This document shows positions 1 to 64,000 of a stretch of 64,000 bases of DNA, in pieces. The notes beneath the pieces are model-generated. The model saw only the letters and a program-made list of their open reading frames with translations. It did no database searches and was not told the origin of the DNA. Position numbers and translations under genes: made by a program. This DNA is from Antedon mediterranea (lineage: Eukaryota > Echinodermata > Crinoidea > Comatulida > Antedonidae). Position 1 is the first letter of the stretch. Every line of letters starts with the position of its first letter. The stretch is taken from the NCBI RefSeq assembly GCF_964355755.1, contig NC_092674.1, positions 10,855,001-10,919,000 of the forward strand. Reading direction: 5' to 3'.

Positions 1-1747
1 AGAACATCAGTTCTTATACTTTCTGCTAAAGTTAAACATCAGCTTACTACTGCTGAGGTAAGTGTAAACGTATCCAATTTGTAACCCTTCTTAAAACCCT
101 CTTAATACATTCTGATTGACGCCAGTAAAGAAAAGGAACACCACAATAATAACGACCGAACACGTTTATTGTTTGTTTGTTTGTTTTATCTTTATACTGG
201 GTGACCTCTTCAGTCAAAGACTGATCTCCCAGAGGGCCCAGTTGGTGATCAGTGGCTGTGATGTACTAATACACCGGGGTAACCCCCTACTCGTCTCGAA
301 AGATGTACTAGGTTCTTTAAAGTGCACACGAGCAAGTTGTGTACACTGGACCTACGGTTTATAGTCCTTATCCGAGAAGACTCGTTCTACCACCAGAACC
401 ATGGAGTGAGTGAGCCTCGAACCCCTGCCGATGTTATGGCTACGTAATTACGGTTTATTTAGACTATTGTAGAATAAGGTGTTTATTTAGCAGAACCTAT
501 ACAGTAACATCATAGAGAAATAAGTTCTTCGTGATAACATAACCACAACACCAGCAGTCAGTGAGATCCATAGCCGACCTTTCCCCGACCAGCCAAGACT
601 GTCATTATTATAATTTTAAGAAATGTCTGTATCTGATGTGCTATTTTGTGTATGTAGGCTAAACAAGCATTCGTAACAGGCGATAGGCTGAAGAGACGTT
701 TGCCAGCAGAAGAAGAGGCAAACCTTGATATGGTTTTAGAAATCATTGATTGGTACAAGAAATCAATTCTCTTAGCGCGAGAATTAAACAAATCCAAGAT
801 AGAGGCCATAGCTACTAGCCGGATTGGCGAGATCTACCATAGCTTAAAAATGAAATCCAAAGCTAAGGTATACTTTGAGTGAGTATAGTATTTTTCTTCA
901 AAAACAAAGAACCATGTTGGTTTTTAGTTTCTCACAACCTTTACAAGTGTAAACCAGAAAAAACGGTAATTTAAATCAAAAAAATACTTTTAGTTAAAAT
1001 TAACCGTTTATTTTGTCTTTTTGAAATAATAATTTTGGTTTTTTTTTCTACAGAAGTGAACAACTTTATTAAAACTGCAAAATGGCCTAGTCAAAATATG
1101 ATTTTATTTATCTTCATTTTTCATGGGTTTTTTTTAAAACCCTTTAATATACCATTTATCGTGCGTTCCAACTAATAACTGATACGAAATAGTAAGGATA
1201 CACTTTTTAAGTTGTCATAATTACGAGCCCACTAATAATGAAATCTGCATTCGCGTTCTAACATTGTTGAGGCTGTGAACATAATTGACCAGCAACTAAT
1301 TTTATCATTTGTAGAGATTCAATTACTCTTGCACACGGCCTCCTTCTCAGTGATTTTAGCACCGACGAGGATTGGTACAAAGTTTGTCAACAGAAGCTGG
1401 TGAGTTACAATGTAAAAACTGACGCCGAAAATACAGAAGAAAGGTTAAAAATACGAGAAGAAATAATGAGGAAACTCCAACCACAGATTAAAAAGTTCAG
1501 CGACTTGAGTGACTATAAATTTTTAAAGTACATTTATAAGAATCATCCACCGAAAAACAAGATGCACAAGTTGCCTGAGAAGTTGAAAGAAGACAAGGGG
1601 CTACAGAAGTCATTACGCAAAGCTGGTATCCATTACCACCCAGATTTCAACTCGGAGAGTGAATATGGAATAGAATGGAGTGTTCTCTGTGAGGAGATCT
1701 CCAAAATTGCTAACAGTAAATACCTCAATTCAAATATGCCTAAATAA
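1..1747 (+). CDS. TPR-like/J-domain protein, copy 1 (3' part only; 5' end outside window)
   Basis: Coding exons are 1-57 (continues off the left edge), 658-878 and 1315-1747. The introns have GT-AG ends and phases 0 and 2, which match the complete paralogue at 4364-6079. Exon 2 encodes a helical repeat (IIDWYKKSILLAREL, then AIATSRIGEIYHSLK) typical of a tetratricopeptide-like pair. Exon 3 ends in a J-domain: a helix II-like basic segment (LQKSLRKAGIHY), the HPD tripeptide in HYHPDFNSE, then a helix III-like stretch. J-domains bind and stimulate Hsp70 ATPase through HPD, so a co-chaperone or adaptor role is inferred. The exact family is not recognised. Exon 3 reads open through its acceptor to TAA at 1745-1747. 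A SINE sits in the first intron here but not in the paralogue. Confidence 0.75.
168..453 (-). mobile_element. tRNA-derived SINE, copy A (head truncated)
   Basis: This segment is nearly identical to 37258-37586, including the words CCCAGAGGGCCCAGTTGGTG and the GAGTGAGCCTCGAACCCC box B (minus strand). It breaks off at about 453, before the box A part of the tRNA-like head seen in copy B. It lies in the first intron of the partial TPR/J gene, in antisense orientation. Confidence 0.75.
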
Positions 1748-4345
1748 TTGTTTTAAATATCTTCATTCAGATTACAAATTCATTTTTTGTCCTCACAATA
1801 GGAAATTAGATGCAGTAGGAGATTAGATAACAGTACATAAAACATTATGTATTAACAATTATTGGAAGTATATATTATTAGAACTATAATATTAGAACTG
1901 TAAGTACTTATAATAATTATCAAGAAAATATTTTAAAAATTAAATAACTCAGGAATGTGGTAAAAATGAATGTACATATCTTGCCACCCGAACATTCGGC
2001 CATTGTACGATAGATCTCAATGAGTTTAGCTTTTTCGATATCCTTTTAACACAGCATTTTATTAAAGGGTGATTTAAATCGTCACATTTTTTCAGCCTTT
2101 AGTTATTATAATGTATTGCGTAGGTCAACTAGATGTGTTTAATATTGGTTGTAATCTGTATTTCACATCTGCTCTACATCCTGACAACTTAACAAAGCAG
2201 AACAGAATTTAACTTTACTTACCTTATATTACTTAGATTAGAATAGAGACATTAATTGGTATTGCTTATTCGAAATAAAATTCCCTTAATGCGTTTAAGA
2301 ATATGAAAAAATAAGGATAATTAAAATGCATCTTATTTTACTTATTTTAATTAAATGTTCAGACGAGACACGCCTAAATTTACTAACAATAATTTCATTC
2401 GAAAGTTAAAGAGTAAAGTGTACAGTAGTAGGACTAAGTAATTTCTTGTTGCTTTTTCTTTCACTGCCAATGTATAAGCCTATTATTCCACATTCAACAA
2501 TAGATTAAGTCAAATGCCAATGTTAAAACACATTGCCGGCCGCATTTATATTTTTGTTTGCAAAGGTTTATATATAGATTTACTGAAATGTTTTAAAGAG
2601 CTGTTGTTATGTAAAATAATTTAATAATGCCTGCTCAATTCCAATTATGTATGCTCAATAAAATAATGTAGATTCACCCCCTCTAGAAATATTGTGACGT
2701 AACGTGCAGTGACTCATTGTTACGTAAATAATACATTGCTGACTTGGAAAACGCAGATTTGTGTAGAATCAATAATAATCAACAAATTTATGATATATTT
2801 AAAATGCTGCCATACTGGTTTTTCCCAGTTAGCAAAAATAATGAATAATTACCGTTTCTGCATTGGACACACACACTAGTCTGGGTCTGTTTTTGTGCGA
2901 TATCTAAATCCAATCTTCTCTTCTTCAGCAGGTATGTACTTATAATGCTCTATAATGATTGTATTACTTATTTTCCAGAGGTTAAATATTTATGGATTTG
3001 ATATAATGTGTTACGCATTATTATGAATTTTAATTGTTTAGGACTATATACTGTATGTTAATTTCTCACATTTTAATGAAACTGTCTAAGGTTCGTAACC
3101 TGTGGAGCCATGCAGGCCTACTTAATACAGAAAATCGTGCACAAAAAATTCAATCATAAAAGCTCAGTTTTGAAAAGATAAGTAGTAGGCCTATTTTTTT
3201 AACCGTACATGTCTATTATTGTTTATAAATTCTGACAGAAATGAACAACATTCTTTGACAAACATCGTCATTTAATACATTGTGTTACTTAAGTCAACAG
3301 TACAGTATCACAAATGTGTGTCACTTATTGTGATGTGACTTATGTTAAACAAAGCAAAACGTGTCGATAAATATTATTTATTTTGTATTGGGGAAAACCC
3401 CGGATTCGTTGCATAATTGAAAATATTCCAAATTCTATTTTTAACTATATTGTACATTTAATAATCTATATTTATCGAGGTATATTATCTATATGTCTAT
3501 ATTTTATCTATACGTTAGTGTAAAGTCTATAACGATTTCTGTTGATAATACATTATGATTATTCAGATTCATTAGGCCTAATCTGAATGATTTAAATCAA
3601 ACATGTTTGTGTTACCCTATTTGGTAGTCGAAATGACGGTTTGAAAAAATTAAATAATGGACGACGACAAAAACATTAGGTGCTTTTAGATTTGGGTGAA
3701 TGTGCACGACGTACGTCCACATTGGTCGTAGCCGTTTAGATTAAGTGGACATTTACGTTGATGTACCAGTAAACGTATGACGTTGTACTCTCTAGTAGCG
3801 CGTTCGTCCTAGTGATAAGACCCAGACCATAACCTGTATTATGAAAAGCTTTTAAACAAATAACCAATACAAATCAGTAATTAGCAGTTTGCAAATATAA
3901 TTTTCCTGAAATTCACTCTATTACATTCTCAGAAAATTATCGCGAGATCATTCTCCGCCATGATTTTGGTAAACGTTTGCAATGTTATGACGTCATATAT
4001 GTCCACTTGAGAGCAAACGCCAAAATGCCACTGAACAAGTTCTCAAAATTGGCAGTCGACGTGTCAGTCGCCTAGCGCATGCGCATATCATAACAATAAT
4101 AGGGTAGCAGTCGACATGAAAGTTGACGTGAAAATCTATAAGTTCCTAAAAATATAATGTCGTCCGAACATACCTTCTATACGAGCATTGTCTGAGGCTA
4201 CATTTTGGCTAGTGGTGTCCATTTTAGGGGAAAATGATACATCTTCATTAGGAGAAATAATGATTGTTTACCTATCTATGCTAGTTGTAAAATCAGTTAA
4301 CTATAATATTCCAATTGAAATTGCTATGTACCTTTTTGTCCATTT
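1748..4345. other. Intergenic stretch between the tandem TPR/J genes
   Basis: No coding segment with plausible splice sites is seen. The sequence is AT-rich. AATAAA hexamers at about 2274 and 2657 could serve as polyadenylation signals for copy 1. The part just before copy 2 (3690-4160) is less AT-rich and CpG-containing and probably holds its promoter. Confidence 0.5.
4075..4084. promoter_or_regulatory. NRF1-type palindrome GCGCATGCGC upstream of TPR/J copy 2
   Basis: The exact GCGCATGCGC palindrome lies about 280 bp before the ATG at 4364. This matches the consensus of the NRF1 transcription factor. The same palindrome with similar flanking sequence occurs at 45228-45240 inside a CBP intron, so it may simply belong to a dispersed repeat. 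Confidence 0.35.
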
Positions 4346-4363
4346 AGGTTAAAATCAATCACA

Positions 4364-6079
4364 ATGAGCCAATCAGATAAACTACGACAACAGGGTAATG
4401 TTCATTATAGATCAGTTACTCCTGAACTCAGCCCAGTCCTTCAAAAAAGTCGTCTAGATGAAGCTAGGAAGTGTTACATCAACGCATTAGAATGCAGCTG
4501 TAACGCAAAGGAAAGTGCCTCTGCTAACAAAAACCTTGCAATGGTGTCATGGAAGCTGGCATCGTTGGGGAAAGACCCACGTGGCAAGATACTGTATTTT
4601 TTCAAAGAAGCACAAACATATTTCAGCCGGGCATTACATTGTGGAAAGGATGCAGGTAACGAGCATAGATGGGCCGATGAATTGATGCAGAAAATGTATC
4701 AAAGTCTACAAGAGTCGCTTGATTATGTCAATAATCAGGCTGGAATGTTAGACGAGAAAACGGAATTACTGTCCAAGTCATGTCGCATATTTCCAGCAGG
4801 AGAACTCAAAGCACAGATTTGTGTTGGTTACGTGGAGCAACTTCTGGGTAAGGCAACTAGTCTTCTCCGGAAAGGTACTTTTAAGAGAGCCATGAGTGTC
4901 CTAGGTGATTGTTATCAACCTTTAGAAATAGCAAGACGCTATGGAATAAATGAAGATATAATGGTAGAAATTGATGTCTTTTCTGCAGATGTGACAATAC
5001 AGACAGCCATTGCCGAGGTATGACGTTCTAACTAAATAATTAGACATAATTTTATAGAGAAACACTGCAAGATATAGAGAAATTTCATCTACGAACAATT
5101 ATAACCATGAGGTCATAGTTGAATCAAAAATGGTTGTCATTTTTCGGAGTAACACTTTTCCATTTTCCAATGGATATTTTGGTTTGGTAATTTTCTTTCT
5201 GTTTTATATACAGGCCAAACAAGCACTGAAGATTGGTGATGATCTCAAAGCACAGATCATAATGTTGGAAGAACAATTAAACATGGACATGGTTTTTGAA
5301 GTTATTGATTGGTACAGAAAATCAATTGTCTTAACACGTGAGTTGGACGTTGAGACGGAAGCCATAGCTACGAGTCGGATTGCTGATGTCTATCACAGAA
5401 TTCTAAAACTCAAATCAAAAGCTAGGCCTTTGTTGAAGTTAGTATAATATTTGTGTGTATCATACCCTCATATTCTTCAATAAAATTGCCTGTCACTGTC
5501 GTTTTGCAGAAGCAGATCGGCATTTCAATGACGTCAGCGTACCACAACTGCCCCCACCAGTATTTATTTTGTTAGTAGGCCTATCATTGTAGCCGTGAAT
5601 ATTTTGATAATTTCTCACTATTTTGGTTTTTCTTCAGCAAAGCAGTGACTCTTGCACATACTGTCCATCCTCATAACGTTACTCAAGATGATTGGTACAA
5701 AGCCTGTGCGCAAACTCTGTCTGAATACCAGATAAATACAAAAGACGAAGAAACAGCTGCGTGGATGAAAGAACGAGAGGAAACCGTTGAAAAGCTTAAA
5801 GAGAAGATTAATAAGTTCAAAAATATAGAGGATAATTACGAATGTATGAAGTACATATACGATAACCATCCGCCAAAAATTAAGAAGCACAAGTTGCCTA
5901 AACAGGATCCATCCAAAATGGAACAGAGTCAGATCAAGAAACTTCTGCAGAAAGCTATCGTCCACTACCATCCGGATCGCAACTCTAAAGAGAAGCATGG
6001 CATTGAATGGTATGTTCTCTGTGAAGAGATCTCAAAGGTGTTCACCGATAAGTATAATCGTATGAAAGGTGTTGACTAG
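4364..6079 (+). CDS. TPR-like/J-domain protein, copy 2 (complete)
   Basis: Coding exons are 4364-5017, 5214-5437 and 5638-6079 (phases 0 and 2), giving 439 residues. A TTTAG acceptor at about 4343-4347 suggests an upstream 5'UTR intron. The N-terminal 220 residues are helical and Ala/Leu-rich with TPR-like spacing (LDEARKCYINALECSC; FKEAQTYFSRALHC), and exon 2 adds a further repeat. The C-terminus holds a J-domain with HPD in HYHPDRNSKEKHG, followed by WYVLCEEISKVF. There is no signal peptide or membrane segment, so a cytosolic protein is likely. HPD suggests Hsp70 binding and the TPR-like part suggests peptide or chaperone binding; both are inferred from domain knowledge. The donor of exon 2 (GTTAGT) is weak but is supported by frame and by copy 1. 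No gene name is recognised. Confidence 0.85.
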
Positions 6080-7030
6080 ATCCTCCAAGCATGAGATGAG
6101 AGGGAATAGAGACATTTAGTGGACAAAAAAAGAAATCGAATAGATTTACAACAGTTACAGTACTCAGACAAGCACTGTCAATTTATCTTTCAATGCCCAC
6201 ATTGATCTTTAACATACCTAAAATGTTTTTTAATAGTTTTGCTTAATTTTTCACAACAAAAATACCATAATATGATACCAGTATATTATAATACAAATAA
6301 TTCTACGGGTAAGTCAGATAAATCAAAAGACTTAATCACTCAACAACAATGTACACTTACCGTCTTCCAAACGTCTTCTGCATTGTTGGAGGGACGTCAA
6401 ATATACATGTTATACAGCTCTCTCGACTTAAACCCACCTCCTGGTTGTTCTTCTGCGCATCCTGTTGTTTTCTTGCTATTCGTGATTTTCTCCTGTTGCT
6501 CCTCTTGAATGATATATCGCAAAGGCCGCGCGCAGTTGGTCAGTACCCACCAAGTCATGTGCATCGCCATGTATTGGTGTTAAATTTAACTTTAAATAGT
6601 TCATCGTAACAGAGGATAAAATGGAAGTAAAACCAGTAATGTAATTATTTTGAAAATAACTGTAGTAAATAAAATATTATTCCTGTTAATTTAGATTTTA
6701 AAAAATTTGAACAAAAGAGTAAAAAAAAACAATACTGAACTATTTTATTCAGATACATTACTGTAGCATAATATTTTTTTATTTGAATAATATATGTCTG
6801 CATTAATTAAATACCTTCACTATTATCAAAATTAATCATTATTAAACCCAGTCGTTGAATGGTGATTGCTTGGGCATTTTATTTGTATTTCTAAAGTATA
6901 AATATCACACTGCAATGCGCCCTCAATAAAAATACAAAATCTTACTGTATTGTGCGAAAGTTTTCTTAAGTGTTCATTTGTGATCGAGAGGATATTCTAA
7001 TAGTGTGGCCTACATAAAGTAACTTGGAAC
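6080..7030. other. Intergenic; possible minus-strand exon at about 6354-6520
   Basis: This stretch is mostly AT-rich without recognisable genes; AATAAA at about 6668 may end TPR/J copy 2. On the minus strand, 6520 to 6361 is locally GC-rich, contains the CpG-rich word GCCGCGCGC, stays open in one frame and ends in a strong donor (AGACG|GTAAGTG). No partner exon was found, so this remains a candidate only. Confidence 0.3.
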
Positions 7031-10000
7031 ATGTCAATTACATCGATTACAGTGCTACTTTTAGTGGCGTCTTTCGCTCGCGCATCTTCTCGTGGTTCAA
7101 GTACGCACACAGACTTTGGTATGTGATATTCTTTGTTGATTTGTTACTACCGAATAATATATTTATAGAAATAGAAATTTCTGTCAAGTAGGAGTACCGT
7201 AAACAAAGAAAGAAAGAGATAAGAGGCAAACAAGTGCTAACACCTATGTTAGTTGGTCATTATCTTTCATTCTGGGTTAAGTTGGGTAACGTACCAAGGA
7301 GGTGTGTTTTGAATTATCAACGTCAATTTCCATTCGTAAATAAGTACAGTGATAAGTCATTATACAGTAATAATTCTGACGTGTTTTCATTGTAAAATAC
7401 AGATAAATAAGTTCAATGGAGAACATATAAATCAGAAAAAGAATACAGATAGGCCTATCAAATATAATGTACTGTACTAAATTATCGGTACCTTATTGAT
7501 AACAGCTATATTAATGATATGTTTATTAATGCAAATGTGCAAGTAAAGATAACTTGATGAGAGAGAATAATAATACAAAATGTTTAAATAAACAGTAGAT
7601 GTAAAACACGAAGGACAAACTGCTGTAACTACGTAGAATTCTTTGTGTTTGATTTGAACACATAAATAAGACAGGTTTCCTAATACCGATGCTCGCCTAT
7701 AATACCGGTACTATCTTATTCTTAGGTCGTGAATTTAACGCATGTGTAGTATTTTACGTGAGTCATGTCAACAAACCACTTTAAATATTAGCCTCGTATA
7801 TTGTTATAGCAAGCATACCGCCGGTACATTTGCGGATGTTACATATTTCAACAGCAAAATAAGATGCTTGTCTAGATATAGTTTTAACCATGTTACAGAA
7901 ACTAGACACAATGCTCCCTTACAATACATTGGTTTTAAAGGGTCAGTTATTCGAAATAGGTTTTTTTTTATTCAAAATTAGTTAAAGATTATTCTTTTAA
8001 AAATGATAAAACTCAAGGACAAATATATTTAGATGCTAGTATATAACCAAGGCAATCTAACAACAGGACAATAAGCTCGCCTTTCCACGATAGGAACTTT
8101 TAAGAATTCGTTGATTGTATGTCTGACTGGGACAAATGATATGTACCGTACATATTCTTCGCGCGGCGCTTGGTGTCAAGGAGCGTGGAACGACCAGATC
8201 GTGTCGCAACCACAGATAAACCATTTGACCCTATGTAGCTCAACATCCTGTAGTTAGATTCCTTGATATAACATACAAATAACTACCGTACTAAAGACCG
8301 ATTCCACGTTGTCTTTAAAATGTGTGTTGGCAGTTTTCCATGCACATTATGCGCTATAAAATGAACTTTAATTACATTTTAGCGCTCAAAAATAAAATGC
8401 TAAAAGTACCCTCAACTCAATTGAACAGGCAGTTCTAAATAACTTGATAAATCCTTAATTTCATTTTATCCTTCCATGTGTTATAACGAAAGTGAAGGCC
8501 AAGAAGTTTTTTAAAAAGTTCACGTGATGATGTAAGGGATGTACCGGTAATGACGCTAAATGTCACCGCATTTATTATTGTCGGAAAAATTCATTGTGAT
8601 GACAACCAATATTGAAAGTGTCTGATGGTTGGGCTTTTGAAAGAAGAGGTTGAACTTTTTTTAAATTAATTATAGGTATTTCTAACTTCGTTTAACGTAT
8701 ATTGAGCTTCTTTCCGAGATAGGTCTAAGTTTGTGTTTGATATTTTGTGTTGGGCCTTTTCCAAGACGAGCTGGGCTTCTTCCGAGATGCGGTTGAGTTT
8801 CTATCTAAAATTGGAATGAGAAGTTTTCAAAGTATAATAATGCCAAGGTTACGTCAGTAACGATTGTATTACAACTTGTTTTAATATCAGAATGATGCAT
8901 CAGATTGTATCGACACACAACAGGCATATGTTTGTACATACACACGAAAACAACTCATAAAATTGATGCGCTAAAAAGTTTCTACGGGCATATATTAAAA
9001 ATAGTGCAAAAAAAAAAAAAAAACTAAACCGAAAGGGAATCTGTGGAATGATATGTAGTGGTATATAATGCAATATTTCAAAATTAAATAAATCAAGCTG
9101 GCGGTAGAAAATGATGTACCTCACAACCCCCATCTGTCACCCCATTCCAATCGTCCTGATAATGCTCAATTAGTAAGTAATTAGTCATTAATTTAATTGA
9201 ATTATTATTGTCTTTAGTGACGTTTAATGCTTGTCAGACGTCTCCATATGTGACGTAATTTCCAGACTTTTTGAATATCAATTACAAACATCAGCTTATT
9301 AAGACATGGCTCTTAATCTAGGACGTGCAACGCAAGCAATTTTGACCAATCACAAAACAAAATTCGGATCAAATGCTGCTTGTGATTGGTAAAATTATTT
9401 GCGCTGAGTATGTCCTGCAGTGTGTCCTGTGGTGGAAACCAATGTTGCACGCATAAAACAGAATAATAGCGTAATCTTCCTAATGTTAACAATAAATGTT
9501 GGATATATTAGACACTATTATTTCCTTTCATGAACTTTCACCACGCGTCTGCTGATCGGCTTATTCAATTTCCAGGTGGGGTTAATAACCTTACATAATA
9601 ACGCCTACTAATATAAGTCAAGTTCAAAACTGAACACAACTCTTATTTTTCACAAATATCATCGGGATGTACGATATTGTCCAGTAAAACTTTCTTGTTG
9701 CAACGTGGTGGTATATGAAAATACCACGTTCCACCGCTTTCCATGATGTACAACCTGGGGTGGACCACCAAAATAGGTTACAAGCTTGGGTCTGAAAATA
9801 CATTAATATGTCCTGGAGTAAGTAATAAAGTAGGCCTAGTACATAGTCCGATTTTGAGATCCAGGGTTAGCAAAAATTATCACTGTAACGAAATTAAATG
9901 TCATTTTTTTGGCACTTATTAGTTTAGCTATTAGTGTTTTTCTTCACTTTGTCGTTCTCATTTCCATGACATAAAATAACCACACAATCGTAATAATCAC

Positions 10001-12278
10001 CTTGGTTTTCCACATGACATATTATCCGGAAATTAATAAATATTACATCGACAAAAGACAACATGACCATAAACCTCAAGCGCTCTTGTGGTTTTATTTC
10101 AATCATTCTTTCCTGATTCATTAAAACAAAATAATATACAGTCAGTTCAGTAGTAAACTAAATATACTGTATATGCGGTCAATATAGTAATGTCGAAAGG
10201 AAAGTTTTGAATTTAACAAAAAAACGTTAGTGTACACACACCAAACCAGAATCTAATGACTTATATGGTTCCTCAAATAAACATCTTTGCAATCAGGTTG
10301 TGTTGTCTGCACTAGAAAACTTTAACAATTTGCAAGAGTTTGGCAACTAAAGGCTGCATAAGTTTATACGATTTCTGTATATTTGTTTTTCCGTACTTGG
10401 CCGAAGTTTGTCAACAGGTCTACAACTTTGAAACACTTGTCTTGTCAAACTCGAGATTGATAGCAAACTTTACCAAACCTTTGTCTACACTGGTACACTG
10501 ACGTCTATGCTATTTGATTCACAAACCTGAAGGTTGCCAAAGTTTGTAAAAAAACTAATGGTCTACACTAGTAAATTTTGGTAATATTCTTTCTAAACTC
10601 AAACAAACAAAAATTCAGTTTTCCTAGACTAGGCTTAGATTATTTTAATGTGAAAAATAGAAAATATTATTCTATATTATTTACAGATAAATATGAAAAC
10701 GCTGGTGAAATTAAGATGTCATTAAGAAGATGTTCACAGAGAAATCTAGGTTGTTCACACGGCTGTGCGCTGACGTCAAAAGGGTCAGTCTGTGTCTGTC
10801 CATACGGGTTCTCACTGAGTTTCGATAGAAGGACTTGCCTAGGTAAGTAAACAAGATCCCTCTGTGGTTTGAGGTTCAGTAGTTGTGCATTGACGTCTAA
10901 AGAGTCAGTCTGTGTCTGTCCATAAAGGTTCTCAATGAGTGTCGATAGAAGGACTTGCCTAGGTAAGTAAACAAGATCCCTCTGGGGTTTGAGGTTCAGT
11001 AGTTGTGCACTGACGTCAAAGGGATCAGGCTGTGTCTGGCCATACGGGTTCTCAATGAGTGTCAACAGAAGGACTTGCCCAGGTATGTAAACAAGATCCC
11101 TCTGGGGTTTGAGGTTTAGTTAAAAGGATCAGTCTGTGTCTGTACATATGGTTTCGCAATGATTGCAAACATACTTGCCAAGCTAGGCAAGTAAACAAGA
11201 TCTCTGGAGTCTGAGGTTTAGTAGTTGTGCACTGACTTCAAAGTGATCAGTATTTGGTCTATCCATACTAAGTGTTCTCTATGAGTGCCAACAGACGCAC
11301 ACATTTTTCTTGATAAGTAAACACGATTCCTCTGAAGTCTGAGGTTCACTACATAGTCGCTCAACAAGCTCAATTCCCGCTATGACACAACTCAAGGACG
11401 TATGCAAAGTAGTTTGACCAGAGACGACCCCCTGGTTTGACCAATCACAAGCGACATTTTGAATGAAGTAACCAATATTGTTCGCCTTTACTTACACATT
11501 GGCACTTTCTATCAAATTGGGTTTAGTTGGCATTTTGGTTTTAAATGTTTTAATTGTTGTAGCACCCTCTATTGTTTTGCCACTTTTTCATAAATTCTCA
11601 AGTCTAAACTTTAGTGTTTCTTCTCAAGTTGTGACCTTCTGGAAAATGAATCCATTGTTTTACACTCCCTTTCTCTTTTTCAATTATGTAGAAGTAAGCA
11701 AGACCTGTTTAGTGCCAACTGAAAGTTTTGTGCTTGGTTCTGAAGGCTCAGATCATAGCAAAGAAAAACAAAAGAGGCGATGCCGAAACAAAAAGAGGTG
11801 TAGAACTACAACAGCAAGGCCAACACTATCACCAACAACGCAACCATTACCAGTAACCATGCATAATGATGAACCTCAATCAGGGATATCTACAAACACT
11901 CCATCTCAGTCATATGGTATGAGAAATAAAGTTATTTAATAATTCATTTTCAATATTATTTACTTTAGATATTGTTTATAATTATGGAAGATATATACTT
12001 ATCTATAAATTACCTATAAATCTCAAAGTTCTTTTACAAAATAAATAATATTCTCTTTAACTACACTGGAAATATATACTTATATAAATAATTTGATTAA
12101 AATTAATAAATTAATTTAAAACTTTATTGTTACACATTATAATGCAGAAAACATTTAAATATGTAAACAAATAAAATAACAAATAACAAAACAAAAATTT
12201 GATAATAATATTAATTTATAATGTTCATCTATATAAGCAATTTCATATACTATATACTGGGCATAAGTTGAGAACTCC

Positions 12279-12309
<31 letters not shown>

Positions 12310-13523
12310 TATTAACCTTCAACTATCAATATATGCACACTATGAATAAACTAAAACTAAATTCAAGTGGCAAACCCAAATCATCGACAACATAACACCC
12401 AACCCTCACACCTACTACATTTCTGCAAATGCAATGCAATAGATAAAACATTACGTTCATCACTCAATTTAACAATTTTTAGAAACCCTGGACACACTGT
12501 TTTAAATTTTCCTCTGACTAATAAGTGATAACAGATTCCCCATCTAAACAATTAGATTTAGTCTGCATTAAGTACTGAAATATCGTCTTCAATAACTTAT
12601 AACATACTTAAAAATATATTACACTAACTACCATACAATGCATTTTTAGTTACTTATAACCAATTTTATATTAATCATATTTTCATCTAGAATGTGGAAG
12701 ACCAGTTTTCGATCAAGTAGAAAAAATTCTAATGAAAAATAAACAATGGACGCCAGCCCTAGACACCATACAGAAAAGTTCACCTAATTTACAAGCAGCC
12801 AATGGTCATCTGGCAATTAAGGGGTCATCGCCATGGATTGTTCAACTTTGGCACACTAAATTTGTACAAATGATATGTGCAGGGGTACTATTGAATCGTC
12901 ACTGGGTACTAACCGCAGCTCATTGCATCCACACAACAAACGGAACCAAGCAGACATTGCGAGTACAACTGGGAGATCATGACTTGGAATTACCAGAGGT
13001 TGGTCAAAGAACGTACAATATCCGAGAGGTCATAGTTCATGAAAACTTCAATAATGACACTTTCGATAATGATATTGTACTTTTAAAGATAGAGGGCAGT
13101 ATTGACTATTCAAATTTCATCATCCCTTGCTGTTTGCCAGAATTAAACGAACATGAACTAGAATTATTTAATTCTGGAGAATTTGGAAAGGTTGTCGGAT
13201 GGGGAAAACTTTCGCAAAACGGACCGTACCCACGATATTTAAATGAGATTCAATTGCCAATTGTATCACAAAAAATATGTAGGGAATCAACCTCGTATCC
13301 TGTAACAGATAATATGTTTTGTGCTGGAAATGGTCGGGCTAAAGGACCAGATGCGTGTACAGGGGACAGTGGCGCCCCCTTAACTATAAATGACGGAAGT
13401 GCAGCATATCTTATAGGGATTGTAAGCTGGGGAGAAGGGTGCGGTAATGAGGGCAAATATGGGTTCTATACCAGAATAAGTAACTACTACAGTTGGTTGG
13501 AGCAACATATGGGACCCTTATAG
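7031..13523 (+). CDS. Secreted EGF + trypsin-like serine protease, non-canonical activation site
   Basis: Exons are 7031-7118, 10687-10842, 11692-11916 and 12691-13523. All introns are phase 1 and GT-AG, giving 433 residues. Exon 1 encodes a signal peptide (MSITSITVLLLVASFARA). Exon 2 is one EGF domain with six cysteines. Exon 3 is a basic patch (RRCRNKKRCR) plus a Thr/Pro/Ser-rich linker. Exon 4 starts with a Cys (ECGRP) and encodes an S1 protease. His57 lies in TAAHC, Asp102 in DNDIVLL, Ser195 in GDSGAP, and Asp189 in DACTGDSG gives trypsin-like specificity. Overall it resembles the vertebrate factor VII/X/protein C catalytic chain but has no Gla domain. The usual R|IVGG is replaced by Q|AANG, so trypsin-type zymogen cleavage is not expected there. 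Additional small exons in the 3.5-kb intron 1 cannot be excluded. Confidence 0.8.
7119..10686. other. Intron 1 of the EGF-protease gene
   Basis: This is an AT-rich intron. No additional cysteine-rich exon with phase-1 boundaries was recognised. It contains a hairpin element at 9321-9415. Confidence 0.5.
9321..9415. repeat. Small inverted-repeat (MITE-like) hairpin
   Basis: The left arm (GGACGTGCAACGCAAG, then ATTTTGACCAATCACAA) pairs imperfectly with the right arm (TTGTGATTGGTAAAATTATT, then GCGC...GTCC). A related segment (GGACGTATGCAAAG, then GACCAATCACAAGC) is at about 11395-11455. Confidence 0.55.
10765..11352 (+). repeat. Tandem array derived from the EGF exon 3' end and its donor site
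   Basis: Five units start at about 10772 (the true exon), 10892, 11012, 11121 and 11233, with a period near 120 bp. Each unit carries the second half of the EGF exon plus the start of the intron (AGGTAAGTAAACAAGATCCC). Similarity falls from left to right. The unit at 10892 has a stop codon after VCVCP, and the unit at 11012 has one EGF cysteine changed to Trp. The downstream units look like decayed pseudo-exons. Confidence 0.8.
11917..12690. other. Intron 3 of the EGF-protease gene
   Basis: This intron is very AT-rich with TTA/ATT-rich simple sequence around 12270-12315. No gene or transposon signature was seen. Confidence 0.5.
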
Positions 13524-13922
13524 ATGTAAATTCCAAAACACTTTAAATACATATTACTAAAACATTCATATTGTTTGTATTTTAAACGGTTGTTCTAAAT
13601 GTAATGTTAATAACTAGGTCTAAGTACTGTATGTTAGACCTTAACAAATAAGTTTGAAAGGCAGGAAGAACTTTTTTGTTTCTTTAAAAAAAATGTTTAT
13701 GTATAGAAAATCAGCATCTGTATTGTATTGTAAGTTGCCATACTTTTTTTTCCTGAATTTATTAATCTTATCAGTAATTGTAAAAATGATGGAGTGCTTC
13801 CACTGCTTAATAATTATTATATATTATATTATAATATTCAGTACACAAATAAATGTATGAAAATATTTTATATTTGTGTATATTTACAGCTAACTTACTA
13901 CACCCCATCATACTAAAAATAA

Positions 13923-16082
13923 CTAACCAATCCTTGGTGGCCGAGTGACGATGTTTTCTTGGTCAACAAATATTCGGACACGATTTGTAACAAAGTCTGC
14001 AGTTACTGCTGAATCAGCTGGTATAATATAAACCTGACGATGAAAAAAACAGTCAGTCATAAGAACAATGCATGGTGGATTATGATATCATTTTATTTCC
14101 TATGTTTAATAAACTGTAAAAATTGCAGTTACTGATTATTACTGATTTTCCTGTATGCTGTTTGACCCTTAGTGTAAATATGTACTGTACCACTAGCCCA
14201 CTCGATAATAATTCACTATATAAACTACAGTAGCTTAAATGTAATAGGCCTAAAATGATTTATTTAAAAATGTAAATGTATGAGCATAACATGTTTCTCG
14301 CAGACTAACTGAGCTGAATTGCGCAAGTGTGGGCTGTGTACACAACAGTACTCATGTCTTTTAAATTAAACAGGACAGGGGATGAGAGGGACCAGTACAC
14401 TAGGGTAACAATACCTACCCTTCCAAAAGATGCACTGGGTTCACGCGTTACATTGTGTACATTTATGATGTTGACAGAACGTAATTGTTTTATGAGAACT
14501 TTGATCCAAAATTTCCAACTATTTCATTCAAAATCTAAAAACGTCACAGGAAACAAACATTTTTTTTTTATGGTTTGTGGTTACAATATAATATTAACAT
14601 ATTTAAAATTTGCTTATCTTATCTAACAATTTTCTATGAATCTAAATTGCCAAATATTTGTTTAAAAAAATAGAATTTTGGGAATATGTCATTTAATTTT
14701 GATTGATTTATAATCTGTATTTTGGCATCTGCAATGGGCCTCTCTTCTGCGTTGTAAAGAAACTCACTCATGTTGATAAAAACAATTTATAATCAAAATG
14801 ATTAGCCTATTATTTTTTCCCAATGAATAAAGAATACTACTGTAGCCCCACAAAAGCATACTCTATATTTAGCAGATGTCTCCATTTAGAAAAATTAAAT
14901 ATAGGCGTATCCAACTTGTATTTTTTTAGGAGATCTACTCCTTGACTCCAGCAGTTTTAGGAGTTTTTTGGAAGCGACCAGTTGAATATGCATATTAGAC
15001 TCTGAAGGAGGGCGCTATTATAAAAAATATCAGGTATAAGTATCTATAGTAAACAATTGTTTTACAGTTTTTCCATTAAGTACTTATTTAACGGAGTATT
15101 TTGAGCGTTGAGATTGTTCTTAACGAAAAACCTTGCGTTGTCAACGTTTTCTATTTGAATGACTTTCTGTTGAGCACAAATTTACAATTCGAATACAAAA
15201 AGTACTCAACGAATCTTTATGTTAACAACGAAAGTTCCCATTCGGAGCTTTCTAACATAATGTCAATATGAAAGAAATCTAGTAATAGAGCATCAATTTA
15301 TGCTATATCTTGATATATTTTAGTATATCCAAAAAAAAAAAGAATTGATAATAATCTCGCAATTTATATTGAGAAACTTAGAAGAAAGAAAAAAAAGAGA
15401 GTTACCTTTAAGTTTGGATAATCATTAAGTATTTGACTTCTTGCTACATCACCTGTCTGTGGAAAAAAACATGCATTTTTTATTGTACTATAATAACACA
15501 CAAATTTATAACTTAAAGTTGCAATAACGTATAACGTAATTATTTTACCGTTCCATGCACTATAGAACACAAGGGATTTCCATATAATATATGTGGAGGC
15601 CTTTTAAAATACCGTAGGCCTCAGTATATTATTTTAAACTAATCTAATTGCTACTAAAACAAGGTAGCAAATAGACAAACACTGTATCCAAAATACAAAT
15701 TATAGTCTAGATACACCTGACATTTTATGTACAGAATTATTTAGAAAATCTTTAGTTTTTTTTGTTTATCCAGTAGAACCTCTGTTATGGGGGGGGGGGG
15801 GGGTTACATCAAAGTGTCCCCTTAATAGGAGTGTCCCCTGAATGTACAAATGTAAGTTTGAAATAATATAATAAAATTCATTCGTGGAATACCTCTCTGA
15901 CAACCAGAATTACCCCAACAAGTCTGTGATTAAAACTGCTGTGATGAAAATATACATACCTCTCCAACTAACTCTGGCCATTCTGTTTGCCGACCTCCTC
16001 CACTACAACAACAGTAAGATATGTCTATATGTATCACAACAAGTAAGTACAAAAACAAAAGGCGTATCTGTAACCTCATCAT
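13923..16082 (-). CDS. Secreted serine-protease inhibitor, potato inhibitor I (CI-2/eglin) family, copy 1, P1 Ala
   Basis: Three minus-strand exons, 16082-15960, 15456-15406 and 14033-13923 (phases 0 and 0), give 94 residues. The ATG at 16082 follows an in-frame TGA at once, and a second Met follows. Exon 1 encodes a hydrophobic signal (MMRLQIRLLFLYLLVVIHI) and EWPELVGE, the conserved start of this fold. Exon 2 is the helix (ARSQILNDYPNLK). Exon 3 holds the reactive loop and core: VYIIPADSAVTA|DFVTNRVRIFVD, ending RPPRIG. By alignment with eglin c (Leu45-Asp46) the P1-P1' pair is Ala-Asp, and the loop-supporting arginines (NRVR) are kept. Ala at P1 suggests an elastase- or subtilisin-like target. 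It is convergent with the EGF-protease gene, whose stop lies 400 bp away. The exons are short and are linked by the common structure shared with the gene at 19613-23545. Confidence 0.85.
14034..15405. other. Intron 2 of inhibitor copy 1
   Basis: No coding content was recognised. It contains one copy of the CGTTGAGTACTTTTT inverted-repeat family at 15066-15240. Confidence 0.45.
15066..15240 (-). mobile_element. MITE-like repeat, copy 1 (inverted relative to 24196-24362)
   Basis: The segment matches 24196-24362 on the opposite strand over roughly 150 bp, sharing ACTTTCTGTTGAGCACAAAT and AATTCGAATACAAAAAGTAC. The family carries CGTTGAGTACTTTTT near both ends in inverted orientation, which fits a MITE. 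Confidence 0.65.
15789..15845. repeat. Poly-G run and CAGTAGAACCTCT repeat fragment
   Basis: CAGTAGAACCTCT is followed by a long G run and GTGTCCCCTTAATAGG/GTGTCCCCTGAAT words. The same style of sequence forms the tandem array at 42090-42440. Confidence 0.45.
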
Positions 16083-16469
16083 AAACTCTCAGGTTGATCG
16101 TCAATTACTTGAGTGAAAATGCATTTGGATACGTAAAGGATCATCCAATGCTTACAAGTTTGTCTTCACTGCTGATGCAAAGAAGAAAAAAACAATGTGT
16201 TACACAATCTGGCGTAGATACTTTCAGGCAAGAGTGAGCAATCGATTGAGCGAAATGGGAATGTGTGAGTCTTTCAACCATTAAAAATTGCAACAATAAA
16301 CAAACGTTCAGATTACCGAGCGATTAAATTACAAGACTTATCTAGACTAGAATTATCATAACCAGTTTAATAGGTTTTTTATTCATACAAGAAATAAAAA
16401 TTCCAGAACTCGAAATTACAAACTTATTTTATAATCATGTATGATTCCACCAAACTTTCAAGTTAAAAT

Positions 16470-16828
16470 CACGATTGTGAGGCATTTCATGAATAGGCAA
16501 ACTGCCTTAAAATATCTTGATATGTTTTGAGAAACTATTCTCATCATCAGAACAGAAAACAACGCCTACCACATCACGTGGAGGAAACCTTCCTTGAACA
16601 AACAAATCTATAACTTAGGCGTCACGCTTGCCATACGATTGTTTGTTGTCCATGTTCCTTGGTTTTTTTTATCATGCTAATTACTTCCCATTTACATACA
16701 ACCTGTCATATTGGTATAAGTACTCTACTAGGCGTTGTTTTCTGTTCTGATGATGAGAATAGTTTCTTGAAATATATCAAAGACATTTTAAGGCAGTTTG
16801 CCTATTCATCAAATGCCTCACAATCGTT
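16470..16828. repeat. Large inverted repeat (about 100-bp arms)
   Basis: Arms 16470-16569 and 16729-16828 are reverse complements at about 90% identity (shared words TTCTGATGATGAGAATAGTT and GGCAGTTTGCCTATTCAT). The spacer is about 160 bp. It lies 0.4 kb upstream of the start of inhibitor copy 1. Confidence 0.8.
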
Positions 16829-18559
16829 ATTTTATAATACTTGTACTGTTAAGTTTATATTTGACTGCACCACACCACATTTAAGTGCCCCGTTCTAAAG
16901 GTGAAGTGTCTGAAATAAGTAAATAATTATAATAAACCCCGACGATACAAGCTTAAAACATAACTTGTTTTTACCCAAGGTTAAGAGATAGTATTTCTAA
17001 ATATACCAAAATGTAAAATTATGAATACGATTTTATTGCAAATTTTATTGCAGATTTTACCTGGTGATGGTAAGGATTTGAACTTGAATGTGCTATTTAA
17101 TCTGGGAAAGGAGTAACTACATGGATAAAATTAAATGAAATATAATTTCATACTTTGTTTTGAGGCAAATAAATATATAACGCTTTACAGTCTTTTAGTC
17201 TCGTTGGATATCATCTGAATAAACAGCATTCCATGAAAATTTAATTACTGAAAGCTAAACCACATCCAGGCAGAAGATAATTAATTGCTGTATTAAAGGA
17301 TGAAGTAAGGCAGCATATGACGCAACCCACTGCACATGTGATATCAAGTTTGTTGTTATTGTTATTTCAGCAGGGCTAGGGAATAGATTGTATTGGTTCT
17401 CGATGCTTTGTAGTAAACAGATACATTCAACACCAATTCAAGAATCAATTATCTTGTTACGTACACAACCGTTTATGAAAATAATCCTTGTTTTATTATT
17501 CAAAGAGTTTTACATTGCAACAAAACTCCAGAGCCACTCCAGAGTTTACATACAGGCACTGGCCTGTTTGGTGGGAATTTAAAAAAACAAATAATTCCAG
17601 AAGTATGTCTAATGTCTTATAGCGTGCATATTTTGAGGAAAACATTTCAGCATCATGGGGCAGTAGCATATAAACAATTTACTGAAAACTCAACTATTTA
17701 ATGTGATGTATTTTTTATTTTCAGTATATTGATATTAACACCGTGGTTTTTTTATCAGAAGGTGTATACATTTATGTTCTATATGCTAAAGCTACAAAAC
17801 AATATGTTCTTAGAATCAAGTTATTGTAATATTTTTATAGATGTTGATGCTTTTCTATTTTATTTATTCATTTATTTGAACTACCCTGTTTTATCGGTGG
17901 CAATCAACAACAATGCAATGTTTTTATGATACTGATTTAGTTTCTTTTCCAGAATAATGGACGAACATTGACCATGATCCACTCTATTAAAATAGCAAAT
18001 CCAAATTACAGTATTTGTCACCAAACAAACCTACAGACTCTAATCTTTCTATCAGAGAACAATTTTAAGTTAAGTCTGGATAAACAAGATGAGATAACTA
18101 TATATGATATTGTCAATATTTATTGAGGTTTGAAACATCCACTTACGTGTCACCAGTACCGATTAGTTCAGACTTCATGGCGAATGGATGTAGACGATTA
18201 AAGTGATAACATTCTACTGTACCACATTGAGAATCATTGCTATCCAATCAGATTTTAACGTACGAAGAAAAGGGCCTGTTCAGACATAACATGGAGTTAT
18301 GCCTTCATATCGACGCGGCATACAATTCAATAGGTCTGAACCAGAAAAAGATTAGTGGAAGCCATCTCCTACGGCAGTGATCTTTTGTACAAGAATAGTG
18401 TGACACTTATGATACGAAAGTTATGCATCAATGACTGCCCACCAAAATCAAATTTACTCTTACTGTACATACCAGATGTTATGTGACCTTGCTAGAGATG
18501 AAACGAATCTGAACGTACCAAGAGTAGGCTGTTGGCTGTAAATTTTTTCAGTCTCACAG

Positions 18560-18700
18560 ACTTTACCTGGCCCTGCGGTTTATAGTCGTTATCTGAGAAG
18601 AGTTGTTAACCATGAAGCGAGTGAGCCTCGAACCCTTGTCGATATTATGGCTATGTATTAAGGTTCCTCTGTCTTAATCGCTCAGTCACTCACCTGCAAG
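18560..18700 (-). mobile_element. tRNA-derived SINE, copy C (head only)
   Basis: The segment matches the head half of the SINE at 37258-37586, sharing CGGTTTATAGTC, GAGTGAGCCTCGAACCC (box B, minus) and CTGTCTTAATCGCTCAGTCA (box A region). It is more diverged than copies A and B and lacks the body. Confidence 0.65.
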
Positions 18701-19612
18701 TCTCCACCAATCACAGCGTCCCTTTCTCTTACCTAGGCCCATTAAATACATTTGGGTCACCAACCCGAAAGTTAAATAACACTTTTTTCAAACAGATTAA
18801 CGATTATATTTGCCAATATAATTCTTGTGTGAGCCTTTAATTCAATTTGCATTGGTATTAGGAACAGCTTTCAAATTAAAACAAAAAGTCTGTTTTTGCA
18901 AAAACAAAACATTTATTCATACCACATTTTTATTATTGCAATCATCAATTGATTTTTAAAGAATAATCTAAAGAATCACTGACAAATTTAGTGTATAAAT
19001 TATAAATTCATAAAATAAAAATATAAGATTTAACAATTTAAAAAATCTATTATTAATTACAATTTGCAAAAGTTGGTTGTGTGTAAACTACAAATAATAT
19101 ATAATCTGCAACATTTCAGACATAAATGTTATTTTTGGTTTACCCACAATTCACTTTCCTATGAAAAACTAAACAAAATGTATTATTACATAATATCTAA
19201 TTCTTTGAAATTTCCATGTACTGTATAATAAAATTAGCACCCATTATCACTCTATTCAAAATTATATCCTTGTTGGTCCAATTATAATTATATCAAAATA
19301 TATCTGCTCAAAATTACACAATTGTATATAATTATTATCAATATATCTTATATTTCGTTATACTGTATGATCTAAAATAATCTAGTCTAGACTCTATTTG
19401 ATAGTTCCGTCAAGAATAATAATTCTTCCATGTACTTTTGTTATGAAATATATTGAGTGATTGATTGATTTAACGGTCAAGATTTCCCATGTAGCATTTG
19501 TATACAAATGTTGTTTGATTGTTTGGTTTAATATAGTTTATATAGTTATATAATCTTTAGTGTGAATTAAGAATATTTATAAATTCTTGTGCTGTCCACA
19601 GAGTGTTGATCT

Positions 19613-22600
19613 TTAACCGGTTTTCGGTGGACGAACAACAACTTGATTATCATCAACGAAGATTCTCACACGATCTTCTCTAAAGTCCATTGTCATCATG
19701 TCGTCTTTATTAAGAATGACAATCTTTAGAATAAATAAATGAAATGTCATAACAAAATACAAAGAACCTGGCTAAAAAAGGTTTGTTCTTGTTAATGACA
19801 TAGAAATAAGGAATGTTTGTTTGCTGAATTGTGAACATATTTCATGAGTTGGAATTTAACGAGAAGAAGCCGAGTTAAATGAGGTAGTCCAGACAAAATT
19901 GACAGATGGTTAGTAAATAACGTGGAGATAAAAAAGTTCTTGATTCATTAATTATTAATATTAAATCAATAATTATGTAAATCCAGATGTAGATAAATCA
20001 CTTTTGTGATAGCATACTATATATCAAAATGTGAATAAATGGTATGAAACAGCTTACTTCAGTATGCTAAAATTCTACAGTACTTCAATTGGACACCCTC
20101 ACTCACTTTTTAGACCTAATAATTGATTTTTAAGAGAAAAACTGTTCAAAATGATTTGTAATACTGACCTTCAGCTCTGGGCGTTCCTTAGAAATAAACT
20201 TCTGAGCTTCCTCACCTTTCTGTGAAAATTAAATTTGATTGAAATGAATGAATCCAGATCAAATGTCATACCATAGCTCTAAACCTAAACCCTAACCATT
20301 TGATTTTGATTTGATTTATTTTGGCATCAGTACATAAAATATCACAGACATACAATTAAAATTGGTAAATATAAAAATACCAAAATAAAACAAGGATGCC
20401 AAGGATAACTCATAAAAGTCCTCTACGGACTTGTTTCCAATGAGGTCCTTTGAAAGAACAGCAAAAAAGACAAACAAAGCAACATATAAAAAAACAAAAA
20501 ACAGCAAAAAGGACAATCGAAAAAAGAAGAAGCGCTAATTAAATAGTTTCTAGAGCTAGTGAACGTTCCTGTAGATACTTTTTAACTTTACTTTTAAAAC
20601 AATAAACAGTTTGTGATTCCTTAATGTTAATTGGTAAATTATTCCATTCTTTAATAGCATTGTAAAAAAAGGTCACATGTGCCATTGGCTTGATAGTTGG
20701 GATTCTAAAATTAAAATTGCATCCCCTAGTATTGTAATTATGACTGTCTGAAATTCTAATAAAACGATTGCATAAATAAGGTGGACAACAATGATTATAT
20801 ATTTTAAAAACATGACAGACTCTAAGAAATTCGACACGGTCTTGGACTTTTAACATACCAACATCGTTTAGCTGAGATTGACCAACATGAGATCGGGGAC
20901 CTAACTTTTTTATAAAACGAACCATTTTGTTTTGAGTCGTTTGTAATTTTGATTTTAAATTTTTATTTACCGTAGAAGACCATGAGCAAACCGAATAATC
21001 GAACATCAGTTGGATTAAAGCAAAACTAAGAATTTTGCGACAATGAGAATTAAGAAATGATGATTGTCGGTACAGAAATTTCAGTCTGCCGTTTGCTTTG
21101 TTTATAACAGAGCGGGCAATGACGTCACCTGATACATTTTGGTCAATCTCAATACCTAGATATTTGATAGATTTTGATCCATTTATAGTCGTTCCAAAGC
21201 AATCAATATAGAATTTGTTTACTTTGCTTAATCTACGTTTAGAACCAAACAGGATGCATTCGGTCTTACCCATATGAAGCGAAAGTTGATTGTCGATCAG
21301 CCAATTATTGCATGATACGAGATTGTTTTGGAGTTTAGATTGGATTGCGACTGGATCTTTATGGGAGTAAAAAATTGCACAATCGTCAGCGTACAAAACA
21401 ACTTTACAATCACTTTCGATACTTGATGGTAGGTCATTCACGTAAATAAGAAACAAGAGAGGACCCAAAAGGCTACCCTGGGGGACTCCACATACAATGT
21501 CAATAGAGTCCGATTTGGTACCTTTAATATCGACAATCTGATTTCGCCCAGACAGATACGCTTGAAACCAACCGATAGACCGGCATCCTACTGTAGATAC
21601 TTAAGTTTTTTACACAAAATATCATGATTGACCGAGTCAAAGGCCTTTTGGACATCGAGTAAAACCATACCCGTAAATAAACCATTTGACATTTGAACTC
21701 TAAGGTGATCTCTAAGATGGATAAGACATGTGTCGGTAGAAAAAACATTTCAAAATTGTAATCAACTTTTGGATGGATGTCGCACGCAAATTACAATATG
21801 CTGTCCTGAACATGGTTCTGCGTGCAATTGGAACACATAGTGTAACAAATGAACGTATGAATACAGACTGAGAACCTACTGTACGTTGGAAATAAAGAAA
21901 TAGGCCGGTTGGGTAGCTGAATGGGTAGTGCCTGGGTTTTGCAATGTAATGCTTTAGCATTAGGGTAGGGTTCGAAACTCATTGTTGGTCTTTTTTTGTT
22001 TTTTTTTTACTCACCATCTTCTTTATTGACCATATTGATCATCTTTTCTCACCATTTTCCTAAAGGGATGTTTTTTCTTTAGGTTACGAGGGCCATAGGC
22101 CCGATCGGGTCAATAGGCATAGATATAGAATCTAGCTTGGATCTACGACTAGACGTAGATGCATCCACTGCCTTTTAAAAATATGGGGTGGGGGGGAGAC
22201 AAGCTCCTAAAATAGGCCTATCCTTTTTTTACGGTCTTTGTTATTTGGTTATTTTCAGATTTAAAATGTTTACAATGCCCAGCACAAGAATATTACAGTG
22301 CGTATAATAGAGGTTTAGACTATGGATGGTGGTGACTTATTGTTTAGAAAACCTACTAACTAGCCAGCTAGCCTATGATGCATGTTAAATTAAATAGGCC
22401 TGTCACGATAAATATGGTCCGGGGCCAAAATCGGTCCGGCCGGACCAGTTTTGGTCACTGCCAAAATCGGTCCGGGCTTTTCTTCTGTCGATTTTAATTG
22501 AATTACTAACTGTTTTAAGTTGTTTTTATGGCTAGAAAAATATTCCATGATATAATAGTAAGTTTTATCTTGTCGGATAAATACTAAAAATAAATGTATT

Positions 22601-23545
22601 TTATCTAAAAACATGACTTAGGTGGGGTGTTCACTCATATTTCGGCCTGCCACACACTCACATGAACGGGTATATGAGACGCTGATATTGCCAGCTAGAT
22701 TTTATTTATGATTGAGGCCTTTTTCTTTCCTCAGCCTAATCAATATTGGATAATTGTTTTATAATAATTAATTGTATTGAATTGATATATTGATTGATTA
22801 ACCATAAATAATTAATAAATTTAATTGTTTTTAACATCATGGGGAAACGAAGATGTTAAAAAAGAACAAAATGGATTAAAAACAGGCAGAGATACATATT
22901 GTATACAAAAAGCCTAACAATTAGTACTAATTATTGATGAGTTACTACTAATTAATATTGATAATAAAAAAAACAGGCTTAATTTATAATATTAAAATAA
23001 CAAATAAAACCCCATAGTTTTCAATATAATGACTAATCATGGCCTTTTTTTTTAATGATATAGGCCTATACATTATGACTCATTTTGCACACCATTATTT
23101 GTAAGACCGGACCATATTTGGCGGCCAAAATTGGTCCGGCCGGACAGGTTTTTGGCAGCCATAAATGGTCCCCCGGACTGATTTTGGCAGCCAAAACTGG
23201 TCCGCCGGACCGATTTTGGCCCGGACTGATTTTGGTGTGACAGGCCTGCCTATAATGAGGAAAAGCAAATCTATAGGCATCCAATACATACAATGTGAGC
23301 CTACACATGCTTAGCTTTCTACAAATTCCTAGACTAACTAACTATATCTAATCTTGGGTAACAAATTTTATTACCTTTCCGACAAGAGATGGCCATTCAT
23401 TCGGCATATTTTCCGGCTTAATTTGAGTGTTCTCTGTCTCTAAACTAGGCTTATCCTCAGAAGTTGTGATTGCAGCTCTTTTGCAACAGGTAACCGATGA
23501 TGCGAGGAAGACTACACCTAAAACAACCACTAAAACCGATTTCAT
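19613..23545 (-). CDS. Secreted serine-protease inhibitor, potato inhibitor I (CI-2/eglin) family, copy 2, P1 Met
   Basis: Three minus-strand exons, 23545-23375, 20219-20169 and 19723-19613 (phases 0 and 0), give 110 residues. Exons 2 and 3 have exactly the same lengths (51 and 111 nt) as in copy 1. Exon 1 encodes a signal peptide (MKSVLVVVLGVVFLASSVTC), an acidic/Thr-rich spacer and EWPSLVGK. Exon 2 is AQKFISKERPELK. Exon 3 is IVILNKDDMMTM|DFREDRVRIFVD, ending RPPKTG. The reactive bond is Met-Asp by alignment with barley CI-2 (Met59-Glu60), and the stabilising arginines (DRVR) are present. This predicts inhibition of chymotrypsin-, elastase- or subtilisin-like enzymes outside the cell. The 3.1-kb intron 1 hosts a LINE and a hAT-like element. 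Confidence 0.87.
20290..21750 (-). mobile_element. 5'-truncated CR1/Jockey-type LINE with reverse transcriptase fragment
   Basis: The minus strand encodes the RT palm: DVQKAFDSVNHD (domain A; upstream part, separated by a frameshift/stop near 21590), GVPQGSLLGPLLFLIYVNDL and VVLYADDCAIF (catalytic YADD), then the thumb and a C-terminal tail ending at about 20539. The 3' end carries a short AAATC-type repeat tail (20297-20325). It begins at about 21750 inside the RT domain, so it is dead on arrival. It sits in intron 1 of inhibitor copy 2, in the same orientation. Confidence 0.85.
21900..21985 (+). mobile_element. tRNA-like SINE head
   Basis: A box A-like GTAGCTGAATGGGTAGTG and box B-like GGGTTCGAAACTC lie at tRNA-like spacing, followed by a T-rich run. 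A functional tRNA gene is unlikely because the acceptor stem does not close. A SINE head or tRNA pseudogene fits better. Confidence 0.5.
22396..23247. mobile_element. hAT-like non-autonomous element with CCGGACC-rich ends
   Basis: The ends are AGGCCTGTCAC (22396) and its inverse GTGACAGGCCT (23247). Both subterminal regions are loaded with GGTCCGGCCGGACC-type words in an otherwise AT-rich region. The interior has no transposase frame. No clear 8-bp target duplication was seen, so the hAT assignment rests on the termini only. Confidence 0.6.
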
Positions 23546-25352
23546 TGTGTGAATAGATGAATAGCTACCAGCAAGAGTATACAGTCAAGACAAAGCAAAT
23601 AATGAATTACTTACCAGCAAATATACACAAAATATGATAAAGGAAATGAATAAATAATACCGCAAACCCACTATCCACTAATCACACCTGTTTACAGTGT
23701 AAAGGTCGATGTTGATGTGTTTTCTGCTCTTATTTATTACAGCACCCCCTCTATATTTTTCTTCAATGAACATTTTCACGCTGCTGCTGCTCTTATCTAG
23801 CCCGCTACGTCACAAGGGATGACTCATTTATAAGCTGAAAGCAAGCAGCAGTTATAGTACTAGAGGCTGACGTTTTTGCTAATTTGTAAACTCAACTATA
23901 ATTTATAGATACCAGCTGCTGGACTAAAAAAACTATGGGAAAAGAGAGTCTATGAGGGCTCCAAGGTTGAACGATTTTGGATTCTCGCGCTTTGATTTGT
24001 TGAACAGACTGGAAAGAATTTTCTCACTTGAAGCAAAGAATATAATATCACTCTTTGCTTGAAGTCACGTTGTCTCAAGAGCGTATTCAGTTGCATGCCT
24101 TGAGGTCACAAACACACAGTGCATTAAAGTTCAAAATTTACCATTTTTAAATGGGCACGTGATTCATAATTAAAGAACTTGTCGCATTTGTATTCGATTG
24201 TCAACGTAAAGATTCGTTGAGTACTTTTTGTATTCGAATTGTAAATTTGTGCTCAACAGAAAGTCATTCGAATAGAAAACGTTGACAAAACGAAAGCTTT
24301 TTTGTTAACAATCTCAACGCTCAAAATACTCCGTTGTTAAAAAGTACTCAACGGAAAAACTACTCACCGGTCCACTCGAATACGACATTATTTGTATGTA
24401 TTTTTGGGATTAAAGGACATCTTTTTAATAATTAATCATAAATATATCTGAAGAAAGAACAATTTTAAAAAGTCGAGCAGCGTTTTTTGTAAGAAATATT
24501 TCTTGTTTGAATTCCGATCCTTCTAACACAACACAAAGTGTCATCCACATGACCACATTTTCTTTTTATAATAAAATAATGCTTTATTCAGAGACTTGCG
24601 ATTTATACTAAACTAAAAACTAAAATTGATAAATATATCTATTAATATAATATAATAATATTATAAGCTCTCCCAATACCACGGGCACGTACCGCTGTGG
24701 TCTCAACTGGTCTATGTCGATGATTCTGGTATTTTTCGATAATGGTAAACATGAATTTGGGACCTTTTGAACCTCAAGAAAAGTCAGCTGGTTTTCTGAG
24801 AATCCGGCACGTTGGACTAATAAGTGTCTACTTTGATGAAGGTTACATGGAAATAAATCATTGGTTACAGCTTGCTACAACCTGTAATAGTTATAATAAA
24901 ACCAAAGTAATGTTGCTATAAAATAACTAGCTCATCTGTCTTTTTATGTGCTAGCTTTATTAAAAAGCACCAATTACTTTATTATTACGTTTGAAATGCA
25001 AATGTCATATCATAATTGAAAGCAAAAAGAATGGTGGGTACGTAATAGTAATGATGGAAAAATCACAATCGCATGTTACACACGTGGTCAAGCGCCCTCT
25101 ATAGCAAAATTGCTCAGTCATCCATGACATGTAAACAAACAAAAAAGTCTTTTCGGGCCCTGGATCACGCCATACGACGGCGACTTGATAGGGCAAAAGG
25201 AATTTCACAGAAGATCTATTATATAATTTTCAATGGTTCCAATTTCTCGGAAAACTCTAGCAAATATCGTAGTTAAAAGTTGGTTTAGGTTTCCAATTAC
25301 GCATCGTCAATCTTGTGATCTTTTTCCTGTTTCTTGTGAGCTTTCAGCCAAA
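23546..25352. other. Divergent intergenic region between inhibitor copy 2 and EPHX2
   Basis: It probably holds the promoters of both genes. It contains the MITE-like copy at 24196-24362. No further coding exon was recognised, and no confident TATA or initiator was assigned. Confidence 0.45.
24196..24362 (+). mobile_element. MITE-like repeat, copy 2
   Basis: This is the inverted copy of 15066-15240. CGTTGAGTACTTTTTGTATT near the left end pairs with AAAAAGTACTCAACGG at the right end, giving terminal inverted repeats. Confidence 0.65.
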
Positions 25353-28300
25353 ATGATGTCGAGTCATGTAAAAAAAGCGGTTGTATTTGATATGGGAGGT
25401 GTGATAGTAGAACAGCCACAAATTGGTCTTAAAAGATATACAGAAAGCCTAGGATTTCCAGGGTAACAGAATGGTTGTCACATTTTTACAAATTAACTTT
25501 TTTTCTGGGAACCTTGTCGTAAAGTTTTAAACTTATATAGGTTTCCTTCCACACATACTATGTTTTTATTAATTACTATCAAACTTGTTAATATATAATT
25601 ATTAATATTATGTATGTATGTATTTTTAATATATGTGTGGAGACTATTATTGAATAAACGAATAAACCAATACTAGTATATATACAAGCCATGGCCTGGT
25701 CATCCAAATGTTAGTCAAATGAATGGCATCTGACACTATTTTTGTAAAATAGTACCCTGGTTTAGAAGGCATTTATAATTTGAAAATCGCTGTGTATTCG
25801 CCTTCATCCTTCATAGTAGTGTGAAGACTAGTGAAATCAAGGTTTAATAAAGTTTCAGGTTAAGCCCTATTTTCCACTAGGTCTCCAAATTTATTCATGC
25901 GAATTTAAAGTGTCAGTTTATTATGATAATCCTTGGCTAAAGACATAAAATACAAAATAAATAAATAAAATATGAGCATATTATTATTATGTGTCTATTT
26001 ACTACAATTGTAAGAAATGCACAACCAATCAGAGCTTCAAAATTTGCTCTGTCAGGTGCACCACAATTTTTCCCGCTCAAATATCTAATGCTATTACTGC
26101 TAAAAACGGCCTGACACGTGTTACCAGAATTTGGAATAACTTTACCCAGTGAAATCCGCAACTTAAATATTTATGTTAGTTCTTTTAAAACCAAATTACT
26201 TAATTATCTCAATATTTATTTTTTAAATAATTTTGATATTGAAAATGTGTGTAGTTGGTCGCTTTCTTGTCGATGCTTTTATTGTAGAACGTAATTTATT
26301 TACTTTTCTCTGTTCTGGGTTGACCAACTAGCATAGGTGTTTAGCACCTGTTTGGTCTTTCCGTGCCTCCTTTTATAATTGTTTTGTCTTCTTATGTTTA
26401 TGGCAGAAATTGAATAAATAAATAAAAATAAAAAATATAATTTATTCTAATTCTAATAATTCAGATTCTTTTTGGAGAGTGTTATGATTCGAGGACGTCC
26501 TGACAATTCTTTTTGCCGACTGGAAAGAGGCGAATTATCAACATCACAAGTAAGATACAGTAAAAGTAAACAATAATATAATGTACCAGTGTACCAACTT
26601 CTGAGAGGAAAATAGTGCTACACTATACAGTATAAATAATAAACTATTTTACAGTCAACCGGGCATGCAAGTTTCTCACAACCACAGTCGAGCAAAAGCC
26701 CCATGGCACACCTATATAACTGTTGATCACAGGGGTTAACTGTGTATCTAATGCCTTGTCTTCCATCACTTTAATTCTGTTGTCTTATCGGCACACAGAA
26801 CTAGATAGAGAACTTTACATTAGATAAATAATAATAATAAGCCTGTAGCCAGAATAAAACTAAGCTAATTAAGCATATTTATCATTACCTTTTTCTATTG
26901 GTCTCTAGCTTGAAAAAGATATGTTTGTTAAAACCTTCAAACCCCCTGGCTATGTGTGACCATTTGTATGTCACTTCTGTGAATTTATGTTGCTTTCTTT
27001 CTTTACAAATAGTTTTTCAAGAAATTTGAGGATGAATGCCAAGAAGCAGCAAATGCTGAAGGCCTCACAATTCCATCAAGTTTCTCAGCAGAATCAATGT
27101 GGAGGGAGATGATGGGTGCTAAACCGGTTCCCTCAATGTTAAAGGCAGTTGCAGCTTTAAAACAAGCAGGTAACCATAGAAACACACAATTTTTGTTCAA
27201 TATTGGAACCATTTATTTTTATTTTTCTTTGTGAGTGTGCAACTGAAGATAAAATTGGTTTTACACTAGTGTAGTACAGTATTGATTAATTATTGGATTT
27301 TAGCAAATTAGTATGTTCATGTGAACGGCGTGAGGGTCTAAATACACCTCCAATTATCAATACTTAGCTACTGACAAGAAGAAAATTTTGCAGGTTTGAT
27401 TCTGATTTTTGGTCCTGTTATAATCTAAAAAAAAAATTAAAATTTTACAAATATTACGTTAAAATATACAGTAATAAAATATAAAATACAATATAAATCT
27501 AGTTAATTATTATTGAACTAAAATTTAGGACTCAATTTGATTTTTTTTTCTTGTCAGTGCAAACAATCTTGTTACCATCCATCTATTTTATAAAAAACAA
27601 TTACTTTCTTCAATTATGTAAAAGGTCTTGTTTTAAGGAATAACAAGATTACTATTTTCATAATTGACAGATTGAAAGATGTCAAATAAATAAAATACTC
27701 CAAGCTATAATAAGATACTGACAGATGGCACACGCCTTAATAATATTGTCGAAGAGATTATCAAGTCATCAACTTTCTTGAAAATCAATAGCCACGGTCT
27801 GTTGGTATATAAGTACCTATTTGCAAAACAAATTCAGAATAATAAAAATGAAAATGATGTTAAAGTTAATAAACCTAGTGTACCAAAAGATTTTAGACCA
27901 ATTGCAATTACTTCAAATTTAATGAAATGCTTAGAAAGGTTGATTGTTTCTAGACTTAAGGAAAATATTGGTAATGCAGATAAGAATCAATTTGCATACA
28001 AGAAAAATAGAGGGGTTGACGATGCTGTTAATTCTTATCTCCATGCATATCATCACCTTGATTCAAAAAGAAATTATGTACGGTCTATATTTTTCGATTT
28101 CTCCAGTGCTTTTAATACTATTTTACCACATGTTTTAATTGATAGATTATTAAGTTTTAATGTCTCACCTCAGCTCGCCAAAGTTATATATAGTTTTTTG
28201 ATTAATAGACCGCAGATGGTTAAGTGCAATGGTATCCTATCCAACAAAGAATCTACCAGTGTTGGAGCTCCTCAAGGATGTGTTATCTCTCCATTTTTGT

Positions 28301-31300
28301 TCTCTTTTTATTCTAGTAGTTTTTATATTTTAAGTAAAGATTGCAATATTGTAAAATACGCTGACGATACTGTAATTAGTGGTTTTCTTTGCGATAGTAA
28401 GCATAATGTAAATGAATTTGTTAATGAAGTTGGAAGATTTGTTAATTGGTGTGAAGATATGAACTTAATACTTAATATTACTAAAACCAAAGAGATGATA
28501 ATAGATTTTCGTAAAACCGCAGTTGAACATAATGTAATAACTATTAAAGAAACCGAGATTGAAAGAGTAACCCAATACAAATACTTAGGTACTATAATTG
28601 ACAACAAATTAAAATGGGAGTCAAACTCTCTCATGATTTCCAAGAAGGCATCTCAAAGGCTCTACTTTCTCAGAAAACTCAAGCAAATTAGAGTTGATAA
28701 CACTATTTTAATTCTATTTTATCAAAGTATTATTCAAAGTATTTTATCTTTTAGCATTGGATGTTTTTATGGTAACTTTACTGAAAATGATAAGAAAAAT
28801 ATTGAGAGACCACGTAAAATTGCACAACGTATTATTAAAGCTGATCTAACGCCTTGTTCATTTATCTATGAAAAGAGTATTCTAAAAAAAGTAAACAATA
28901 TTATGAAAGACCCCACTCATCCGTTACATTACTGTTATAACTTAAATAGATCAGGCATTAGGCTACGACCTCCAAGAGCAAATCTTTGTAGAACTAGAAA
29001 ATCCTTCGTTGTAAATAGCATTCATATTTTTAATTCTAATGTAAGACGTTAATGCAATTTTTAATAGTATTTTTAACTTTTTATCTTGTATTTTTAATCT
29101 GTTATAATACTGCACGTTTTTAAATTGTTGCAATACTGTTGTTTTAATCTACCAAGCAAAGTGAATTTCCATTTTTATGGACAAATAAAATTTCTTGAAT
29201 CTTGAATCTTGAATCTTGAAAATGTACTTTTTACTAATTAAAAATGTGGAAAATACAATGCAAAATTACAGATTTCAGGAATATCTCCTATCCCATCAAC
29301 TGTACGGTATTTCTGGTTGATTTTGTTTGTTTTGTACAGTATGTTACAATTTATGGATGTACCATCTGAAATAAAATAAATGAATGAATTATGAATTACA
29401 GTATGGTAATAATAATAATAACATTTTGTTCGCATTAAAGATGTATTGTCCCCCAAAAACATAAAAAATGAAGATTAATTAAATCAGACTTTGAATAATG
29501 TTATTTTGTAGTTTTAATAAAGTTAATCACTTCCATAGCAAAAAAAATGGAAAAAAATAATGTTTTCACTTATTTATAAAATGACAAAATAAATTCAACC
29601 AAAAATCCATTGGCTGGCAGCCAATTTGACCATTTTTTGCTTTAAATTACAGTTTTTTCAGTTAAAATACATTTTTTTCAATCCAATTTTTGGTCAAAGT
29701 GAATAACTATTATGTTACATTAAAATGGCATATTCAACACAAAATTGTTTAACTTAATTTATTAATAGGTTTGAAGACATGTGTTCTTACAAATAATTTT
29801 ATCGATGACATGGCAAGAAACAACCATCATGCTCAGTTCATGGCAACCACACTAAGGAATTCGTTTGACGAAGTAATTGAATCATGCAGAGTTGGTCTTA
29901 GCAAACCAGACCCTGAGATCTTCAAACTTACGTGTGAAAAGTTGCAAGTGAAACCTTCCGAGGTACAAGATTTAGAATTTAGTAAATACTTTCTTTTTAG
30001 CACTAAAATGGTTGATGCCATTGTGGTTAATCTGTAGGTCTAAAACCATTACATTTTGATTAAATATTTTTAATTATGTTTTAATTGATATTAGGCTGTA
30101 TTTCTTGATGATATTGGACAAAACTTGAAACCAGCAAAAGAGCTTGGTTTTCACACAATACTGGTGCGTGATGTGGACAAAGCTTTAACTGAGCTAAAGG
30201 AAGCTACTGGAGTTGATGTATGTAAAAAAGGTTACAGATCAAAGTTCATTTAAATATAATCATTTAAATTAAACATGCATTGGCCAGGCACACCTTACCG
30301 GTGACAGCGTTTTAATATTGATTTTGTCTATTACATTGTATATTTTTATATTCTCTTTTATGTTTTTGTCGAAATGGCTGTAGTGTTATATGACACATAA
30401 TGGGAAGTAATATAAAATTAATTTGTTTCGATTGTACTTTCACCTATTATTTATTCGTCAAAGTGATTGTATTTTTTATTGTATGCAATGTAATTACATT
30501 TTTTATCCTATTCTTGCGGTATACAGAACTGTACCCACAAAATGTGACCCACCGAACACAGTACTTGAAGGCAAAGAAACAATCATACGGGCAAAAGCCT
30601 CATTTTGTTTTACTTATTTATTCCTTAATTGGTCAGATGTTTTGCCCTACTCTGACGTAATTTGAGTACATTTGAGAATAAAATAAAATAAAAATTTGCA
30701 AGTAATTGTCGGGTGGCACTCGAACCCATAACCTCCAGATCACTAGCCTGGCGTTCATACCTCTAGATCACTAAGCTTGCGCTGGTGGCTAGTGGTTAGA
30801 TTCGAGCCCAAATAAGCAGCGGGTACTACATCAGAGTAGGGAAAAACATCTGACCAATTACGCTACTCCACAGTACAGTAGTTTAATACAATTACAACCC
30901 TATTTATTCTTTCTTTATGATACTGTATATACACCTTCAATACTAGTGTATAAAGTGGTACAGCTTCAGATTTACAATAAAAACAAATCATAAAAATCTA
31001 AAAGTAATACAATATTAAAAGTATTAATATAAAAGGGTAAAGCAGACAAATTGTTGAGCCATTTGGCCAGTACTATGCCACACATGTACATTAATATTAC
31101 TTTAACATCATTATTGTCATCAGCCTGAATTACATTAAAAAAAGCGAACTATAAACTGTATCCAAATTTCTTTTTTTTTAGGTTTTCAAAGAGCCTAGGC
31201 CAATAGCTGTACAGCCAAATAAAGTGGTTCACTGCAATGCTCAGCTGAAAAAAGGCATTCGCATTCATTACGTCGATTATGGAACTGGCCCACCGGTGAT

Positions 31301-34300
31301 CTTGTGCCATGGCTGGCCAGAAAGCTGGTATTCATGGCGTTACCAGGTAAAAGTACTTACATTTAATATAAGTGTAACCACTGATAGCATTAAACATTAA
31401 ACCATCATATTAGAATATTTTATAACACACCTACACCAAAGTGTATATCCCTACAATTAAATATGTATCAGTATTTAGTTCTACTAGACAAAAAAAGAGA
31501 TATTCAATTGTACTATTGCATGTTCAGTTTTTTGTAAATATTTTGATGTTTTGCATGTTGTGTCCTGTGTCTACTCGGCTTCAAAAATTGAAGCACTACT
31601 TTTTTAATGGCCTTTGACATTAGGGAGTATTCGATTTGCGATGACAGAGAACCAACGTAGGTCAGGTCAATCGATGTGTCATTGGTCGTCGCCTGTCAAA
31701 CCTGTATTGAGTTGAGGAGTGAGGACATGTATCTAAATATTCCTGCATGGGCAGAATGTACTATAAACATGACGTAGTTTGGTTGTCGGTCTTTGAAAAT
31801 CAAACTCTCCATTAAAGAAAGAGGCAGGGAGCTAATTAAATAAAATTACTAGTACAGATGTGTCATTTATTGGTATATTTTGTTTAACCTTAGATACCAG
31901 CGCTAGGCCATGCAGGATACCGTGTGATAGCTTTGGACCAGAGAGGCTATGGAGACAGCAGTAATCCTCCTGGTAAGTTTCAGTTTATTTTTGGCTAATT
32001 TAGGCTTAGCTATTGAGATTTTAAAAAAAAACAACTAAATTTTATTTTTCAGAAATAGAGGCATACACTCAAGAAAATCTTTGTAAAGTAAGTATGTTTT
32101 GTGAATTATCTATATTTGTAACAAAGTCGCATCACAAGCCCAAAATTGGAAGGACTGTGACGTAAAAAGCAAATCGAGGTTTCTTTCTAATGTCCTATAT
32201 TTTGCGATTTTTCCCAACTAAACTATAGGTATGTTATGCCATGTGCAAAACACTCTCTCTTTTTTTAAAAAAGAATATTAAGCTGAAGTGGTGGTGCCAG
32301 GATTTGCCCGTCGGGGAGGGGGGGGGGGCCATACGTGCGAAACAAACAGTCATTGGTTGGGGCCAACAAAGGGGTATGAGGGTGACAGTTATGACGATAT
32401 TAGACATTTAAGGATAATTTTATTATTTTACTTTTAAAATCAGTATAGTGGCTAGTAGTACACTTAATATGGTTTTATATTTTACCAGAAAGAAATGATA
32501 TATTTTCTCCCCGACAAATATGGTCAATACTCCCCGACCGGGGGCCCTGCCTGGCGCCACCACTGAGCTGAATCACTGTCTAGAACCTCCAGTGGTAGAT
32601 AGGTAAATTTTGTGAGACCTAAAAAATAAGTACTGGACCTAATATTTTCTTAATCATGAACTCAAGCACACTATTTAAACAGAAGGAATGTCAATGATTA
32701 AATGGTCGATGCTCTATGTGGACCTATAGAGGGCCAGCAGCACCATGAAAATCAATGTGTTGTATACTGGAGCATGATACACAATTTAATAATAAACAAC
32801 TGGTAAACTACAAGCAATTGTATTACAGGACGTTGTAGAGCTAATGGACATGCTAGGCATCCCTCAAACCACTGTAGTGGGACATGATTGGGGTGGTGCT
32901 GTAGTCTGGAACTTAGCCTTGATGTATCCAGAAAGAATAAGGTTGGCCATATTATAGTATTGCGCCTGAGTACATACATACATACAAAGTAATATACTTA
33001 TAATTCACAGTAATATACTTTCAATACACATTTCCCCAACACTTTTACTGTAAACTTAAAAGTTGTGCTTATGTCAACACAAAACTCAAGTGTGTTTACT
33101 GATCATGTCAAGGAAACCTGTAGTTTCACACCATCTATTGTTCTACAGTATAAGTATTCTAAAATTGGAGACTATTTGAATGGTTTAGACCTTTGACCTC
33201 TCATTAAAATTAGGTGTGTTATAAAATAAATAATGAATGCCAATGAAAGATGAAAATTTGTTATACTGTATATCCTTTCATCTTTCACCTCATGGAATAT
33301 TTGTACCATTCCACTCATAAACATCCATTAATATTTGATTACTGTACATTGCTAGTTAAACTAAATGCTTGTTTAAAATGTTTGTTTACTTTGTAGAGCT
33401 GTTGCTGGATTAAACACACCGTTCTTTCCTGTAAATCCAAAGTCAAACCCTTGGCATACAATGCAAGAAAACCCAGGCCGTTTTGACTACCAAATGTATT
33501 TTCAAACACCAGTAAGTTACCTATCCACTCTTAATCCTCTTTAACACATAAAAAAGTAACAAGTTGTAACCAGGTTTGCATAGTGTGAAAACAATTGTCT
33601 GGATATTCTCCCACGATTTCACAAGGAACCCCTGTGAAATGTGTAAAACCACAGATGAGAGGCCTGTTTTTGTTCAGAGATGTCCCGAGTTGTGCATGTT
33701 TGCCCTGGTATTAAACTGACCAATCATAGACTAGTAATCAAATAGCGCACAACTATAATTTCTCCAGATATTTCTCACAGGTCATGTATGCATGTAATAA
33801 ATGGGGAGATCAACCCTTGTTACAACTTGTTATAAGGGTATATCATGCATAGTTCCCCCATGGTCGTCTTTATACATTATATCCAGAGGTAAACATAGAT
33901 AATTTCTGATGCCAGTTATGGAACAATTAATTTCATGCCGAATATCAGTCAAGGGTCAAGTATTTTAAAACAAGGGTGTCCTTGCCAACTTTTCTTGCCA
34001 TTTAAAACCCTAAAGCCGCTCAATCCTATCTGGAATACTGTACAGTACATTTGTTTGGCAATTAGAACTTGATAGAAGTCAAATTTATGCACAAATTAAA
34101 AATATACATATTCGTTTGATACCTTAAAAGGAGTTTTCAAACCATATGACCATCAAAATTAAAATCACTGGTATTATGATTGGGACTCACTCCAAGTACT
34201 GTAAATGCAAAGTTAACAATGGATTATAGAACTTTGATTTTTAATTAATCACAACAATTCTGTTTTTTTTTTTTGCTAGGGAGTTGCAGAAGCTGAATTT

Positions 34301-36733
34301 GAAGCCGATTTTGAACAGACATTTAAGATTATTTTCCGATCGTCCGATCCTAAAGTAACTTTTATATTACAATTATGTCATTTGATATTCTTATTATTAA
34401 TTTACAAATATGAATTTAAATTGTAGAAGTACAAAATTAATTTATTTTTCAAGTTTAATTTTAATACCTCATGCAGCAAATAGGCATTTTAACAAACTCA
34501 AACTTCTTTACATTTGATATCTTTTTTTTGTTTCTGACAGGACCGTTTGAAGTCAACATTAAGTATCAAGGTAACAACAAGTAATGTTCGTGAACGAGGC
34601 AAGTAAAGGTTTTACATACCATTACCCTTGACCTGTTACAGTAGTTTTTTTGGCCGGAAATTGCGCATTTGTGATTACACTCTATGAGCCATTTTGGTGT
34701 TGCACAACAAGGATAGCCTACTAAGTCCCTAGACTTGTTTCCGGTGGGGTCCTTCTGGTGGTGAATGGACTGGGATCTCCTACCCTTGTTCGAGGAGATG
34801 TACTCCATTCTTTAACGTGCACATGAGCCTTGTTGCACACAGGACCAACAGCTTAATGTCTCAACCGAAAGACAGTATGCTATTTAGACATGTATTCCAA
34901 CCCACCTGTTGGAACACACAAAGAGTGGCGATGAGATTCGAACTGTGGATGTAGACCGAAGGAAACATGGTATTTTACACTGATGGAGCAATGTATACTT
35001 CACATTAAATCACAGATGTGAATCCAATTAATATATGTTAATATTTATTTACATACAGGTGGTTTTCTAGTTGGTTCTCCTGAAAATGTGTCAAGAAGCG
35101 TGATGCTCACTGAAGAAGATTTACAGTATTACGTCCAACAATTTAAAAAGAGTGGTTTTAGGTAAAATATGATTTACACCATTTCTGAACCGAGCAAGGA
35201 AAAGAGTGTTGATGTTTACACCTCTAGTATTTAATGTGTAGTGTTGTGGGTATCAGTGGCTGAATTTCAATGGATATAAAAAGCTAAAAGCTAAATCAAT
35301 GAAACAGCAGAAAGAAATGGCAGAGCTTTCAGGTAAAACTAACCCTTCCTCAGTGCAAGGTAATAAGCTATAAATAAGCAACGCTGATAAATTGGCAACA
35401 AAGATAAAAAGTATTTTGAATACCATTATAATATTCTTATTTTATAGAGGACCTTTAAATTGGTATCGGAATGTTGAAGCTAATTGGAATTGGACCAAAA
35501 AAGCTGCTGGACGAAAGGTACAATATTGTGTAATTTATACAGGTATTTCATTTATAGAAAATATTTATTTGTTTCAACCTTTTGAATTCTGATAATAATA
35601 CACTATTGTCTTTAGATATATGCACCGTCTTTAATGATCACAGCAGGAAAAGATGTTGTGCTGACCCCAGAATCTAGCAGCCATATGGAGAAATGGGTGA
35701 GTATTGCTTTTTTACATAAATTTGTTTTTAAATAAATCATATTAATTGAAGCAAACCCAGATTTCTTTGATATTTTCAATTTGTTATTCTATTCCAGATT
35801 CCAAATTTGACCCGAGGTCATATTGAAGAATGTCAACACTGGACGCAAGTTGAAAGGTACAAAAAATTGTTTTGGAAATTGCCATAAATAAATTGAAATT
35901 TGAATATACATACTGTATACCACCAATGAAAAAAAACGCTTTCCTTGCCCATACCAAATTGATAGTTGAAGACACTATACCTGCAATTTTTTACATTTTC
36001 TTGTCGTACATTTGCATTCTAAGGTTAATGTTGATAAAAAGAGAAAAGCAAAGCACTACCTAAGTAGCTTGCGTCGAATGTTCTTCTCTCGTAAACGTCT
36101 CTGGGTCTAGCTTTGTAGGCCTAGCTGGTAAAGAGCGGTAATATACAATTGTACGCTGCTATAAGCCAACCTAGCTTTGTAGGCTGAATTAATTGTTTTT
36201 CTTAAATTATTATAGAATCGACTTATTTTTTTTTAACTGTTTAAAATTTAAATGTTTAAAAACAGATAAAATTATCGTAATAGGTCCATAATAAACTATT
36301 ATTTTTTTACATAAAATGTAGTGTGTGACCTTAAATTAGGTCTAGTGTCTTTAATAAGTATAACAAAAGAATTAAGGATATACAGATTATACAAGGTAAA
36401 CCTTATCATATAGAGTTGCAGAGTTATAAACACTATATCAAAGAAAAAAGTTGTAAAATATGTATTTCATTGACTGGCCCTATATGCACAAATATAGTAA
36501 AAGACGAACAATACTATATTAGATTATGGTTTTACATTAATATGTTATAACTTGTGGGAGTTGTCTCTCTTCTTAGTGTATATGTTTGTCATAGTTATTT
36601 TCGAAAGTGTTGATAAAGTTACTAAACATGACATTGTTCATGTTTTTTTCACAGGCCTAAAGAAGTGAATGAAATACTGATCAAATGGTTGAATGATGTC
36701 CATAAAGGTGGCAGCAGTCAGTCCAATCTATGA
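25353..36733 (+). CDS. EPHX2: Bifunctional epoxide hydrolase 2 (soluble epoxide hydrolase with N-terminal HAD domain)
   Basis: Seventeen exons: 25353-25462, 26465-26549, 27013-27169, 29769-29962, 30095-30217, 31182-31346, 31894-31972, 32053-32087, 32829-32941, 33397-33511, 34280-34354, 34541-34598, 35059-35161, 35448-35517, 35616-35696, 35798-35856 and 36655-36733. They total 1,701 nt and encode 566 residues (human 555). The N-terminal HAD domain has FDMGGVI, LTNNF, GLSKPDPEIF and FLDDIGQNLKPA. The second motif-I Asp is Gly here, so phosphatase activity is doubtful. The C-terminal alpha/beta hydrolase domain has the HGWPESW oxyanion loop, nucleophile Asp in GHDWGG (about residue 336), ring-opening tyrosines in FDYQMYF and NWYRN, and the acid and base in AGKDVVL and CQHWTQ. 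It opens epoxides (including fatty-acid epoxides) to diols. It ends in SNL, a non-canonical PTS1-like tripeptide. Intron 12 uses a GC donor. Confidence 0.95.
25980..26440 (+). mobile_element. 3'-end remnant of a LINE in EPHX2 intron 1
   Basis: Translation gives a degraded LINE C-terminus: RIWNNFT, then after a frameshift SSFKTKLLNYLN. This is the W..LP...FK..L pattern that ends CR1/Jockey-like RT proteins. It is followed by a 3'UTR and an AATAAATAAATAAAAA tail. Stops and frameshifts show it is decayed. Confidence 0.5.
27830..29220 (+). mobile_element. 5'-truncated L2/CR1/Rex1-like LINE with near-intact RT in EPHX2 intron 3
   Basis: One open frame ends at 29052 and encodes most of an RT: PKDFRPIAITSNLMKCLERL (start of the finger domain), FFDFSSAFNTILPHVLID (domain A), VGAPQGCVISPFLFSFYSSS (domain B), VKYADDTVIS (catalytic YADD), YKYLGTIIDNKLKW and a thumb. 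No endonuclease domain is present. The 3' end is a TTGAATC repeat tail (about 29190-29220), typical of the L2/CR1 group. The open frame suggests a recent insertion. It is in sense with the host gene. Confidence 0.88.
29438..29760. mobile_element. Dispersed repeat (AAAGATGTATTGTCCCCC family), copy in EPHX2 intron 3
   Basis: It shares long stretches with 50862-51140, such as ATCAGACTTTGAATA and TTGGCTGGCAGCCAATTTGA, and more weakly with 58080-58330 and 60050-60330. The same end word occurs inverted at about 57465-57480 and, decayed, near 60300, which suggests inverted termini. It abuts EPHX2 exon 4. Confidence 0.6.
30626..30863. repeat. Inverted repeat with tRNA-like core in EPHX2 intron 5
   Basis: TTAATTGGTCAGATG with CCCTACTCTGACGTA (30626-30660) is repeated inverted at 30827-30863 (TACATCAGAGTAGGG, then CATCTGACCAATTA). 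The interval has ACTCGAACCC and GATTCGAGCCC box B-like words and CTAGATCACTA repeats. This could be a composite of two SINE fragments in opposite orientation. Confidence 0.55.
32286..32565. mobile_element. hAT-like MITE in EPHX2 intron 8
   Basis: The left end AGTGGTGGTGCCAGG and right end CCTGGCGCCACCACTG form terminal inverted repeats. The inner arms GTCGGGGAG and CTCCCCGAC continue the pairing. Both sides are flanked by AGCTGA, a probable partial target duplication. The interior has no coding content. Confidence 0.7.
34690..34960 (-). mobile_element. SINE-like element sharing the tail of the CR1-like LINE
   Basis: The central part (GATGTACTCCATTCTTTAAC, then GTGCACATGAG) aligns to the body of the SINE at 37258-37586. 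On the minus strand its tail, AAGGACCCCACCGGAAACAA then GTC and TATCCTTG, matches the 3'UTR of the LINE at 20290-21750 (AAGGACCTCATTGGAAACAA then GTC and TATCCTTG). It lies in EPHX2 intron 12. Confidence 0.55.
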
Positions 36734-36805
36734 TAGTATGTAGGGGTAATCTAGGCCTACAAAGGGAAATCAATCTATGATAGTATGTAGGGGTAATCTA
36801 GGCTG
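36724..36805 (+). repeat. 47-bp tandem duplication spanning the EPHX2 stop codon
   Basis: CAATCTATGATAGTATGTAG occurs at 36724 and again at 36771, each followed by GGGTAATCTAGG. A third partial copy (TCTAGGCCTACAAAAGGAAA) follows. The EPHX2 TGA at 36731-36733 lies in the first unit. Confidence 0.75.
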
Positions 36806-37257
36806 GTTCCATGACGATTCGGAATCTAGGCCTACAAAAGGAAATCAATTGCTTATTATTGACATGGCTTTGGTTCAAATCATAGCCCAGACCTCTCACT
36901 ACATTAGTTTTATCATGATCCAAAGCAGATCAACTAATATACCTCAATAATATATATGCATATATTTTAAAATGCTAGCAATATACAAAAGTATACATAA
37001 ACAAATTGAGTAAAAAGTATAATAAAATGTTAAAAAATGAGTTCTCTCATAAAAATGTTAAATAAATTTAAATAAATTTAAAATTTAAATAAAATATTTT
37101 TATTAATAATTTGAAATAATAAATGAATATTACCGGTATGACATAATCATGACATGGTAAGTAAAATGACTGGAATAAAATAAAGAGGATGTGATCACCA
37201 GTTTCTGTATTTTTTTACAACTTTTATTATATTCAGCACATGAATGAATATAAATCT

Positions 37258-37586
37258 CTTTTTTTGTTTGTTTGTTTTATCTTTATACTGGGTGGCCTCT
37301 TCAGTCAAAGACTGATCTCCCAGAGGGCCCAGTTGGTGATAATGGCTGTGGCTGTAATGTACTAATACACCGGGGTAACCCCCTACTCGTCTCGAAAGAT
37401 GTACTAGGTTCTTTAAAGTGCACGCGAGCAAGTTGTGTACACTGGACCTACGGTTTATAGTCCTTATCCGAGAAGACTCGTTCTACCACCAGAACCATGG
37501 AGTGAGTGAGCCTCGAACCCCTGCCGATGTTATGGCTACGTGATTACGGTTCCACTGTCTTAACCGCTCGGCCACTCACTCACACC
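37258..37586 (-). mobile_element. tRNA-Ser/Leu-derived SINE, copy B (full-length)
   Basis: On the minus strand it starts with a class II tRNA-like head, box A TGGCCGAGCGGTTAAG and box B GGGGTTCGAGGC, separated by a long variable-arm-like stretch. A body follows, then an A-rich AAACAAACAAACAAAAAAA end at about 37260. Near-identity to copy A (168-453) suggests recent activity. It lies downstream of EPHX2. Confidence 0.85.
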
Positions 37587-38254
37587 GAGTGAAAAAACTA
37601 ATGCACTAATGATAAACATAAATTTTTGAATGTTTAAGAGTAAAAAATAGAGTAAAACATCATCAATAGTTATGTAGTGATTATTTTGGCATGATTAATA
37701 CATGGGTCATTGGTGAAGAGGGAGCAAGTGGCCATATTCGCTACTAGGCGTAAATGACTTAAAACTCTCAGCGAGTGAAAGTGAATACCATATATGAAAA
37801 ATCTTCAAGGTTTTACATTTCTATTTACAGTATTATAAACTATACATTTTATATTTCTATAACACGTCATGTGTTTATATCGTTATCCCGGTAACAATTT
37901 TATTCTTTCGATTTATATTTACATGAATGGGTTCATGTGAAATTCCTATCTTCAAACATTAAGAAAAAGCTGTGTAGCAACACAACAAAATAGGACGGCA
38001 CCCAAAGCACAAACACTAACATTGTAGGGTTATTGCAAATGTTTGAAAATGAAGAACGGCAGAACTTACCTTCTCTCCTCTCTCCACAATCAATATTAAT
38101 GCTTTTTGGAATAACTTAAACCTTAACATTTTTACCCTCAGCCTCTAAAATGTACAAATATGTACTTGTTGATGGATGATGAGATTCCTGTTCCTAGCGA
38201 TTGTCGTGAAGTGTATAAAACACTGGGTTAAATATTATTATGCTTGCGTTGTGT

Positions 38255-38455
38255 AGCAGTGGGAACCAAGCTTAACTTTGTACCTACTACACTGTTAAGC
38301 TTGGTTGCCACTGGAGAAACAAATGACAAGCGACTTTTCGAATAATCCATCGCCTGAGATTTGTCAAATCACTTTGCATTACATCCTAGTGGGAACCAAG
38401 CTCTACGTTGCGTTATGTCCTTGCGCTGTGTCTCTAGTGGGAACCAAGCTTTACA
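38255..38455. repeat. AGTGGGAACCAAGCTT repeat cluster with hairpin
   Basis: CAGTGGGAACCAAGCTTAAC at 38259 pairs with the inverse GTTAAGCTTGGTTGCCACTG at about 38294. Two more direct copies (AGTGGGAACCAAGCT) lie at about 38389 and 38439. It looks like a MITE terminus that has been repeated. Confidence 0.6.
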
Positions 38456-39819
38456 CCGCAATATGCATTGAGCATTCAAGAGAACTGTTGTCCTAAATAA
38501 AAGCAAGGCAATCTAGTAACAGTCGAATAAAGATGGGATCCAGTTAGCTGGTGTGATAAGTTTAACTGAACCCTAATGCAAATAAGTTGGTCACTTATTA
38601 ATGTCGACTTAATGGGTAATTAAGTCAATAAGTTAATTAATTAAGTTAATAAACTATGTCTCTCGCACAATCATTGAGATACTATCATTTCACGATTGAA
38701 GGCGATGGAATTCTTCGGGAGTACGATTTTGCAATATTGTTGAAATTCTTAAAATGCCTCTACAAGGATTTTATATTGACTTGTAAAAAATTGTTTTATA
38801 TATCTATATATATATATATATGTTTCATATTCAGAGTTCCTCAATATGTTTTAAACAGACTTGATAAATGGATGGAGAAATTACTCATTTGTCAAAGTTT
38901 TAATTCATTAAAAAATGTACATCTAGGTATTCTTTACACAGGGAGAATTGAATAGGAGATATAACTTATTCATAATCATAGCATTTGTTGTTGAGTTGAA
39001 AAATATGCTTTATACTTGGAGCAGAAAGCAAGTAAATAGTAAAACACATACATTTCTTAAGATTGAATTTAAAATTTGAAAAAGTTCATGTATCTATCGA
39101 TAGTTTTATTGATACAGTATATAATAATAAGTAGGAAATATCACATATTTGTGTACCTCGCTCTGTACATCAATTTCACATTTTCCTTAAACATCATAAT
39201 TTTATTTACTATTTGATTTGGACATGATTTCCCATCTACAATTACTAAAGCAAAAGAACAGAAGAAACAATGCACGTGACATGACTACAACGATTATTTT
39301 GCAGGGGATTTGATTTAAGATTAGCTCCCTTGTTTTACAGCGATCACAGTGTTAACATCCTAGAACATTTAGAACAAAATATAAGATAGAAATAATCCCC
39401 ACAACAGAAATTACCTCTTTGCATCGTGAAAATGTCTATATAAGTCTACAATCATTTTCAACATCATATGTCACTGTATCTGTCATTTATTTATCCTACC
39501 TATACAAACTGATATATTATTTTGAAAAGTATCCTTAGCTACAAAATTCCAATACCATTTTTTTCAGACAAGTTAAAATATTACAATATTCCTTATTTCT
39601 TTGAAAGCTTGTCATACGTCTGTCAATACATCATAAGGAATGACAATGGAAATATAAAATAAAATATCAATAATAAAACTTACAATCTCTTCTCAAAATT
39701 TTTTTTGTACTTTTTTGTTCTGAAAAAGAGATGTTTTTTCAGATAGTAATACAAAGTTATTTTCAACTCTCTGTTCAATATTAACAATAATACAAGTCCA
39801 TTTTTAATATATTACGCTT

Positions 39820-41856
39820 CTATAACCGGTCAACCAGTTGCGTTAATTGGTCCTGAGCTGACATTGCCCCTAAATCTTGATCTCCCTGTTGGCCTAACGT
39901 TGGGTTTGCAGCAGGACTTTGTAACTGATTCATGCCCGCAGCTTGTGCTATCATGCTCTGGTCAGTTTGCATGGCATCGGGGCCAACACCGCCAGGGTGT
40001 GGTGAATGTGTTTGTGATGCGGGGTGGGGAGATTGCTGTGCAGAATGCGTCCTTGGCGAAGGCACCGGTTGAGATTGCGGCCTCGGTGGAGGATTCGGAG
40101 ACCGCACCTGCCCCAGTGAATTCGCTGCGGTGGCCATTGTTTGGGGCGACCTGACTTGTTGCATAACTTGTTGGGGCGATCGACCCCCTATCATTGGTTG
40201 TTGATTTGGCACCATACCCTTTGTCTGATTTTGCATTTGCTGATTTTGTATCATTTGGATATGAAGATTATTGGTACCTTGCATGTTAACATTGTTACTT
40301 TGTTGCTGCTGCTGCTGCTGTTGTTGCTGTTGGTGCTGTAACTGTTGCTGCAACATGAGCAGTTGCTGCTGCTGTTGGTTGCGTCTTTGTTGCAGCTGTG
40401 CTTGGTTAAATTGATTCATTTGATTGCTTTGTTGAGCCTGCATCTGTTGTGCTTGCATTTGTTGCATCTGAGGTTGCATCTGTGGCTGCTGCATCTGCTG
40501 TGCCTGAATCTGGTTCTGTTGAGTTAACCTAGCCTGCAACAACCTCTGCTGCTGCTGTTGTCGCAACCACTGTTGTTGCCTCTGCTGCTGTTGCTGCTGC
40601 TGTTGTTGCTGCTGTTGCACTTGTTGCTGTTGTACTTGTTGTGGGAATTGTTGTTGACCTGGTTGTTGCTGTGGCATGTTTTGTTGTTGCTGTTGTTGCT
40701 GTTGTTGATTTTGCTGAGACCTCTTTATAAAAGCTGCCATAAGCAATGGATTGGATTTCAGGAGGGTCATCACTTGTTTTTGTTGTTGAGGTGATGAAGG
40801 TGATTTTAAAGTTTGAAGAAGTTGCTGCAAAAGTTGCGGTGAAAAACCGGGTCGTTGTTGAATACCAGCCCCTGGCATGTTAGGCTGCATTGCACCTCCT
40901 AGACGTACATTTGGCGAATTCTGAATAGCTTGCATGGTCTGCATACCAGCCATGTTTGGATTAGGCATGTGTTGTTGCCAGTCCATTTGCATCATTGGAT
41001 TCGGTGCAGCTTGGTTCTTCATTGCAAGCTGTTGCTGCATGGTAAACTGCATTGGTTGTTGCGGTTGCTGCTGCTGCTGTTGAGGAGGTGGTTGTTGTTG
41101 TGGAGTAGTCATCTGCGACATGTGACCACCAAGTTGATTTTGCATCGGTTTCCCTGTCGACCTCATTGCGTTGGGAAATCGCATAGAACCTCTAGCTGCT
41201 GCTTCCTGTACTTCGTGAGCAGCCCTGATTGCACCAACTGGCGGAACCAGTTGGGGTTTCATACCAGGCTGCGGAGTCATGCTTGAGTGTTGCGATTGTT
41301 CTTGGTGAGTAATTGCAGGCGTTGGTTTTGATGCCACCTCTTGGCTGGATTGCATGCCACCTGGCGATGGTTTCGGAACCTGTGGTTGGCTAGACACTCC
41401 AGCAGGGGCAGTTTGTTGCTGCATAGCAGCCATACGACGGCGCAACATTTGCGCTTGCTCAAGTCTCTGTTGCAACTGTTGCTGCCGTAATTTGTGCTTA
41501 ATATTCACACAGAATGGCACAGGGCATTTCTGCTCAGAACAATGTTTTGCATGGTAACAACACAGCGCAATAAGCTGTTTGCATATCGGACAGCCTCCAT
41601 TCGTTTTCCTTTTGCAGCTTTTTGTATGTTGCACAACTCGCTTCATTTTCTGGCAACTTGCCATTCGACAATTAGCGTCGCGACACTGGCAAGCATGAAC
41701 CAATGATTGGATACATCGACGAATAGACTCTTTTCGTGCATCCTGTGGGTTTCGCATACCACCTTTTCCTCCATCCACATCAATTTCAAGACCCCATTTC
41801 TCCATTTTGTGTTCATGTCCAAGTCTTTGGTAACAAGGTACACACAGATCATAATC
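39820..41856 (-). CDS. CREBBP: CBP/p300 last exon: end of ZZ, TAZ2, NCBD, poly-Gln tail
   Basis: This single 2,037-nt exon encodes 678 residues. It opens with [18 protein letters not shown], completing the ZZ zinc finger. TAZ2 follows at about 41740-41420 ([57 protein letters not shown]) with its Cys/His zinc ligands. The NCBD, the IRF3/ACTR-binding helices, is at about 40870-40725 ([20 protein letters not shown], then [14 protein letters not shown]). Long CAG/CAA-encoded Gln tracts at 40715-40660, 40640-40540 and 40330-40290 follow. CAA interruptions should slow repeat expansion. The stop is at 39820-39822. Confidence 0.95.
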
Positions 41857-44800
41857 CTGTAAAAGAAATATAGTGTTTTAAGTACGCACTACTGGCAATA
41901 TTGATGAAAGAAATCCTATTCAAAAAACGTCAATCAATACATTTTTTTTTCTTGCCAAAAACTTCAACCTGACATGACAATTGGAAAGGAAAAGAGAAGA
42001 GCACCAGACCAAAGGGAAACGAGATAGGAATCATATATTTAGACGAAACATCTGTAATATACATTAATATCATACAGTAACCTCTATGTTTGGACATAAG
42101 GGAAATCTCTATTACTGGGACACCCCAATTCAGGAGACATCTCTATTACTGGGACACCCCAATTCAGGAGACATCTCTATTACTGGGACACCCCAATTCA
42201 GGAGACATCTCTATTACTGGGACACCCCAATTCAGGAGACATCTCTATTACTGGGAATAGAGGACAGGGGACATCGTTATTAAGGGGACACCCCTATTTG
42301 GGAGAAATATATATTAGGGGACATCTCTATTCAGGGACATCACTATTCAGAGGACATAACGATTCAGGGGGCATCTCTATTCAGGTACATCACTATTCAG
42401 AGGACATAACGATTCAGGGGGCATCTCTATTAAGAGGACACTTTCCTGTGAAATGAACATGGGGATATATATATATTTCAAAAGGTGTCTAATATATATT
42501 GTATACCCATTTTAAAAAGAAATTCCATAAAACAAAAATACTACTCACATCACAAACCAGACAATGATATCTTGTTTCCACATGATTTCTACAATCATTA
42601 CAGGTATATACAAACTTCTCTTGTCCTTGATTGTGTAGCTCTACGAGCATCACCATTGTTGAGTTTTTAGCTCTCCGTAACGATGAGAATTCAAGGTGCT
42701 TTTCCCTAGCTAACGTTAAGAAAGCATCACGCCCGTCCATCAAATCACAACTAATAAAGCTATCTGGATCTTGTATAGGCTCAGTGTTCTGGCAGGGATT
42801 ATCACAGAGACGAATCACAAAGAAAACCTGCAGATTAAACATTTAGAAGGTAATGTTTGTGTTTTAAATATCCAGACCATATGTATTTAGTTAGTAACAG
42901 CGAGCTACACAGTGCTCTGATAGGTTATTAGTTAATTACCCTTCAACTCTCATATAAAAAACATCATACCCGCAAGTTCATCACATACTTCCAACTGAAA
43001 TCGTTGGCAATGTTTCAAATTTACTATCGTAAACACGTTATTAAAGGAAATGATGATAATATGTACATCCGTAGATACATAAGTAACTGCAAGGTTACAA
43101 ACTTAAAAATTATCTTTATTTTTGTAAATGGTAGTGTTCACAACATTCTGTTATTCGTTCAGTATGACTCAAGATAAATAGCAACGACAAAATAATTCTA
43201 CTGCAGTTCCTTTAATGACTGCCGATGTATTTAATTGTAAGCCAAAAACAGATGTTTAATATATTGATGCTACTGCAATACCCTTTTGAGCATACACTAC
43301 CCATGATTTTTGGTTTATTTATGGACCACATCAAAATGATTCTACTGCAGTAAACACATTATTTTACTGCAACAATGTATGAATTTAGTTTGTTTTAATC
43401 ATGTTTATGAGGGAGTCATTAAACAGTATTTATGGACCACATCAAAATGATTCTACTGCAGTAAATACATTATTTTACTGCAACAATGTATGAATATGGT
43501 TTGTTTCAATCATGTTTATGAGGGAGTCATTAAACAGTATACAGTAGTAGTTACTGCAGTAGTGTAATTGTGAATTGAATCCAAAATGTGTATTTATTAA
43601 TGACTCATTTTGACAAACCTATTTTTTATTTTAAATATAATGATTTTGTTTTATTATAAATTATATGATTATACTATATTCAATTGTATGTTTATATATA
43701 GAACTCACACTTGTATCCAGTGGCCGTATTCACCAATCTCACTTAGGGAAATCCTTAGGATTTAAGGGAAATATCTCACTTAAGTTTGATTGGTGAATAC
43801 GGCCACTGGACTTTATAATACAAAATATTTGTACAGAAATATATTTTATTGATGTGTATTGTATTTGATGAATAAAGATATTGATTGATTGACTCTGTCT
43901 ACACTATCAAGGTTTATGTGACAAAAAAATGTGATGTGCCCATATATGGACATATTTTTAAAATTTTTATACAACTTCTCACTAAATCTGTTAGTGAAGG
44001 ATCTTGACCAACAGGAGATAAACGTATCACACTTTTTTTTGTCGTCAAACTAGCTTGATAGTGTAGACCAGGCTTAAGACTCAAACTCACCTCTTTATGC
44101 TTTTCCATAGTAGTGAAGAGTTTCTGAGACAGGTCGCTTCCCTGGTTAGGAAAATTGCTCTTTTTGTTGTTCTTGGTCCTAGGATTGTTTTTGTTCTTCT
44201 TGGCTTTCTTCTGGTTCTTTTGATTCTTCTGGTTCTTCTTGTTCCCCGTTTGACTCTGCAATAATGACAACTTACAAATATATATTTCCAAATTATAGTA
44301 GTGAACTAAATTTAAACACATAAGACATAATCAAATAGCAGGGCACTCAAGAACACAAGAATACATTATAGAGATATTATGATTTGTTGTTTGTGGGTGT
44401 AGCAGTGTCTGGCTGGTCAATGGAAAGGGCTTCAAACAGCTATCTCATTGCTAGCTACCATATTGTAAGTGCTTCATAAGTTGTGATAAAGCTTTCATTG
44501 GGCTTCAAAATTCCATCTTATTGGCTTATCGTGGCTTACCATATTTAAAGAGATTGTTTCATGGGTTGGATATATTTTAAACTTTGATCGGCTTCAAACT
44601 GCTGTCTCATTGGCTGATCTACAGCATGGGTTGGATGCATTTAAGCTATCAAACCTTTGACCTTTACAGGAATTGGGGAATAAAGATCATTTTTACCTCA
44701 TCAACGGCCGCACTGGCAGCTGCTGCAGCCTCCGCTGCCTTCTGCCGTTCCTCCTCTTCTTGATCCAGCTCTTTGATGCTCTCTTCAAGGACATTTGGCC

Positions 44801-47800
44801 AGAAATCTCCTTCAAAATATGGCAATTGGTTGGCATGTGTCAATCCATCATCTAATGCAGACTTTAAAATATCCTATACGCAACAAAGAAAAAAAGGAAT
44901 GGTAAAATCTTATGGTAGCACTTTAAACAATCCACTACATCTTTCAGGAAGAGTAGAGGCTATAGGTCATTGTGGAATAATAAGCGTCACTTTTGGACGC
45001 TGTATGACACAAGGGTTAAAGTTGTTGTTAGTGTTGTTCACACCTGTGCAAAATTCAGCCCATTAGGTTGCAAATTAGGCTAATCTCCTATATTTACATT
45101 TTTATTAAAGTTATAAGAATTATGTAATACAAATATAAAGATGCAAAAATGTGTATCATTGTTGTCAGTCTTTAGAAATATTGGTGACTTTCACGTCAAC
45201 TTTGACATGATTACATCCTTTGAGACGTCGCGCATGCGCCAAGTCGTCTTCCTCATTCACTAGCTGGCTTGACGGTTAGGTGACTCTGATGCCGCCATCT
45301 TTATATAGTCGTCAAAAGCAGTCAACTTGGTGGGAACGCATCACAGGTTTTTGTGTCCGCGTTCACATGATCTAATGGTGTTAATTCCAATAACAAGGTT
45401 TTACTACTGTACACATTGATCTCTACAGTCTAAAATAAGAACTTTTCAATTACCTTGTAGTCTATGACCACTTTGTCTTGAATGGCTTTATCCAACATTT
45501 TCTTGTACCATTCTTGCAGCCTCTTGGGTTTTGGAATCTTCTGTTCCGTTGGATGGCAATGGAAGATGTAATCATCCCCTTCACTGGGAGGGCACGCCCA
45601 AATATGCGCCCATTCATACCTAACATATCAGTATCAATAGTTATGTATAACACAAAATTAAGCAATGAATTAGATTACGCTTTTTGAGTTAAGCTCTGTC
45701 TACACTATCAAACTAGTTTGACAAAAAAAGTGTGATGTGCCCAAATATGGTAGTGATCCATGTCCATATGGGCACATCACATATTTTTGTCACATAAAGT
45801 TTTATAGTGAGCTTTAAGTTTATATAGCAAATATAAAATTGCCTGTTAGGTTGACTACTGGTGAGTTAAAAAATTCAATGTAGCCATATAAAATTTCTAA
45901 AAATGTACTTTATCGCAAATAACGTTCGCAGTGCATGATGGGAAGGAATTGGGAGCAACAGCACCACCACCAGTATAATAAGTTGTTATTATACTGGTGG
46001 CACTGTTTTTCCAAATTCCTTCTCATCATACATCATGAACGCTCTGTGTGATTATTCTTTTGCAATTGAATTGTTACACATACCAATGTGTTTTATAGCA
46101 TGTTGTGATGTTAATATCTTTAATTTAATCCTTTGAATTCTACTTACCCTATACACTTAACATATTCCAGATATCCTATAAGGATTTCATGATATACTGC
46201 CGTTCTATAAGCACGAGGTTGGAAGAAATGTACACTATCTAAATAGGCAATATAAACTCTCCTGTAACATAAAAAAATATCAAGGAATACAGGTTATGAA
46301 ATGTACACTATATAAGTAGGCAATATAAACTCTCCTGTAACATAAAAAAATATCAAGGAATATAGGTTAAGAAATGTACACTATATAAGTAGGTAATATA
46401 AAATACAACAAAAGCATTGAATACACACATGCAATGGAATAAGAAATTGTGATTTTAATTAATAATTTTAGTCCACATGTCTTATATTATATTTTGCAAT
46501 GTAAGCCTAGGCTACACTAACAAATTCTTGTCTGCATTTTGCTAGTGTAGACATCTACATACTGGAACTGGTCTTTACACTAGAGTGGAGCTGTGGCTTG
46601 GTGGTTATGATGCTTGGCTACCAATCTAAGGGTCCTGGGTTCAAGTCCTGTCATATGTCAGGGTTTTTTTCTCATGACAATTTACAACTCCACTCCCAAA
46701 GACTTAATAATAAGTCTTTGTTTATGTAGAGCATCTTGTGTATATGTTTGTCTTGTGAAATTATTAAATAGTTTATCCATCCTGTAATTGGCGGGTTACT
46801 CGCTGATGAGTATAAAATAAAATAAAAAATCTTTGGAAATCTTCTTACAGTTTGACTATTTCCACATCTTTTCATCAAAGGGGTGTCCTACTATAAATAT
46901 ATTTTAATTTCTTCATAAATAAATGTTATTTATTTAAATAATACCCTCTTTAATGAGGGTGGCCTATTCAGTCCCAGTGAAAGACATTATCATTAGGGGC
47001 CTCGATAAAAAAAAAAAAAAAACAAACATATAAATATCTCATAAAAAACTTTTAGATTTTCAGGTCGACTATGTCCTTTTAACACGATTACATGTGTCAG
47101 GTTGTTGTACTTTAAAAGTGAAAATCGTTAACATTGTTGATGGATAAAAATAAACTAGAGCAATAAATTGTTTGAGTTGAAGTTGATATCAACAGTAAGT
47201 GAATATGAATGAAACATACCGACTGTTCGGTTGCGGACAGTCTGCACCATATTCTTGTACGTGCATTCCAAAGAAACACACGTCAACACCATCTATCTCT
47301 TCAAATGCAAACAATGCTTTGGCACGGTAAGGGAAATCTGTGGGAAACTCTCCTGTATCACAAAACCTGTAAACAACAAGAAATATCAATTAATCAATCA
47401 CTCAACACATAACTGATTACTAGCGACATATCTGGGATGACACAAGGAACGAGTTTAGTCATAGATAAACATGGCCAGGTCAGGATGTAAACCACTAGGG
47501 AGAGTGCACAACCACCAGTCGAAAATCACAGAAAGAAATAAATAAAACATTTTGTGTTTTGCTAAATTGAGTACTATCAGATATGGATTATTAGTTATTA
47601 GTTTTCTTGACATGTCGACAACTGTTCAGGTGGTCAATGCTTAAAGGCCAGGTGCGGGCAAAAAATTTCTATTGATCATACATTCCAATAATTATCGATC
47701 TATAGTTTTCCCTATGTTTCATAATTTTTGGGATTTTATTTGTGTTACATGAGCTTGTTGAAAATAAGCACTTTCATATCAGTGGGGGGATAGTCAAATT

Positions 47801-50800
47801 ACACAGTAAAATCTTTATTCTTTTGTACACAAATTTTGTAAATAGAGAGGCATTTTAAAAAGCTATGAAAAAATAAATGGTGTGGTAAAAAATGTTATCA
47901 GATGACTAAATATAGGTAATATAACTTGAATATTACATTTCTAATATTTTTATTCAACTTCAGATTTTTATTTTCATGCTATAGTAAAAATTATCCACTG
48001 TATATCCACCATCTTTTTTCACTGTCTAGGGAGTCACCAGACATGTTATTACATTAGGTTAACTACCTAACTACTGAAATAAAGTCTTCCTGGTTTTTTT
48101 GGAAGAATTTTGCCAAATTTGTATTTGACCATATTAAGGGAAATTCATGTTTTTTCGTCTCGATTTCTGTTACAAATATTTGGTTTATGTACAATTAACC
48201 AAATATTATATTTAAAATTCATGCCTGTACCTGAGCTTTAAAGTAATTTTTACTTATTTTGATATCCTTTCACACATTGTCTTCTTTTTTCTATATATAT
48301 CTGTTCTTTTTTGTTTAATGTGTGGAAAATAAATAAATGAAACAAACAGGGCCACCTTAAATGATCACAATAGGTTCAAGGCACTCATTGGCTATAATAG
48401 TACTGGTGGTAGCAAAAAGGACGGAGTGCATCTTACAGAAAGAGTAGAGGGTTACCCCAAGTAAGCCCCGTCGTAAATCGCTTCAGCAGGCTAATAACTC
48501 CACCATCATATCCCAAAGATTTGCTTTCCTAGAGGATTAACTATCAGATAACTAACTGTATTATAATATTATAGTATTTTATCCAAATTATTCAAAATGT
48601 TTTATAGAAACCTCATCATTTTACAGATTATTTTAAAGTTAAAACTACTTTGTAATACTTGCCTGGATTTCATTCCAGGTTTAATTTCAACCATCTTGTC
48701 GGAGCTGGACAATACTCTGATAGAAACTTCACCTGCTCCTGAACAGTGTGTCCGTAGATATTTATTAACCCTAGTTTCAAGATGTAAACCTAATTTTGTC
48801 GTTGCCAACTCTGTGAAGAAATGGAAAGAAATTTGTTAAATCAATGATGGCAAATTCAAATCAGTCGATTTGTTTGTTGACAATTATTTTAAGCTATTGA
48901 ATGAGGCAATCATTGATATACAGATATTACTACTAGGCTCTAGATCTATCTTTTGTGTACAGTCGACCTTCTCATTTACACACTTCTCAATTACGAACTT
49001 TCTATTTTACGAACGCCGTTCAAACGATGACATCATCAGTTAAAACTTTACATACCTACTAATTTATTATCTTCTTAGTTTATTAAACTATCCCAAAACA
49101 ATTATTTTCGTAAATAAAGCAAAGGTTATTACAAACGATCCACGTATTCTATTTATTTCTAGTTTAAAAGTTGTCTAGGCTTAGGCCGTTTAGTCTAGGC
49201 CCAAGCTAGTGGTTAGGAGATCATCATCCCCACTGCTGGAGTGCATGGCGAGAACCTTGCACATGTTTTTGAAAAAACCAAAGATTTATTGCGAACTGCA
49301 AAAAGGCTAGCTACGATGACCATACTATAAATTTAGTTTGGTTTGTGCATGTTTTTACGATATAAATAAACACTTGACTCTTATTTATTAACATTTTAAA
49401 ACTTTGTTGTCAGTCGCCGCATAGCCATTTCTCTGGGAATTCCATTTTACTTGCTGCTGTTTATCCACCACCACACATACATAGTAGCTTCAAAATGTAA
49501 TATATTTGCGGTCCAGAACGGATATGATATTATTACTTCAAGAACATGTTCGTAAATTACAGTTTGTATCAAAATATGCAATAATAAAAAGTAAACGATG
49601 GAATTTTTGTACAGCGATGTGTGTAACAAAACAAAAAGCAGAAATATCAATCTTTTTGGCTAGAATTGTTTTATACTGTATTTTGAATACTGTTTGTTCT
49701 TTTACTGTACTATTCACATTAAGTTTTACATAGGGCATTTGTTTGGACATGTTCTTACCACTGATTTTAATAGAGTGCGCTTTTTTCCGAACCTTCTGAT
49801 TTACAAACTTTTTCATTTATGAACGCCTCTCAGACCAAGGGGTACGTAAATGAGGTCGACTGTATTAGCAGTTATTTGGTTGGGTGCCTTGACGTAGGTT
49901 TTAACAATGCCAAAAAGTCTGTTAGAGGTTCTAGAAATTTAGTTTCAACCACAACATAGCTAGCTATTAATTAACATTTTAAGGACAAAATATAAAAAAA
50001 AAAGTAGTAACACACTGTTTTTCAATTTTGTTTTCTGAGTATATCATTCTTAATTAAACGATTGACTTACTTTTGGCAACAAACTTGTGTTCTTTCTTTT
50101 TGACTGATTTTGCTTTTTTACAGTTTTCACACACAAAACTAATAAAGGAAAAATTACAACATTAACCACAGTTTCTGTAAATAGTAATAAAAATATATAT
50201 ATATATTTCCAGTATTATAAATGACATAATATTGATATAAATAGAATGTTTAACTAACTTTCTTGCAGGTGCCATTTTGTGGCCAACTTTTATGCAGTTT
50301 CCACTTTGTAACTAACTTTCTCGCAGGTGACATTTTGTGGCCAACTTCCTTGCAGGTGCCATTTTGTGGCCAACTTTTACGCAGGTTCCATTTTGTTGAT
50401 AACTTTTACACAGGTTTCATTTTGTAACTTACTTTCTCGCAGGTGCCATTTATGGCCAACTTTCTTGCAGGTGCCATTTTTTGACCACCTTTCAAGCAGG
50501 TGCCATTTTGTGGCCAACTTTTACGCAGATTTCATTTTGTAACTAACTTTCTCGCAGGTACTACTTTGTGACCAACTTTCTAGCAGGAGCCATTTTGTGG
50601 CCAACTTTCTAGCAGGCACCATTTTAGAACCACCTTTCTAACAAGTTGCGTAAATCAACCACTTACCCCTCAGGCCAGATTGTGTCGTTGTGCAGCACAC
50701 AGATTTGATGTAACATCCTTCCACACTCCATACATTCAACAAATCTAAAATGGAAAAACAAACAAAAAATTAACAATCAAACAACAATGAAGATTTTGTT

Positions 50801-53800
50801 TTCATTTTTCAAGTAATTTATTCAACACAGTCATCAGCAAAATGCAAATTTATAATCTGAAGATGTCCTGTCACGCAAAAACATGAGCAATGAAGAGTAA
50901 CAAAATCAGACTTTGAATAGGTTATTTTGTAATTTTAATAAAGTTAATCACTTCTGTAGGAAAAAATGTTTTCACTTATAAAATGACAAACTAAACTGTA
51001 TAAACCTATTGGCTGGCAGCCAATTTGAATATTTTTTTGATTAAAATTGGTAAATATATATTTTTTTTATCATCCAATTATTTGTATGAGTGTTATGTGA
51101 CATTGAAATGGCATATTCAACAAAAGAATGTCTAAGTTTTCTGTGATTTTATCTTATTGTATTTCTTAATTCTTATTGTATTCTTTCCTGCCTTTTGTAT
51201 CTTTTAAACGTGTATAAATAACATGATGTATACTTACGGTTCAGGATCTAGGGCATCGTTCTTCATTTTAACAAACTGGTCCTTCTTTATGCTCCTAAAA
51301 CAAGTAGTGTTAACAATTTAAATATTTATTGACAATCAGGCACCTGGGCTTTCAAGTACAGTATACTGTATCATTTTCAAGTTAGATGTGCCATGTAGAC
51401 AAAAAGAATTACAACAATGGACAATACCATTGTAAAGCTCTGTCTACACGATCAAATTAGTTTAACAAAAAAGTGTGACATGTCCAAATATGGGCACATC
51501 AAAATTTGATAGTGTAGAAAGGGGGAAATTTTATTTAATTGATAAGAATACAAAATTGGGAGTAGGTTGCTACCACCAAAGATCAAAGCCGTTATAATTC
51601 CCTAGGGAAATTATTTGTTTTTTGTCTGACGTCAACAGATTACACAGAAATCCAATGACATCGTTGGGTTTGAACAGGTCTTCAGATCCATTAGCTGAGC
51701 ACTATTCAGCCAAGAAGAACTGGCATAAAAAAATCGTTAATATAACCTACAAATATGACCTCTGACATCGGGAACAAACAGCATGAATTCAGATCGCGTC
51801 AGGCTTTTCTATTTGGATACTGCTAGCCTTTAGTATCCGTTTGTGAACATAGCCTCACAGACTGTACATTATTTAAGCGAAGCACTTGGTGGATATGTGA
51901 ACTTGCACAATTTCTTATTATTATTCCAGTTTTAGTTGGTTGACTTCAGGAGGAACATTTCATTCATCAAATGCTTAATTATTGTTGTGAAATTTTTTAT
52001 AAGCAGATAAAATTCAAACAGAATCATTTTTTTTAAAGCTGCCAACTATCTATTCCTATTTAAGAAATAAGCTATAGCCGCGAAAATCGATGTACGATTC
52101 CAGCGATTTCTTTTTGAATGGGTAATCATCAACAATTCTATTTTTTGACATATATGGTGGTATGATACTGGCGTGACAACAAGGCAATACATGAGCATAC
52201 AGATATGTACAAATAACTATATGCAATAGACATTTTCAGAACTAATTACCCATTTATTCAATGTTAAAGTTATAATTTATGTCATATCAAAGGGCAGTAT
52301 AATCTTTAGGTTATGGGAACTTCAGTTTGTCTGCCCTCCTCCTGTGTGTCGTTTATATCTATATATTTTGTCATGTTGTGTATTTAGGAGGAAATAAATA
52401 TATTATTACTATTTATACTTTAAGTCAAAGTTCACAAATAGACAGGAGACAAGAAGAAAAACTTACGTTTGTTGTAGTTGCGTTGGATCGTCCCCTAACG
52501 ACACATGATCTGTAGCAATGTCAGCAAAGCACTTCTCACAGAAATGGTATCTGTCAGAGAGAATGCCAATACCAGATGAGCTAAGATTGATGAAGAATGT
52601 GAAGAAGCAACAGCACGATGATGATGATGATAACAGCATCAGTCAACGAGGAAAGACACGTACGCGGTGGCGGACATGTGATAAAATGCGTAGCCCACAT
52701 GCAAGGTGAGATATACACAAGCACGGAGAAATGAAGGAGAAAAAAAAAACGGGAAAACGATGCAGTAACAGTGCGTTAACTATTATGGTTACTAACCAAC
52801 AGAAATGACGTATGCATGCAATGGAGATGCTAGGCCTTTATAATGAGATGGGCTGACAGACATTGTTACTGGCAAACCCTCTCTTTAAATAAATTTGTTA
52901 ATGATTTTAAATTTTAAAATAATCAAATTAATTTTAATAATTGAAATAAAAATGATCAATAGCAGTTTACAAAAAAAAAGCAGAAAAAGCAAATTTGTTA
53001 AAGATTAATAAAGAAAACAAAACATTATTTGTATGAATTGTGATTAATAAGAAATTTGATATATTTTTGAAAATGTTAATTAGGTCGAGTGGTAGGCAAA
53101 AAAAACCACTCCAATCCATAGTAAAATATATTAACAGCAAATAAAATGTAGAAATTGTTTTGTTAGTAAAATATAGCCATACATGATAAAAGCCAGGCAT
53201 TCCACAATATTTATAAAATAAGTTTTAATTTATGTAATACATTATTATAAAACGTCATTCAATTATTTCATAGTAATGAAAAGAACATAGTTGCCAAAAG
53301 TTCAGAAAAATAGTAAATGCAATACTGTACTGATTCAGATATATTCCCAGGGTACAAAAAAAATCAATCGAGAATCACTTTCATGCAAAATTAGGCGTTT
53401 ATTCCAAACAATGTTAGGACGTTTCAAATAAATTTGGTATATTCATCCCCAAAATTACATAATGGAATAAATGTTATATTTCGAAGTGATCAATGACCCA
53501 CTGGTTGACTGCTTGCTTGTTTCCTGCCCTCTGGTTCCCTGCCCTCTGGTTCCCTGCCCTCTGGTTCCCTGCCCTCTGGTTCCCTGCCCTCTGGTTCTCT
53601 GCCCACTGGTTCCCTGCCCTCTGGTTCTCTGCCCTGTGTTTCCCTTCCCTTCGGTTCCCTACCCACTGGTTTCCATGCGGATTATACCTGAATCAGTACA
53701 CTAATGACAAAGCATATTAGGAAATGAAGCTATCATAGTTCAGAAAGAAAACACATTAAGATTAATTAACATGAAACTAATAGTGGAACCCTTGAATTAT

Positions 53801-56800
53801 AAAAGAATTAAAAATGTAATCTAAACATATTTTTTTAAGATTTTCCACATGACATGACTTCAATACACTAAAACAATATTTATTGTACTAGTTATGGGTG
53901 GGAGTGAACATAATTCAGTGGTTCTATGGTTACAATAACTAGTTATGGGTGGGAGTGAACATAATTCAGTGGTTCTATGGTTACAATAACTAGTTATGGG
54001 TGGGAGTGAACTTAATTCAGTGGTTCTATGGTTACAATAACTAGTTATGGGTGGGAGTGAAAATAATTCAGTGGTTCTATGGTTACAATAACTAGTTATG
54101 GGTGGGAGTGAACTTAATTCAGTGGTTCTATGGTTACAATAACTAGTTATGGGTGGGAGTGAACATAATTCAGTGGTTCTATGGTTACAATAACTAGTTA
54201 TGGGTGGGAGTGAACATAATTCAGTGGTTCTATGGTTACAATAACTAGTTATGGGTGGGAGTGAACTTAATTCAGTGGTTCTATGGTTACAATAACTAGT
54301 TATGGGTGGGAGTGAACTTAATTCAGTGGTTCTATGGTTACAATAACTAGTTATAGGTGGGAGTGAACTTAATTCAGTGGTTCTATGATTACAATAACTA
54401 GTTATTGGTGGGAGTGAACATAATTCAGTGGTTCTATGGTTACAATAACTAGTTATGGGTGGGAGTGAACTTAATTCAGTGGTTCTATGGTTACAATAAC
54501 TAGTTATGGGTGGGAGTGAACTTAATTCAGTGGTTCTATGGTTACAATAACTAGTTATGGGTGGGAGTGAAAATAATTCAGTGGTTCTATGGTTACAATA
54601 ACTAGTTATGGGTGGGAGTGAACTTAATTCAGTGGTTCTATGGTTACAATAACTAGTTATGGGTGGGAGTGAACATAATTCAGTGGTTCTATGGTTACAA
54701 TAACTAGTTATGGGTGGGAGTGAACTTAATTCAGTGGTTCTATGGTTACAATAACTAGTTATGGGTGGGAGTGAACATAATTCAGTGGTTCTATGCTTCT
54801 AAAATGATAATAGTTTCCTTAACTTACCTATTTTGATATGTAAAATATGTTGCATCTCTGGAAATAGTGCAGAGTTGTTTTCCAAAGCAACAGAGTACTT
54901 GAGGATGAAAAACATGCTGTGGAGAGAATACAAAAATTAAAAATGAATAATTACCAAGAATCAACGCCACATTAGTTTTATATTATTATTCTCTCATAAA
55001 CTGTAAATTCTGAGAATTTGACTCAAACATAGACTTTTCCTAAGCTCAAATGGTTCCACAATTATTAAATCATTAAAAAAATCATCATTTTTTTGTCATT
55101 TATATTTTCACTTGGCTTTAACCTCGTGGAAATATAAATTTCATCTTTCACCTCATGAAATAATTTGTACCATTTCACTCATAAGCATTCATTATTTGTA
55201 TAATATATACCATGATATTCTATTGTACAGAAGACAGTTCCATGAAAATAACCTTAGGTAATATCAAAACGGTATTTTCTATTGCATTTGTGGGCATTTT
55301 CTATAAAGTTCTTTCATCACTGTACCTTAGTACCACAACAAAAGCCTAGCTTCTTCATGACTGGCGTAATCTCTTGCTCAAACACTTCTCCCAGCTTAGC
55401 ACAGTACTTGTAAACTCTCGAGGTTTTACGGTTGTAAAGCCAAGCGTTTTCGAACATAAGCCAAACATCATTCACATATTGCCACGGGTCCGTGTACTGT
55501 CCGGTGTCAAGCCTCCTCTTAATCGTTGATAGATCCATTGGACGCTTTACTATATCAAAATAGTCCTGCAGAAAAAATGTTATTATATTTATTATCCTAC
55601 TAGGAAACAAATGCAATATTATTCAAATAAACTATAATATAAAATCAATTTCGAAATTTACCGGAATCTGGAGAAACTTTGGATCAACAGGCTGTCGGAA
55701 GGGAAGCGATTCGGGATCTTGTCTAAATAACTTTTCTAACGTTGGCATCAACGCTTGTCGTAGTTCATCAGGTTTAAACTCTGCAGAAAAAAATAAGGGA
55801 AAAAACCATCTTTATTTATAAATGCACAATATAGAACAGAAATAGCTTCTTATACAAAAACCATACAGTGAATTTACAACTTTTTTTTTATAACATTATG
55901 TTATATTTATCTACAGAAAATTGTTCCTTTTTCCCATAAAATTACCATGTTTTAAATTGGATGGGTTAAAGGTGAATATTACATAGCCTATGTAAATACG
56001 CTAACGTACGCTAACGTGATTGGTTGAAACTGCATCACATGACTACCGCTGCGAGGATCGTAAATCGTATATATCCTCGAGAATGATGATATTGACTGTG
56101 TAATTTTCGCGTAATTATCGTGTCCCCTGTCATTAAACATATAGATTCTCGAGTACGATGATATTGACTGTGTAATTTTCGTGTGCCAACACTCGCGTTG
56201 CCGATAAATAAACAAAAGTCATCAACTCGATCTTGAACTCGGGTGGAATTGTCACTCCATCGCTTCAACCGCTGCGCCACGGAAGTTGCTTGAAGAAATT
56301 AATAATCTAAACTATTTAAACTATGCATACATAGCGCCCTCATTTGTTACAAGTCCACCCTAAATGTGATGAAACACCGTTTGTGATTGGTCAATACTCA
56401 CGGTAGTAATCTAGTACGCGCTGAACATCCGGTGATTCGGCTCCTCGAAGATCGAGAAGAAGACGAATTGTTTATTCGGCCTACCTGATTATAATATTAT
56501 TATTTTTAATAGGCTTATTGATGGAAATTCTTCCGTTTATTTAAACGACCTAGGCCTAAGTGAATATTTTATTGCCAAGGAATCATTAATTAGTAATTAT
56601 CTGTATATTATTCTTCGCAAGGTAAGGTGTCTAGGCAGGCTTGTTTAAATACAATACAAATACTATAGGAGGCCTAGCCTAGCTTCACCCAACCCAGCAG
56701 ACTTGTTCTTGGCTATATAATATAACAGATATTGCCTTTTATATCGGTTAAATATAAGATTTGACATCCCCTCGGGAATGATATTAAGTTCTCGGGGAAT

Positions 56801-59800
56801 ATATATTTCCCTCAGCTGGCGCTTCGGGAAATATATATTCCCTCGAACTTAATATCATTCCCTCGGGGATGTCAAATCTTATATTTAACCTCTAAGCAGT
56901 CAATATCTGTATAATAATTATAGCGTCCAATAATGTGCAAATAGCCCTCAATTATATCATATCAGACAATTTGTACAAACCTTTCTTGTTTCGTGGAGCT
57001 TTAGGTGTTGTAGACGTACCAGGCTCGACTTTCATCACAGCCTTAGTATCAACTGAGTTAACCTCTGGTGAAGCAGAGGTTGTTGCAGACGCTGCAGTAG
57101 CATTGCCCTTCCCACCCGTTGCTCCGCCACTATTAGCCTTCGAGGGGGCAGGCGTGTCAGTTTCCATTTTAACGCCCGTCATGCTCATGGTACAGCTATC
57201 CGACGTAGTGGTACCGGGTTCGGTTTTAATTTGAACGATGTTGGCCTTGGAATCCTGTGACATGCTACTACTAAGGAACGGTTTATCACCGGTGTCGTTA
57301 GGAAGGTTTGCGTCAGCTACTGAAGGTGGGTTGCTTTTGCCTCGTGATAGCCCTTCTGACTTGCCATCTGTTGATACTGTTGTCTCAGAGCCCTATACAA
57401 TAAAACAACATTATTATCATATCAATTCAAAGTCTTTGTACTGTATTTGAATTCATTTGTCATGTTTTTGGGGGACAATACACATTTAAAGGCCAAGTGC
57501 GGGCAAAAAATTTCTATTGATCATACATTCCAATAATTATCGATCTTTAGTTTCCCCTATGTTTCATAATTTTTTGGATTTTATTTGTGTTACACGAGCT
57601 TGTTGAAAATAAGCACTTTCTTATCAGTGGGGGGATAGTTCAAATTACACAATAAAATCTCTAATCTTTTGTACACAAATTTTGTAAATAGAGAGGCAAT
57701 TTAAAAAGCTATGAAAAATAAACGGTGTGGTAAAAAATGTAGGTAATATAACTTGAATATTACATTTCTGATATTTTTATTCAACTTCAGATTTTTATTT
57801 TCATGCTATAGCAAAAGTTATCCACTGTATATCCACCATCTTTTTTCCCCGTCTAGGGAGTCTATCAGACATGTTATTACATTAGGTTAACTACCTAACT
57901 ACTGAAAAAAAGTCTTCCTGGTTTTTATTGAAGAATTATGCCAAATTTTGTATTTGACCATATTAAGGGAAATTCTTGTTTTTTGTCTCGATTTCTGTTA
58001 CAAATATTTGATTTATGTACAATTAACCAAATATTATATTTAAAATTCATGCCTGTACCTGAGCTTTAAGAATAAGATCATGCTGTGTTACAAAACTTTC
58101 TTACTAAACAAACATGAAAAATGAAGATTAATAAAAACAGACATTTTGCAGTTTTAATAAAGTTATTCACTTCTGTAAAAAAAAAAACAACAAAAATATT
58201 TCACTTAGAAATACAAAGGAAACGTTTAATTTTAAACAAAAATTTTTTCTTTAAATTACATTTTTTCAGGTAAATAATTTTTTTTTTCTATCTTGTTTTC
58301 TGTCAACATTCCATAAAAATCACAGTGGACATTATATGGTATAGCTGGACTCTATTTTATTTCAGAGTATACAAGCACATTGTGCCAACTTGACCTATAG
58401 CAGGTCAACTCTCAAGCCAGCTTTCCACTAGCCAAATTTGTTTGTGTGAATCAAAAGGGTCAACTTATACGCAAGTGAATTTATATTTTCATCTCCAAAT
58501 CCCTATCTGCAACAAATTCTAGATTCTTGAGTTTTTTTTTGCAGTGAAATTAGTATTTGGGATAGTTTCTACTTTTTACAAAGCGAAAACAAATTATACA
58601 ACCAATCAGATTCAGGAATTGAGTTATGATGCATTCTCATGTATGGAAAGATAGCGTTTGTTATTCACACAAAAAAAAATCTAGTGGAAAACAGGCTTTA
58701 TAAAATAACCATGAACTTACAATATTATCAATGTTAACTCCAGATGAAAGTGCATTTGGCATCATTTTACCATCACTTTGCATGGAACTTTTACCACCTT
58801 TGTCTCCTACTCCTCCACCTTTACTAGCACCAGCATTACCAAGTTGAGGAGGAGCAGATATAGGTAATGCATTGTGGGATGAGCCCACACTACTTTGAGA
58901 CATGGTTGGAGATGGTATAGGTTGATTAGGGAGGCTATTGTTGCCTTGAATTGGCATCTGTCACAAAGAAAATATACATATAATTAGATGCCTAAACACA
59001 TAATAATGTACATTCATGATAAACAGTCAACAGTCACAGTAACAGACTGGCCTGCTGAATTTTTCTAGTTTTTATCAGTGAATAATAATTATAATAAGTA
59101 ATTGTAATCTTATAGCCACTTTTTATCTATGACTATTTTGTGTTGTTGTAGTGTTGGTGCAATTTTTAAATCGACAAATAAATATTTTATTTTTATAATT
59201 TTTTGACAAATAAAACATATATTTCTTTGTTTGTTTAACAGGAAAGAATTCCCTTAATAGGGCGACACAAAATAGGGGTTAAACTGTATTTTAAAAAACC
59301 CAAACAAAAACAGAGTAAAGCTCACCACTGGCTGACTGATGTTATTTTGAGTTGCTGTTTGGCTTGGTGATGTCATGGGGGGTTGCATCTGGGGTCTAGG
59401 TGGGGGCATTGACATTGGACTTGTGAGGCCTGGTTGTCCCATTTGAGGTATCTGTGGGAAGTTGGCAAACGGATTTGGATTTGCTTGAGTAGATGGCGGC
59501 GTGTTCATACGTGTTGGCGCCATCACACCAGGAACTCCAGGGGCTTGTCCAGGCAAAGCAGTTGGACCATCTGAAATTATGAAACACACAAATTATATAT
59601 TTTATGCAGTGATTAAAAGTGAAAGCATTTTTTATAATATACAAAAAATAAGCCACGTTGTGATACAGTAACTCATGGACTGAGGTTTATGTATTGAATA
59701 TTGAAAATAGTAAAATATGAATTTTTTTCTCATAGACACAAATAATATTCTAGACACTTACTGAGCATGGGCATTCTGTTCGAAAGCGTGTGCGAGGAAG

Positions 59801-62800
59801 AAAGCATTTTCGCCGTAGCTTGCATGGAAGGCACCTGAGATGGTGTAGGTTGAGGTGAGCCAGTCGCACTCTGGTCCTGTATTCGTTTCATTCGTTTTTC
59901 TTCTAATTCTTTTTGAATTTTATAGATTTTCTCCGCAAGAAGATGATAATATTCTTCCTGTTGGGATATAAATAGTAATGTTGTGATTTCAATTCATGTC
60001 ACCAGTGTTATACTAAAGTTTAACAGTGTTTTTGGATACTTGTGACTTGTTTTATTTGATAAAATTGTCAGTATTATATCCAAAAACATGAAAAATAAAA
60101 TAGGCCATTTTGGATATCAATAAAATTATTCACGTAACTGGAAAAAAAAACCAACAAAATAATTTTTTTTTTATAAAGACAAACTAAACAGTTACATTAA
60201 CCAGAAACCAGGAAAACAAATTATGGGATATTAGGTCAATAATTTTTTTTTTTTGATCTTTGGTCAAGTTTAATAATTATGTTTTAAAATTCTTATTCAG
60301 GGGGAAAATATATCTTTACTACAAAAATTCGTCACAACTGAATTAGAATAACACTTACCCTACTACTAGCTGTCTCGTACATATCTTTCTCCACCTTGCG
60401 TGCATATGCTACTAAATTTGCCATACGCCTATCTCTAACAGCTGCGGGATCAGGGGAGGGGAATATTGCTTGAACTCTGCAAAGTAGAAACATTGATAAT
60501 AAAACAGTAGCACTTTATATAAGTGTAACATTACTAAAAATCTCAAATGTAATTTCCTTTACACTAGTTGTAAACAAAATAAAGAATGTAAAATGATCTG
60601 ATGCAAGTTTTAGATAATTCTCTTAGACAAGTTCTTTGATATCATAGGCTATTTTTCATTCGATAGCCATCAGGTTACCCCATGTCTGGGACCATCTTCC
60701 CAGACCGTTATCAGATGCTGCAGTCCTAGAAAGCCCATCAGCCTTCATTAGAAAAGTTCACATTCATTTTGATTCGCTTTAACTGTATTTTGTTTTTATG
60801 TCTTTTTTATGTGTAAACTGACTTTAGGGTTGGGACAACCGGCTCAGCTACAGTGATTAAGTTCACTTAGGTTGACCCCGGTCTCCCCAATTTCAGTTTT
60901 TTGTTGTTGTTATGTATATATTAAAATAGACCGAATAAATAATGAAATGAAATAGGCCATAAGCCTAACCTAAAAACAATACAGGATCACATATGATACA
61001 TATGAAACGCTATGATACTGAGGCAATGTTATATGTGAACAGTACTGTACAGTAAATTGGCTGATTTTTGTATATTGTTTATAAAATTCTATATTTCATT
61101 TACATTTATCTTTTTATTTCGGAATAACATGGTGACATAAATATTATATCCATAGCAAAAGAGAGAAAAAAAAATCTTAATCTAACAGCTCATAGAACAA
61201 AAACAAAGATATGTAAATATATAAAGTCAATGCAACAAAGCATTCCATTGTATATAAAACTTACAACTTATGAACCAAGTGATTACGGAGATCCTGGGTG
61301 ACGTGGCTGTGCCACGGCTGTGATTTCGCCGCTGCAATTGATGCAAGATTCGTTGAACCACCTAAAAGATCATCTGTAAATCAAAACAAAAGAAGTATAA
61401 AGACAAAGAATTTAATTATCAAAAATTAATGTATGCAATAGCATAGTCATAACAAAACATTATTTCTATTGTTGAAATGTCTCTGTGCGACAACTAAAAA
61501 TAAATAGTCAACCCTCCAAATACAAACATTTCTCTTTCCCCCACCCGCAAATTCAAACTCTTCTAAACTCTCTTCTAAAAAAAGATTCTAAATTATTTGT
61601 TACCATTAAAACATATTTGGAATCCCCAATTTTTTGGAGCAAGTCCAAGGGTTGTTTGGTAATAGAGTGAATTATCATGAACACTTTTATAGTGCACATT
61701 TCTAAGACATTAATCACAACTACCATCATAACATTGGTTTAGATCACTGGGTAAATTCTTCCACATTTTAGGCACAGATAAAGAATTGACTGAATTGTAA
61801 AATCATAGGTCATTTATTTTAACTGGTGGCCATGACTTAAAGATTCTTTGCAATCTTCTTATGGTGACCTACCACACACTGTATTACTACATATACTTAT
61901 ATCTTTCAATTATTTGTCTTACTTTGTATTAAAATGTGTGTAACCAATAAAACAAACTAACAAACACACTACAAAATAACTTTTTATTCAACTTACTTGA
62001 AGTCATGCCGGTGTGTTTCAATCCTAGTCGATCCAATGTCCTTGCAATATCTTGCGACAATGCTGGATTTGGGTTCATATGAGTAGCCAACGCAGACGGC
62101 GGTGGATTAGGTCCCATAGCAGGGTTACCTGCAGCCTGCTTTAACAACAGGGCAGCTATAAACAAATAACAAATAAATATATATATATAATATATTTTAC
62201 GTTAAACAAAAAAACAGTCAGCTATCTTTAAGACACCTTCAATATAAAGATCATTGTAACAATAAATAAGTTTTAAAAAGAGAAAATAATTGAATGCCTA
62301 TATCAACTAAATGCAAAATTGTGTTTATTACAACACGTTCTCCACACATATAAAAACATAATAATAATATTAATAATAAAAAACAAGTTCGAGGCAAAAA
62401 GTGAAAACAATGTATGTGTGGAAGAAAACTTGATACCAAGACTTCCAGAAATAAATATTGGGCACTTCAAGAGATAATATAATGCTATTCTATAAACAAA
62501 CAACATAATAAAAAAAAAATGGGGAAAGGAGAAAAGGAGGAGAAATTAAGCTTTGTCTACATTACCAAACTATGTGACAAAAAAATGTGATGTGTCCATA
62601 AATGGACACGATGATGTCATCACTTTATTTTTCAAACTAGTTTGATAGTGTAGATAGAGCTTTATACTTGAATATAAAAAAAAACATCAAATGGTTTCAT
62701 AAGGTACACTGTTCTAGGAATTAGACTGTAAACATTAATGTACTGTACAATGCTGTGGACATTTAATGAAACACGTAATCTATCTGAATTAAAATTACCT

Positions 62801-62912
62801 TGAGTTCTTGATCTGTCGGAGGCGTTCTTTAAAGGCAAACATACAGGACAGTCACTACGAGTACAATTCTTCCAATGTGAGATTATTTGACGTGATGATG
62901 CGCAGTGAGGTA
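39820..62912 (-). CDS. CREBBP: CBP/p300 histone acetyltransferase (CREB-binding protein), C-terminal part; 5' end outside window
   Basis: Twenty-three minus-strand exons: 62912-62799, 62155-61997, 61373-61265, 60476-60359, 59957-59762, 59570-59326, 58957-58721, 57392-56981, 55780-55662, 55565-55326, 54916-54828, 52550-52467, 51294-51238, 50744-50667, 50138-50071, 48810-48663, 47366-47220, 46261-46148, 45619-45454, 44873-44697, 44255-44091, 42827-42549 and 41856-39820. Phases are consistent throughout, giving about 1,851 residues. Domain order is end of TAZ1, KIX, bromodomain, RING/PHD, HAT, ZZ, TAZ2, NCBD and poly-Gln tail, all as in vertebrate CBP/p300. It is a nuclear coactivator that acetylates histones and transcription factors. 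The single invertebrate gene stands for both CREBBP and EP300. The exons encoding the nuclear-receptor box and the start of TAZ1 must lie beyond 64000. One intron uses a GC donor (48662-48661). Confidence 0.96.
41857..42548. other. CBP intron with 34-bp tandem array
   Basis: Apart from the tandem array at 42090-42440, nothing is recognised. Confidence 0.5.
42090..42440. repeat. 34-bp tandem repeat and degenerate GGACAT copies
   Basis: About five units of CATCTCTATTACTGGGACAC plus CCCAATTCAGGAGA are followed by degenerate GGGGACATCTCTATT / GGACATCACTATTCAG units. It is preceded by ACAGTAACCTCTATG, the same start as the element at 15773. Confidence 0.8.
42549..48810 (-). CDS. CREBBP: CBP/p300 HAT-domain exons (eight exons)
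   Basis: The exons from 48810 to 42549 encode the lysine acetyltransferase core. It contains [20 protein letters not shown], the CoA-binding segment [16 protein letters not shown] (equivalent of p300 Arg1410 and Tyr1414), [19 protein letters not shown] (Trp1436 kept) and [10 protein letters not shown] (general acid Tyr1467 kept). The autoinhibitory loop, exons 44873-44697 and 44255-44091, has an Ala-rich part and a Lys/Asn/Gln-rich part ([17 protein letters not shown]), so its lysine richness is kept but the sequence is diverged. [19 protein letters not shown] follows and ends at the start of the ZZ domain. The residue before the CoA-binding Arg is Tyr (PRAYR) where human has Leu. Confidence 0.93.
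43318..43540. repeat. 111-bp tandem duplication with TTCTACTGCAGTA words
   Basis: TTTATGGACCACATCAAAAT occurs at 43318 and 43429, with the intervening 111 bp repeated at high identity. Palindromic CTACTGCAGTA words occur in and around it. Confidence 0.8.
43715..43810. mobile_element. Near-perfect hairpin MITE
   Basis: TCCAGTGGCCGTATTCACCA then ATC (43715) is exactly inverted at the right end (GATTGGTGAATACGGCCACT then GGA, to 43810). The inner sequences CTCACTTA and TAAGTTTGA also pair partly. The roughly 23-bp arms are perfect. Confidence 0.85.
43890..44077. mobile_element. GTCTACACTATCAA MITE, copy 1
   Basis: CTCTGTCTACACTATCAAG at the left pairs with CTTGATAGTGTAGAC at the right, and AAAAAAATGTGATGTGCCCA follows the left end. 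The right end is 12-14 bp from a CBP exon donor (44090). Confidence 0.8.
45180..45260. repeat. Dispersed repeat with GCGCATGCGC
   Basis: On the minus strand GCGCATGCGC and ATGTCAAAGTTGACGTGAAA align to 4075-4135 with similar spacing. Confidence 0.45.
45689..45817. mobile_element. GTCTACACTATCAA MITE, copy 2
   Basis: TTAAGCTCTGTCTACACTAT at the left and TATAGTGAGCTTTAA at the right form inverted termini with TTAA at each edge. The inner arms GTGTGATGTGCCCA and TGGGCACATCACA pair. Confidence 0.85.
45921..46042. repeat. Long hairpin with 4-bp loop
   Basis: Arms of about 55-60 bp (inner ACCAGTATAATAA / TTATTATACTGGT, outer GCATGATGGGAAGGAATT / AATTCCTTCTCATCAT) leave a GTTG loop. Confidence 0.8.
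46225..46406. repeat. 73-bp tandem duplication copying a CBP splice acceptor and exon start
   Basis: GAAATGTACACTAT occurs at 46225 (inside the exon), 46298 and 46371. The second unit contains the whole acceptor CTCTCCTGTAACAT (minus: ATGTTACAG|GAGAG) again at about 46334. The third unit is partial and diverged. Confidence 0.85.
46587..46825 (+). mobile_element. tRNA-derived SINE (different family)
   Basis: The head has box A-like TGGCTTGGTGGTTATGATG and box B CTGGGTTCAAGTCC at tRNA-like spacing. A body follows, then a TAAAATAAAATAAAAAA tail. Confidence 0.7.
47641..48241. mobile_element. TTAA-flanked non-autonomous DNA element, copy 1
   Basis: TTAAAGGCCAGGTGCGGGCA at the left and its imperfect inverse (TGCCTGTACCTGAGCTTTAA) at the right give about 16-bp inverted termini next to TTAA. 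The element is about 600 bp, has no open frame and closely matches 57486-58069. TTAA target choice is typical of the piggyBac superfamily. Confidence 0.75.
48960..49862. mobile_element. Tigger/pogo-like non-autonomous DNA transposon
   Basis: CAGTCGACCTTCTCATTTAC at the left and GTAAATGAGGTCGACTG at the right are inverted termini, flanked by TA on each side. The subterminal words ATTACGAAC / TTTATGAACG are repeated and inverted. The 903-bp interior has no transposase. Confidence 0.75.
50071..54916 (-). CDS. CREBBP: CBP/p300 RING/PHD (CRD) exons
   Basis: Five short exons (54916-54828, 52550-52467, 51294-51238, 50744-50667, 50138-50071) encode [30 protein letters not shown], the DALDPEPF linker, [15 protein letters not shown] and GFVCENCKK. 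These are the Cys/His pairs of the discontinuous RING and PHD that pack against bromodomain and HAT. Introns here carry the 51-bp and 15-bp minisatellites and the 29-bp array. Confidence 0.92.
50262..50650. repeat. 29-bp minisatellite (CAGGTGCCATTTTGTGGCCA...)
   Basis: About 13 units of CAGGTGCCATTTTGTGGCCA plus ACTTTCTTG occur with substitutions. The array ends about 17 bp from the end of a CBP exon (50667). Confidence 0.85.
50862..51140. mobile_element. Dispersed repeat (AAAGATGTATTGTCCCCC family), copy 2
   Basis: It aligns with 29438-29760, including ATCAGACTTTGAATA, TAATAAAGTTAATCACTTC and TTGGCTGGCAGCCAATTTGA. Confidence 0.6.
51432..51522. mobile_element. GTCTACACTATCAA MITE, copy 3 (short)
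   Basis: TAAAGCTCTGTCTACACGAT, then AAAAAGTGTGACATGTCCA, pairs with GGGCACATC...TTTGATAGTGTAGA. Confidence 0.75.
53521..53672. repeat. 15-bp tandem repeat (CCCTGCCCTCTGGTT)
   Basis: About ten units of a C/T-rich 15-mer occur on the plus strand. The unit is a multiple of three, so long open frames here are artefacts. Confidence 0.85.
53887..54795. repeat. 51-bp minisatellite, about 18 copies, in a CBP intron
   Basis: The unit begins ACTAGTTATGGGTGGGAGTG and includes AATTCAGTGGTTCTATGGTT. Copies are over 95% identical and differ mainly at one site (AACATAA, AACTTAA or AAAATAA). The array ends 33 bp from the exon ending at 54828. Confidence 0.95.
55326..55780 (-). CDS. CREBBP: CBP/p300 bromodomain exons
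   Basis: Exons 55780-55662 and 55565-55326 encode [32 protein letters not shown] and [20 protein letters not shown], then [20 protein letters not shown]. The acetyl-lysine-contacting Asn is in [10 protein letters not shown]. Compared with vertebrates, the part after intron 1 of the pair is one fused exon. Confidence 0.94.
56085..56285 (-). mobile_element. tRNA-like SINE head with internal direct repeat
   Basis: On the minus strand, 56283 to about 56225 has box A CCGTGGCGCAGCGGTTGAAG and box B CGAGTTCAAGATC. The body contains two copies of AAATTACACAGTCAATATCA with TCGAG nearby. Confidence 0.6.
56720..56914. repeat. Long near-perfect palindrome in a CBP intron
   Basis: Arms of about 64 bp (TATAAGATTTGACATCCCC, GGGAATGATATTAAGTTC, GGGAATATATATTTCCC) are inverted around a roughly 14-bp centre near 56817. 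Weaker pairing (CAGATATTG / CAATATCTG) extends outward to about 95-bp arms. Confidence 0.9.
56981..57392 (-). CDS. CREBBP: CBP/p300 linker exon with three SUMO-consensus sites
   Basis: This 412-nt exon, just N-terminal to the bromodomain, encodes a Ser/Thr/Ala-rich disordered stretch with three psi-K-x-E motifs: [15 protein letters not shown] and VMKVEPG. It ends in a basic run (APRNKK). It corresponds to the CRD1 repression region of vertebrate p300, where sumoylation occurs; equivalence is inferred from position and motif. Confidence 0.85.
57486..58069. mobile_element. TTAA-flanked non-autonomous DNA element, copy 2
   Basis: It has the same length class, termini and orientation as 47641-48241, with TTAA at both edges. 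It lacks a short segment present in copy 1 (around GTTATCAGATGACTAAATA). Confidence 0.75.
58413..58698. mobile_element. MITE with AAGCCAGCTTTCCACTAG termini
   Basis: The left end AAGCCAGCTTTCCACTAG, then TTTGTGTGAA, is inverted at the right end (TTCACACAAA, then CTAGTGGAAAACAGGCTT). It lies about 20 bp from the CBP exon donor at 58720. Confidence 0.8.
58721..59570 (-). CDS. CREBBP: CBP/p300 Pro/Met/Gln-rich linker exons
   Basis: Exons 59570-59326 and 58957-58721 encode low-complexity Pro/Met/Gln/Asn sequence ([19 protein letters not shown]) and a Gly/Ser-rich part ([15 protein letters not shown]) between KIX and CRD1. No folded domain is expected. The boundaries are supported by phase (1 to 0, and 0 to 0) and clear splice sites. 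Confidence 0.85.
59762..61373 (-). CDS. CREBBP: CBP/p300 KIX-domain exons
   Basis: Exons 61373-61265, 60476-60359 and 59957-59762 encode [56 protein letters not shown] and [20 protein letters not shown]. These are the three helices that bind phospho-CREB, Myb and MLL. The central Tyr of [10 protein letters not shown] is kept. The KIX entry is preceded by an extra Ala/Ser stretch ([11 protein letters not shown]). Confidence 0.94.
60655..60960 (+). mobile_element. LINE 3'-end remnant
   Basis: Translation gives [20 protein letters not shown] then [10 protein letters not shown] and a stop, the usual end of a CR1/Jockey-like RT. A 3'UTR and an AATAAATAATGAAA tail follow. Confidence 0.55.
61690..61925 (-). 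mobile_element. Possible LINE 3'-end remnant (minus)
   Basis: The minus strand reads [20 protein letters not shown], resembling the W.LP..L motif near LINE C-termini, with stops upstream. The evidence is weak. Confidence 0.3.
62546..62663. mobile_element. GTCTACACTATCAA MITE, copy 4
   Basis: TTAAGCTTTGTCTACATTAC, then AAAAAAATGTGATGTGTCCA, at the left pairs with AACTAGTTTGATAGTGTAGA then AGAGCTTTA at the right. Confidence 0.8.
62799..62912 (-). CDS. CREBBP: CBP/p300 TAZ1 C-terminal exon (leftmost known N-terminal exon in window)
   Basis: The exon encodes [16 protein letters not shown], then [12 protein letters not shown], the last zinc-binding motif of TAZ1 (HIF-1alpha/CITED2 binding). It enters in phase 1, so the preceding exon must end with one base of a Val codon. 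No such exon was found up to 64000. Confidence 0.93.
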
Positions 62913-64000
62913 CTACAAAAAAGAAAACAAGATTACTAATAGATGTGTTCTCATTAAAATAAGACAATAGTTGTATGGCAATAAACAGGGTAGTTAGGTA
63001 CACTACACCGTGTGTTTCCAAAAAAAAAAAAAATGTTGAATGTTTCTACAAACGAAATTTTAATTTAATTACCTTGTAAATTTATTTTTACACTTAATAT
63101 AATTTATGTAATTTATTTGATGCACTGTTTGTCTTGTAATTGTGATGTATTAATTATGTAAAGCGCCTTTGAACATGATTATTCATGAAAAAGGCGCTAT
63201 AGAAATGTGGTATTATTATTATTATTATGTAAAGTTTAGGCTAAAATATATATGTTGCGTGTGAACTAAACCTAAACCAGACTCATTACAGTAGTTCACA
63301 CTGGACAAGGAAAGAACTATAGGTGTTTGCACTATAACAATAAAGATAGGTAAAATCTAATTAGGCCAACAACAAAATTCTAATAAAACAATTAACTACA
63401 TTTTAAAAATAAAATCAAGGATACACCCTACTTATTATCTCATTTAGAAAAATGAGTTTTATACCTTAGTTAGAGAAATTAATTAACAATTATAATTAGG
63501 TTACAAAGTAGAGTCAATAGCATTAATGTCCATGTGTGTCATGCTTGAATGAACTTACCAATACAGTGAGATTTAAATTCAATAGAAAATCAAACCGCCT
63601 TACAAGTTACAAACACAAAAACAAGGATACAATTAATTAGTATTCAGACTCTTCTACTTCAAAGATACCAATACAATCAAAATTAAGACACAAGCTAAAG
63701 AGATCGACACCCAACATTTCTTTGTTCTCAAAATTATTAGATATCCTGAAAATATGTTGTTTTTTAAAATTGCTTTGTGCGTATATTATAAGCAGTTTTG
63801 TAGATGTTTTTCTAATAATATATTTTTAATATATTTTGCAGTTATAAATAATTAATTTGTACTCTCTTGGTACTCTTCTAGAATTTAATGCTTTTGGATA
63901 ACATTATTTATCAATTTTTTAACATTGATTTACCAACCTTTAATAATTATAATTACTGTATTTGAATTAGAAGAATGTTTTATTCTTGTTTTTTTAAATG
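62913..64000. other. Right-edge stretch: CBP intron continuing off the window
   Basis: The sequence is AT-rich with no exon for the missing part of TAZ1. It holds only the 63140-63230 repeat tail. Confidence 0.5.
63140..63230. repeat. GTAAAGCGCCTTT...AAAGGCGCTATA hairpin with ATT tail
   Basis: GTAAAGCGCCTTTGAACATG pairs with AAAAAGGCGCTATAGAAATG and is followed by (ATT)n. This is the sort of 3' tail seen on SINE/LINE families of marine invertebrates; the family name is not assigned. Confidence 0.5.

Follow-up and report, generated by a model that had tools for sequence, protein, structure and literature searches.

A tandem pair of crinoid genes predicted to encode secreted single-domain inhibitors of the potato inhibitor I family

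The window analysed here, a stretch of 64 kb of crinoid DNA, contains two neighbouring genes, copy 1 and copy 2, whose predicted products are, judged by their sequences, members of the potato inhibitor I family (PF00280, MEROPS I13) of the CI-2/eglin type. We hold with considerable confidence that the two genes are an old pair in tandem and encode predicted secreted single-domain I13 inhibitors, likely to act on serine proteases by the standard mechanism. As new members of an established inhibitor family, they have the common gene structure that would be expected.

The initial annotation proposed two potato inhibitor I-type genes in tandem in an animal, and the profile match, extending over nearly the whole domain, bears this out; the domains of both are intact. 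The spliced products, 94 aa for copy 1 and 110 aa for copy 2, score 80.3 bits (1.6e-22) over positions 2–64 of the 64 of PF00280 and 81.6 bits (6.6e-23) over positions 3–64, respectively, with the cut-off at 24.5 bits. At E ≤ 0.001, copy 1 matches 53 distinct PDB sequences, the top one being trypsin inhibitor V (1e-12), and copy 2 matches 52, headed by CI-2 (3.5e-14). The matches include many CI-2 variants, trypsin inhibitor V, eglin c and other inhibitors of the family. Both domains align with CI-2 and trypsin inhibitor V over 62 columns with no gaps, and in this four-sequence alignment the residues W3, P4, L6, V7, G8, A14, I18, P23, T37, R44, V45, R46, V49, P59 and G62 are invariant. An origin of the PF00280 and PDB matches in chance short exons is ruled out by the scores.

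Both genes are on the minus strand, head to tail, with three exons each (Table 1). Coordinates, exon lengths and products agree with those of the initial annotation, exons 2 and 3 having the same lengths in both copies. All four introns are of the GT-AG type and in phase 0, and their positions, after domain columns 9 and 26, are common to the copies. The identical exon plan, which had been singled out earlier, is thus seen in both genes, but it is no separate curiosity, since a tandem duplication leaves exactly such a trace. In copy 1 the first ATG stands right after the opening of its frame (ORF 15930-16088). Poly(A)-like signals are found 160 (copy 1) and 81 (copy 2) bases downstream of the stop codons, which is weak evidence in AT-rich DNA; the GC content of the window is 33.7%. 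It was also suggested that automatic annotation may miss copy 1 because of its short exons. This is doubtful, as in a six-frame scan its exon 3 by itself scores 43.6 bits, above the PF00280 cut-off of 24.5.

Table 1. Exons of the two inhibitor genes and other protein-coding features with profile matches (positions in the window; the slash marks the presumed cut bond).
Feature	Position	Strand	Details
EGF-like frame upstream of the protease	10575-10847	+	PF14670, 35.4 bits (cut-off 33.4)
S1 serine protease frame, outside the pair	12675..13523	+	PF00089, 206.7 bits
Copy 1 exon 3	13923..14033	-	111 nt including stop; reactive site VTA/DF
Copy 1 exon 2	15406..15456	-	51 nt, TGDVARSQILNDYPNLK; acceptor CACAG, donor GTAACT
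Copy 1 exon 1	15960..16082	-	123 nt; start codon and hydrophobic leader, followed by Cys-Cys-Cys and the domain residues TEWPELVGE; donor GTATGT
Copy 2 exon 3	19613..19723	-	111 nt including stop; reactive site MTM/DF
Copy 2 exon 2	20169..20219	-	51 nt, KGEEAQKFISKERPELK; acceptor CACAG, donor GTCAGT
Reverse-transcriptase fragment in intron 1 of copy 2	20539..21600	-	PF00078, 68 bits
Copy 2 exon 1	23375..23545	-	171 nt; start codon and hydrophobic leader, followed by Cys-Cys, a spacer and NEWPSLVGK; donor GTAATA

The profile search of the 354-Mb genome gave two candidates, both of which were scored and correspond to the third exons of copy 1 and copy 2. The protein search of the genome yielded the same two exons, a count that diverged copies, gaps or stretches withheld from the searched sequence could make too low. 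Scanned for motifs in all six frames, the window has the WP.LVG pattern in the two genes only; the RVR pattern turns up there as well and at one other place, 51792, an occurrence judged unrelated.

The copies have an identical residue at 29 of the 61 aligned codons (47%) and differ at 27, 19 and 38 of the 61 first, second and third codon positions, respectively. By the Nei-Gojobori method dN is 0.55, whereas dS, at 2.1, is close to saturation. These values fit purifying selection, although two sequences cannot show present constraint on both genes. The tandem duplication looks old, since the copies resemble each other about as much as they resemble members from plants (two sequences, 40–47% identical) and Streptomyces (four sequences, 44–49%). 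Their paralogy is argued by the tandem position and the two common intron positions more than by identity. Comparison of positions 13400-17500 with 19000-24500 by blastn produced only two pieces, a dispersed repeat and a weak match of the first introns (42 bases, 76%, E 0.005).

In a profile search, the two chains of the hydrolysed inhibitor 1hym cover columns 1–38 and 39–62. Since the chains part there, the scissile bond is placed between columns 38 and 39. With this placement and the alignment, P1-P1' is Ala-Asp in copy 1 and Met-Asp in copy 2, as had been read initially. Each domain has a single reactive-site loop with Thr at P2 (column 37), Ala or Met at P1 (column 38) and an acidic P1' residue, D39. 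The two copies, like CI-2 and trypsin inhibitor V, have Arg at columns 44 and 46 (P6' and P8'); in this family two Arg brace the reactive loop from the core, and R44 and R46 would do so here. At P3', Val in copy 1 stands in place of the Arg of the other three aligned sequences, and hence the loop of copy 1 may be held less firmly. The VTA loop of copy 1 has a parallel in the CI-2 chain of 1tm5, which reads VTAEY in the alignment.

By analogy with the family, the likeliest function of both copies would be standard-mechanism inhibition of secreted serine proteases. In the standard (Laskowski) mechanism, the rigid exposed loop would enter the active site of the protease like a substrate and stay held there. 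Copy 2, with P1 Met, would be expected to act on chymotrypsin- or subtilisin-like enzymes, as does CI-2, and copy 1, with P1 Ala, could prefer elastase- or subtilisin-like ones. Secreted proteases of the animal itself, or else microbial ones, might be the targets. The short exon 1 of copy 1, its three adjacent Cys and the absence of Arg at P3' would also suit a different situation, in which one gene of the pair, copy 1 being the likelier candidate, is decaying or no longer inhibits and retains some other role. We consider this improbable: in copy 1 the frame, the splice sites and the residues at P2, P1', P6' and P8' are intact, the Pfam score reaches 80 bits, and a duplicate free of constraint should have had its frame disrupted by the time dS comes near 2. 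We retain inhibition as the predicted function of both products, if expressed.

Secretion is suggested by the hydrophobic leaders, whose best 11-residue mean hydropathy is 2.8 in copy 1 and 3.5 in copy 2. The initial annotation described the first exons and the leaders as diverged, and the tblastx comparison of the two gene regions concurs. Exon 3 of one gene is paired with that of the other, as are the WP.LVG ends of the two first exons, whereas exon 2 and the leaders stay unpaired; all other pieces fall in the dispersed repeat or in introns.

The single slightly unusual point is the adjacent Cys just before the domain in both copies. Cys residues occur only at positions 24-26 of copy 1 and 20-21 of copy 2, all of them ahead of the domain and near the likely boundary of the leader. 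Neither domain contains Cys, and so both are devoid of an internal disulfide, as are eglin and CI-2. It is conceivable, but very unlikely, that these Cys form inter-chain links, yielding a covalent homo- or heterodimer with two different reactive sites (Ala, Met), which would make a two-headed echinoderm I13 inhibitor. The mature proteins of both copies may start with adjacent Cys, right where the leader ends, although the domains themselves have diverged to less than half identical residues.

The frame of an S1 serine protease and copy 1 are arranged tail to tail, with 399 bases between their ends. Among the 305 PDB matches of the protease, the best 60 are thrombin and protein C chains. The catalytic triad is kept, as seen by eye, and in the alignment the protease has Asp189 in common with thrombin. 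Its activation region, LQAANGHLAIKG, aligned by eye outside the stretch covered by phmmer, is not of the Arg-Ile-Val-Gly-Gly type, and GDSGAP is found in place of GDSGGP. Judging from these residues, activation of the protease may be unusual or may not occur. Upstream, the EGF-like frame is followed by about three imperfect tandem copies discerned by eye (10687-11150, plus strand), the first of which has an in-frame stop.

The adjacency of copy 1 to an S1 protease domain invites the suggestion that the adjoining protease is the cis partner for whose control both inhibitors, or copy 1 at the least, evolved. We give little credence to this suggestion, as Asp189 predicts cleavage after Arg or Lys, which fits poorly with P1 Ala or Met, and neighbourhood by itself is no proof. 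Hence the neighbour is a poor predicted target of the copies.

The remainder of the window contains repeats and parts of other genes. The dispersed repeat lies at 15066-15232, in intron 2 of copy 1, with an inverted copy at 24193-24361, upstream of copy 2; it has at least 42 matches in the genome at 93–100%, the query itself included (40 of the 333 candidates were scored). Between the two genes, at 16464-16834, there are nested inverted repeats with 55- and 52-nt arms that are 95% and 94% complementary, respectively, resembling a MITE. A 452-aa frame at 27694-29049 on the plus strand has PF00078 reverse-transcriptase and ALKBH8_N matches, and is probably an element of the non-LTR type. A CBP/p300-type gene with TAZ, CREB-binding, ZZ and bromodomain frames occupies 39820-55622 on the minus strand, and its domains are in keeping with an animal genome. 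On the same strand, at 53860-54798, a 17-codon unit repeated in tandem produces an open frame of 312 codons. Searches of the 64-kb window for Rfam families and for tRNAs gave zero matches each.

A search of the assembly for mitochondrial COX1 gave no match, and the Hox cluster of the same genome was considered instead. The homeodomain search gave at least 104 matches (150 of 163 candidates scored). Sixteen of the 104 were examined, and twelve of them lie on one contig, C2, within about 0.38 Mb. From inspection by eye, we take these twelve to be Hox1 to Hox8, Hox9/10 and Hox11/13a, b and c. Hox4 and Hox6 would then be present, and Hox11/13b and Hox11/13c would be face to face, about 47 kb from the run of ten genes; another homeodomain match is located 34 kb past Hox11/13c.

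For the feather star Anneissia japonica, a ten-gene run from Hox1 to Hox11/13a and face-to-face Hox11/13b and c are reported, unlike hemichordates, the two posterior genes being separated from the ten by over 360 kb (PMC7351957). The same paper lists 33.22% GC, to which the 33.7% of the window comes near, and an estimated size of 553 Mb, and names Hox11/13d and e as an echinoderm trait (PMC7351957). An intact Hox cluster is also mentioned for sea cucumbers (PMC11310086). We take the cluster found here to point to a crinoid, though one distinct from A. japonica in view of the spacing of the posterior genes and the genome size.

The inhibitor family was initially characterised as well known in plants and leeches. 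This is correct as far as it goes, but leaves out bacteria. Five of the 72,556 plasmid records carry family members, all of them from Streptomyces; they are annotated as 'serine protease inhibitor' and are 40–45% identical to copy 1. As to the patchy record in other animals that was also proposed, few papers in the open-licence literature came up under the family name, while public annotations of several marine invertebrates include members. Among the titles and abstract openings listed from that literature, none concerned a family member from a crinoid or another echinoderm.

The four aligned Streptomyces members are as similar to the copies as the copies are to each other, and the acquisition of both genes by horizontal transfer from bacteria, as opposed to descent within animals, has to be considered. 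We regard it as very unlikely. Both copies have introns, and the two plant members reach a likewise high identity; in so short and conserved a domain, identity gives no order of the plant, bacterial and animal groups. Scans of prokaryote contigs, whose reach is limited to close relatives, confirmed none of 156 candidates for the copy 1 domain and none of 278 for the CI-2 domain, and the profile search of 14 control prokaryote genomes gave no matches. The contig scans are too narrow to show absence, because the plasmids gave five members.

A scan of viral sequences with copy 2 confirmed two of 16 candidate stretches, neither of which is accepted as a relative. In the first (L001), the match comes only from a stretch resembling a signal peptide and from PENMPNEW, a peptide alike by chance, and no Pfam family matches this piece; the second (L002) has match statistics equal to those of the first and was rejected too.

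The pair is a well-resolved, intron-bearing example of I13 genes in a crinoid and helps to ask whether animals inherited the family vertically. Its two phase-0 intron positions may be compared with those in other animals and in plants; otherwise, this is routine annotation.

Among the known inhibitors, barley CI-2 (2ci2), a plant protein, resembles the copies over the whole domain, with 45% identity to copy 2 and 40% to copy 1. Its P1 residue, Met, is the same as in copy 2, whereas its P1' residue is Glu rather than the Asp of both copies. Pumpkin trypsin inhibitor V (1tin, 1hym) is also similar over the whole domain, being 47% identical to copy 1 and 44% to copy 2, but it has Lys at P1 and a Cys in the loop (column 42) that both copies lack. 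Multiplication in tandem is seen in plants as well: for tomato, 20 potato inhibitor I members are reported, some of them in tandem (PMC7017114). The Streptomyces plasmid members (e.g. WP_330294187.1) again match the whole domain, and their loop reads VTMDF. Their annotated frames are 64–72 residues long, with no leader visible by eye and with Asn at P3'. Finally, the leech eglin c, with P1 Leu, is an animal member of the same family, and yet among the PDB matches it is more weakly similar to both copies (best E 1.6e-9 with copy 1, 1.3e-4 with copy 2) than are CI-2 and trypsin inhibitor V. According to PMC7191736, leech eglins are I13 inhibitors that lack Cys and act on neutrophil elastases and cathepsins G.
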